Of a stretch of DNA of 64,000 nucleotides, positions 1-64,000 are shown one piece after another. The notes beneath the pieces were generated by a model, which made no database searches, was not told where the DNA came from, and saw only the letters and a program-made list of their open reading frames with translations. Every line of letters begins with the position of its first letter. Within the stretch, counting starts at the first letter, position 1. Origin of the DNA: Zingiber officinale (lineage: Eukaryota > Streptophyta > Magnoliopsida > Zingiberales > Zingiberaceae); NCBI RefSeq assembly GCF_018446385.1, contig NC_055989.1:132707004-132771003 (forward strand). Reading direction: 5' to 3'. A program made the position numbers and the translations under genes.

Positions 1-212
1 ACAACGTTGACTGTGGTTGCACAATTCTGTTGTATTTGCCACTAGCAAGAATGGAATTTAATAATACAGCAATAGGTCATTTCTTCTTTAGTTTGTGTTT
101 AAAATATGTGCTTCCATTAATTGAAATCTGATAAAGTTGTCTGACATAGTTACTCATGTTTTACGCACCTTTTTAAGGAGGCATGCGTCTCAGTTTTATC
201 CTCCCTTTTATT
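1..212. other. AT-rich non-coding DNA, nothing recognised
   Basis: No open frame with recognisable protein similarity and no terminal repeat is seen. It ends at the 8-bp direct repeat that flanks the adjoining MITE. Confidence 0.5.
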
Positions 213-384
213 CGAGGACAGATCTTCTGGTCCGCAATTTGCGGAACAGGGGATGGTCCACTATTGTAGACCCTTGATTTAGATGGACCCTACCAACTTA
301 AAAGTGGACTCCATCCAAATCAACGATCCTCATACAGGGGACCATCCCCTGGTCCACAAATTGCGGACCAGAAGATCCGGCCCG
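213..384. mobile_element. Hairpin MITE, probably Mutator-type, with 8-bp target duplication
   Basis: Two inverted arms (about 221-259 and 339-376) are close reverse complements; each contains GATCTTCTGGTCCGC and GGATGGTCC in the appropriate orientation. The unit is flanked by direct repeats CTTTTATT at 205-212 and 385-392. A duplication of 8-9 bp with extended inverted ends fits a Mutator-like MITE. No transposase is encoded. A related hairpin lies near 43.8-43.96 kb. Confidence 0.65.
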
Positions 385-649
385 CTTTTATTATGCCAAA
401 TACTTCCTTTTTTATTTTTAAATTCATTAGTCTTTTTCATTCGGCCTCTCTCTTTCGCAAGAGGTATTAGCCTCTTCCTTTTCATTTTTGGTTATGGGGT
501 GATCTCTCTGCGTCGTTGTTCCAAGATCGACTTTTTCCGCGCCAAAAACAGTCTTTTCTTGATTTTCTTAATCTGTATGCTAATTTAATTTTTTGTCAAA
601 AGTAAGGGGGTGCTTCCACACCCCCTCGTGCCCCCTGCATCCGCCGTTG
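385..649. other. Non-coding DNA, nothing recognised
   Basis: An open frame over 283-588 runs through the MITE hairpin and into this stretch. It has no family resemblance, so I do not call it a gene. Confidence 0.5.
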
Positions 650-1976
650 TGCATTATTAAATGTTAATTTATATCGATAAATGTCATGTCATTCATACTA
701 ATATTTTATTCATGCTTAATCTAGAATGATGGACTTAGATTTAATCGACACTTGATTAGTTAGACCAAGGGTTTTCAGAAAGAAAGTTAAATATTTAATT
801 TTTTTAAAAGACTTTGTCTAGAAGTGGTTGTTGCTCCAATACCTAAGAAGGTCTTATGACTCACCACAGTCTGGAAGTCGATTATTAAAATGAATATTAA
901 TCAACTAACTGTCAAACCTTAGTTTAACTCAAGTGTAAATCAATCCTTAGATTCAAACTTAAATTTTAAATTAGATAAAACTGACAAAACATTTTGATTG
1001 ATTGTGCTGAAACACTTAGAATGGGTGAAATTATAAGGACTATTAAACTAAAAATATTTTAAAAAAGTTTTCAAAATTCATAGATAATTTTTTATAAATT
1101 ATTTTCAAAATAGCGATTTAACATAATAATATTTGAATGAATTTCATGCTTGATTGAGTGTATTTATATATAAATTTTGAAAAATCTATATACTTGAAAC
1201 ATATTGAGTGTTGACAAGTACTTAGAAATCCACATACCAAGGTCAACACTAGAACCCAATCCCCTAGACACTTAGGTAGATTTCCTCTTGGTTAACAAGG
1301 ATAACCAGAGTGTGTTAAGTTAAGAGGAAGGTGTTTTTGAAATTCAGGAAAATACTTTAAAAAAATTTGGGGATTTTTTTTTAAATTAGAATTTTTTTTA
1401 AACCTTTGAAAACTCTTCGAAGAATTTAGAAATATTTTCTTAAAAAGATTTTTAAAAAGTATTTGAAAAATATTTAAACACACTTGAAAACCTTTTAAAG
1501 AGTTATTTTGAAAATTTATGCTTTGAAAAAAAAATATTTTAACAGATCTTTTGAATTGGATCAACCCCTACACATATAGGTACTTTTCCTTGTGGTTAAC
1601 AAGGTTTTCTGAGGATATGTCAAGTTGAGAGGGAGTTCTGATTAAAATATGACATATATACTTTTAAAAATTATTTGAAAAAGTTTAAAAAATATTTTTG
1701 AAAAAGTTTGAAATTCATTCTTCCCAAATATTTTTTAAAAAACTTTTGAAAACTTCTGAAAATACTTTCCTTAAAAAAATTTTAGAAAATATTTAAAAAA
1801 ATACTTTAACTGTTGTTTAATTTGGATCAACCTCTAAGACATATAGGATGTATTACTTGTGATTAACAAGGTCCTAAGAAAGTGTCAGATTTAGGGGGAG
1901 TCCTGATTGAAAGATCAAACATAGTTTTCAAAAAAAAAATATATTAAAATTAATTTTTAAAATTCTTTAAAACTAT
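650..1976 (+). mobile_element. Worn Copia-type element, left part (fossil)
   Basis: Around 820-900 the sequence closely resembles the internal region of the Copia element near 63.32-63.40 kb; both carry AGTGGTTGTTGCTCCAAT followed by a similar ACCAAGAAGGTC-type string. The stretch is AT-rich and has no long open frame. It stops at the target duplication of the Tat element and resumes at 17931, so it was the landing site of that element. It is badly broken, and its left boundary is approximate. Confidence 0.55.
1255..1920 (+). repeat. Three diverged tandem units of about 0.27-0.30 kb inside the worn Copia remnant
   Basis: Similar blocks start near 1274, 1578 and 1846. Each has a 'GGTTAACAAGG' or 'GATTAACAAGG' core, a following 'GTGTNAAGTT/GATT' string and 'GAGGGAG'-like words, then a poly(A/T)-rich tail. 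The units are strongly diverged, which fits an old internal duplication. Confidence 0.5.
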
Positions 1977-2862
1977 TGATCCTGTCCGAGCGCTGAGTCG
2001 AAGGACGCTGGGGACGTGGCACTCTCCGTTGTCTTCGACTGGTGGTGTGGATCCTCGGCGGGCCTGCAAAGAAGCCGAGCCGGTAGGGGTTTCCCGGCGA
2101 CGACCCTCCGACGCTCAAGTCAGGCAGCGAAGAAGAAGAAGAAGAGAAATGAAGCAATGCTACTGTGGCTACAGTGATCAAGATTGCATACCTCCGTCGA
2201 AGTCTGGGGGTCCTTATATAGGACCCCGGGGAGGCGCGGGCACGCTTCTCGATGCGTGCACACTTCCCCAAACATACCTCAGTAGGGTTGTGTCAAAAAA
2301 AACATGTCTGACGCCATTCCGCAATCGTCCGAGCATATCCCTGATGTGATGGTGGAAACTTCCACCGTACGATATTCTATCCGCTTCGACCGTCGACCAT
2401 GCTGTTTGTCGGTGGCAGGTGTCTCGAGGATGAAGTTACCAGCTGCCCTTTTTGTCTCTTAGCGCTCTTGTCTGCTCCCGTGCCGAGCGGACCAGCCGTT
2501 CGGCGCTCGCGACCTCCGAGAATGCGCATACCTCGGCCGGGGCGGTGAAGCCCTGCTCATGTGCTCGGATGAGATTGCACCTGATTGTCATGTGGCTCGG
2601 TCGAGCGGCCTATCCGCTCGGCTCAGAGACTCTTCTACCTTTAAGCATCGGAAACTCGACCCCTGATCGGGTTGTCTTTCGTCCGACCGTGGAGACCCAT
2701 GGCTGGATGTTCGGCCGGTCGGATGATTGGTCGACCCTCCAGTTCGCTCGGCATGACCTCTGCCCGCTCAGCACGACTTTGGGGTTGACCCTCTTGACCA
2801 TTGACCTCCACGCGTCGTTGACCTTCCGCCAACGAGGATCCCCCGTCCTTATCATCGGATCA
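1977..2862 (-). repeat. 3' LTR of the Tat element
   Basis: An 886-bp direct repeat of 17066-17925 that begins TGATCC and ends GGATCA on the plus strand. Open frames seen inside it on both strands are LTR sequence, not host genes. A small length difference from the other LTR lies near 2240-2270. Confidence 0.9.
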
Positions 2863-3260
2863 CATGCCTCCCCCTCAAGTCTAGTCGAAGGAGGCGCTGA
2901 GTCCGACTGACTGGACCATGAGTTTGGCCGAGCGTGTGCCTCCGCTTAGCCCCTATGGGGTCAAATAGAGCCGGTCGGCTGATTGCCGAGGGCTATCCAA
3001 TCGGCTTGTGATGATGTCCGCGGGATCTTCTCGGAATGCGTACAAATCTTCGCCATTATGGATGAGCACGCGCACTGCGCACCGTAATGGTGCTCATCAA
3101 ATGCGCCCCTATGGCCTGGTGCCACGTGGCATCGCCGTCGTCCTCGTACGATAGCGATGATACTTCCGATGGGACATCGACGATTTGAAATGAACGACAC
3201 GATGGAGGCCTCAGTCCCTGTGACCTACATCCGACGGCTTAGGACGATCGGGCATGACCC

Positions 3261-3266
3261 TATAAA
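3261..3266 (+). promoter_or_regulatory. TATA box for the antisense gene of the Tat element
   Basis: TATAAA lies on the plus strand about 280 bp upstream of the antisense gene's ATG at 3545. The related element in this window also has TTATAAA (57811-57817) ahead of its matching ATG at 57984. This placement supports independent plus-strand transcription but is not proof. Confidence 0.4.
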
Positions 3267-4875
3267 GCCCTCGCCCTTCTCCTTCACTGCACCTTCGCTT
3301 TCTTGTTTTCGAAGCTCTCGCTGCGCTCCTCTCTCCGGGGACCTTGTCCATCGGCCCTCTGGCGAACCCTCGTCTTCTCCCTTCGATATTCTTGTCCGTA
3401 AGGTTCTTCTGCCTTTCTTTCTTTGATTCCTGTGTTTTCTTCGCGCTCTTGACCGCGTTTCGTCTTTTGGTTACTGCTTTGCTCATCTTCTCGCTCGCGC
3501 CTTTGCTTTCCCTTTCGACTCCCGCTTCCTCCATTGTTCTGGAGATGGCAAGTTCCTCTCAACCCGCAGACCTCGCTCTCGGCCCATGGTATACCACCAT
3601 GGAGTCGCGGTTCGATCGACGTGATACCGAGAGCCTGATAAACGCTTTTGATATCCCTTCATATTTTGAACTGATTTTACCTTCACCTTCTGCTCGGCCG
3701 CACAAACCTCCGAGCGGCATCTTTTGTCTTTTCCGCGACCAATTCGTAGCTGGTCTGCGGTTTCCCCTCCACCCCTTCATCGTTGAAGTTTGCAACTTTT
3801 TTGGCATTCCGCTCGCCCAATTGGTTCCCAACACTTTTCACCTCCTGTGCGGAGTTGTGGTCTTATTTAAGATACACAACATTCCCCTCCGCCCGAAGGT
3901 CTTCTATTATTTTTATTATCCCAAGCAGTCCGAGCTGGACACTTATCTGTTTCAAGCTCGGCACGACTTAGTCTTTTTTAATAAGCTACTCTCTTCCAAC
4001 AAACATTGGAAAGAGAACTTTTTCTTCCTTCGTATTTCCGGGCGGCTCCCCTTCCGTACGAAATGGTAGGTCGGACCGCCCATCTCCCCCGAGCTGAAGA
4101 AATATAAGATCCGACCGGACTACCTTCAAGCAGCGAATCTGCTAGCCAGTCTAAAGCTCGATATCAACAAGCTCCTACCTGAAGGAGTGATGTATATATT
4201 TGGTTTGAGTCTGAGCCGGACCCCGCTCCCGAGCAGCTTTGGTAAGAACTTCACTTCTACATTTGCCTTGAGTTCTAACTGATTTCTTTCTCCTTTCCTT
4301 GCAGCGAACGTCGTAATGGAGTCTGTGCTATTCGGGATCTTGAAAAAGAAAGTGGTCGCGCTCGAAGCGGCAGCGGCCAAGGAAATGGAGTAGTTGGGCA
4401 TTGCTCCGGTCGGCTCTCACGAGGATGAGAGTGAAGCGCAGGCAGGGGAGTCGCCCGCTCAGGCTTTGCCTATGGATGCGGCTGGCGGTGCAACTCCTAG
4501 CAAGGAACCGACCGTTCGGGAGCAAGACTCCGAACCGGAGGACGAGCTCCCGCTTGACAGAAAAAGACGTCGTGTTGAGAAGCCTCTCCGTTCGGCAACC
4601 TCCGCGGTGTAAGCGTCCGAGCGGACGGGCGTCGCATCTCAACGCGGCAAAGAGCCATCGGTCGAGGCGCTCTCCTCCGACCGGACCCCCTCTCAACTGG
4701 ATGCGCCCGCGGTCCCCATCGAAGTGGTGCCGGTTCGCTCTCTACCTCCTGTACCGCGCCAAGTCTGCCGCTCGGGCATTCTATCTACAATGTCCAGCCC
4801 GACTTCCGATCCCTCGGCGTCCGCTCACACGACTCCGAGCCGGCGCCGCACTATTAGGCCTAACCTGCACCTCCC

Positions 4876-5875
4876 TGTTGGGACCTTGACGTCCGCTAGA
4901 GGGGGGGTGAATAGCGTCTCACCCAAAACTTTACTTCCTATAATGTTAGTGCACAGCGGAATACAAAAGCAAACTAACAAATACGAAAGTTAACCTAAAA
5001 CAAGAAGGAAGAAGACAACAAACCAAACACAAACCCTAACACAAGGCGTATACGTGGTTCGGAGATAACTTGCTCCTACTCCACGGCGTGTCCGTAAGGT
5101 GGACGATCCCTCAATCCGTCGGTGGATTAGTCCCCGGCAAACTCCGGCTAGCTCAACCTCCTTGTGGGTGGAGAAACCTCACCACAACTCCAACCAAAAC
5201 CTCTTGGCACACAAAGATCTCTTGAGCACTTTGGTGACTACTAATTAGGCTTTAACCAAGTCTAATTTCGTCACCTTGCCCAAGCATCCCAAGCTCCTTC
5301 TTATAGAGCTTGGAGCAAATCGAAAGCTGATTTGCTACCGATCGGTCAATGCACCGGTCGGCGGTGCCAACTATCTCAACTCTCACATGCATCATTGCTA
5401 CAATCATCGATCGCTAAAGATCTTGCTATAAGTAACGCCTGATAAACCCTAATTTTAGGATTTTGCCTCGAGTACATTCACTCTCGTTCTCTCCCGACCA
5501 ACCTAGACCTAGCCTTCTAGCCTCCTCCATCAGCCTCGCGTCCCTCGGATGTCTCCCCATCCTTCACGTCTTGCCTTCTGGAGCTTCCTTCGGCCTTGTC
5601 CATATTGTCGGGTCTTCCTTTGCCAAGAGGCTCCTCACCTCCGGGGCTTCATCCATTGCCAAGTCACACTTGGACTTACGTTGCCAAAACTACATGCTTG
5701 GACTTACACCGCCAAGACTCATTCTTGGACTTTCCTCCTTTGCCAAGATCACACTTGGACTTTTCTTGTTGTACTTGTATCCTGCACACTCACAATGCAT
5801 ATCAAATACAACAATAAACCTAACTTAAACCTTTGCCCAAACATCAAAACCTAGGGCACCTAGATTGCTCCAACA
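4876..5875 (-). repeat. 3' LTR of the gag-only Copia element
   Basis: A 1000-bp direct repeat of 8660-9682. The two copies match almost base for base except over about 5325-5455, where the palindromes of the other LTR are replaced by different ones, for example ACCGATCGGT. Confidence 0.92.
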
Positions 5876-6314
5876 ATCTCCCCCTTTTTGATGTTTGGCA
5901 ACCTGTTTAAGTTAGGGAAACATAAATGCAATATATATGCAAATAAATATGCAAATCAACTCATGCATAGATAATGGAACCTAAATCCCTAGGCTCCCCC
6001 TTCACCTAAGCTCCCCCTTGAGCTAGGATTTCTCGCAAAGGTAAACTTCTCCCCTTTGCCTAAACAATCGCTCCCCCTTTACCTAAGCTCCCCCTTGAGT
6101 TAGGATTTCTTGCAAAGGTGTATAGGTTTCCCACTTAAACCTAGACTTCTCCCCCTTTGCCATACATCAAAAAGAGCTCCAACAATATCCCAATTGTTGA
6201 AAACATGTCATCCAAATTGACCCTAAACTCATGTATTTATCCCCCATGATCTCATACATTTAAATGAGTTGACACGGTCAAGAACAATGTCGAAAAACAC
6301 TTTTAGGCTGGTAT

Positions 6315-6509
6315 CAGTCGACTGAACTAGGTACCAGTCGACTGCCCCCTTCGACAGAACCTCACAGAAACATTCTGTGGTCAAAATCTACTGTTACCAG
6401 TCGACTGGTATCGGCACCAGTCGACTGGTATCGACAAAATGAGCTTACAGAAACATTCTGTGCTCAAAAACACTGTTACCAGTCGACTGGTATCTGTACC
6501 AGTCGACTG
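6315..6509. repeat. Three units of about 82 bp, each with a pair of CAGTCGACTG palindromes
   Basis: CAGTCGACTG occurs at 6315, 6335, 6398, 6418, 6480 and 6500. Each pair is exactly 20 bp apart, and the pairs recur every 82-83 bp. Between pairs is a shared string containing CAGAAACATTCTGTG. Several copies extend to the 14-bp palindrome ACCAGTCGACTGGT. The block lies downstream of gag on the element's own strand. Confidence 0.9.
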
Positions 6510-6941
6510 ATACCCTATTTCTGAAAAAATCAGCCTTTTCAGGCCAACTTCAGAAATGCACCAGAAATTCCACAGACCTCCAAAAATTTCCAAATTTTGT
6601 GGATAGGTCTATTGTACCCATGTCTACTTGGGAAAAATATATATATAAATATATTTATTACAGATCCCAAGATTGACATAAAATTCAAAACTAGCTAAAT
6701 GGTTCAATTAAACCTTGACCTAAAGTCCTAGTTTTGGCTTCCTCTTGATGTATCTGCCCATACTAAACCATAATGCATTACTAGCATTAGTTTATATGAC
6801 ATCTCTACATCAAAAACTAATTTTCATGCAATATGAACCCAATTCATATTTCTATGCATGAAACTCAACTCAATTGTGTCAACCCACTATGTTAGAGACT
6901 TAAGTCCGTCTCCTAACCACTTGGCACATTTGATAACCCAT

Positions 6942-8594
6942 CTACCATGGGTCCCAAAGGCTCTTCCTAACCTTAGGAATCTTAACCTTAGTCACCTCCC
7001 TTGGTGATTCATCCACTATGGCTAGGCCACTTCGGTACACCTCGGGTGACACTTGGCCTACAAAACTCACCTTCTTAACCTTAGACACATTGTCTTTGGT
7101 TAATTTTTTCTTGTCCTTAACCTTGGATATCCCATACTTGCCATAATTATATGTCACCCTAGCATATTCCTTCTTATTGGCCTTAGATGACTCTCCCTTA
7201 TCCTTGGTCACACCTCCCTTACCAATGTCATGTGCTACCTTAGCACTTGACCTCTTTTTGGTCTTGGAGGGACCTAATTTGACATTTTTAGGTTTTTGAC
7301 TACCCAAATACATGTCAAGTCCTTTAGGTCCAATAATGAACCTCTCTAGGACTTTCTCCATTTCCTCAAGCTTTGCCTTCAAGACTTGATTTTCTAATTC
7401 TAGGGTTCTAACCCTAAAGTCAACATGTCCACCTTGGACATGCCTAGACCTACCCACCTTCCTAGGCATATGTCTCCCTTTCTTGGGATTAATGCTTAGG
7501 TTTTCACCCACTTTCCTTCCCTTAGGCAAAGTGGTTTGGGTCTTAATAGGTCTACCCTTAGTGTATGATTTCTTAGGGTTATCTACCGTGTTAACCCTAT
7601 TCCTATCATTATACCTAAATCCATGATTATGCTTGGGTAAATAATCTACATTATTTCTAACAAGCATATAAGAATTAGAGCTTGGATCAAGCTTCAAAAT
7701 AGGAATTACCTTCCCTTTTACCTTTGAAGCTCTCCCTTGACTTGTGCTCCTCTTCTTTTCCCATTTCTTCAAGTGCGCCAATTTCTTGAGCTCTCCTCTC
7801 CTTGGGCACTTTGTGTGGTAGTGACCCCACTCACCACATGTAAAGCACCTAATGTGCTTCTTCTCCTTCTTCTTCCTACAACTCACATTAGTTTCTAAAT
7901 TAACTTTAGTGAGTTTAGGGTTTACCTCCTTTACCTTCTTGAGCGAAGGACACCTACTCTTGTAGTGCCCCATCTTACCACACTCAAAGCATATGATGTG
8001 GTCCTTTTTGCTCTTCTTGGTAGTTGAGGTGGAGGGTTGAGCTTCCAAGATCTCCTCTTCCTTGGATTGCTCTTCTTCCTCTTCACTTGAAGATGTGGAT
8101 GGTTCAACTTCTTCCTCCCTTGAAGATGTGGATGATACCTCCTCATCTTCCTTCTCCTCCTCGGATGTTGAGCTCGTGTCAACATTCAATTGGTCCTTCT
8201 CTTCTTGGACCAATGAGTCCTTCTCCTTGGGTTCCTCCTCTTCTTGGATTTGTGTAGGACTCTCATGAAGCGCAATTATCTTTTTCCAAAGGTCACTTGC
8301 ATTCTCGTATTCACCTACATTCAATATCGCATTAGGAGGTAATAAATTAATTAAAATTCTAGTTACCTCCTTGTCCGTCTCCGATTGCTCCCTTTGCTCA
8401 TCGGTCCAATATCGACGTCGGAGACGCTTTCCCTTCTTGTCCGTTGGAGCTTCAAACGGTTCCTCCAACACAATCCATTGGTTCCAATCCATTTGGAACC
8501 AAGTCTCCAACCGCTTCCTCCAATACTCGAAATCATCTCGATCGTATGGAGGTGGGATTCGAATATCCCATTCTAGAGGTCCCTCCGACTCCAT
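6942..8594 (-). CDS. Gag protein of the non-autonomous Copia element
   Basis: A single open frame of 550 residues. The N-terminal part has the Copia gag capsid-like fold signature (a YWRKRLETWF segment early, then LLPPNAILNVGEYENASDLW). A long acidic, Ser/Glu-rich stretch follows. Two CCHC zinc knuckles come next (CFECGKMGHYKSRC and CFTCGEWGHYHTKC), then a basic, Lys-rich tail with a short coiled coil. No protease or polymerase follows in any frame. The start ATG lies just inside the primer-binding site, as expected for gag. Gag coats and packages element RNA in the cytoplasm; here that could serve its own RNA while enzymes come from another element. The frame looks whole. Confidence 0.85.
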   Translation of the reverse strand: MESEGPLEWDIRIPPPYDRDDFEYWRKRLETWFQMDWNQWIVLEEPFEAPTDKKGKRLRRRYWTDEQREQSETDKEVTRILINLLPPNAILNVGEYENASDLWKKIIALHESPTQIQEEEEPKEKDSLVQEEKDQLNVDTSSTSEEEKEDEEVSSTSSREEEVEPSTSSSEEEEEQSKEEEILEAQPSTSTTKKSKKDHIICFECGKMGHYKSRCPSLKKVKEVNPKLTKVNLETNVSCRKKKEKKHIRCFTCGEWGHYHTKCPRRGELKKLAHLKKWEKKRSTSQGRASKVKGKVIPILKLDPSSNSYMLVRNNVDYLPKHNHGFRYNDRNRVNTVDNPKKSYTKGRPIKTQTTLPKGRKVGENLSINPKKGRHMPRKVGRSRHVQGGHVDFRVRTLELENQVLKAKLEEMEKVLERFIIGPKGLDMYLGSQKPKNVKLGPSKTKKRSSAKVAHDIGKGGVTKDKGESSKANKKEYARVTYNYGKYGISKVKDKKKLTKDNVSKVKKVSFVGQVSPEVYRSGLAIVDESPREVTKVKIPKVRKSLWDPW

Positions 8595-8659
8595 CTTCTT
8601 CCTCTAGCCGCTCTCTTGGCGATTAGTCCAACAAGAGCTCACCTTGCTCTGATACCACT

Positions 8660-9682
8660 TGTTGGGACCTTGACGTCCGCTAGAGGGGGGGTGAATAGCG
8701 TCTCACCCAAAACTTTACTTCCTATTATGTTAGTGCACAGCGGAATACAAAAGCAAACTAACAAATATGAAAGTTAACCTAAAACAAGAAGGAAGAAGAC
8801 AACAAACCAAACACAAACCCTAACACAAGGCGTGTACGTGGTTCGGAGATAACTTGCTCCTACTCCACGGCGTGTCCGTAAGGTGGACGATCCCTCAATC
8901 CGTCGGTGGATTAGTCCCCGGCAAACTCCGGCTAGCTCAACCTCCTTGTGGGTGGAGAAACCTCACCACAACTCCAACCAAAACCTCTTGGCACACAAAG
9001 ATCTCTTGAGCACTTTGGTGACTACTAATTAGGCTTTAACCAAGTCTAATTTCGTCACCTTGGCCGGCCATCCCAAGCTCCTTCTTATAGAGCTTGGAGC
9101 AAATCAGAAAGCTGATTTGCCCGTTACCAGTCGACTGGTCAATGCACCAGTCGACTGGTGCCAACGGCTATCTCAACGGCTCTCTGCTACAGTGCATCAG
9201 TCGACTGCTACAATCATCAGTCGACTGCTATAGTAACGCTACAGTAAACCCTAATTTTAGGATTTTGCCTCGAGTACATTCACTCAGCACTCGTTCTCTC
9301 CCGACCAACCTAGACCCAGCCTTCTAGCCTCCTCCATCAGCCTCGCGTCCCTCGGATGTCTCCCCATCCTTCACGTCTTGCCTTCTGGAGCTTCCTTCGG
9401 CCTTGTCCATATTGTCGGGTCTTCCTTTTCCAAGAGGCTCCTCACCTCCGGGGCTTCATCCATTGCCAAGTCACACTTGGACTTACGTTGCCAAAACTAC
9501 ATGCTTGGACTTACACCGCCAAGACTCATTCTTGGACTTTCCTCCTTTGCCAAGATCACACTTGGACTTTTCTTGTTGTACTTGTATCCTGCACACTCAC
9601 AATGCATATCAAATACAACAATAAACCTAACTTAAACCTTTGCCCAAACATCAAAACCTAGGGCACCTAGATTGCTCCAACA
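8660..9682 (-). repeat. 5' LTR of the gag-only Copia element
   Basis: A 1023-bp direct repeat of 4876-5875. It carries CAGTCGACTG at 9128, 9148, 9198 and 9218, two pairs each exactly 20 bp apart. Small frames inside it are also found in the other LTR and are not genes. Confidence 0.92.
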
Positions 9683-10896
9683 CTCCCCACTGAGGCGTTT
9701 ATGGCTGAGTCTGCTCAGCCGACTACTCCTGAACATATGATCACCATCAAGGGGCCCCTTGCTGAGATATGGGCGGACGCTCGGGCCCATGTGGCCATGA
9801 TACCGCTCGACAAGCTGGCTGACAGTCACATGCAACAATCCACAGGGGTAAGCTTTATTTCTGCTCTTTTATGTAGCCTTTTCGGTTGTCCTTTTAATAT
9901 TTTTGTGTATCAGAGATGGGTGGAAGACATTGCTATCGCCAACCGCTTGGTAATGGTGGAGGAGGAACTGAAAAGGCTGAAGAGTCCGAGCGGCCCGTCT
10001 TCTTCTCGAGGCCCTTCTTATGCTGAGCTGCAGAAGGAGCTCGCAAAAACCAAGGTCCTGTTAGAGGCCGAGAGGAAGAAGACGACCGACCAGGCATACA
10101 TGCTGGACCAGCTTGACAAGCAGGTCAAAACTTATGACCGCAAGATTGAGCTTGCCACCACTCGGAAGAACACCGCTATCGTGGATCTGGATAAAAAGAA
10201 TGTGGAAGCCCGAGCTCTGGAGCAGCGTGTGAACGAGCTGGCCGAGCTGCTGGAAGGAGAGCAGAAAGGCCGCTCGGAGGAGGTGACCAAACTGAAGGAC
10301 GATCTGAAGGCCTTGCAGGAGGCCCTCGATGCTTCCCGCGCCGCCTTCAAGGAGTACCAAGAAGAGGAGCCAGGCCGCGCTGTCATCTTGAGGCAAAAAT
10401 ACATCCGCTCGGCAGAATTTGTGGAGAAGGTTTGTGACCGGCTGGTCATCACCTTCGAGTTGGCCATCACCGCCACGGCGGACTATCTGAAGTCTATGGG
10501 TCAGCTCCCCGAGTCCGTGGGCATCCCTGCTACGGAGCATGCGGCGCTTCTGACCACCATCCCGAATCATGTTTTCAACTATCTCGAATAAGTATTCTAT
10601 GTAATCTTCCCGATCGGCTAGGCCCTAATTTTAATTATTGTATCTATAACTTTGTCCCGGTCGGAGAACTTTTAAATGTAACTTTGGAATGTCAACTTTT
10701 GCTTTGTTCACCTTTCGTTTGCGTTCCATGTCGCTGACCGGTCTCTCGACCTTTTCCCTCATGGAATTTCTTAACTCCGCCGATCGGTCAAACGACCTTC
10801 CATTCTGCCTGGAACTTCTATGAGTTTTTCGCTGTAGTGTTTTTCTCAACTGCGCCGCTCGGTCGAACGACTTTCCATCTTACAAGGACTTTCGCC

Positions 10897-11680
10897 GCTC
10901 GACGGTCTTCCGACCCGGGGGTTTATAGTCGCCGGTTCGACTCTAAAATTTAACGTCATCGCTCGACGGTCTTCAGGTCGGAGGGTTTATAGTCGCCGGT
11001 CCGACTCTAGAGCTTAACGTCTCCGCTCGACGGTTTTCGAGCCGGGGGGTTTATAGTCGCCGGTTCGACTCTAGGGTTTAACGTCGCCGCTCGACGGTCT
11101 TCAAGCCGGGGGATTTATAGTCGTCGGTTCGACTCTAGGGTTTAACGTCGCCGCTCGACGGTCTTTAAGCCGGGGGGTTTATAGTCGCCGGTCCGACTCT
11201 AGAGTTTAACGTCGCCGCTCGACGGTCTTTGAGCCGGGGGGTTTATAGTCGCCGGTTCGACTCTAGGGTTTAACGTCGCCACTCGACGATCTTCGAGCCG
11301 GGGGGTTTATAGTCGTCGGTTTGACTCTAGGGTTTAACGTCGTCGCTCGACGGTCTTCAGGCCGGAGGGTTATAGTCGCCGGTCCGACTCTAGAGTTTAA
11401 CGTCGCCGCTCGACGGTCTTCGAGCCGGGGGGTTTATAGTCGCCGGTTCGACTCTAGGGTTTAACGTCGCAGCTCGACGGTCTTCGAGCCAGGGGGTTTA
11501 TAGTCGCCGGTTCAACTCTAGAGTTTAACGTTGCCGCTCGACGGTTTTCGAGCCGGAGGGTTTATAGTTGCTGGTTCGACTCTAGAGTTTAACGTCACCG
11601 CTCGACGGTCTTCGAGTCGGGGGGTTTATAGTCATCGGTTCGACTCTAGAGTTTAACGTCGTCGCTCGTCGATCTTCATG
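10897..11680. repeat. 64-bp minisatellite, about 12 units, inside the Tat element
   Basis: Units start with GCTCGACGGT (or a close variant) at 10897, 10961, 11025, 11089, 11153, 11217, 11281, 11345, 11408, 11472, 11536 and 11600, with a partial unit at 11664. The period is 64 bp, with one 63-bp step. Each unit contains GGGGTTTATAGTCG and TTTAACGTCG. The array lies between the integrase end and the antisense gene. Tandem arrays at this place are known in Tat/Ogre elements and can seed satellite DNA. Confidence 0.95.
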
Positions 11681-11799
11681 TAGTTTGTCGTTCGGCGAAT
11701 AATGCTCAGACTCTTCGCAATTTTTCTTATCTTCAATCCTGCAGCCAAAGGATACAGACGAACAAAACATACATGAAATGAATTACACTGGTGCACCTT

Positions 11800-14700
11800 T
11801 TATCCAGCACGGTACGGCTGGAGGTGGTTTGCGCTCCATGGTCGATCTAGCCGCCGTCCGTCCTCATCTTCTAGGTAATATGCGCTCGATCGGAGCTTCT
11901 CGACGACTTTGAAGGGCCCCGCCCAGGGAGCTGTCATCTTGGTCACATCATCGACCGACTTCACCTTCTTCCATACAAGATCACCGACCTGGAATACTCT
12001 AGAAATTACACGCCTGTTGTAATTCTGCTTCATTCTCTGCCTGTATGCCATCAGCCGGACGGCTGCTTTAGCTCTTGCTTCGTCACCAGGTCCAACTCCA
12101 GCTGCCTTCGCTCGGCATTATCCCCATCATAGCTTTGGATCCGATCGGACTCCACTCCGACCTCAATTGGGACGACCGCTTCGCCTCTGTACACCAAGTG
12201 GAACGGTGTTACCCCCGATCCCTCCTTTGGGGTTGTGCGAATGACCCATAGTACGCCCGACAGCTCGTCCACCCAGCTTCCTCCCATGTGATCGAGTCGA
12301 ACCCGAAGTATTCGCAAGATCTTCCGATTGGCTACTTCGGCTTGACCGTTGCTCTGAGGGTACGCCACGGAAGTGAAGTGTTGTTCGATGTCATATCCTT
12401 TGCACCATTCTCCGAGCTCCTGACCAACAAATTGTCGCCCGTTATCCGAGATGAGCCGACAAGGGATGCCGAACCGACAGATTATATGTTGCCAGATGAA
12501 CTTTTTGACCATCTGCTCGGTTATTTTGGCAAGTGGTTAAGCTTCGACCCACTTGGAGAAATAGTCGACTGCCACTAATAAAAACCTCCGTTGCCCGGTC
12601 GCCATAGGGAAGGGTCCCACTATATCCATACTCCACTGGTCGAACGGGCAGGATACTGTGGACGCCTTCATTTCCTTCGTAGGCCTATGGGAGAAGTTGT
12701 GGTACCTCTGACAAGAAAGGCAGGTAGCGACGGTCCGAGCGGCGTCTTCCTGTAGAGTTGGCCAGAAGTATCCGACCAATAGGATCTTTCTAGCCAAAGA
12801 CCGGTCGCCCGGATGCCTTCCGCAAGATCCTTGGTGTACCTCATGGAGAATGTATTTTGCGTCTTCCAAGCTGACGCACTTTAGCAGCGGTCGGGAGAAT
12901 GCCTTCTTGTAAAGTTGATCCCCGATGAGCGTGAACCGACCGACTCTCCTCCTCAATAGCTGGGCTTCTTCCCGATCGGAAGGCGTGACTTCCGATCGCA
13001 AAAATTCTATTATGGATGTTCTCCAATCTCTCGGAAACGTGAGACCCTCCATCTGGTCGAAGTGCGCCACCAGGGACACTTGTTCGATTGGTTGTTGGAT
13101 GACGACCGACAATATCGAACTGGCGAGCTTTGCTAGCTCATCCGCCGACTGGTTCTCAGCTCGGGGAATCTTCTATATGGCAACTTCGACGAAGTTGGCT
13201 CTGAGCTTTTCGAAGGCCTCCGCGTAGAGCCTGAGCCTCGCGTTGTTTATCTCGAAGGACCCTGAGAGTTGCTGAGCGACCAACTGGGAATCTGAGAATA
13301 GCATCACCCGGCTGGCTCCCACGTGTCGTGCGGCCTGCAGGTCGGCTATGAGGACCTCATACTCTGCTTCATTATTGGTTGCTCGGTAGTCCAGCCGGAC
13401 GGACAGGTGCATCCGCTCTTCTTGAGGGGAAAGTAACAAGATACCAATTCCTCTTCCGAGCCGAGTAGACGATCCGTCTACGAATACTTTCCACATAGCT
13501 TCGGGCTCAGGATTTTGCACCTCGGTCACAAAATCTGCCAAGGACTGCGCCTTAATCGCCGAGCGGGGCTGATACTGAATGTCGAATTCACTTAGCTCTG
13601 TTGTCCACTTGATGAGCCGCCCGGACACTTCTGGATTCAGAAGCACCCTTCCTAGCGGGCTGTTCGTCATCACGATGATTGTATGCGCCAAAAAATAAGG
13701 GCGCAATCTCCGCACGACGAGGATCAAGGCAAAAGCTAATTTCTCGAGACCAGTGTAGCGAGATTTAGCATCCTTTAGAATGTGGCTTAAGAAGTACACG
13801 GACTGCTCTTCGCTGTTTGGCCTTACTAATGCCGAGCCCACAGCATGCTCGGTCGAAGACAAGTAAATGCGGAGCAGCTCTCCTACAACCGGTTTGGCCA
13901 GCACAGGCAAAGAATTGAAATAAGTCTTCAGCTCCTCGAACGCCCGATCGCACTCCTCGTCCCATTGAAACTTGGTAGCTTTACGCAGAATTTTGAAGAA
14001 AGGGAGGCTTCGGTCGGTCGTTCAGGAGATGAATCATAATAGCGCCGTTATCCGACCGGTGAGGCGTTGTACTTCTCGAAGGTTTCTGGGAGGAGGCATA
14101 TCTTGCAATGCTTTCACCTTGCTGGGATTTGCCTCTATGCCCTGTTCGGTCACAATATAACCCAAGAAACGCCCGCCTTTAGCTCTCAACAGGTATTTTT
14201 GGGGGTTCAGCTTGACTCCATACCTTCTAAGTGTTCGGAAGGTTTCCTCTATGTCGGTACAAAGATCAGCCGCTCGGAGTGACTTGATTAGTATATCATC
14301 TACGTATACTTCCAGGTTGCGCCTGATCTGCTCCTGGAATACTTTCTTCATCAGTCGTTGATAGGTAGCCCCCGCGTTCTTGAGTCCGAACGACATCACG
14401 TTATAGCAATAGGTGTCATCCGCAGTAACGAAACTGACCTTCTCTTGGTCTTCTCGGGCGAGCGACACTTGATGGTAGTCCTGATAAGCATCCAACATGC
14501 ATATCAGCTCGCACCCGGTTGTGGAGTCTACTAGTTGATCGATCTGGGCAGAGGGTAGAAATCCTTTGGGAAGGCCTTGTTCAGATCCCGGAAGTCAATG
14601 CAAACTCTCCATTTGTTGTCTGGTTTGGAGACCAACACCACGTTTGCGAGCCAACTCGGGAACTGCACCTCCCTTATGTGGTCGGCCTCCAAGAGCTTCT

Positions 14701-16800
14701 CCATCTCCGCTCGGATGATGATATTCTGTTCAGCACTGAAGTCTCTTTTGCTTTGCTTTACCGGCCGAACATCCGGTCGGACGTGAAGTTCATGCTGCAC
14801 TATGCTCGGAGAAACTCCTTGCAACTCGTGGGTTGACCAAGCGAAAACGTCGTAATTTTTATGGAGACATTTGATCAGCTTCTCTTTCTGGCTTGCTTCC
14901 AGGTCGGATGCTATGAAAGTCGTGGCCTCCGGTCGGGCAGGGTGAACCTGTACCTCCTCCTTTTCTTCATAAACTAGAGAAGGTGGCTTTTCGGTTATAG
15001 TGTTTACCTCGACTCGTGGCACTTTCCGTGCAGATTTAGCCTCGTCTCGGACCGTCTCTACATAGCATCGTCGCGTGGCAAACTGATCTCCTCGGACCTC
15101 CCCAACTTGGTCTTCCACCGGGAATTTGATCTTCTGGCAGAAGGTGGAGACGACCGCTCGGAACCCGTTGAGAGCCGGTCGCCCCAGGATAACATTGTAC
15201 GTGGAGGGAGCATCGACCACGATGAAGTTGGCGGTCCGCGTTCTTCTGAGTGGCTCCTCCCCCAACGAGATAGCCAGCCGGACCTGTCCGACTGGCAGAA
15301 CTTCGTTACCGGTGAACCCGTAGAGGGGGGTTGTCATCAGCAACAACTCGGCTCGATCAATTTGCAATTGGTCGAAGGCCTTCCGAAAGATTATGTTGAC
15401 CGAGCTACCTATATCAATAAAGATGCGGTGAATAGTGTAGTTAGCTATTACCGCTCGGATGATGAGGGCATCATCATGCGGGACTTCGACTCCCTCGAGG
15501 TCCCTAGGCCCAAAGCTGATCTCGGGCCCGTTCGCCTGCTCCTGGCTGCAGCCAACCGCATGGATCATCAGCTGCCTGGCGTGTGCCTTCCTTGTCCTAT
15601 TGGAGTTGCCTCCGGTCGGCCCTCCGGCGATGATGTTGATTTCACCCCTCGACGCATTGCCTCTATTCTCCTCCTCCCGAGCGGATGGTCGGGGTCGCTC
15701 ATGCGATGCCCGAGGAATGACCCTGTGTTGTTGGTTATGTTGTCGCTCGGGAGATCTCCTTTCTGTACGCCGGGCAGGACTTTGGTGTCGATGTCGCCGG
15801 TCCGGCGAAGGTGATCGGCGGCGATAGTTCCTCGGCGTAGGATGAGCGATTGGAGGGAGGCTTCGACAATCGCGCGTGTTCTGGGTTGCTGACTGATGGA
15901 GTGAACAAAACATGGGAGTCCATACATTCCCTTTCGGTTTAGGTCGATCGACTGCTACTTGTTGGACGACGTGCAGCCTTGCTGGCTGATGAGGCCGAGC
16001 AACTCCTGCGCGGGGTCCTCTCGGTGGTTGATAGTTGGAAGGCTGCTTCCGTTCGGCTTGAGATGGTGGCTCGGCTGGTGCTTCCTTTTTCCTTGTCATT
16101 TGCGCTTCTTCCACGTTGATGTACTCGTTGGCTTTGTTCAACATGTGGTCGTAGCTGCGAGGTGGTTTTCAGATAAGCGATCGGAAGAACTCACCGTCCA
16201 CAAGCCCCTGTGTGAACGCGTTCATCATAGTTTCCGAGGTGACCGTTGGGATGTCCATGGCCACCTGGTTGAAGCGTTGGATGTAAACTCGGAGCGACTC
16301 CCTCGGTCCTTGCTTGATGGCGAATAAACTGACGCTGGTTTTCTGATAGCGTCTGCTGCTTGCAAAGTAGTGGAGAAAGGCCGTGCGGAACTCTTTGAAG
16401 CTTGTTATTGATCCGTCCGGCAGCCTCCGGAACCACCGTTGTGCCGACCCCGAAAGGGTGGTGAGGAACACTCGGCACTTCACCCCATCTGTATATTGAT
16501 GTAAAGTGACGGTGTTGTCGAACTTACCCAGATGGTCGTTCGGGTCAGTGGTCCCATTGTATTCCTCAATCGCCGGAGGCACGTAATGCCTCGGTAGTGG
16601 GTCGCGCAGGATGGCCTCGGAGAACTGTCTATTGATCCGCTCGGGGGATGAGTCCGTCTGTGGCGCCTTGCCTTTTCTATTGTCCCGTGCGGGTGCTTCG
16701 TCTGACGAAGATCCTCGGTCGAGGTTGGCCTGAGCGACTTCTGACGGCGTTTGGAATAAAGTTCGATGAAACGGTATCGGGGCGGGCAGAGCTTCCACCT
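11800..16800 (-). pseudogene. gag-pol region of the Tat element (fossil)
   Basis: Read on the minus strand, the parts come in this order. Gag (about 16.17-16.80 kb) has the retrotransposon gag motif around SGSAQRWFRRLPDGSI. Aspartic protease and the start of reverse transcriptase follow (about 14.5-16.1 kb). Reverse transcriptase has a YVDD box (about 14.0-14.5 kb). Two RNase H regions follow (about 13.2-14.0 kb); the second begins KVFVDGSS and is the archaeal-type copy seen in Tat elements. Integrase (about 11.8-13.1 kb) has an HHCC zinc finger and a core containing DQWSMDIVGPF. The order protease-RT-RNase H-integrase defines Ty3/Gypsy. The region has about half a dozen breaks and is not a working gene. 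Confidence 0.88.
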
Positions 16801-17065
16801 GAGTATCGGTCGGACCTTTGTTCTGGCCCCATATTAAGAGCTGCTCCGGCCGGTCGTCTGGTGCCGCCCGACCGCCTGATGCCGACGTTGCCTATTGCGC
16901 TAATCAATCGGCTTGAGCCTTTTGCTGCTGCTCGACTATCTTGGCCGCTCGCGCTTGGATGAGCGCGTCTAATTCTTCGGGAGAGTGTGTCACCATGAGT
17001 TGGCGTCCAGCTTCTTCCATCGTCTCTACTCGGATTCAGGTGCATTCCCACAGACGGCGCCAATT

Positions 17066-17925
17066 TGATCCTGTCCGAGCGCTGAGTCGAAGGACACTGG
17101 GGACGTGGCACTCTCCGCTGTCTTCGACTGGTCGTGTGGATCTCCGGCGGACCTGCAAAGAAGCCGAGCCGGGAGGGGTTTTCCAGCAACGACCCTCCGA
17201 CGCTCAAGTCAGGCAGCGAAGAAGAAGAAGAAGAGAAACGAAGTCTACTGTGGCTACAGTGATCAAGATTGCATACCTCCATCGAAGTCTGGGGGTCCTT
17301 ATATAGGACCCCGGGGAGGCGCGGTCACGCTTCCCCAAACATACCTTAGTAGGGTTGTGTCAGAAAAACATGTCTGACGCTATTCCGCAATCGTCCTAGC
17401 ATATCCCTGATGTGACGGTGGAAACTTCCATTGTACGATACTCTGTCCGTTTCGACCGCCGACTATGCTGTTTGTCGGCGACAGGTGTCTCGAGGATGAA
17501 GTTACCAACTGTCCTTTTTGTCTCCTAGCGCTCTTGTCTGCTTCCGTGCCGAGCGAACCAGCCGTTCGGCGCCCGCGACCTCCGAGAATGCGCATACCTC
17601 GCCCCGGGCGGTGATCCTGCTCTTGTGTTCGGATGGGATTGCGCCTGATTGTCATGTGGCTCGGCCGAGCTGCCTATCTGCTCGGCTCAGAGACTCTTCT
17701 ACCTTTGAGCATCGGAAACCCGACCCCTGATCGGGCTGTCTTTCCTCCGCCCGTGGAGACCCATGGCTGGATGTTCGGCCGGTCGGATGATTGGTCGGCC
17801 CTCCAGTTCGCTCGGCATGACCTCTGCCCGCTCGACACGACTTTGGGGTTGACCCTCTTGACCATTGACCTCCACGCGTCGTTGACCTTCCGCCAACAAG
17901 GATCCCCGTCCTTATCACCGGATCA
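17066..17925 (-). repeat. 5' LTR of the Tat element
   Basis: An 860-bp direct repeat of 1977-2862. It is directly flanked by the primer-binding site on its inner side and by the ACTAT duplication on its outer side. Confidence 0.9.
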
Positions 17926-17930
17926 ACTAT

Positions 17931-18418
17931 GTTTGAAAACTTTTTGAAAATTATTATATTTTTTAACTGCAATTTCAGAAATGATATTTTCAAAAATAAT
18001 CCTATTTCAAAAATAATATTTGAAATAAATGTTTTAACAAAGATTTCTCATGTATTTTTAAAATTGTTAGTGCAAAATCATGTCAACCTTAAACAATCTT
18101 TTTAATATGTGTCAAAGGAGAAAAGTGACCTTAACTTAAAAATATTTTAACTACCAACTTTGGAATAAAACCCTAAGGACCAAATACCTAATTTAAGAAA
18201 ATTGTCAAACATAAAAAAGGATGAGATTGTCAGTGCAATCAGCTTCCAAGATTTTAATATTTGACAATCTACCTAAGTCTAGTCAGTTTGACCAAGGGTT
18301 AATTCAAATAAGACTTAATGTTTGGAAGAGAAAAATCTAGTTAGGACTAGATGACTAACAAGAAAAAATCCTGACTTAGTTAAGCAAGGGTAAATCCTAG
18401 TGAGTGAAGTTAGGTAGT
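17931..18418 (+). mobile_element. Worn Copia-type element, right part with start of its 3' LTR (fossil)
   Basis: This continues the remnant at 650-1976 after the Tat insertion. An LTR-like start (TGTCAGTGCAATCAGC at 18228) follows a GATGAGAT purine string, and the piece breaks off near 18418, where pararetroviral sequence begins. It has no coding potential. The element family assignment rests on similarity to other parts of the window and general LTR style. Confidence 0.45.
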
Positions 18419-20127
18419 GATTTCTTATTTATTGCAAATAAATAACATAAAGACATCAAGGCAATAGATTACTGTTAAGATTTCATAATCTAAGGAAGTT
18501 AAGTAGTCTTTTATTTGTATTTTCCTGAAGTGTATCTACACAGGGCTTTAGACATTTTAGGTTCATATTTTGAAAAAAAAATTTTTAATAAGACTCCTCT
18601 CCATCTTGACTCACATCCATCTGTTTTAATTACCATATAGTTTGTGTCTAATGGAAGAGTTAGAACTGGAATAATTTTTACCATTACTTTGATTTATTTT
18701 ACTAGGTTAATATCTTGTTGATTAAAATATCTTTGCCTAGTAGTTGAAGTTTTATTACATAGAGGTCCACTGATTTTTTTAATATTTTTTAGGTAATGTT
18801 TGGCATAGTTAAGAAGCTCAAGGAAAGCTCTTAGGGTGTATTTGATTTAAGTTATCATATATAAGTTTGGTTATGTGATTACCAAATAATCATATAATTA
18901 AAATTATAGGAAATAAAACATAACCTAATATTATTTGATTCAACCAAAATAATATAATAAAAATTTATTTATTTAAAAATTTTAATGTATAACATAATTT
19001 AATATTTTACTTTATTATCCTCATAAAAAAAAAAGTAACTATACATATTAGTTTTTTTCTTTTTTGAATTTTTTTTAAACTCTACGCTTTTCTCCTTTTT
19101 GTGTTTTTTGTTTTTTTAAGTTTACATGGTTTTTTTTTTCTGAAGTTTACATTTTTTTTTAGTATACGTTTTTTTTTTTTGCTTTTTTTAAGTTTAAGTT
19201 TTTTTTAGTTTACGTTTTTTTTTTTTGAGGTTTACGTTAAAGTTTTTCATACTTTACGGGTTTTTTTTTAAGTTTACTGGTTTTTTTACTTTAAAATAAA
19301 ATTTTTGTTATAAAAAGTTTTAGGGATATTTTTGGTTAAAAAAATTCGTTAACCTTGGAATTAAGAAAAATCTTACTTTTCTAAGGTTTTTCGATTTCAA
19401 GTTGCATGCCCTTTTTGTTAATGTGTCGAGCATGGATCATTACTCGAAATCGTCGATTACCTAAATCAAATATGATTTTCGTTGATAACCTTAGATGAAT
19501 AACTAAGGTTATCAACAAAAATCTTATTTGATTTAGGTAATCGATAATTCCCAAGTAATGTTCCATGTCCGATACATCAGCAAAAGGGACATGCAATCAG
19601 AAATTGGAAAACCTCGGAAAACTGAGGTTTTTCTTGATTCCGGGGTTATCGAATTTTTTTTTACCCAAAATACCCTCGGATAAAAGAAAAATGTGAAAAA
19701 AAAAAATAAAATGTAAAGAAAAAAATGGAAAATATAAAAAATAAAATAAAAAAATCGTAAGTTTTTTTTAAAAAAATAAAAAATCATTAAAAAATAATAA
19801 AAAAATAAAAATGGTAAAAAAACTTTAAAAATTAAAAAATAGAAAAACATTTAAAAATTTTAAAAATACAAAAAAATAGAAAAAACATTAAAAAATTTAA
19901 AAAATAGAAAAAAATAATAAAAAATGTTTAAAAACATTAAAAAATTTGGAAAATGTAAAAACCCCTAAAAAAATCAAAACCCCTAAAAAATAAAAAAAAG
20001 TAAAAAAAATTAAAAAACTAAAAAAAAAAAATTTAAATTTAAAAAGCATAAAAAAACAAAATAAAAAAAATATATATATATAAAAATAAAAAAAACGTGA
20101 AAATATAATAAAATATAATAGAGTTTA

Positions 20128-20171
<44 letters not shown>

Positions 20172-21490
20172 ATATAGTTGGTTTTGTAACTAAGGGTAAT
20201 CTAGTAAAATATTAAACTAGATTATTCATTAAAATATTCAAACAAACATGTTTTTGTTGCATTACCTAGATTGAACTAAACAACATTTGGTTATGTTTCA
20301 TTCCGTATTATCTTGGTTATGTGATTACCTAGTAATCACATAACCAAGGTTATACATGATAACTTGAACCAAACGCACCTTTAAGATTTTTGCATCTTCC
20401 ATTTGATCTAGAAACACTATTAATTTGGTTATGATGTGTGGTTGAAGGGTAATTTTTCCTTGTTCTATTTCAACTCCTAGAAATTCTATGTGTTTTGTAG
20501 CTAATTTCATTCTTTTTTCTAAAGACTATAAGTTCATGTTTCTCAAAAAGATTGTAGATAGTATGTAGATGAGCAAAATATTCATCTTTTATTTTAGAGA
20601 ATACTAGGATGTCATTAATGTAGATGCATGTAGACAGAGAGATATTTCTAAAATATCATCTATCTTTCTTGAAAGCTCTTGGGTGCTACTTTAAGTCCAA
20701 TATTATTATTAACCATTCAAAATGTTCTTCTAGACATGAGAAGGTTGTTCATTTGATAGAATCAAGATGTGTCTTTACTTACCAAAATCCTAATTTTATA
20801 CCAAACTTAGAGTATCATTTTGAGTTTTATATTTTGTTTAAAAGTTGATCTTTATCAAATATTTTATACATATCTTCTTGACAATTATGATTTAATCTTT
20901 TGTAATTAAAGATCATTCTTAATTGTCTACGTTTTTGTTTAGATCTTTTATTTACTATAAAAGTTGGATTGATCTTTTATTTACTATAAAAGTTGGATTA
21001 CTCCTATGTTTATTAATTATTTAATATGTATAGTACATTCTTGTGTCTCCCCGTTAATGAACCTTAACTCTTATGTCTTAATTGTAAGATTTGGATTTAT
21101 TATGGATATTTTACAATATACCTTATCTCTTTTCCAATATTTAGTAGGTATTATTTCTATTTTCTGTGGTCTAGAGATTAGGACGTCGTCTAAGATAAGT
21201 TGGATATTTAATAATTGAAGTAAATATGATGGTGAAAGTAAATCTATAGGGATGTCTTAGTCTTCAGAATTCTCTGTGAGTATTTCTAGATAAGGATCTA
21301 AATAAGGGCTAATACAACTAAGTATTTTTAATTTTTCTGATATTCTTAGATAGGTAAAGGACTAGAAAAGTCTTGAGTATTTATTAAACATGGATCTTTA
21401 CATGAGTTTTTATTTGGACAGTTACAATTTTCTTTGTTTATTCTAATAGTTGGGACAACCATTGTGGACTTAGAAGGAATGTTGGAAGGA
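18419..21490 (-). mobile_element. Endogenous pararetrovirus, Caulimoviridae (fossil), split by a foldback transposon
   Basis: The minus strand carries short matches to the caulimovirid polymerase. In order from the right these are an RT N-terminal segment near 20.90-20.98 kb (FIVNKRSKQKRRQLRMI), the RT segment IEFLGVEIEQGKI with LQPHI near 20.4-20.5 kb, an LNYAKHYLKNI segment near 18.79 kb, and an RNase H segment containing KTDGC near 18.62-18.65 kb. The reverse transcriptase followed by RNase H without integrase, and the FLG...LQPHI and TDGC motifs, point to Caulimoviridae rather than an LTR element. The genus is not decidable. The copy is old, AT-shifted and broken many times. Both outer boundaries are approximate. 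Confidence 0.8.
18834..20380. mobile_element. Foldback DNA transposon or MITE with arms of about 0.7 kb and a TTA duplication
   Basis: The left end reads GGGTGTATTTGATTTAAGTT and the reverse complement of the right end reads AGGTGCGTTTGGTTCAAGTT. TTA flanks both ends (18831-18833 and 20381-20383), as in PIF/Harbinger (Tourist-like) elements. The inverted similarity continues almost to a small loop near 19495-19505. The left arm is T-rich and the right arm A-rich; both pair through strings such as GATTACCTAAATCAAAT and its complement. An (AAT/ATT)n run lies near 20131-20172. No transposase is seen. The element sits inside the pararetrovirus polymerase region, so it came later. Confidence 0.85.
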
Positions 21491-21901
21491 TAAGTTATGG
21501 TAGCAGTATTAGAAGGGCATCACCACGCTTACACAACACGATAGAAAGACAGTAAAAAATAATTAGAAAAATAATAGGAGTGAAAAGGAAAATAATAAAA
21601 TCTTTAGGAGGAGAAGGGCTCCGTTAAGAATAATGAAAAAATTAAGTCGTAAAAGTTTTTTTTATTGATTTAAGTTAATTATTGAATTATTTATAAAAGA
21701 TTTTATTTGATTAGTAAATTTTTTTATTTTTTTATTTATAGATATAAAAATAAATAAAATATTCTTTAAAAATAAAATTAGATCAATAAATAAATTAAAA
21801 TATATAAAATAATTATTTTATTTTATTTAAGAAAACACATAGGAAATGTTTTATATTCTCCTATATAATTTTAATTTGACCTTACGAGGGATACTGAAGC
21901 C
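21491..21901. other. AT-rich upstream region of the PPR gene
   Basis: Very AT-rich, with no repeat ends and no coding signal. It presumably contains the promoter and 5' leader of the gene starting at 21902. I could not single out a convincing TATA box among the many A/T runs. Confidence 0.4.
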
Positions 21902-23461
21902 ATGAGGCCTCAATACCTGAAAAGGAAACCCGCCACTCCGACCGCCGCCGCCGCTTCCTCTTCCCTACAGTGGATTTCTCCCCTCCAGTATCTCAAATCC
22001 CCTACTTCTAACCCTTCTCCTACCACCACTCCTCTTCCGCCCCCGACGCCCCCGCCGCCCCCCGAGTCCAGCAGGCGTCGCTCCCGATATATCTCCCACG
22101 CCGACGCTATCCGCCTCATCAACCGCCAGACCGATCCACAGCGCGCCCTCGACCTTTTCAACTCCGCCGCCTCCCAGCCTGGCTTCGCGCACAACCACAC
22201 TACCTACTCTGCCCTCCTCCTCAAGCTCGCCCGCCACCGCCGCTTTGCTGCCATAGACGCCCTCTTCCACCGCATGTCCTTCGAGCCCTGCCGCTTCCAC
22301 GAGCCCATCTTCCTACGCCTCATCCCCCTCCTCTGCCGCGCTTCCCTCCCCGACAAGGCCCTCCACATCTTCCGCTCCACCATCCCCTTACTCGTCCGCT
22401 GCAAACCCTCGCTCAAGGCACTCGCCACCTGCCTCGACAGTCTCGTTGAATCCCAACGCTTCGAACTTGCCCAGGAGCTTCTTTCCGACGCCAGGTCCCG
22501 TTTCTCCATCGTGCCCAACACCTGTGTCTGCAACATCCTCGTCAAGCACCATTGCCGGAGGGGGGACACCACTGCCGCCTTCCGTATCCTTGATGAGATG
22601 AGGACGTCAGAATCGGCAAAGCCCAATCTTATCACCTATTCCACGCTGATGGGCGGGCTGTGCAGAGAGGGCAAGTTGAAAGATGCCTTCGAGCTGTTTG
22701 AGGAAATGATTGACAGAGACAAAATCGTTCCTGATCCATTGACATATAATGTGCTCATTGATGGCTTCTGCAGAAGTGGGCAGGTCGATAGGGCGAGAAA
22801 ACTCTTTGCGTTTATGAGGAACAATGATTGCGAACCGAATATGTACAATTACGCAACTCTAATGAATGGCTACTGCAGGGGAGGCAGAGTGGAGGAAGCA
22901 AAAGAGTTGTTTGTAGAAATGGGGAACATTGGATTGGAGATTGATGCTGTCACATACACAACTTTAATCGGTTGTATTTGCAGAGAGGGGAGAGTTGATG
23001 AAGGGATTGAATTGGTGAAAGAGATGAGAAAGAAAGGGTGCAAAGCTGATGTGGTTACTTACAACGTGGTGCTCAGAGAACTGTGCAAGGTGGAGAAGTT
23101 TCAGGAGGCAATGGGTTTGCTTGAGTGCTTACCGTATGAGGGTTTGAGGCTCAATGTTGCGAGCTATAGGATTGTTTTGAATAGCCTGTTCGCTCAAGGG
23201 GAGATAGAGAAAGCAGTTGGGCTTCTTGGTTTGATGCTAGGAAGGGGATTCATGCCACATTTTGTGACATCCAACAAATTATTACTTCAATTATGTGAGA
23301 TTGGAAGAGTAGCTGATGCAACTATAGCATTATATGGATTGGCAGAAATGGGTTTTATGCCTGAGGTTGCTACATGGGCTAAATTTGTCGAATGTGTGTG
23401 CGGGGAGAGGAAATTTAAGAAGGTTATAGAATTGCTTGATAGCATAATTACAGAACAGTGA
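21902..23461 (+). CDS. P-class pentatricopeptide repeat (PPR) protein, At5g18475-like
   Basis: A single intronless frame of 519 residues. The first 55 or so residues are rich in Arg, Ser, Ala and Pro and nearly free of acidic residues, which suggests an organelle targeting peptide. From about residue 70, 35-residue PPR units follow, with clear repeats such as NTCVCNILVKHHCRRGD, PNLITYSTLMGGLCREGK, PDPLTYNVLIDGFCRSGQ and PNMYNYATLMNGYCRGG. There is no E, E+ or DYW tail, so it is P-class. The order and wording of the repeats resemble my memory of Arabidopsis At5g18475. Such proteins bind organellar RNA and affect stability, splicing or translation; the target is unknown. GC is high in the first 700 bp and falls later, a monocot-like gradient. 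The frame is intact. Confidence 0.93.
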   Translation: MRPQYLKRKPATPTAAAASSSLQWISPLQYLKSPTSNPSPTTTPLPPPTPPPPPESSRRRSRYISHADAIRLINRQTDPQRALDLFNSAASQPGFAHNHTTYSALLLKLARHRRFAAIDALFHRMSFEPCRFHEPIFLRLIPLLCRASLPDKALHIFRSTIPLLVRCKPSLKALATCLDSLVESQRFELAQELLSDARSRFSIVPNTCVCNILVKHHCRRGDTTAAFRILDEMRTSESAKPNLITYSTLMGGLCREGKLKDAFELFEEMIDRDKIVPDPLTYNVLIDGFCRSGQVDRARKLFAFMRNNDCEPNMYNYATLMNGYCRGGRVEEAKELFVEMGNIGLEIDAVTYTTLIGCICREGRVDEGIELVKEMRKKGCKADVVTYNVVLRELCKVEKFQEAMGLLECLPYEGLRLNVASYRIVLNSLFAQGEIEKAVGLLGLMLGRGFMPHFVTSNKLLLQLCEIGRVADATIALYGLAEMGFMPEVATWAKFVECVCGERKFKKVIELLDSIITEQ

Positions 23462-24173
23462 GTTCTGTGATTTATTTTGTGAAGATGCAGTTTACTTTGC
23501 CATCCTGTGATCCAGATAGGATAATGTGTACAGCAAAATCATGAGTTTTTTTAGTTGCCATTCATTGTGGTGCTCCAGGAAACAATAAAACTTTGATCAT
23601 ATTGACTTGAGTTGATTATTGTCCAGAGGATGATGAGAAATTCTTCTTAGCAGTCTTTGTTTGTTGACCATTCCTTGGGCAAGCACACCGCATACTTTAC
23701 TGAAATATAATAACAAGATGATAGGAGTGACTCGTTCATACAGAAGATCTTTTTTCACAACTCTGGCTAGTAGATAAGAATTCTCTACAAGTGATTTGAT
23801 TCCGGCCAAGCCACTTGATGACATAATCATTCTCTTGTGTGGAATATTTGATGAACTCGATTAGCTTACTTCTTTGTGTGACTGGAAGAAGAATTTGAGA
23901 TTGTGTACCTTATGAGTTTTCATTGTAAGTGGTGAATGCATTATTCAATTTCAACACCTGCACCACTACTTCACAAGCTAAGCTACAGCCTGCATAGTAG
24001 CACCACTGTTATGAGATATGATGAAAATATGGATCTAGTAGTCTTATATTGTGGCCTTGCCCCCTTGAACTTAATAAAGGATACGACAAGACAGCATTGT
24101 GATGGAATTTTTCCATCAGAGTTGTGGATCAGGATGAGACTTTGTTTGTTCTTGAGGGGATAGGACAAGTGAA

Positions 24174-24357
24174 GTTGGTGAATGAGTTGATAGTTAGCCT
24201 CAATGTGACCTGTGGAGCTATTTGTACAACATTTTTATTACCATAGAAGAATGTGTGAAGACGGTGGATGAGTTGATAGTCAACCTGGATGTTTGGTTCT
24301 TGATGCATAACCTTGCGGGCTATTTGCACAACATTTCTGTTACCATAGAACAATGGC
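24174..24357. repeat. Diverged tandem duplication of about 90 bp
   Basis: Two neighbouring blocks share GATGAGTTGATAGT or GAATGAGTTGATAGT, an AACATTT string and TTACCATAGAA, in the same order. The second copy is longer between the shared words. No function is apparent. Confidence 0.45.
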
Positions 24358-27300
24358 GTGGAACAAGTATCAGTAGAGGAAATTTCTATTGTTGCGTCAT
24401 ACAGTTGTGAAACTCAGGATCCGGATGACTCCTCTGGGGCCTTGCAGAGTGGGCAAGCTATTGAAATAAATTTCTGAAAGCTTTTCGGTGCATTTGGTTT
24501 GTTTGTGAGCAGGACCATAGGTACATGCTTTTACACTTTGCAGCTCATAAATTAGTGAAGTATCAATGCTTTTGAGTGTATCAGATTCCTTGGTATAAAG
24601 CAGATAGATGGCATATTACTTAGCATCTTGTGCAGTTGCATTTGTAGATTGGCAGTCTGTTCCTGTCTAATTTCAAAGTTTAGTGAATTGTAGATTAAAT
24701 TGTGATGAAAATTATATTCATCTACTAGCTTTTAGGATGTCTTTCGAGTGATAATCCTTAGAATTCTTAATTTAGTTTTTGCATATAAAAAATTTGCATG
24801 GCAATTTATTATCTGAACTGCCTGCTGAGAATATGCATATTTGGGTTTTCTAAATAAAGATTCAAGCGGTATGCAATTTAGGAGAATAGGCACGCACCAT
24901 GGTGCCTTTGCTTGAACTTTGAAAACCCTCTAATTTTTACTTCTTGCTTTTAAAAAAGAAAAAAGAAAAAATCTTGACGCCAAGTTTGTTAATTTAGCCC
25001 ACAGAATCTGCTTGGTTTTTTATGGGTTGCTAGGTTCACTTGGTGTGCTCTGTTTATCTGACTAATTTGTCTCCTCTAATCCATCCCACTAGCCCAACTC
25101 ATTCATTCTAGTTGGTTTGCATGATTTGCTCTACCTATATGGTTTGATAGGCCCATTAGGCCTACTTGAACCATCAATATCATTAGATAGTCTAGCCTGT
25201 TTGATTTGTTCATACTATCAATCTTGCGCAATCCATGATTTAAATATGGAGTAAATAATTTTTTTACTTTCGATGCATATCACTTATTTCCACAAAGATT
25301 TTAACTCAAAATTTATCTAACATATATTTTTAATAATTAAATAAGGCAATATGATGACTCATTTATGATTGATAAATTGATTGTTTTATAGTGTGCTTAG
25401 TTAATACTAATGGTAAGGCAAGAAATAAAATAGTTCCTAGGGAATGCCACAGAGTAAGAAAGAGATTAGAACATATATTGGTCAATTTGGTTCATCAAAT
25501 TAAATATATAGGGTTTTGTTTTTTTTTTATGTTTGGTGTATATGGAGACATCATAAACAATAGACAAGAAATAATTAATTTTTACAATACTCAACTTGCT
25601 ATGTCTATCCAACTTGGCTCAGTCAGCTTGCCACTTAGTCCAGCCTGCCCAACTTGTCAAGTTTACTAGGTTCATTTGTGGCCTGCTTAATACATCTCAC
25701 TCTACTCGATCATATAGGTAGAACAAGGTAGAACTTCAAGCATACTGCCCTTACTGCCGAACTAAATACTAAGTTCTAAAATCTTTGTTTCTTTCTCCTC
25801 GTGGCACTTCACTATTGACTAAACCAACATAGTAGGTAATTAAATATATTTTAGTATCTGTAAGTTTTTTTTCACTATTCTTCCTTCCTATGCCATGTTT
25901 AGAAGATTAAGAAATTCAACCAGTTAAAACTATAGAATCATTGAATATTAGTTCACAAAGTTTGCCATGCTCCTGCTACAATTTGTTGGAAAATTACAGG
26001 GCTTGGGTAAATAAAGACAAGTTTTTTATATTTTGCTGAAACATATTATGGTTGGAGACAAATGTTATATTTTTAAGGGCAGAAGGAGACATCTGATACT
26101 GTCTGTCCTTACCTAAACCAGATATTAATGTAAGGTGGTGGGTCAAACCAGACTGTGTTGATGTTTGCCTGCAAATTGAAACAGTATTGCTTGGTGCCCA
26201 ATTAAGATCCTTAACCATTCCCTTGCAATCCTTTCCCTCTCTGATAAGTCACCATCAGTCCTGAACCACACTGCATGCTGCAGACCCCACACCACACTCC
26301 ATGCATGATGCATCATTCATCGCTATTATTTTAATTGATTCATCAAGTGACCCTTTTACATGATCGAACAGTAAGGAAAGGATACTGTTTTCCTCAGAGA
26401 CATGGAGTTAATTTAGGTGATGAGCAGCTCTAAAGCATTGGCATGTAGCCAAAAGAAGCCTCACTTTCTCAGACGACAGAGTTTTCACATGCATGCAAGG
26501 AGGAGAGGTACAGAAACCTCCTATCTTCTTGTCAGATACAATAATCCATGCTTTGAATTGATCATAATTACATGAATCCAAATAAATTCTCATCACTCAT
26601 CATAATAATTAGGTGATCCATGCTCAATTGTCTGATCACCTATCAGTAACCTACCTTATATACAAAAAAACATATTCTGCAATATATTACCTTTATCTGA
26701 ACATATATACACATTTATATATATATACATAAATATATCTGAACAAAGGGTCTGTCACACTCTCCTTCTCTCTACATCTCTTTAAATCACTTTTTATTGG
26801 AACATTTCATCTCTCTACGTCTCTTTAATTCACTTTTACTCCAAGTATATTGTACCATGCCAAGTTAAAGCAATGAGGGCACAGGGTCACTGTTTAGGCA
26901 TGCCAAGTTCTCTCTCATTTCCTTCTTGAATCTTTGTAAAGTAAACAGCTTTTTCAATCGCAGTGCGACTTTAAAGAATACTAACTCAGGAAATTAATGA
27001 TTCAATTTGTATTTTTTATATGTATTTGACATTGCATGCCAAGTTCCAACCGAGCAGCTCACATTAAACATCATATTCCCTCGGTAATGCCTATATTTAG
27101 AATATATATTGCTTTTTGGATGAAGCTTAATTCGTTGAAAATAACTGCAAGCTCTTGGCCAAGTTCTCATATTTTTGATGTATATAGTCTTTATTAGCTT
27201 TATATGTTCCTGATATTATACTTGATCATTGTTATATATAGTGTATTTTTGTTGCAGAATTGTTTGATAGTTAACATATTTTTCATAGCTTTCTTATGAA

Positions 27301-27975
27301 GGATAAGACTTCTTAAAGTAGTGCTTGAGCTTTAGCATTTCCTGGAAGGTGAATATAAGCTAAAGAATTCAAGTCCTGACGAAGTTGGAGGCATTGGAAT
27401 TAGACTGCGATTGAAGATACGGATCAAAAAGACCAACTTTGCTTTTTTATTTGGGAGTCGCAAGATTCTTTTACCGAGTATTTGAAGAAACAAACAATTG
27501 TTGTATTTATTTATGTATGTGACGATAACTTCATCCTATATTTATATATGTTCATATATTGGTTTGACCTTCATGAGACTTATGCCTTTGAAGATTGAAT
27601 GGGCAATTAGCATAAAAAAGTGTTAATTAGTCTATGCTCATCTATTTGTAATTAAGATTTTCAATAAACAGAAGGGTTCTCACACACAAATAAGAAACTT
27701 GCACATGCGCGCGCGCATATCTATTATTCTGAGTAATTAATCCTGATTCCCTTTAAATAGATGGAGCTCGCCCAGTGATAGAGATGAGCACATGCATGCA
27801 TGCTTGCTTCCAACTGAATCCAGCAAAAGGGCGGGTCGGACTAAACTGTGCTGTCATAACTGGAGTGCAATGTGTTGATACACATCGTAGTAAAAAGTAA
27901 AATCCGTTAGCACATGATTAGTCTTATAATCAATTATGAGGAGATAAATCGAAAAATTATAATTAGTGATAAATC

Positions 27976-28085
27976 GAAAAATTATAATTAGTCAGTGTGA
28001 AAGAAGACTTTTTTCCTCGGCTTTTGCTAAAATTCGAACCCTTATCTTAGGGTAATAATTCTGTCTCACGCTAACCAATTCAATC
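27976..28085 (-). mobile_element. Possible tRNA-derived SINE fragment
   Basis: On the minus strand a TTGGTTAGCGTGAGAC string (A-box-like) is followed about 30 bp later by AGGGTTCGAATTTT (B-box-like), the spacing of an RNA polymerase III promoter in plant SINEs. No clear poly-A end or target duplication was found, so this is tentative. Confidence 0.35.
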
Positions 28086-29369
28086 CTGTCCCAGGACAGG
28101 ATATACTGATACATAGCAATAAGTGGAAGTAGTGATCTGATCTGATCTCCATGAGTTCTCAGCTGCTCCCAAAGCAATCATTGTTGAAGAACAGCAGCTC
28201 TGGGCCTCCACGACCCACCTCAACCTCCCTTCCCACCTCACAGGAGACAGACAACTACAACAATTCCCTTCATCTTTTACCTCTGATCTCCCTCAGGAGA
28301 CCAATTTCTCCACATGTATCTACGCAACACACACACACACACCAATGCATGCATGCTCGCTCCAATCCCCACCACCGGGCATCGCTCACCATCCCCTACA
28401 TTAACATGTCCACCCCCTCCATCGATCGGCATGTCCATTCGGACAGCACTGGACTGGACTAGACTGGACTGCACTGCGCTACATGAATATGAATATATTG
28501 GAGTCACATGATGCAGAGGGAGGAGGAGAAGGAGCAGCGGCCGGGTCCATGGCCGCTTGGGGAATTGTGTTCTGTCAATTTATGTTCATTTCATCTCTGA
28601 ATCTGAATTTTGGTCAGGGTACAGACCCGGATCGATCCTATAAACTCCACCATCCACTTAGCTATTGTATTCCCATGGGCCATGCCAAAAGACAAAGATT
28701 CATCCACCCCCTCTCTCTCTCTCTCTGTCTCTCTCGTTATCTTGTCCGGTTGCACCTATAATTAATGAAGAAGAAGAACCAAGTCTCTAGCTAGCTTTCT
28801 CAACTATAGAATAACAGGAGGGGAATATATTGTGGGGGGAAGAAGTCAATCCTCCTATCCTATGAAGCTCATGAAGTTTGCTTGGTGGTGGTGGTGGTGG
28901 TGGTGTAAATTAATGAGACAAGGTTTGATCAGCTGACTGATACATGGTAGCAATCAATGCGAACGATTGGTTAATGGAAAACCACGAAGGTCCTGCAACA
29001 AGTTAATTAATTGTAACTGTGTTCATTAATGGCTGGCTAGTAAAACCACAAAGGTCTTTGTTCTTTTGCCTCTCTTCATTTAATTCCAGCTGAATCAGTC
29101 TTCGAGAAGAAGAAGAAGAAGAAGAAGAAGAAGAACATGATGGACGCAAGCATTGCATGGAGGACACGTTTAATAAGTTGAAGTAGCTGATGAAGAAGAG
29201 AAGATGAGGTGTTGAATCCAACAGTTACAGTCTTCATAATTAATTAACAACACTAGGACAGACTACAAGGCTACTAGTACAAATCGAAGAAGGAAGAAGA
29301 AGAAGAAGATGGAGGAGGAGGTTGTAATGGCGAGGGAGTATTACAATGAAATCCTAATGTGGGAATTAA

Positions 29370-30221
29370 TCAGGTAGGTTTGTTCTTACCGAGGGTGTGC
29401 TTGTTGTTGTGCATCCAGACCTTGAGGACATGGCGTTTGATGGAGACCTCGTCGCAGAGCTGCTGGACGGCGGCCTCGTCCTGCTTCTGGATGCGCCACC
29501 CGACGCGCTCCGCGAAAGCGAGCATCTTGTCCTTCTGCTCCTGCGTGAACTTGGTGCGGAACCGCTTCCGGCCGCCGCCGTGGCTTCCCGCTGAAGACGG
29601 CCCCATTCCCATCATCGCCGCCGCGTACGGGTCCTCCATCCCATGCTCCGCCTCCCGGTCCCCGCGCGACGTCGACGCCAGCAGCGCCAGGTGGTGCCTC
29701 TGCGGGGGCGCCGCCGCCATCGCCTGCGGAGGCGCCTGCACTGCCAGCGGCTGTTGGTGGTGGAGATACCCCGGCGCCGCCGTGCGGTAGAACGGCGAGA
29801 ACTGGTGGTGGTAGTATCCAACCGCTCCTCCTCCTCCTGCTCCTCCTCCTCCGCTCCCTGTTTCGCGGCGGTGGAAGTTACGGTGGCAGTTGCAGGCGGC
29901 GCAGCGGAGTGCGTCCAGCGTGCCCTCCTCCCCCGCCGCCAGAAACTCGCCGCACCCGTCCACCGCGTGCCCGCCGATCCCCAACGCGTGGTTCTTCAGA
30001 CACTCCCTGTACCTCCCCCCGCCGCCTCCCGCCTTCCGGCCGCTACTCCCGTTCCCCCGCTCCCCTCCTCCTCCCCCTCCCCCTCCCCCTCCTCCCTCTC
30101 CTCCCCCTCGAGGAGGCGAATTCGGGCTGGGTGCGTCGTAGCTGGAGCCCACCGGCAACCCCATCTCCTCCTCCGTCTCCTCATGCTCGTCAAAATCCAT
30201 CACCTCCACCCCCCTCACCAC
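29370..30221 (-). CDS. ZHD: Zinc-finger homeodomain (ZF-HD) transcription factor
   Basis: An intronless frame of up to 283 residues. Residues 70-120 form the ZF-HD dimerisation zinc finger ([20 protein letters not shown], then [11 protein letters not shown]). A Gly-, His- and Pro-rich middle follows. Residues 218-278 are a homeodomain ([19 protein letters not shown] and recognition helix [10 protein letters not shown]). The protein ends soon after the homeodomain, as is usual. The in-frame second methionine ([16 protein letters not shown], near 30200) fits the start seen in relatives better than the upstream one at 30221. ZHD proteins act in the nucleus as homo- or heterodimers on ATTA-type sites, with roles in floral, leaf and stress development. 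Long Gly and Pro runs reflect GGC/CTC-rich low-complexity DNA. Confidence 0.95.
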
Positions 30222-33200
30222 CTCCTCACCTCACCTCACTTCGATGAGCTCCCTCACTTCATTACCGACCTTAACTCGCCTTGTTTAAGGGGATAAGACC
30301 GAGACGAAGAATAGCACACGCCATCAACCTCTCTCTCTGATGTCGTTATAAACCCCTCTCTCTCTCTCTCTCCGAATTGCATTAATGGAGGAGGGAAGGA
30401 GCTTATTAAGCTCCATCTTTCCTTAATGAACCCACGTCAATGGCAAGTTAAGTAAATTTGACCAGTCTTTTTACAGTTTCACTCTGTCGCTGAAATGACT
30501 GCATCCCTAAAAGCAGAAACCCACAACCAAATTTCATTTTTTTTTAATCCAAATATTCAACTTTCAAATTGAAATCTGAAAAATAAAATCTTAACGGATA
30601 GTTCGAATAGCATGAATTGTATCATATATTGATGGAGCAAGAAATTTCAAATCGAACGGATAAAATATATATGTTTATATTGAAAAGAGATAATTATATT
30701 ATTATCTCTCATTCATCTCTTTTTTACCTTTATTTCATATATTTTTTATACTTAAAAATTAAGAATAGCGGCCATTGTCCTGTCCCTGAATATATTTTAT
30801 TAAAAATTTAGATCTTTATTATATAGGAGTTTATTTTATTTTTTATCATCACATCGTTTTTGAGAGATAAATTTTTCTTTAATTTAATCTCCAAAACCAG
30901 GGACAGACTTCTCCTTAATTTTTGTAGTATAAGAGATATAGGAATAAAAAACATAAGTAGAATGAATGGGAGACAATGACACAGATACCCCTCCCCTCAA
31001 CATTAACATAAACATGCATCTTTCACCTTCAATATAAAATTTAAAAAAAACACACACTCATTTTTGTTTCCTTTCACAAAATACAATGTGGGATAGTAAG
31101 TTTACTCACTATAATCATTTGTTTACCCACTTAACTTCTTATTTTGTCATTGTACTCACTATAATATTCATTTATTTACCGACTTAACTTCTTAATTTTC
31201 ATAATTGTTAATCTCCTTTACAAGCCATATATATTGGCAATTAATGAAAATATTTATTTTTTGCAACAATTATAAAAAATTATTTTTTGTCAGTATGAAA
31301 ATAAATGGGACAAGGAAGGGGATGGTTTCATCACCCTTTGACCAAGTACCACACAACAAGGACCGTTCGTATTTATTTCCATTTTCCCTTTTAGTCCTCC
31401 TAAAAATTCATATTAATTTTTAAAAAAAAACATAACCAATTTGATCTTCCAACAGCTTCCTAATGCACAGTAGAGTGCAAATTAATGTTAATAATTCAAT
31501 TAGTTGGAGTTGAAAACTTGATTCCATTGGCTTCTTCCTCCACCCAACTTAACCTAATTCCGATCAGTTCAAGTTGTTCAAGACAATCGAGGCGATTAGG
31601 TTGCATCGATCGGTTTCGGAAACGCCAATTGGCTCGACAATACGGGACAAACGGATCAGGTTAACTCGGTCAGGTAGATCCGATTGACTGCAGGCATTCA
31701 GTGAGGGTGGTTAATTAGCCACCAAATTCGGGGTTTATCCTATCTATCTAACGTGGCCGGGATGCATGCAGTGAGATATCAAATCTCACTTAAATCGTTG
31801 ATACTCGGAATTTTATTAATTCTTTTTTCATAGGGATTAATGCAATCTTTAGTATAATTTAATAATAATATGTCTAATTAATTAATTAATGGGAGATGGG
31901 TTGAGGCGGTTGTCTCGGGACTTGGGAGCATGTCATACTTCCAAATTACACCAAACATACTAACGAAACCATAATAAGTCTATAAATATATAAATAAAGA
32001 AAAGAAAATTAATAATTGCTCGTAATATATTATGAGTTTCCTACTTCCAAGACTTGTCATTTGTCAAGGACTTGGATACGGTTGCTTTCTTTCCTTTGCC
32101 AAATACTTTAAATTTATTCTTATATTGGGCAATTCAAATTTGGTGATGTGACAATTCAAATTCCGTGTAAAATTCGAGAAATAATAGTATAAAAAAAGAA
32201 AATAGTTTTTTTTCTTCTAGCTAAGTGTCAAATCTTTGATGGGACGCATGATCCATGACTAGATCGAGTATGTCTCTGTATATATTTATAAGCGTAGTCG
32301 AATCGGTACTCATCTAACATATTTATAAGCAATTCGCAACTCGAAATTTAGTGTAGAAATAATTTTATCATTCAACTCGAAATTTAGTGTAGATAATTTT
32401 GTCATTTATAAGCAATTCATAACTCGAAATTTAGTGTAGAAATAATTTTGTCATTCATTATATTTTACGGTGTTGTTCATGCATGAATACACACTTTAAT
32501 ATACATTCGCAAATTAACAATAGAATAGAAGTAACTAAGTTTATAGGTTTTTATTATTATTTATTGATTTTTAATTGGCATTCAATTAATTCTGAGATGA
32601 CTGATGTAGACGATATATTAGTTCAATATTCTTAAATCAATCATCTGCTAAGAAAAATTTATCCATTAATTTAAAAAAATTTGTTTAAGAAATTGAGAAA
32701 ATAATTACTCGGAGGTAAGTGTTTGTATTTTGTTTGTTAAGTTGCTTATGTTCTTCAATATTTTTTTTATTAATTAGATAATAAGTAAATAAAATGGACA
32801 GAAATACAAGACAAGAAAGCTACCTTTGTTCCTTTTCCTTCAAAGAAACAAGACGGGAAAAAAACCATTAACATTTTCTACTCTATCCACTTGCTTTCCT
32901 TCGGCATTTCTTCCTACTTCACTTTCAATCTTTCATAGGAAACACAGCCTTATCATTGATTAAAAATAATGAAAAAATACTCTTAATTCAGAAGAATGTA
33001 GAATAGCAATTATAAATATCATAGCTGAAATTGAATACTCTTATTCAGTGAAAAGTATACTTGTTAATCTCGATGTGGAATGATAATATTGCAGCAAAAA
33101 CACAAAGGAATTGTACTGTGATTGTTTGATGCGACTCCACCCTTTAACTTTGCCGTACCTCCCCTGTCTATTAATTGAAACCAAACACCAACTCCCTCAT

Positions 33201-34638
33201 CTCTCTCAGCAGACACACACTCACATACATCATCAATTAAATGTTGCTGTTGGTTGATTTCTATTTATTTGACGCACATTAGTGCAAACTGGTCTGAGTG
33301 AATCGGATATGAGAGATCTGATGATCTACACGCTGTGGTGGTGCAGACTGCAGAGAATCACTGTAGCTGCAGCAGCAGGGCTGAAGCAGATGGGTGCTCC
33401 TCGTGCTTGCTCTGGAGAAATGACTGTCACAACCTACACCCACAAGCAAACCAGTGAGTGGCTGAGTGCTGTGCAGGGAGTTATGCATTGATTATATTTA
33501 AATATATATTTCAATGTTAGAAAAAGAAAGTACTAATAGGGTGTAATCTGGTGAAATGCTACATATTAAATGGCTACTTTGCTGCATGCTTGATTAAAAC
33601 TCTTTTCTTCTTCAGTTTGAAATTAAATTTCTAGGGCTTGTTTTTTGTGGGGAGAAGAGAATGATGTTGGATGTGGACCAGACGAGCGGAGGAAAAGGCA
33701 TCGACCGTGAATTCTATCTCTCTTCCTTGCAGCCTTTCTTCGCCCCCTCTGCTTTTCCTATTTACCCTTTAGTTTTCTACTCCCTCCTCTCTCTCTCTCT
33801 CTCTCTCTCTGCCCTTTGTCTCTAGTTGGATGGACGATGCTTCCATATTCCTCTTTTTCTCCCCATGGTTTCCCACTTGCTACTGTTACTTGATGAATTA
33901 TCATACTTTTTTATCACTTTATATTTCAGCCTCTAGCTGAAACAATTAATGGGGATGATCAGCATTCAACCACCTTCTTTGAATTCGTCTCCTGCATGCA
34001 TGCCCTCCATGCACGTACGTAGGTACGTACGTCCCAGCAGAGAAACGAGATTGGAAGCATGGGCATGCAGTCCCTGAAACATATTCACTACCTACCCACT
34101 TCAATTCGATTTCATACAGTGTACTGCTAAGTGAATTAGTGTGTGTGTGTGTGAGGGAGAATTAAATTTGGTGGCTTGAATGGTCAGTGCCAAGTTTGGC
34201 TTGACATGCTTACCGTGTGCTCTCCACTTTAATTTCCAGCTCCATCGAAACTTGTTGATTCCAACGTTGCTGCAGAGTACTGATCAGTGGGGTGTTCCTT
34301 TATTTGATACCTGAAATAATGATATTAACGTATTAGAATGAGTATTTCTGAATTTGATACGAGAACAAGTGTGGTGGGACTTGGTATTCAAAGCACCTAT
34401 CTACACTTCTATAATCTGAAAGTCAGAACCTAACTCAATCCAACACACCAAACAAAGAAACAAAAGAAATTTCAAGTCAAAGTGGAACCTAACAGTCAAA
34501 CTCATGCATGGTAGTTGGAAAGCACAAAAAATAAGCTTAGTTCTTGCATTTTATACTACCCGTTCAATGCTGCGCTTCTTTATTTGCATCATGGAATTCT
34601 TCTGTTAATCCATCGATCGATCGATCAAATAGACTGCC
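30222..34638. other. Intergenic region between ZHD and the P3B ATPase gene
   Basis: The left end is the ZHD upstream region, with a CT run near 30.34-30.38 kb. The rest is AT-rich without a supported gene. It holds a short tandem repeat near 32.32-32.46 kb, a CT run near 33.787-33.812 kb, a GT run near 34.14-34.15 kb and GTACGT/ACGTAC palindromes near 34.015-34.035 kb. Small open frames (for example 33279-33491 on both strands) show no family features. Confidence 0.5.
32319..32457. repeat. Short tandem repeat, three copies of about 37-80 bp
   Basis: The string ACTCGAAATTTAGTGTAGA occurs three times, each followed by a TAATTTT(A/G)TCATT string. A second word, ATTTATAAGCAATTC, accompanies two of the copies. 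Confidence 0.75.
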
Positions 34639-37600
34639 ATGGATGCACCAAACTCCCTACGACAGAGCCTCTTGGGCAAGCACCATCCACTGAGCCGATC
34701 GAACAATAAACATGGCATTTTACAAGCTATCTCTGGGTGCTTGAGAAGGCTTCTTGAAGCAAGTAATTATCACAAGTTCCTGCGAAAATAAATCTTGCTC
34801 CTTGAGTTTTATTTTCTTGTCATGGTTGTTGCCTCATAGTGAACTTTAGTTTGGTCATGGTTTGCTTTGCTGCTAAAAATTCAGGGAAGAATGTGTCTGG
34901 ACCGTCCGAAGCAGAGGAAAGAGTCCGGTCATGGATCTATGCTCTGGCTCAATCTGAAAAGAACCTAACATTTGAATATGTTCATTCTACTGAAAGAGGT
35001 ATGGGGAAAAAACATACCATGCTAGATATAATGGAAAAACTGCTCCCCTAAATGATTCTGTTTTCTGATATATCATAGATATACACATATATGTACACAT
35101 GAGCATAAAGATGAATAAACAAATTGAACTTGTTAGCAGAATAAGATAGCAGCATGTGTGTTTGTGTATTCATTTTGCATCAGTAAAATAACAGGGCGAA
35201 AAAAATATGAATCAGCTGAAGGAAGAGATTCGAGTTTTAGTCCACTTCTAGCAGGTTTTCTGCTGTTAACTAAGCAGACATTCTTTTGTTCAAAGCTTGA
35301 CTTGTTCTCTTCCTTATTTTGTGGTTGCTCTCCAATAAAAGAAAGGAAAAAAGGAATTTCATTCCCAAGCTTACTGTATCTTCTTCAATGGAGAGGGAAG
35401 AAGAGTGATTTAACTCCAAATTGGATCCAGTAAATTTAGATGATTTCTTTTCCTTCAAAAATTTTAGTAGGGTAAACTAGAGAAATGAATTTCTACTCAA
35501 TTTCATCACAGTAACCCCAGATTAGTGTAAATGAAAACATGTAATATAGAAGAAATCAGTACCGTGTTTGATCGCGATGAACTTGTCTGAGTATTATTTG
35601 CCACGTCTATCTGCATATCATTTTTCTGCACAAATCTATCAGAAAAATAGGAGGTTTTAATGAGCAACCAATGAGACTATCATCTTTGATGATCAAGGTA
35701 ATAGTTCTTGAAGTTAAATATGCATGTACCAGGAATTAGATTTGATCCAAATGATCTTCATTGATCAATGACGAACCTTTTACAATTTAGCCAGTTCTGA
35801 ATGATTTTCATTGTATTTACTGGATGATCCCTTAAATGATAACCATTCCATTTCAATGAAGTGAAAAAAGAAACCTGATGAACAGACGCAATGCATATCA
35901 AACCTACAACCACTGCATGTGCCGCCAGAATCATACATTTCGACATCTGGTATCAAATTGTGTAATTCTATTTATGAGTAAATGGTCATTCAGAATGAAT
36001 CTGCACCTATATAAACAGTAATCTTCAAGAGGATAATACACTGCAATTTTGTTTTTTCAATTCCTCAATTTTACAAAGTTATCTAATGAAACACAGAGCT
36101 GAGCTAAAAGTGTATCTATCAGTTTCTTATAAATAACACAATAAAACATAATAAATCACAAGTTATCTCAAGAAAAAAATTAGCAATTTTAAATACCGAA
36201 TGTCAATCCCTATGCAGGCTTGAGCTTCAAGGAAGCAGAAAGTAGACTGAGGGAAGCAGGAAAAAACATCCCTATTGACCATAATTTCTCAGGCTGGTGG
36301 CAGCTCTGGTGCACGGCTTTTATTAACCCATTTAATATGATTCTTGTTGTCATGGCTGCACTTTCATACCTAGCATCTGATAATGCCAACGGAAGCATTA
36401 TGCTCATTCTGGTTTTGACTAGTGTAGGCATCCGATTCCAACAGGTACATAACATAACCTTAGGAAGTATGTCAATATCAATCTCCTAGAGCACTTCATG
36501 GAAGAAAAGCCTGCTGTCATTCATATACTGCATTAATGCTACCAGATTATAGACCAAATAAAAAAGTCGTATGGCAGGACTATAAGAGTTCAAGGGCAGC
36601 CATGCAACTCTCTGAATATTTGAGATCACAAATCAGAGTGCAGAGATGTGCTGGAAGAATCATTCAGAAAGAACTAGTAGTACAAATTGACTACAGAGAC
36701 ATTGTACCAGGTGACATTATCCATTTTAGCCCTGGGGATCTTTTTCCCGGTGATGTAAGACTACTGATATCCAAAGATTTGATTGTAAGGTAATAGGGCA
36801 GATTATTTTTTTTTTCAGGATTTATTTACCCATCAAAGCTCCCACATTACATGATATTTGCCTAATCATTGAACAGTCAGTCCTCATTAACAGGAGAGTC
36901 AGGAACCATGGAGAAAATAGCAGATATCACAGAAGTTAGGAGCACTCCCTTGCTAGAGCTAAAGAATGTATGCTTTATGGTAATCTTTGACAACTCTCTA
37001 CATGTTATTGCATCTTCTAATGCCAAATACTTCTGACTATATGTATTAACAAACAAAAGCAATCCTAGGGAACAAGTGTGGTCTCCGGATGTGGAATTGG
37101 ATTAGTTATATCTACAAGTTCAAGGACATATATGAGTACAATATTTTCCACAGCGTGGAAAGAGAAACGAGGAGATACCTTTGATAATAGTGTTCGGTCT
37201 GTATCATATGTACTCATTTGCCTCATGGTTGTGGTAGTTCCAATAATGGTCCTGTCTGATTATTATGCTTCACATAATTTGGGCAAGAGCATCATCTTTG
37301 GGATCTCTGTAGCAGTAGCACTGACCCCACAAATGTTTCCTCTTATTGTAAATACGAATCTTGCTAAAGGAGCCATTGCAATGGCCAGAGACAGATGTAT
37401 AGTTAAGCGGCTATCTGCCATACAGAACATGGGAGCTATGTAAGTTTGAAATTTCAATGATTCATAAATCCACCTAAATGCACACAAGTCTACAGATGCA
37501 TTGTAGCATGTTAAAGTTTGTTTTCAACATGTTCTACAACTGCTTAATATTGAATATTTATTTTTCAAATAAAAAAAAAAAAAAAAAACAATGATGCAAC

Positions 37601-40600
37601 ACTAAAAAGAGCAAGTTTAGTTTCTTTTCTTCTGTTTGCAAACATTTACTATATAACTATGTGACTCCTATTTGTTTTCTTGAGTGAACTTTTAACCTGC
37701 CTTTCCCGTCTCCACAATATGTTCTTAGTCAATGTTCTTGAACAAATGTAAAGATCAAATAGCATGTCCAACAGGTTGCACAGGCTAAGATTTTTGTGCG
37801 GATATATATTTAGGTTTAGTGAAATGCTATTTTACTGCTGCAAACCTGGTATCAGCATACTAGGCAACTGCTATACAAGTCTTGTGCATTCAGCTGCACA
37901 GGATTAACTCAAAACCAAAAGCAAGCCAATTCAAAGTGCAGAAAGAAGAAAATCTAAAACAGATAGGAAATGCATAACCAACAATAAGTTATTTTTCTGT
38001 ATGTCAATGACATGACAGCTGAAAGAAACAAAGCAATAACCATTTAGATGAAGAAAACAAACATCAACTTATTGACTTTTCCATGCTGTAATGAGCTAAG
38101 TTTCCATTTTACACCATCTGACATACACACATTTCCACCATCAATTTCTTATAGATCTATGGGTCAGAAATTAACTAGTATGTCTTCTTATATATCAAGT
38201 ATCCTTCATGTGGTTTAATACATCATAAAGGGAGAAGGTTTCAATTGCTTGTAATTGTTTCTCAAGATTGTTTGTTATGTATGGATTTCTGTTTTCAACC
38301 AGACACATGAACAGAAGAATGTACATGCATGAAGACGAACTTGAGATGATCATCCTCTATTGTAATATTTGTGCTAGAACTTCACAAGTCACTACTATCG
38401 TCCCATATCACACGACCTTTATCATGTTATAAATTGTTTTAGCAACTAGTACATGTTTTATTTTGTAAGTTATCATGGTGAAATTTGAGAAATAACAGCA
38501 CAGGCATTTACCAAGTGTAGAATTGTCTGTTGAAAAACAGAATATATTATGTATTTATTACGTAAGGTATTATCAGCTATTGACCATTGCTCACTTGAAA
38601 TGTGAAAGATATTAAACTAACTCCACCTCACGATTTTTTGCAGGGATGTTTTGTGCATCGATAAAACTGGAACACTAACAACAGATTGTGCGCTGATGGT
38701 ACATCATTTAAATAGTTTTGGTTTTTCAGATGAAAGGGTACTGAGATTTGCGTTTCTAAATTCCTTCTTCAAAACTGAACTTAAAGGTCCTATAGATGAT
38801 GCAATTCTTGCGTATGCATATATGAATGGCTACAAATTCCAAGTGTCAAAATGGAGAATGATAGAAGAGATTCCATTTGATTTTAGAAGAAGAAGGATGT
38901 CTGTGATCGTTGAGGGAGAATTAAACAGCATAAGGGATCAAAAAGGCTCTTACTTGAACACAGCCAAATACGTCATAACAAAGGGGGCACTTGAAGAAGT
39001 ATTAGGTATCTCTACCTTAATTGAGTACGATGAGAAAGGTGTAACATTGACTTTGACTTCAGAAGAGCGGAAAAGAGTTCTTCAGAAAAGCGAAGAACTG
39101 ACCAATGATGGCTTAAGAGTTTTGGGAGTAGCAATAAAGAGGACAAGCACAGTATGATCTCATCTCTCCTTTCTAGTTGACATATAATTTGTTAGGACAA
39201 CATTTTGAAAAGTTTGACAGAGTGTCAGTTTTTTTGAAACATCCTGGACATATTGTATTAAGCTCAACATTTGGGAAAACTTAAGTTCCTGAGTAACAAG
39301 CTTTGAATGGGTCATAATTAATATTCAATATTCATGATAGTGAAAAAAAGATTGTGATCCACTATCTATAACCATCATGTATCCAATATCATTTTGAAAC
39401 CATTGTTTAGGGTAAGGGAATTTCTCCAACTAACTAATGAGGCGTCATAAAAAAATCAATACACGACCATGTACAATGATATAGTTTTTTCTGTCATTTA
39501 CCAAGCATTTCCATTAAGAATAATAAATCATAAGTTGCCATATACTAGCAGAGTAAGAAACCAAACACTATTGTAGCAGCTTAAGATTTCTCTTCTCCAG
39601 AAGTGGGTGGAAGTCATAAAATCGATAATTTGATAGATTAACCTTATTCATGATTATGATCTGATAATGCCAGGCCCGACCTAAATAAAATGTTGAGGGT
39701 TATGATAGGCATAGATAACTAGTGTCAATATTTGTCGAAACTTATGAATGAGTCATAACTCTAATTGCAGATGACTACAAATGAAGAGAACAGCCATTCA
39801 CTAATAGAATCAGACATGATTTTTCTTGGCCTCATTTCCTTCTTTGATCCACCAAAAGAATCAGCTAAGCAAGCACTCTGGCAACTAGCTGAGAAGGGAG
39901 TAAAAGCAAAAGTGTTAACTGGTGACTCACTTTCTCTAGCCATCAAAATTTGCAAAGAAGTTGGCATCAGAACTACTCACGTGACAACTGGTCCAGACCT
40001 AGATGCTCTTGAAGAAACTGAATTCCATGAGGCTGTCAGAAAAGCCACATTATTGGCCCGTCTTACTCCAACTCAGAAGCTTCGAGTAGTTCAGTCACTG
40101 CAGAGAGTAGGCAAACATGTTGTCGGTTTTTTAGGGGATGGAATAAATGATTCTCTTGCACTGGAAGCTGCAGATGTTGGTATCTCAGTTGATTCCGGAG
40201 CAAGTGTAGCCAAGGACTTTGCTGACATTATACTGCTTGAAAAGGACCTAAATGTTCTTGTCTCTGGAGTCGAACATGGTAGGCTGACATATGGAAATAC
40301 AATGAAATACATAAAACTGTCTTTGATTGCTAATATTGGAAGTGTTGTCTCATTCTTTATAGCAACTATGTTGCTGCAATTTGAGCCACTCACTCCCAGG
40401 CAGCTTCTTACTCAAAATTTTCTGTATACTCTAGGCCAGATAGCAATTCCATGGGACAAGGTAGATGATGGATATGCCATGGTTCCTCAGGGTTTTTCTG
40501 CTAAAGAACTACCAGTTTTCATTATGTGGAATGGCCCAGTTTGTTCAATGTTTGACATTGCCACCTTGTTATTCCTTCGATATTACTATGACGCCAGTGA

Positions 40601-40916
40601 ATATTCAGATGCTGAGTTTGTTCATTCGGCATGGTTTGTTGAAGGCCTCCTTATGCAGACTCTAATCATCCACATGATTAGAACAGAAAAAATTCCCTTT
40701 ATACAAGATACAGCATCTTGGCCAGTGGTTTTGTCAACTTTAACAATTTCTGCTATTGGGATCACTATCCCATATAGTCCAATTGGCAAAGTTATGGGAC
40801 TAAGTAAACTTCCACTATCATATTTTGGTTTCTTAGTTGTGCTTTTTCTTGGATATTTTTCACTTGGTCAGGTTGTCAAGAGGATATATATACATGTATA
40901 CAAACGATGGCTATAA
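34639..40916 (+). CDS. P3B (MgtA-type) P-type ATPase, predicted Mg2+-class cation pump
   Basis: Eight exons join in phase with GT-AG borders: 34639-34762, 34885-34998, 36218-36444, 36578-36789, 36877-36979, 37069-37439, 38644-39151 and 39771-40916. They give 934 residues (E. coli MgtA has about 900). The protein follows MgtA from the N-terminal cytosolic part to the last membrane helix. Landmarks are the actuator loop TGES (231-234), phosphorylation site DKTGT (Asp390), LTGDS, the hinge GDGIND (675-680), and a C-terminal membrane domain with the MgtA-like words HMIRTEKIPFIQ and LPLSYFGFLV. Bacterial relatives import Mg2+ across the plasma membrane; location and substrate in a plant are unknown. 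Departures from MgtA are Gln348 in the M4 motif TPQMFP (Glu there in MgtA), Thr773 in the M6 motif (Asp there), and SL after GDGIND (AP there). The start is the first ATG, and its short exon is the least certain part. The frame is otherwise intact. Confidence 0.9.
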
Positions 40917-42431
40917 AAGGGAGTCCATTATTCTTCAAAAGCAATGGTAATGGTATTTAGTTTCCTATATCTTCAATGTGAATAATTTTGTCTTAGATAA
41001 TGATTGTATGAGGTATAAAATAAGATTTTGAGTCTTTTATCCAGGACATAGAAATCAACCTTGGTTTTAGTCCATCTATCAAACATGAGAAGAAAGTCAT
41101 ACTCTGAGCGAAGACTTGATCAGGTGAGGAGCTTCATTGAAAAAAATCTTGATCGCAATTAGCATAAATATGAAATGATGTACAATAATAATCATGTCAC
41201 TGACCATAGTGTTGTCATACTCATACCCAAGTAAACCCCCTTTCCATGGCTGGGAACAATCACTTTGCCGGTGGGACAATTCAATAAGCACAACTCCTCA
41301 TGCCCATCAAAGGAGTTTGCTACGGCAGCACTAGACAATATTCATACCACATCCACACTCAACATCATAATATAACAAGAGCAGTAATACACAAATAAAA
41401 TGATTTATTACTAAACAGCAAGGCTGTGACTCTCTGTTGTGGCTGGAAGAGGCTATACTTTTGCTGCTCAATTTGGAAGGCGAAGGGAAGTGGGTGGAGG
41501 AGGAACATTATACACGGCGATAGTTCCACAAAGAGGAAGAGGCGCCAATAGTTAGTGAAGAAAGGGGTAGCACAGACTCCCCAATCCTGAGAAATGCACA
41601 AAGAAGGCAGAATGCCAATTTTGTCTAGGCTTCTCCATGGAGATATCTAGAGGGTGCCATATACTACAGTTTTCTACATAATATGTTATGACTTTTTTTA
41701 TATAATAAACTACTATTTTCTATATTATATACTACAATGTGTGACATCATATGCTACACTTTAGAACTTTCGTTTACTATGCTTTTAAAATCGTATACCA
41801 TGATTTTCTAAATCATGTACAATGAAACCAATAGTTGTGATGATTTAGAGCATGATAAAGAAGGTGATTTAAAATGGAATCTCTTCTAAACATATATGTC
41901 ATAGTTCCTTCCTTTGATGAAGGTGAAAATATCTAGATTCACAATCACCACCAACCCTTTTAGAATTTTTGTCATCACTTGCACGATAAGAATTTCGAAA
42001 ACTCTTGCTACAAGTGATAAACTCCTGTTATCGAATCACTGCAAATGAGAAAACTAAACTCACCAAATCGCGCGTATTGCTAGAAAATTTAACTTTCAGC
42101 TAATTCAGAAAGTTTAAGAAAGCGTTTCGATTTGGTCCAAACGACGGTAACTTAATTACTATCGCAGTAGTCTTCTATGTTTTCTCTATCAAAAGTATCC
42201 CTATATCACATTTTATTCGGGCAACATCTCCCTGAAAAATCTAGAATTTACAGCAATAAGAACTCATGAAAAAATAGCACCATCCATCAAAAAGTGGGAA
42301 CTTGTGAAAGCTTTACCTTAGGAACGCGATAAAAGTAGTCGACAAGCGATCAGGAGGTCGAGCGCTGATCTGCTACGATTCAGAAAGGAGAGAGTTTGGC
42401 CCGAGAGAGAGAGGGGACGTTACGTTCGAGC
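40917..42431. other. Intergenic region downstream of the ATPase gene
   Basis: The first few hundred bases probably contain the ATPase 3' leader and polyadenylation signals. The rest has only short open frames without recognisable products and no terminal repeats. Confidence 0.45.
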
Positions 42432-42445
42432 AATTACAAATAATA

Positions 42446-42652
42446 AGGTGCAGTGGTAAAGCATTTTGGACGCCCCAGGTTTAGTGGGGTGGTACGGGAC
42501 AGAGTGCAATTACCACGCGATCAAGATTCAATTCTACTGAGGTGGATCCGCCATCTCGGTAGCCCTAAAACCGCCCCAAGAAAGATAAATTCAGGTACGG
42601 AAGATACAGGGACGATTCAATTCTTACTTAGGACACAATTAAGAGTTTGTTA
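42446..42652 (+). mobile_element. Possible tRNA-derived SINE
   Basis: GGTGCAGTGGTAAAGC (A-box-like) is followed about 55-60 bp later by GATCAAGATTCAATTCT (a weakened B box), as in the tRNA-related head of plant SINEs. Poly-A and target duplications are not obvious. Confidence 0.4.
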
Positions 42653-42684
42653 AATTATTAGTAAAGTTGGGACATGGATTATCG

Positions 42685-42853
42685 CAGTTCGGATCCTTTG
42701 TCCCCAAATTTTTCTGTCCCCGTATTTCCTTGTCGATCGGACGGATCAGATTACATCTCAAGGTATCATGACATCCTTAAGATGTAATTTGGTCTGTCCA
42801 ATCGGTAAAGAGACATGGAGACAGAAAAATTTGAGGAAAGAGGATCCGAACTG
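42685..42853. mobile_element. Hairpin MITE, probably Mutator-type
   Basis: Inverted ends begin CAGTTCGGATCC on both sides, and the arms stay complementary over about 70 bp (AAATTTTTCTGTC in one, GACAGAAAAATTT in the other). Flanking direct repeats are GGATTATCG on the left and GGAATTATCG on the right, about 9 bp with one base difference. It carries no coding capacity. Confidence 0.65.
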
Positions 42854-43198
42854 GAATTATCGTGCTTTCTAAATTTATTTGTTAGATGGAATATAAAACT
42901 ACAATGTCTACTTTAAAATTATGAAATTATAAGAACTAGACACGGAGATCGAGAAATTTGAGGAAAGAGGATCCGAACTTGAATTATCGTGCTTACTAAA
43001 TTTATTTGTTAGATGGAATATAAAACTCCAATGTCTACTTTAGAATTATGAAATTATAAGAACTAGACACGAAGACAGAGAAATTTGAGGAAAGAAGATC
43101 CGAACTGGAATTATCGTGCTTTCTAAATTTATTTATTAGATGAAATATAAAACTGCAACGTCTACTTCAGAATTATGAAATTATAAGAACTCGATATT
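42822..43198. repeat. 127-bp tandem repeat, nearly three units, seeded by the end of the MITE
   Basis: GAATTATCGTGCTT begins at 42854, 42981 and 43108, exactly 127 bp apart. Each unit holds the MITE's right end (AAATTTGAGGAAAG then GATCCGAACT) plus host flank (AATTTATTTRTTAGATG, TGTCTACTT, AATTATGAAATTATAAG). Units differ by a few bases each. Confidence 0.9.
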
Positions 43199-43801
43199 TA
43201 ATATATACTAGTAATCATGCACACGCGTCGCGTATGTAATATAATACATTGAAATCACATTATAATGAAATTATATTAATTAAAGTATTTTGACATTAAA
43301 ATACTAAAGTAGAGTCCCTATGAAAACAATTAATTTAATTTAATATTATACTTATCTTAGTAAAAAAACTAAGAAAAGTATATTTTTTAACATTGTCGGC
43401 GTAAAATATTTATAGAATTTTTTTTTATCATAGTGTTTCCAATTTTAAGAAGTGGGACTAAAGAGAACTATATTTTTTTTATATAAAACAACTAAGAAAA
43501 TTAATGATGAGAAAAATTCATAATAATATTCCGCAGCTGAGTCTCGAACTCTAGATCGTTGATTGTTTCGCTTGTGGAATTACTAATAAACCTTGAAATT
43601 ATTTTTAGTGTGAATAGAAAAAAAAGGATATTAACGTAAATTCATTTTATGCTTCACCAAATTAGTAAAGGAGGAGATTTTTAATAAAATAGTAAGATAC
43701 AAAACAAAATGCAAAGCATTTTGGTAAAAATAAGAGTACCAAAGTTTATGGTTCGGATTTTATGGACAAATATTTTAGAGATGAGCTTCGAAATGGAGGC
43801 C

Positions 43802-43960
43802 AGATCTTCTAGATCGTAAAAAATGGTTCAGGAGATGGTCTTTAAACATACATTAGTGGAATACATGATCCCCACTTATAAAATAGATGAGGATCATTTA
43901 TCCCCATTAATGTATATTTAAAGATCATCCTCTCGATTATAAAAAAACGGTCTAGAGGAT
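43802..43960. mobile_element. Hairpin MITE related to the one at 213-384
   Basis: The left arm (AGATCTTCTAGATCG, then GGAGATGGTCTTTAAA) and the right arm are reverse complements with some mismatches, around a centre near 43.88 kb. The opening AGATCTTCT and GATGGTC words match the MITE at 213-384. A target duplication is not certain. Confidence 0.6.
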
Positions 43961-45452
43961 AAGGTGGACGTAGACAAATAGAGGAAATTAGGACCAAACA
44001 ATTGGTTAATAATCAAATTTATGGACCAATTAAATTAATTTTTTTAAAAAATATCAAATCCATCCAACTTTCTTACGAAAATCAAATAAACCAAACTAAT
44101 AAAAAAATGAAATAATTGGGTCAAAAAATGAAATAATTAAATTTTTAGATAGTGGAATTTAGGGCAATCGATTGATCAATTGCTCTTTAAACGTGAGCGA
44201 TAAACGTGGGCCACAAATTAAGAATTTTAAAGTCCAATTCAATCATAGTAGTGGATTGCTATGTATTTATGACTTAATATCAATCGACGGGTAATAATAA
44301 TAACATAGGAGCGAACTCTTAACATATGTTCGGTTTAATTAAATCTAAAATTTTAAAATTAAAATTAAATTAATTAAACCAAATTGATAGATATTTTTTA
44401 GATTATAAATAAAATTCATAGAAAAAGGAAAAAAAATAATATTGCAGACCCGAGGACATCCCGACCCAGCTCAGTCAGCCCAGCGTTCCGGCCCATCAAC
44501 GCAATTGATCGACTAAGTTATTGAGACGGCCCATTAATAGAGACCATATCTATTTCTTAGTTAGCTTTCTTGTTTATCATCTCCTCTTTTCTGTATGTTT
44601 ATCGTCTTCTCGGTTTGTCTGATTGGAGCCATAGATTGCGAAATTCGAAGCCATGATCAATCATTCAAGCAGGTCGCAGGAGTCGCAACCAAACCATGTG
44701 CGCCCCATGTGCGCCCCTGCGGCACGGATGTACCTTGGAAATTATGCACCTGCTCCTGCTTTAATGCCGACTGTCTTTTTCCTTCTCGTTTATTTTATTT
44801 TATTTTATTTTATTTATTCCCCTCCGCAATTAAACCAAAAGCTCAAGAAGAGCTCCATCTCTCTTTGTCAACCAACCTAATGATGGTTAGAGAAAAAGGA
44901 AACAATGAGAAAAAGAAAAGAGATCCTTTCTTTCCTCTCCTGCTCATCTTTCCTTCTCCTCTAACATCTGTTTGACTAATCTGCAACTTACCAGTACATT
45001 GGTGAAAAGGCCATCGCAGTCTTGCAGAAGACACCCCCTCTCTCTCATGAATCATGACTCCTTCCAGCTTTTCTTGTTCACATGCCTGCCTGCCTTCCTT
45101 ACATGCCATGTATCATGTGTCACTCATTCAACAACAGTCAAAATCAGATTCCCAAACCGGCGAAAGAGAAAGGGAGATTGTTGTCTGCTAATTAATGGCT
45201 TGATTTACTAAGCGGAAAGCACAAATGAGGCCGCTGCAATTTACTTCTTTGTTTCTGGCACAGCAACTGTGGTTCCCTTTCACTGGACTGCGTCTCCTAT
45301 TACGGACACGATCCCCCATTTAAACGCTTCCATTTCTGTGTGCGTTGCTGAAGAAAGGCGCTACAAGAACTTTGGAAGCCGTCGCCGCTGCTTTATTCTC
45401 GCGCTCCCCGGGCAGGGCTTGGTTCATGGCAGAATGAGATGGTCGTATTAAG
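43961..45452. other. Intergenic region upstream of the EPFL gene
   Basis: No repeat ends are seen. A frame at 44595-44975 has no recognisable family and is low-complexity at its end (a TTTTA run near 44.79-44.82 kb). The right part presumably holds the EPFL promoter. Confidence 0.45.
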
Positions 45453-45921
45453 ATGAGAGCACTGAGGGATGTATTTCTCTTCTTAGCTCTTCTCAATCTC
45501 CTCCCTGTTTCCTCCATGGACGAGCCCCTGCTATCGTCCCCTGAGGTAGATATCGGTTCATTTGTTGCCGGGGGAAAAAATCTGCGGCTAGATGTGTCTT
45601 TTCTATCTGAATCGGTTAAAAGATGCAGTTTTTCTGTGGAATTTTGTTTAAAGTTTTGATTTTTCTAACGGCGAACAGGCGATGGCGATGGGGGGAGAGA
45701 AGATCCGGTTGGGTTCGACGCCGCCGAGCTGCCACAACCGTTGCAACCGGTGCAACCCTTGCACGGCAGTGCAGGTGCCGGCGCCGCCAGTGGGCTCAGG
45801 CGGCGTCGGAAGGCGGGCGGGGCCGGAGACCGCCCCGCCGACCGTCGGCAACCAGCTCTACTCCGACTACAAGCCGCTCGGGTGGAAGTGCCGGTGCGGC
45901 AGCCGGATTTACGACCCATAA
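45453..45921 (+). CDS. EPFL: EPIDERMAL PATTERNING FACTOR-like (EPFL) secreted cysteine-rich peptide
   Basis: Two exons, 45453-45545 and 45679-45921, join in phase 0 to give 111 residues. Exon 1 encodes a signal peptide (MRALRDVFLFLALLNLLPVS). Exon 2 encodes the mature peptide, opening with GSTPPSCHNRC and NRCNPCTAVQVP and closing with YKPLGWKCRCGSRIYDP. Six cysteines match the EPF/EPFL core, with a variable Pro/Gly-rich loop between Cys4 and Cys5. These peptides are secreted, cleaved and sensed by ERECTA-family receptor kinases, often with TMM, to control stomatal spacing, stem growth or leaf margins. The CHNRCNRCNPC and YKPLGWKC wording suggests the growth-type EPFLs rather than stomagen, but the subgroup is not fixed. 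It converges on the DEM gene. Confidence 0.92.
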
Positions 45922-46537
45922 AAGGTTGCTCTGCAACTGATTCATCCACTGGTTCTGATCAAATCGTCAAGATGCCAACTTTGCTACATGAACGCCAAGG
46001 TTCTTCTCTCGTTCAAGTTCTAGTTTATCTTACTCTTTCGTGATCAATGAACTTTTCATTTTTCCAAGATGCAGGTGTTCAGTGGCGGAACTGGTAGATG
46101 TAAATTGTTGTTTGAATTTTTGAACAGAGGGGGTGAGGTCACATCGATCAATCTCAGAAGTTACAACACTGTAGATTGTGCTGTCTTTTTCTCGTTATTT
46201 TTTCCTGATAAAAAATAAAGCAGATCCCGCAGTTATCGCACCGTGATTGATGGGGAGGATCATATATTATGAATTATGATATGCATTTATTTTTTGGATT
46301 GCGACCGTCTCTCTCAGCATTTAAAGAACCCTGACACATCTTTACAAAACGGAGTGGTCATTGCCCAAAATTCATCAAACCTAAAGTTCAAATCATGAAA
46401 AATACTTGACAATCATAAACAAACGAGTAATTAGTGCGCAACTAATGCAGTTTCAACAACAGGAAAATCTCCAAATAGGCAGAGGCAGATCACATCATAA
46501 AAGTTTCAGTTAATGTAAACACGTTTGGTTAGCAAAG
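45922..46537. other. Short convergent spacer between the EPFL and DEM genes
   Basis: The two genes point at each other across about 0.6 kb, so this stretch should hold both 3' leaders. Nothing else is recognised. Confidence 0.5.
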
Positions 46538-49500
46538 TTATCGCCTACCTGAGATACTAATGGAGCTCACTTTCATCGGCGTCGCAACCACGAGGGGAGC
46601 TTCGGGAGAGTTGGTCACTGCAAACTTCTCGTGCATGAAGCGACTGTCGACGATGGATTCATCTTTGGGGACGACCTTGTAACAGTAGCAGCTCTTCAGC
46701 CCTTCCTGGTTCTTGTAACATTCATGGTTGCCGTTTTTCACTTGCTGGAAATTCCATATGACACTAAATTTACCGACGGTCGCAACCAGATGCCTCTCTT
46801 GCTTGCCGTTTTCAGTCACCTGTCGAGCAGTGGAACGGAAATATGTCAAACAAATTAGATTGTATGAGCTTGAAATGCTAATGAACAAAATCATATAGTT
46901 CAAATGCCTGGTAAAATTCAAAGTTTTTCTTTATCCAGGAGTTTGATAACCCATCCCATCTTGAGCCACAAAAAATAAGACAAGTATAAGAATGTCGAAG
47001 AACACCACTTGATGAAGTTGAATTCTATTATGGAAAATCATATATACTACAAACTTATAAATGAGCTCTAATAATGATTAGAAAATAGAACATTTCACAA
47101 TTAATTGCATTCCAGAGTTCAGGCTAATATATGAGTGTCATTAACTTGCTATTGTGCAGACTAATGAACGTTCTATAAAAAAAACAACTCCAATTTTCAC
47201 AGGAACGAATTCAAAAGATTGAACAGCCAGCAACTAGCAAATTACTCTTCTTTGACTAGCTAAAGTTTGAAACTAAGCCAACAGCAAAAACTGACTTAGT
47301 ATCGTAAACTATTTAGGTCAATTGAAACAATTTTAACCAAGAGAACTTACATAATGTTGACAAGTGCTTCAGCTTTTTTGTTTGAAAACAGACTTAACAC
47401 GCACAGATAAAAAAAAATACATCAACTCATTAACTGGAGGCAGATAAAGAAGGGCAATTTACATATCGGACCCCCATTTAATTAATTTTTACCAAATCAC
47501 GCCTGATTAATTGGTTTTTGGTAAACCGTGCTCCCAGCTATTTTTTCCTTTTAAACCTTTAATTTAAAAAACCCTTCCAAAATTTACTATCACTGATTTC
47601 CCAAATTGTATGATTTTTATTCAAAATTGGCTTGCTTGAGTCACTTTGCACAAAAAATGTTTGAGTTTGGAGCTTGTGATATCTAATGCATAAATATTCG
47701 CAAGAATATCCATGCAAACTTATTTCAAAGTCAGCTTGCAGCATGCTTTTCACTCAAACTTATTTGAGTTCATTTTGACAAAATAATCATTTTGGGGCTC
47801 TCAAATCCTAAAGTGCGTAAACATAAAGAGTTTACCTCAATTATGTTACCCCTACTAATTGGAATAAAAGAAATAGCAAATATGTTCCGTGCAAAATGGG
47901 AATGGATTGAGGTTATGAACTTATATAAACCTGGAATCAACTTGATCATAAGATTATAGGTTCATTAAATACCACACAAGACAGGAGTAAGCTTATGTAC
48001 ATTCTTATTATGAAAGTTGATCATTTGAGTGTATTTAAATAGATACTATGCACTATATTCACTTCTTTTGGGGCTTCTAGTGAATTAAGAAAGTTTGATT
48101 GTACATTATTTTTGATGTATATAAGGCATAATCTAGATAATTCAAATTGAACCAATTGGATGTTTGACCCAGGTATGATAGGAACAAGATTGATCCACGG
48201 GCTGATTTGATGTGATTTCAACTCAAATTTGAGTTGTTTAAGTTCTTTTATACCTTAAAGTATTACTTTTGAATCTCACATCCTAATGAAGTATTAAGAA
48301 TAAGAATTAAAGCGCTTCCATAGGCATGTGGTTTAGGCTGAGAGTGAAACAGCAAAAAATTTGAATAGTGTGATTTAGTATACGACAATTAAGGAATATT
48401 ATTGGTTAAAAAAAACAATTAGAGGAGTGCGTTCAAGTAAATTGTCCATAAAGAATAAAAATAAGAACAAGAGGGAAAAGATAGTAGCACATAAATAGGT
48501 CAATTTTAGTTGAGATATCTCAGCAGAAGTGAATTCTATTTCATGGTTATCAATTACCATAAGAAAGAGGAAGTTCTTTGTTCAAACACTAATATCAATG
48601 GAAATGTTATCTATGGTTGTAAACATTATTCCGCAGAATAATAAAAAAATAAAATTTACTATCCATGAAAAAACTAAGATATCACCTACTTCTTCCGAAT
48701 CCAAATCCAAAGATAAATATATCATGAACTATCAATTATTTTTTAATGAAAACTCAACCCTAAACTAGATTGAAAAACTAAACCTGGGGACATGAACTAC
48801 CGAGGAAACTAGATAAACAAGGGCAAAACTTATACTTGATCTTTTTGTCTCAAAATGCAGGAAAGATAAGGTTAATCTGAATCTAAATAAAGTTGGTCAA
48901 TGACAAATAACAACAATATTGTAAGCCCATAGAATACCAGCAATCCAAAAGAACAGACATATTGAATGCAATAAGTAGAAAAAAAATTTCAACTCAATAT
49001 TGAGAAGATTGGGTTAAACAATTTCACAATTAAAAATTAAACTTTCACATTAATGAAAGATCTCTTGAGAAATCTAGAGACTCAAATATAAAGCCACGGG
49101 CAAAGATATGCAAAATAAATGCCTTTTAGGCTTTTCTACAAAGTTTCATAGGAAAATACTAAACTCGAAAGTTATGGTTCACAAGGATCACTTTAGAAGA
49201 TTGATTTCAGTATCTGTTTTTGCCAAAAAAAAAAAAAGCTGGAAAATAAACTAAGATCATTACTAAGAATGTGTCAATAAATAAGGCAACATAGACACTT
49301 TGGTTAATTTACAAATTTAGATACTATATATCATTTGAGAACTTATGTTGCATTATCCAAACTTTCAATGAGACATGAGAACACAAAATGAAAAAATAGC
49401 ACCAATCAGCATTTATATCATTCAAATCAATTACTGAGTAGGGCAAAATAAGAACAAAAAGAAAAAAGAAAAATGCAGTGGAATTTTGAGTAAAGGAAAG

Positions 49501-51155
49501 AAGGATGAAGTCTAGCATACCCATGAGAACTGTCCTCCATGGAATTTATTGTCTTTACCAGCCAGATGAGAATCCAGTGGAGTAAGCTTCAACAATCTTG
49601 GAGCAGCAATCCTGTGTCCCATTCTCCCACTAAAACCAGTCTTCTCTTTTCCATCTTTGTCTTTGAAGACTGTGCTTATGAGGATTAAATACGTGTCTGT
49701 TGTGCCCAATATCCATTTCCCATCAAAAGTGACATCCACATGAGTGATTGGCGAGCCAAGGCCCGGAAATGCCGTCTTTGCCATTCTCATAGAAGTCCTT
49801 GAATAAAGTCGTATCTTCCCGTCCACAGACCCGACAACAATAGAACCATCTCCTGTTGACGCGAAGCATTGGAAATTTGTTCCCCTAGAGAACTGATGTC
49901 CTTGTGTCCATTCTAGAACTGGCGATTCCTTGGCATTTGCAAGGTTCTGAACTATACCTCTGCGGTCCCTCATATCCCAACGGCATAGCCTATTATCATC
50001 CAACCCCAAGAAGGTTGACTCTGATGGATCTAACTGAGCTCCCTTGCTGTCATTCGTAATGTCTCTCATAGTAATATCAGTTCCATCCTTCTCAAATTTC
50101 CACTCTGTCACAACTTTTCCTGTCTCAATATCCAGATGATGAACCCCAGTTGCATGTGGCTTACCAGCTTCTACAGGGCTCATCAGTAACATATTAGTTT
50201 CTGCTCTCATCAAAAGTGCCTTCTTGGGGGTTGAATATGCAACAGCTCGACCCCCATTACCCGAAATCTTCACAGACACACCCTTGCCATGGACCCCATG
50301 GCTAAAGTTCCTGAGGACCTGAATCCCTGAATTGCTCACCAAAAAACTATTGTCGAGAGCGCCAAGGGCGAGGCTTTGTATCCCTCCTTCATCAGCCTCC
50401 TCCTCGAACTCCTCCAGCATGTCTTGTTTCATCCTGGTTGGAGTAGCCAACCGACCAGGACTCTTTTCGAAGCTTTCGTCTGCATCTGCCCAAATACTGT
50501 CATCTTCTTCCTCCGGTTGTGCCCACGCCGTAAAATCCTTCCCAAAAATCTTGACTTTATTATCCTGGTTCGACTCAAATCCATAAGTGTTCTCAAAGAG
50601 GCAGCTTTGGAACCGATTCTGAAACTCCCGGTAACTCTCTGGAGAGGGGAACTTGATCGCCCAGACCCCATCTGCCACGAAGTCAACGCGGCGCTGGCCA
50701 GGAAAGGACTTGAGCTGCAAGTTTGGGTCGATCCTGGAGCGGACCTTGGAGCCGATTTGCAGTAACCAAGGCGAGGAAGGACTCTCCTCGCCATCAGATT
50801 CATCAGATCCTGAGTCGCGAACGAATTCGTAGGATGCGAATTTGTCGGAGACGACCCACCGTGCGGCGGGGGAGTTGCCGCCGATGTGAAGGTAGAGCTT
50901 GACCGCGTTTCTGGAATTAGGCTTCCGCGAGGAGGACGGGGAGGGTGAAAGGGACGAATTAGAATACTTGAGCTTGAGAGCCTGGAGCTTACGATCGACC
51001 TCGTCGATGGATGAGGCTGGAGTTAGGGTTCCTCCAGATCGAGGCCCCGCTTCATCTCGATCTTGTCGCTCCCCTTCATTCTCGTTTCCTTCTTCTTCTT
51101 CCTCTTCCTCGGAATCTGAGAGCTCCAAGTCCTCGCGGCTTTGAGAGCCTCCCAT
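46538..51155 (-). CDS. DEM: DEM/CYPRO4-type protein with Vid27 domain
   Basis: Two exons, 51155-49521 and 46819-46538 on the minus strand, join in phase 0 and give 638 residues. The intron is 2.7 kb. The start at 51155 (MGGSQSRED) fits the family; upstream in-frame residues have no ATG. MGGSQS fits an N-myristoylation signal. An acidic run follows, then a PH-like region (about 85-200) and a C-terminal Vid27 beta-propeller (about 270-600) with [16 protein letters not shown] and [20 protein letters not shown]. The exon junction falls inside the conserved end, between KFHGGQFSW and [17 protein letters not shown]. Tomato DEM is needed for embryo and meristem organisation, and Arabidopsis DEM1/DEM2 are homologues. 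The biochemical role is poorly known. The long intron is AT-rich with no obvious element ends. Confidence 0.93.
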
Positions 51156-52109
51156 GGCGAATTGGCGATCGAGCAAGTGAGCCGAGAACAGAATTGGTGA
51201 CGAACAGAATGGGCTTTGATCGGGAGCCTAATGTTAACTGCCTCTTGCCTCTTTCAAACGGTTACCTTACCGACGGTAAGTAGACTCGCCTTACGTGCGG
51301 ACCAGTTTTCAGTCGTTTACGTTGCAATCCAACCAGTGCAGCGATGTCATCGTCCAGTGAAATTTCTGGTGAGTCAGTGGGTAACAAATAATAAAACTTG
51401 GGATAATCTTGATCAAACACGTAATCTAATTTGGATCTTTCCAAAACACGCCTCCACCCTTTTTAACATATATATAATAAAGTATTATTTTAATTAGCAA
51501 TAAAGCGTATAACTAAATTATTACGAAAATTATAATTTTAAAACAATTAAATATAGCGAATCGGAATATATAAAAATTAAATTAAATTTAAATACGCGAG
51601 CCCAAAACATCCGCCCATTTCTGACGTCTGCCCATCGTCATAACTGCTGCAAGGGATTCGCCAACCGATGTGGGACTCGCGCAGCGAGGCCACTGCAGAC
51701 CGGGTACAGTATCCGAGTATATATATTTGCGTAGCCACAGGATCATTGAAAATACAGAGTGGAAGCTGGGCATCCAACTGTCTCCTTTCCCATTCCGACG
51801 CCCGTCTCCACTGTTTTCACTTCATATCACGACTCACGAGATGGAGCTAATAATTCTACAACAGATCGTGATTGAACTGCGAGTTGAATCGGCGATCCCT
51901 AATCCTTCCTCCGAGTGGAGGCGACTCCGCCTCCGTCCTGTCTCCTGCCTCTCTGTCTGCTTCTGGATCGAAGTCGGGAATCCAATTGATCCCTCTTTGT
52001 CTGTTCCTGTGGCCGGATCAGGCTAAAGATCCTGCCTCGGTGTCTCCGGAACCCCACGAGAAGTGAAAAGCTACTTTTTGTTTTCTCCTGCCATTTATTT
52101 GAGTGATCC
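51156..52109. promoter_or_regulatory. Shared upstream region of the DEM (-) and CNGC (+) genes
   Basis: The two start codons face away from each other across 954 bp, so both promoters and 5' leaders must lie here unless a leader intron exists. Small frames inside show no family features. No TATA box is convincing for DEM; ATATATATT near 51.72 kb is a possible one for CNGC. Confidence 0.4.
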
Positions 52110-55100
52110 ATGTTCGGATCCAGGAGGTTCGACGATGGGATGGAGGTCAGGAAGGAGAGGACTGTAAGGTCAGTTAACGTGCTTTCTTTTTGGCGCTTGA
52201 TTTGGGGAGTTTCCAGCAGTAATACGAACCTGATTTTGATTTGATCCTTTAATTACCTGGACGCATCATAGTCAATCATCTACAGATTGAGGATACATTC
52301 CGTTTAAATCAGCATCCAGAAGCTACTTTTTGGGTGTTGTTTATATTTCGGTGTTTGAGTTCATACTAGCTTCATGATTGCATTTATTTGATTCGCAAAT
52401 ACTGTGTAGTTAACTTTTAGTTGTGTTAGACTGTTAATTTTTGGGGGGGACTTCTTCTTATTTGGTGCACAGGATCTATACCGATGAAAAGCAAAATCAA
52501 GCTAAAACTACACTCCAAGGCTTGAAGTCGGGTGGGTATACCTCAAATGGAATTGGAAAAGTCGGCACCTGGAAGTCCATAGCTTTCGCTGAGGACCATA
52601 AGCCATGGAGGACACACATTCTTGATCCGGGAAGCGACACTGTATTGAAATGGAATCGTGTTTTTCTCATTTCATGCTTGCTTGCACTGTTTATAGATCC
52701 ATTGTACTTCTATTTGCCGAAGGTCAAAAAGGGCGATAATACCATATGTATCATGATGGACGACCATGTTAGCATTCCTGTCACAATTTTTAGGACACTT
52801 GCTGACCTTTTGTACATAGCACATATTGTGGTGAAATTTAGAACTGCATATGTTGCTCCAAGCTCAAGAGTCTTTGGCCGAGGGGAGCTTGTTATGGACC
52901 CTAAGATGATTGCTAGAAGATATTTGAGATCAGACTTCTTTATAGATCTCGCAGCTGCACTCCCTCTACCGCAGGTAAGCCTCACATTTCTTTTGAAATT
53001 GATTTTGTAAGATATGGTTTATCTTACATTCCATCACTCTGGTGGGTTTTATCCTTTCCTTTCCTCGTCAAAGATACGGTTTGTTATCCTCATAGACTAC
53101 TTATAATTTTGATTAAACTGTAGAGAAAACCAGATTGATATGATCCTTTACTCGTAATTTGTTTTACTTACAATCCCAGAACTCAGTTATCCATTACATG
53201 TTTGTGTCCGCCAACCTTGTTTGCAATTGAACACTTTTCTCAAAAGGAAATTGTCCTGACTTCCACATTTTATGCCTATCTAATCTAGTTCTTTTTATTG
53301 TAACAATTATGAGAACCATCTTATTTTATTTCAGCTGCTCATTTGGTCGGCAGTAAGGAACTCAAGAGTTGAACATAACAATAATGCTCTCGCGCTAATT
53401 GTCCTAGTACAGTATATACCAAGGCTTTATCTCATATTTCCTTTAAGTTATCAAATTATTAAAGCTGATGGTGTTGTCACAAAGACTGCTTGGGCTGGTG
53501 CTGCATATAATCTACTTCTCTACATGATCGCTAGTCACGTAAGTAACTGGGTATATTTTTCTGTTAATCAGTCGTGTGCAATATTTTGGATGTAATCCTT
53601 AATTTTCTACTTGCTTCAGTTTAGATGTGTACTTTTTTCTTTTAAAATTGGCAAATGGTTTCTAATCGTGAACTTATAGATCCACATTACAGGTTCTAGG
53701 AGCTTCATGGTATCTACTATCTGTCGAAAGGCAGACTACATGTTGGCGATCAGAATGCAAAAATGAAAATGGAACAACTGGGCCACTATGCAGACCTAAA
53801 TATTTAAATTGTGCTCAATTAGGTCATCCAGATCACGAGGCATGGGCTCAGGCTACTCAGGTGTTTGGCAATTGCGATGCTAATAACCCCAACATCACTT
53901 TCAACTATGGCATTTTCCAAAATGCATTAACCAATGAAGCCCTCTCAACGGAGTTCATCAAGAAATACTTCTATTGCCTTTGGTGGGGTTTGCAGAACCT
54001 GAGGTATGTTGAGTAGCTTCAGCAATAGATAATCTTTCCCTGCCCATATTGAGTGTCGTGGTGAAACATATTGATCTTATTATATTTCTGGAGTCTTTCT
54101 GTTATCCTTTCATATGCATATATTTATATTTCTTTTGTGCTTTCAGTTCGTATGGCCAGACTTTGACAACAAGCACTTTCATTGGAGAAACATTGTTTGC
54201 TATACTAATTGCTATTCTTGGCTTGGTCTTGTTTGCGCACTTGATTGGAAACATGCAGGTACCATCTTAAGGCTCTTTCTTCTGTTCCTTTATTTTCAAT
54301 CATCATATTGTATGAGATGTAACCAATGGTTGGTTCCATTTGTTTATAGGCTCGCCTCTTTCAAAGCCACTAATTACAGATGTGTTAGCTTAACAAGTAC
54401 TCACTAAGTTGAGTTTTCATTTACGGACATACATGCAGTTTTTTTAGTATGCTTTGATGTAAAACTTAGTAGGGAAAGGAGAAGTAGCAGAGGAGGTGGC
54501 AAGTATGAGAAGTAGATAGTGAGATAATACAACAATAGTTGGGGCAATGGTGGATTTATTCCAAAATGATACTTAAACCAAGTTTAGTCTCGGTTGTTAG
54601 GATTGTTAGCTAGTATAACTTTGATAAATAGTTTGGGTGAAGAATAGCAAAGATCAAGAGCACACATAGAAGAAAGAAGAAAAAAAATCACTGATTCAAC
54701 TGCTTCAAATGCACATCTTGTCTGATTGCGAATGGTCTGGTCTGGTCTGATCTTTGTAACTCTGCTTAGAAGTTCCAATGCACCCTTAGATGTCTAGGCT
54801 AATGTTTGGACTAGTTGATCTCTTCTTCGATTTTGAATTTGTACTATTTTATATAGAAATCTAATATGCTATGATTATATTTTCTCTGTCAGCTGTCTAG
54901 ATATTTCTATGCACTGCATGGAGCAATTTTTTCTACTAGGATGTTTTAATCAATCAAACTCTTTTCTCGTAACATAGACCTACCTGCAATCAATCACCGT
55001 GAGACTGGAAGAATGGAGACTAAAACGCAGAGACACAGAAGAGTGGATGAGGCATCGGCAACTTCCTCATGATCTGCAAGAAAGGGTTCGACGCTTTGTT

Positions 55101-56005
55101 CAATACAAGTGGCTTGCTACTCGTGGAGTGGACGAGGAATCCATTTTGCGGGCTTTACCTGCCGACCTTCGGCGAGATATTCAACGCCACTTGTGTTTAG
55201 ACCTCGTTCGACGGGTACAAAGCTACATTTTCGTTTCCTCTCGTTTCCCAAGTTCATAACTGACCATGCCAGTTTGGATTCGGAATTGCAGGTTCCTTTC
55301 TTCTCGCAGATGGACGATCAACTTCTAGATGCAATTTGCGAGCGTCTGGTGTCTTCACTGAGCACAGAAGGCACGTTCATCGTTCGGGAGGGAGACCCTG
55401 TGACTGAAATGCTTTTCATCATTCGGGGGCGATTAGAGAGCTCGACGACCAACGGTGGGCGGACGGGCTTCTTTAATACGATCACACTGAGGCCAGGTGA
55501 TTTCTGCGGCGAAGAACTGCTTTCCTGGGCGCTTCTTCCGAAATCCATGGCGAACTTGCCTTCCTCCACTCGGACCGTAAGAGCGCTCGTCGAAGTCGAG
55601 GCCTTCGCGCTGCGGGCAGAGGACCTCAAGTTCGTCGCGAATCAGTTCAGGCGGCTCCACAGCCGGAAGTTGCAGCACACATTCCGCTTCTATTCGCACC
55701 ATTGGAGGACATGGGCCGCTTGCTTCATCCAGGCAGCTTGGCATCGCTACAAGAGGCGGAAGATGGCAAGGGATCTGAGCATGAAGGAGTCATTCAACTC
55801 GCGTACAGACGAATCGGGTCAGGAGGAAGACGAGAGCAATTCGTACTCAAAGAGTTCATCTCGGCCCGAGCAAAATCTCGTCGGAGTCACACTTCACGCG
55901 TCCAAGTTTGCTGCCGCGATCAGGAAGGGTGCCCAGAAGATCAAAGGCATGCCCAATTTACAGAAGCCGAGCGAGCCCGATTTCTCTTCTGAATCTTACG
56001 ATTGA
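52110..56005 (+). CDS. CNGC: Cyclic nucleotide-gated ion channel, group III (CNGC14/17/18-like)
   Basis: Seven exons join in phase: 52110-52168, 52473-52974, 53335-53538, 53693-54003, 54147-54258, 54978-55214 and 55292-56005. They give 712 residues, normal for the family. Six transmembrane segments lie at about 85-395, with the pore helix and filter at SSYGQTLTTSTF (start of exon 5) and the S6 end GLVLFAHLIGNMQ. The C-linker is LEEWRLKRRDTEEWMRHRQL. The cyclic-nucleotide-binding domain (about 480-600) has the cassette RPGDFCGEELLSWAL and hinge AFALRAEDLKFVANQFRRL. An IQ motif (AACFIQAAWHRYKRR) near 616-633 should bind calmodulin. CNGCs are plasma-membrane Ca2+-permeable channels; group III members act in root, root-hair and pollen-tube growth and hormone signalling. 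The frame is intact. The filter triad is GQT, where many plant CNGCs have GQN. Confidence 0.95.
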
Positions 56006-56199
56006 TTATTACTTTTTTTTTCAACCCTGTAAAATATAATACGGATGATGCACACTTCGTTGAAACACTTGGCTGACCTAATTCTGAAGTTCCTGGGTTC
56101 CTCTAATCTTTTATTTGTTCACTGCAAGTACATAAACGAAAAAATGAATCGAGATAACAGGCAGAGATACAGCCACAGTGTGATTGAACTCGACGTTGA

Positions 56200-56507
56200 T
56201 CAAGGGTGAGCTCCAGTTACGTGACGCCGGCGCCTGTTGTTCCTCAACGCGCAGCACGTGAGAGAGGACATGATGATGACGACGATGAGGAGGATGAGGT
56301 TGGCAATGGTGAGCTTCTTCCATCCGCGTCGAAGAACTGCGACGACGCCCGCCTTGCACGAGCTGCAAGAGTAGCAGAGCTGGTGCAGGTTGTTGCTCCA
56401 CGCTAAGCAATCAGGGGACGACGAAGCGGTTGCGGAATCAGGGATCGTCGATGTTGCGTTCGTGTTCTTGAATTTGCAGTACTTCGGAGGTTTGCAGCAA
56501 CCAGACT
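56200..56507 (-). CDS. Tetraspanin, last exon only
   Basis: The minus-strand exon starts after a GCATGCAG acceptor at about 56507 and ends at a stop at 56200-56202, encoding about 101 residues. It opens SGCCKPPKYC, the plant tetraspanin large-loop signature, continues DCLAWSNNLHQLCYSCSSCKAGV with the conserved loop cysteines, and ends with the fourth membrane helix (IANLILLIVVIIMSSLTC) and a basic tail. Plant tetraspanins usually have two exons. Exon 1, which should carry three membrane helices and the first part of the loop, is absent to the right within this window. A branch-point-like CTAAT lies 25-30 bp upstream of the acceptor. Only about 40 bp of intron remain before a retrotransposon LTR at 56549, so the gene is either cut or has a very long intron reaching past 64 kb. 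Confidence 0.85.
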
Positions 56508-56548
56508 GCATGCGAAACTGAATTCATTAGAAGATCTTCGTTGTCATC

Positions 56549-57242
56549 TGATCCTGTTCGAAAATAAATCGGGGAAATAGTAAACTGGGGATATAGCTAT
56601 TGTACTGAATATAAACTCCATTTCATTTTGTAATATAAAAAATATCAGAATCGAATTAAGAAAAGGATCTCGGAATTAATCCTTCGACATTCAAGTCAGT
56701 CATCCACACGAAAAAAAAGAAGAAACAACAGTACCACAAGCGTAACACATAAATAATGTGTACCCGCAACGGTGTACAGACCCTTCTTTATATAATATAT
56801 CCTGGTTGGCGATGTGCGCGTTTTCCGAAGCATGAGCACGTTCTCCGATTTATCCATTGTCTGATCCACCTGTAGACCATGCCACGTGTCGACGGCATCA
56901 TCTCCCAAAAGTATATCCAAATACACGTCAACGTTCCCGACGATCGACCGAGAGGGATAATCGCTTGGCCGAGTATTCCTCTGCTCGGCTACTCTATCTT
57001 GTGACGACGAGTCTAGATAATATGTTCTTGTCCGATCGGAATAGCAATTCGGCCATCTACACATGTCCTTTATCAGTCGAGCGACTCATGTCCGATCGGC
57101 CCTTAATGTAGGGCTCCGCTCAACTACCTTTTAGTGGGCCCTGTTGGTCCTCTAGCGTTGACCCCCTTGACTTTGACCTCCACGTCAGCTGCTATCTTAC
57201 TCCTTTAACCCGCACTTGGTGGACTCTTTTATCACTGCATCA
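56549..57242 (-). repeat. LTR of the second Tat element
   Basis: It begins TGATCCTGTTCG, close to TGATCCTGTCCG of the first element's LTR, and ends GCATCA before the purine tract. It is about 0.69 kb. The partner LTR is not in the window, so the ends rest on comparison with the first element. Confidence 0.65.
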
Positions 57243-57983
57243 TAAGTCTTCTCCTCAAGTCTAGTCGAAGGAGGCGAGCAAGTCCGACTGACTGGATAAG
57301 TAGCGTACCAGGTGACCTTTGATCAGACACTATCCATGGCCTGGTAACTGGTCAGAGGTCCAACCGACCATTCCTTTATTGGGGATGTCTAGTTGCCACT
57401 CGGATGATGCCTCATAAGTTGGTGTTGGATCGGTTGTTCGGCTATACCATAATCGAATATATGTGCCGATCGGGATGGTTGACACCAATACTTTGTGAAT
57501 TTTTTCATTTCTCTAGACTTTCTTGGCTGAGTGCCTAATGACAAGGGCTAACATCATCTCAATTTCTAGAAGACCGTGTAAATCTCTTATCATTATGACC
57601 GAGCATGCCACTCATGCCTTTTAATTAAGCCTCATTAATGTCCTGTTATAATCCGCCGACACGTGTCCTACTTTCTACCTCCACACGCTCGATGTGACAG
57701 GCAGATAACCACGGTGATGTGACAAGCATCTTTTCAAATTCTACGGCCGGATCTTCTCTTAGTTTTTTGCAACCATTGATCGGATGGCTCAGGGCGATCG
57801 GCTGCGAGGTTTATAAACATTACTTCACTTTGTCGTCGTCTTAATTCCCTGGGTTTTCATCTTCGAGCGGCGTCTGCGACGTTTCTTCTCCTCTTCTTCT
57901 CCAGCGACCATTCTCAGTAAGCTAGCTCCTTCTTTTCCTTCGTCAAATCCGTTCATTGCTTCTTCCCGATTTCCTCGCTTTCG

Positions 57984-60115
57984 ATGGCTAGTTCCTCGCA
58001 GCCTCTGGTGTCTGTCTTGGACTCTGGTATACTTCCACCAAGTCCAAGTTCGACAGGGACGACATAGAAAAACTGAAATTCATATACCAATTTCCCTCTA
58101 CTTATCAAGTTGATATTCCCTCCGCTTACAATCGGCCACACGAGTCGCGAACCAACTTTTTGACTTTCTTTAAGGACCAGTTTAGCGCAGGCCTTCAGTT
58201 TCCTGTTCATCCCTTTTTTCCAGCCTTCTGTAAATATTTTCATATTTCCCTACACAAATTACTGTCAAACTCCTTTAGGCTACTATGCGGGGTGGTAATT
58301 CTCTTCCACCTGCACGACCTTCCCTTGACTCCTCGGCTCTTCATTACTTCTACTAGCCTAAATTGTTCGAGCCGAAGACCTTCTTGTTCCAAGCCCGAGT
58401 GGGCTCGGTCTTTTTCGACAAAAATGTCGTCCTCCAATAAACATTGGAGGGATTTCTTTGATCGTTTTCCTGATCGGCCTGACTTCCCGATCGGATGGCA
58501 AATGGAAGTGATGACGGCTCCTTCGCTCGGGAAATACAGAAGCTGATCAGACTATTTCTAAGCAGTGTCCAGTTTGACCGGTCAGAAGTATTACATCCAC
58601 AAGCTATTGTTGGAGGGCGTCCTGTATGTGTTCGGCCTAAGCCCGATCCGAGCACGGCTGTCGTCCAACCTAGGTATGCTCTTTCTTCTTCTTCTTCTCA
58701 TCTTTGAATATAACTGATTTTTCCTATATTTTTGCATCCCGCGTCATGTTAAGGGCACGCCTGGCCGGCAAGAGCAGGCTCACGGACACGGAGATCAACG
58801 CAACGGCTGTAGCCGAGTTAAAGAGTCATGGCATGCATCCAGTCATTCATTTTGAAGATCCGCTTGGCTAGGCGGGCAAGACTCCTGCATCGAGCAGCAT
58901 GGGTGGAGCGAGTTAGACGGCGGCTAGTGATGCAGCAGTCGCTACAACTAACCTTCTTCCCGAACGGCCTTCAATGCTGCCAATCGTGGTGGCTTTAGAG
59001 TCGTCCACTTCCGGCGAAATCCTCCAACGACGCAAGAGGCGCTGTGCGAGAGCTTCCTCCCGCTCTGCCACATCTGCCCCTGCAGACCCCCGCCCGATCT
59101 GGTTCATGCCCTTCATCTAAGCCGGGTGAGACATCGACGCCCGTTCTTTCGAAGTAGGGAGTCGCTGCACTTCATACTTCCGTATCCTCCGACCGGACTC
59201 CATCGTTGTCCGGTCTACCGTCAGGAACAATCTCTGCACCGCCAATCGCCTTCATGCCACCACCATCCTCGCCGGTCGCACAAGTATCTGTCATCTAGCC
59301 GGCCTCTAAGTCCCCGTCCATAGGGAGAGCGACCTCTGACCTGTCCAGTCTGAGTGGCCAGCGCCAAATAAAGTCAATCATCCATTTATCAATTGATGAA
59401 TGACGCAACCTAGACAACATCACATCTCGCACCCCTGAGCATTAGATTCGGATACAAGGGCCGCTAGCACAAATATGGGTCGATGCTAGGGCCTGTGCGA
59501 CGGTTATCTCTCCAGGGGAACTAGCGAACAGTCATACTTTGATGACCACTGGGGTATGTTTACTGCCTTTATATTTACTTATTTTTGCCCCCTCGGCCCT
59601 TACGATCTCCTTGTCGTTGCAATACTGGGGCGAGAGCCTAGCCATGTGTCGGTGGCTGGCATTTTTAGAGTCGAAGTCCAACAATTTCGCGTCCCGAGCG
59701 ACGATCCGAAGCCTCACGTGTTGAACTTGAATAGCTTATGACCCAAGTGGCTCAGCTAAAGGCCGATCTACAGCGAAACTCTAAGCTGCTGCAGGAGAAA
59801 AGGAGCAAGAACGCCGATCAGGCTTCACAACTAGCGAGGCTCAATAAATAGTCCAGCTCTTTTGAGTCGAAGATCCATTCGTCCAACACCAGAAAACTCC
59901 AAGCCATTGAGGACTTGGAGATCAAAACACAAAGAGGCTCGAGTCCTGCCTCAGAACTTGAAGGAGGCCAAATCCGCACTGAGCGCCGAGCAAGAGAGTT
60001 GATCGGTAGAGCAGGCTGCGGCGAAGGTCCAGCTCGCAGTCAAGGATGCTGAGTTGGAGTCTCTTAAAGCAGAGTTGGAAGCCTCCCGATCCGCCCTATA
60101 AATTTATCAAGAGGT
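57984..60115 (+). pseudogene. Antisense gene remnant of the second Tat element (fossil)
   Basis: It starts MASSSQP at 57984, like the copy at 3545, with TTATAAA upstream at 57811-57817. Shared segments include the FPVHPFF and FRLLCGVVILF parts near 58.2-58.3 kb and the SSNKHW part near 58.43 kb. The coiled-coil part near 59.75-60.1 kb is worn. Intron-like GT...AG signals occur at places comparable to the first copy. It is broken many times. Confidence 0.65.
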
Positions 60116-60125
60116 AGAGCTAGTC

Positions 60126-60849
60126 TGTTAGAGTGTATACTAAAAGCCTAACCTTTTGTAAATATTTTATTTTGAAATAAAGAATCACATTGGTCAAATG
60201 TCTACATTTATATGCTAAGTGTAGTTGTTCAATTAATTTATATTATAGATAACATGGTGTGTGGTGTCATACACAGAAGATCATGTTATCAATTCCTTAT
60301 AAATTATAAACAGTAGCTCACGACTAATATGGAAAGAAATAAACCATTGGAGTAGTCGTAGTGTAATTTGATATTAGTTTATCTTAACTATAAAATTACA
60401 CTAATACACTCTGAGTATATTGAGCTGGACCATTTAAGGTAAATTTTTTTTATACTGACTAAATAAAAGAACAAGATCTTTGTTATTACGGAAGTGTGTG
60501 CTCGTAATCCTGATATAATAACAAACACATATATCTAGTATTTATTTCTTTGACTTATCAATGGGTGAGATTTAGTTCGATAAATCAAGAGGTCCGATAA
60601 GTTGGGAAATGATATTATTTATACTGTGTGTTGATGATTATAGAAGGAAACTGTGTCCTAGTAATCTAGGTTGATGATGTCCCCAAGAGGAGCTCATAAG
60701 GATTGTCATGTAAACCCTGCAGGTGGACTTAGTCCGACATGATAATGAAGTTGAGTGATACTATTCTTGGAGCTAGATATTAATTAATTGAGTTGTCAGT
60801 AACTCATTTAATTAGTGGACATTTTATATCTTAAACACAGGGAGACTAA
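60126..60849 (+). mobile_element. LTR-like piece of another retrotransposon (fossil)
   Basis: It begins TGTTAGAGTGTATACTAAAA, a start typical of a plant LTR, and runs as AT-rich non-coding DNA until it is cut by the Copia LTR at 60850. The family is not determined, and no coding part is present in the window. Confidence 0.5.
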
Positions 60850-61743
60850 TGTTGGAACCCTAAGGTGTTTTGATATGATCAAACAAGTTAAGTTAGGTCC
60901 TGTTGTGTCTAACCCTTGTGTCTAAGTGTGCAGGAGCTTAGGAACACAGGAAGTCGAGCGGAAGACGCGGCTTGCGAGACAACGACACGGGGAGAGAGCT
61001 GACGGGCTCGGTGCGTCCGAGGGACGAGGTGACCGCGGAAGAGTACACCGGTGGATGAGAAGAACGTGCGCGGCGTTCGAGGGACGAGAAACCGGGGAGG
61101 AAGGCTGCTCGAGGAGAAGGCCGGAACTTGGGTTCGGGTGAGCCCTATTCCGGATGGCCGAGATCACCCAAGCTAACGGAGCCGGAGCGAACAAGACCCA
61201 GATCGAGACGAGCTGAGCCGGAGACGAAAAAGTCAACCTCTGTTGACATTAGGGCTCAGGACGCCCGGAACCATTCCGAGCGCCCGGAGCAGCCCGGGGC
61301 GCCCGGAACCCTTCCGTGCGCCCGGACCAGAGAAATTGACCAGATCAAGTCAAACTCGATCTGAATGTTGGGGGATAAAATTTTATCCCCCCAGGGCACC
61401 CGACCAGTGTTATAAATATAGCACTGGTTTGCACAGAACATTTAACTCACTTGTAATGAGTTTTCTTTGTGCTTTCATTTCTGTTCTTTTTATTTGTGCT
61501 GTCAATGCCGTAAAGAGTCTACTCCACCCGAAGGATATCATCAGATAGTGCGCTTACTTTCTTTGGATTAGCAATCCCTTGATTGCAAACCAAGTAAACC
61601 TCTGTGTCTGATTTACATTTTATTAGTCTCTTTATTTTGATTACAAGTTCTTTTAAATTAGTTGAATATCCGAGAAAGGTTTGTGTTTTTTTTTGTAGGG
61701 CAATTCACCCATCCCCTCTTGTCGGCCTCCAAAGGGACCAACA
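60850..61743 (+). repeat. 5' LTR of the second gag-only Copia element
   Basis: 894 bp, TGTTGGAACC to CCAACA. Its first bases recur from 63958 (TGTTGGAACCCCAAGG), which marks the 3' LTR. A few differences are visible in the short overlap, so the pair is not brand new. Confidence 0.88.
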
Positions 61744-61798
61744 AGTGGTATCAGAGCAAAGCGCTTTAGGAGGACTAACCGCCGATCGAAGCAATGAG

Positions 61799-62944
61799 AT
61801 GGCCGGACCAAGCATCGTTCCACCAAAATTCGAGGGGGACTTCGCACACTGGAAGCGTCGTATGGAGGTATTCCTAAAAACTGATTTCGAAATTCGGTTA
61901 ATTATAAAGTATGAGTTTATATCTCCGATAAATCAAGATGGAGAAGAAAAAGAAGAGAGCCAGTGGACAAAGAAGGAGCAGAATGAGTCCGTAGCGAACA
62001 ACCGTGCGGAATATCACCTGCTCAGCGTGTTGCCACCTCAAGAAGTCAACTGCATCAGAAGCTATTCATTTGCTAAAGAACTCTAGGAGAAGTTCTTGGA
62101 ACTCCACGAAGGCACGTCCGAAGCGAAGCTCGCAAGAAGAGACATCCTTCGGAACAGACTGACGAACATCCATCTGGAGAAAGGTGAGAAGGTAGTCGAT
62201 CTACACGTGAAGGTAAAAGAATTGATTACCGGTCTCGAGAACCTCGGTGAAACGGTAACAAACCGGGACACCATACGCTACGTTTTCAACGCGTTTCCCG
62301 GAACTCCAGAATGGACATCAATCATCGACGCCTATTACATTTCAAAAGACCTGGAGGTAAGTACCTTAGAAGAATTGTTCTCTACACTTGAACTACATGA
62401 AACCGGGTGTGCCGGGACAACAAAGGAAGCAAGTCAGATGATTGCACTAAACACAACCAAGAAGGATGAACCCGAGTCAGATTCAGAAGAGGATCAGGAA
62501 GCATATATGGTAGGAAACTTTAAAAAGTTTTTTAGATCAAATAAATTTAAAGAAATGCAGAATAAAAAGAATCTAAGAAATAGAAGAAGGATGTGTTGCT
62601 ACCAGTGTCAAAAGGAAGGACACCTAAAAGAGGATTGCCCAGAACTAAAGAAGGACAAAGGCAAGATTCCTAAGAAGCATAAGAACCTAAAAGCTACATG
62701 GGACGACACTTCATCATCTGAGTCCGAGATTCAAGAATATGCCAGGCTAGCGCTGATGGCAAGCTACGAAGGGCAAAGCACATCAGAACCTAACATCGAT
62801 GAAGGGGGAGCGACCTCAGATGAAAGCAGCGAAGCAGGGGAAGATTCAGGCTTCAAGTCTGATATGGTAAGTGAGGTATGCCTCTTACCCCTGATCAACT
62901 TTACTTTGGAATTAAGTCTATGGCAAAATCCATGTATAAATTAA
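61799..62944 (+). pseudogene. gag region of the second Copia element (fossil)
   Basis: It starts MAGPSIVPPKFEGDFAHWKR, the usual opening of Copia gag, followed by the capsid-like helices (EKGEKVVDLHVKVKELI) and one CCHC zinc knuckle (CYQCQKEGHLKEDC). A Ser/Glu-rich tail follows. The reading frame is not open throughout. Confidence 0.8.
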
Positions 62945-63252
62945 AAAATAAAAATACCAAATTAGAAAAAGAAATTTTAGAAACAAAAAGAATTTTGGCA
63001 AAATCATATCTTATAGAGGATTTTGATAAATTGAAAATTGAAAATGAAAAACTAAAAGAAGAAATAGAAAGATTGAAAAAGGCTAATGCTTCAAATATTT
63101 CTACTTTTAGAAATTATAAAGGTTTAAATTGGTATTATAGATTTCATCAAAGTCAAATTAGAAAAATATCAAAAGCCTATGTACCTAGGAAATACTTGAT
63201 TAACCCTATAGGTAGAAACCTTTATTGGGTTCTGAAAACATGTTTAACTTAG

Positions 63253-63957
63253 AAAATTAAAATTAGACTAAGCATTTTCAGCAAGAAAATTAAACATGTA
63301 ATTTCTTTATGTGGCTTTATCTAGAAAGTGGTTGTTGCTCCAATAACCAAGAAGGTCTAGTGCCTCGCCACTGTCTGGAAGCCAAGTATCGAAATGAAAA
63401 GTTTAATTGACTAACTGAAAGAACATTAATTCAAATTACTTAATGTTTTAAAAGAGTTACTCAATTTATTTTAGAAAATATATTCAAAAATACTCATATT
63501 TTTAAAAACTTAGAAATTTTTTAAGTTTGAAAATTTTAACGTTGCAAATTTTAAAAAAAATAATATTTGCCTTAAAGTTTTTTTTACTTAAAGATCTTTT
63601 AAGATATCTATTCTGTTGCATAAATTTTTTTAAAATTTTTTGCAAATATTTAAATTTTTGAAAAATTATCATATTTTTTAAAAAATTTAGAATTTTTTTT
63701 TCCTTATGAATGTTTTCTTTTAAAACTTAAATTTTTTTTTAATTTTTTTTAACACTTAAGTTTTTAAGTAAGAATTTACCTTAGACTTATTTAGAACCCC
63801 AATTTTTATGTGATCAAAGGGGGAGAAATATGTTAAGTCTAGGGGGAGGTAATTTTTAAATTGAAAAATATTTGGACTTATTTGCATATTAATTATTTTT
63901 TATTGCATTTGTTTTACCTTAACTTAACTTGGATTGCTCACATCAAAAAGGGGGGAT
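63253..63957 (+). other. Non-coding tail of the second Copia element
   Basis: An AT-rich stretch that includes AGTGGTTGTTGCTCCAAT near 63.33 kb, the word shared with the worn remnant near 0.82 kb. It ends in the purine tract before the 3' LTR. Confidence 0.6.
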
Positions 63958-64000
63958 TGTTGGAACCCCAAGGTGTTTTGATGTGATCAAACATGTTAAG
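63958..64000 (+). repeat. Start of the 3' LTR of the second Copia element, cut by the window
   Basis: TGTTGGAACCCCAAGGTGTT matches the opening of the LTR at 60850 with small differences. Confidence 0.85.

Follow-up and report, generated by a model that had tools for sequence, protein, structure and literature searches.

PH1 is a P3B-ATPase of the tonoplast. In petunia petals and in the fruit of Citrus it binds PH5, a proton pump of the P3A class (PMC6391481), and stimulates pumping by it (PMC6391481, PMC10654040, PMC8546024). Petunia PH1 is cited as having no proton transport of its own (PMC4758953, PMC8546024), the membrane arginine of P3A pumps is described as missing from both PH1 and MgtA (PMC4758953), and a ratio of 0.5 H+ per ATP, versus 1.0, has been proposed for the PH1-PH5 pump (review PMC8546024), a value that fits PH1 as a partner that uses ATP without moving a proton itself. 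Homologs of PH1 and PH5 are described as widely conserved across flowering plants (PMC6391481), the pair is also treated in the review PMC10654040, and independent losses of PH1 are reported from many angiosperms (PMC8546024). The bacterial relative is MgtA, in which seven ion residues have been named in E. coli numbering (E331, S705, N709, D738, S776, D780 and S813); complementation by E. coli MgtA is reported to be prevented by E331A and by D780A, while D738A gives partial complementation with mild impairment (PMC10925321). The review PMC10654040 asks if Mg2+ might be a substrate of plant P3B pumps.

In the window, by which we mean the whole stretch of 64,000 nucleotides of Zingiber officinale DNA that was analysed, re-derivation of each splice junction from the sequence gave an intact eight-exon gene at positions 34639-40916 of the plus strand, with seven GT-AG introns. 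The exons join in phase throughout, and the spliced 2805-nt frame has no stop before its final codon, giving a product of 934 residues. Exon 1 (34639-34762, plus strand, as are the following exons) starts with an ATG at 34639 and encodes an N-terminal tail near-identical to the N-terminus of the Zingiber officinale protein P0001, and exon 2 was placed at 34885-34998 by splice re-derivation. Homology with MgtA puts the first membrane segments in exon 3 (36218-36444), part of the actuator domain is likewise placed by homology in exon 4 (36578-36789), and the TGES loop (residues 231-234) is encoded by exon 5 (36877-36979). Exon 6 (37069-37439) carries membrane segments 3-4 with LTPQMFP, in which Gln348 stands where MgtA has Glu331; exon 7 (38644-39151) carries DKTGT (390-394, Asp390 being the phosphorylation site) and the nucleotide-binding domain. 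Exon 8 (39771-40916) contributes TGDS (603-606), GDGIND (675-680), membrane segments 5-10 and the stop codon, together with the residues aligned to MgtA ion positions, namely A740, S744, T773, C811, D815 and M848. The original prediction, made by eye, had called eight in-phase exons for an intact 934-residue protein with TGES, DKTGT, TGDS and GDGIND. Its coordinates proved exact, all four motifs were found at re-derivation, and the model is borne out because the annotated Zingiber officinale protein P0001 matches throughout, with an equal length of 934, end-to-end alignment and differences at 8 of 934 residues (99% identity).

The predicted product contains the P3B motif set TGE, DKTGT, TGD and GDGxND. 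P-type ATPase motifs are common to P3B pumps and to P3A H+-ATPases of the PH5 type, but the window protein scored 324.4 bits against NCBIfam TIGR01647 (P3A H+-ATPase), under the curated cut-off of 615.5, and P3A membership was rejected on this score. Against NCBIfam TIGR01524 (P3B, Mg-type) it reached 875 bits over residues 62-933, with a curated cut-off of 610.75. Among solved structures, those of bacterial MgtA come closest, and E. coli MgtA (8uy7) aligns with its motifs and membrane segments over ginger residues 77-930 (E 9.2e-199). By profile score and structural match, the window protein is a P3B P-type ATPase, as had been proposed from the sequence. An AlphaFold2 model of P0001 built from 19 rows was poor (mean pLDDT 41.4, pTM 0.28) and was left out of the interpretation. 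Sources differ on the class of apple Ma10, which is given as P3B in the 2023 review PMC10654040 and as P3A in the paper describing it (PMC6381788).

Of the 7275 matches to a protein search, 120 were listed, and these with the window protein form a plant set of 121 rows. The rows represent clusters at 90% identity and so do not count as independent events; two of them, P0001 and the window protein, are near-copies. An organism is shown for 110 of the 120 listed matches, and judged by their names all of these are flowering plants; one further name is cut off (P0059) and nine matches are unnamed. The listed matches come from palms, banana, pineapple, magnoliids, grape, oak, apple, cotton and others, with identities of 80% for Musa, 70-72% for Elaeis, Phoenix and Cocos and 64% for Petunia hybrida (P0113), and no gymnosperm, moss, alga or fungus occurs among the named organisms of the 120 listed matches out of 7275. 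The petunia entry (A0A023J869), itself labelled 'Magnesium-transporting ATPase, P-type 1', is presumably PH1. It has 942 residues to the 934 of ginger, the 64% identity extends over 96%, and its catalytic motifs are the same; its ion residues are replaced as in ginger, with LTPQMLP and an Asn at the D738 position. Ginger differs by Thr773 at the D738 position, which occurs only in two ginger rows among the 121, and by Phe350 in LTPQMFP, which is found in 10 of 121 plant rows. Nothing sets the ginger protein apart in kind from the PH1 family, and the gene is one more ortholog of an already known plant family. Reportedly, Li et al. 2016 (New Phytologist) recorded PH1 across seed plants, in a single moss and in some fungi and bacteria, and discussed horizontal transfer. 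The suggestion that a plant P3B pump is a novelty or peculiar to this lineage does not stand, because PH1 has been described in petunia and Citrus and is stated to be widely conserved among flowering plants; the original prediction had itself named a gene already widespread and characterised in land plants as its refutation. Absence from Arabidopsis, on which the original prediction leaned, would, if real, fit the independent angiosperm losses described in PMC8546024.

The original prediction had also raised old horizontal transfer or ancient retention of a bacterial-type pump, and a gain from bacteria within the Zingiber lineage, or contamination, can be weighed against the surroundings of the gene and its phylogenetic position. 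Pfam identified a PPR gene (21875-23458, plus strand) and a gene for a ZF-HD protein (dimerisation region; 29373-30230, minus strand) on one side, and on the other a VID27/DUF7135 gene (49515-51227, with a part at 46541-46930 below the cut-off; minus strand) and cyclic-nucleotide-gated channel-like pieces (52438-53007 and 55073-56002, plus strand; cNMP_binding above the cut-off and Ion_trans just below). Pfam also marked retroelement pieces, with a CCHC zinc knuckle at 6945-8603 and a reverse transcriptase RNase H at 13176-14021 (both minus strand) and a copia-type gag, below the cut-off, at 62087-62941 (plus strand), all farther from the PH1 gene than the flanking plant genes are. The window further holds two tandem arrays, one at 10892-11677 with a 64-base unit in 12.3 copies and one, lying some 2 kb past the downstream end of PH1, at 42811-43191 with 3.0 copies of a 127-base unit.

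A quick tree was built from 17 of the 121 plant rows and the 79 bacterial rows described below, with SH-aLRT support only, unrooted and with no outgroup. All 17 plant rows lie on one side of a branch with an SH-aLRT of 100 and all 79 bacterial rows on the other, so that the window protein groups with the petunia protein and apart from bacterial P3B, although the opposition of two groups across a single branch is unsurprising by itself in an outgroup-free tree. Ginger adjoins Musa, and seven of the eight monocot rows fall in one starred group, with Anthurium (P0104) outside it at an unresolved plant base. The tree carries warnings for the meeting of long branches (L058 with the plants) and for unusual composition in 12 rows, including plant row P0118. 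Given this tree and the matches across monocots, magnoliids and eudicots, the gene seems to have been passed down within the flowering plants. In the scan, the top bacterial match is only 43% identical in its best segment and the plant branch is long, which makes an old origin outside plants possible; with a long, unrooted branch leading to the bacteria, the tree fits old transfer and old retention alike. By contrast, a gain from bacteria in the Zingiber lineage itself, or contamination, has a negligible probability in our judgement, because orthologs are listed in monocots, magnoliids and eudicots, ginger sits beside Musa with most monocot rows grouped, and the gene has seven introns and plant genes on each side. 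Recent horizontal transfer and contamination were rejected on these grounds. The claim of an intact plant nuclear gene free of contamination consequently stands, with seven GT-AG introns, plant neighbours and an annotated ginger match, while nothing indicates a recent transfer by which this lineage would have gained a bacterial-type pump, its orthologs being spread across flowering plants.

The positions at which cryo-EM places Mg2+ in MgtA (PMC10925321, PMC13174805) were compared between the 121 plant rows and 79 bacterial rows. The latter are a non-random sample, being the best 80 of at least 560 loci obtained with plant-derived peptide patterns, less one row (L012) in which no open frame met the filter. 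The ligands given in PMC13174805 were placed by sequence motif, in a manner consistent with the E. coli numbering of PMC10925321; for Asp361 and Glu330 of PMC13174805, a hand count on the alignment found no single offset fitting the 9zlk chain. In counts per row, S813 was scored as kept when S or T was present. All seven ion residues are kept in 76 of 79 bacterial rows and six in the other 3, whereas exactly one of the seven is kept in 119 of 121 plant rows, none in one plant and two in one. The window protein keeps one of seven, D780, and thus differs from E. coli MgtA in being without E331, S705, N709, D738, S776 and S813, as well as in being encoded by a spliced gene.

The acidic positions are replaced throughout the plant set. 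At E331, 78 of 79 bacterial rows have Glu, while all 119 ungapped plant rows have Q or N (gaps in P0006 and P0099). At D738, Asp stands in 77 of 79 bacterial rows but in none of the 121 plant rows, which read S (70), N (47), T (2), I (1) or C (1), so that an acid occurs at either position in 0 of 121 plant rows. The same holds for N709 (N in 79/79 bacteria, 0/121 plants), for S705, which is S in 79/79 bacteria and A in 120/121 plants (A740 in ginger), for S776, which is S in 79/79 bacteria and C in 117/120 ungapped plants (C811), and for S813, which is S or T in 79/79 bacteria and M in 118/121 plants (M848). D780 is the exception, being kept in 79/79 bacteria and in 120/120 ungapped plants (Asp815 in ginger), and three further ion-path residues, N706, Q741 and Q814, are kept in 121/121 plant rows. 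S821, a ligand according to PMC13174805, is G in 121/121 plants, and the 79 bacteria are divided between G (65) and S (14); it is uninformative and stands outside the set of seven. The catalytic residues are maintained, with the phosphorylated Asp kept in 120/120 ungapped plant rows, both Asp of GDGxND in 121/121 and the Glu of TGE in 120/121 (exception P0101). In 19 of 121 plant rows the TGES loop reads TGEF instead (query residue 234). The compared plant proteins thus appear to have kept the ATPase engine and to have lost or rebuilt the Mg2+ site, and the term Mg2+-class in the original prediction holds for family membership and fails for the Mg2+-binding residues, which are largely replaced.

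We compared this loss with the background of bacterially conserved positions. Conservation of 95% or more among the bacterial rows is found in 232 columns. The plant rows retain 160 of these at a level of 90% or more, whereas only 1 of the 6 core ligands within this set is kept in plants. Fisher one-sided p for the core ligands was 0.012 when all other columns served as the comparison, 0.037 with polar columns and 0.054 with membrane columns whose borders were set by hand, and 12 of the 18 polar membrane columns in the conserved set are kept in plants. The published ion-path residues in the set are kept in 5 of 13 cases (p 0.019). With so few sites, these values suggest a modest excess of ligand loss over the background.

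One explanation of the family relationship is that PH1 is a true Mg2+ pump of the vacuolar membrane, moving Mg2+ back into the cytosol in the way that MgtA brings it into the bacterial cell. Membership in the MgtA family speaks for it, as do the ion-path residues of MgtA that are retained (D780, N706, Q741 and Q814), and these residues leave room for some bound ion. However, 119 of 121 plant rows have only one of the seven MgtA ion residues, E331A by itself prevents MgtA complementation (PMC10925321), and Mg2+ transport across the tonoplast makes little sense according to the review PMC10654040; we regard such a pump as very improbable. The loss of D738 alone would not abolish transport, given that D738A is only mildly impaired (PMC10925321). 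Since ginger and the remaining flowering-plant proteins of the comparison have replaced most of the membrane residues that serve Mg2+ in MgtA, the PH1 proteins of angiosperms probably do not import Mg2+, whatever their database names suggest.

Alternatively, PH1 could pump another substrate, for example a monovalent ion or H+, using Asp815 (MgtA D780) and with PH5 as its partner. The replacement residues are conserved among plants (A740 in 120/121, C811 in 117/120, M848 in 118/121, and Q348 at the E331 position in 113/119 ungapped rows), which looks like a rebuilt site rather than decay, and the catalytic motifs are intact. The D738 position is less fixed among plants than the other replaced sites (S 70, N 47). 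By contrast, the lack of own proton transport cited for petunia PH1 (PMC4758953, PMC8546024) and the absence of the P3A membrane arginine from PH1 and MgtA (PMC4758953) weigh against a pump for another substrate, and we consider it unlikely, if less so than a Mg2+ pump.

On its gene model, P3B profile and kinship to the petunia protein, the gene is very probably the Zingiber PH1 ortholog; by analogy with petunia and Citrus and from its residue pattern, its product would act as partner of a PH5-type pump at the vacuolar membrane and not as a Mg2+ importer. In those plants, PH1 at the tonoplast, with no known transport of its own, binds PH5 and raises its pumping, by which vacuoles become very acidic; the ginger protein probably has the same role, cycling through phosphorylation of Asp390 as the partner of a PH5-type pump. 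For flowering-plant PH1 as a whole, we somewhat favour an ATP-burning ATPase whose Mg2+ site is lost or rebuilt (without E331, D738, S705, N709, S776 and S813) and which keeps D780, the one ligand by which the MgtA clade is distinguished from the SERCA clade. It would serve as the activating partner in a complex of two pumps, or would move another substrate through the rebuilt site.

In the literature searched, which left Li et al. 2016 and Faraco et al. 2014 (Cell Reports) outside it and was covered in part, no statement on replaced Mg2+ residues in plant PH1 was found, and the residue pattern is not claimed as new. The listed plant proteins bear the database name 'magnesium-transporting ATPase, P-type 1', while most of the Mg2+ residues are absent from their sequences, and the recent MgtA structures make the Mg2+ question testable for plant P3B pumps. 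If our reading of flowering-plant PH1 is true, the conserved TM6 Asp that the 2023 review ascribes to P3B ATPases would be a feature of the bacterial members that flowering plants lack. The residue pattern represents a useful lead on what plant P3B pumps do.
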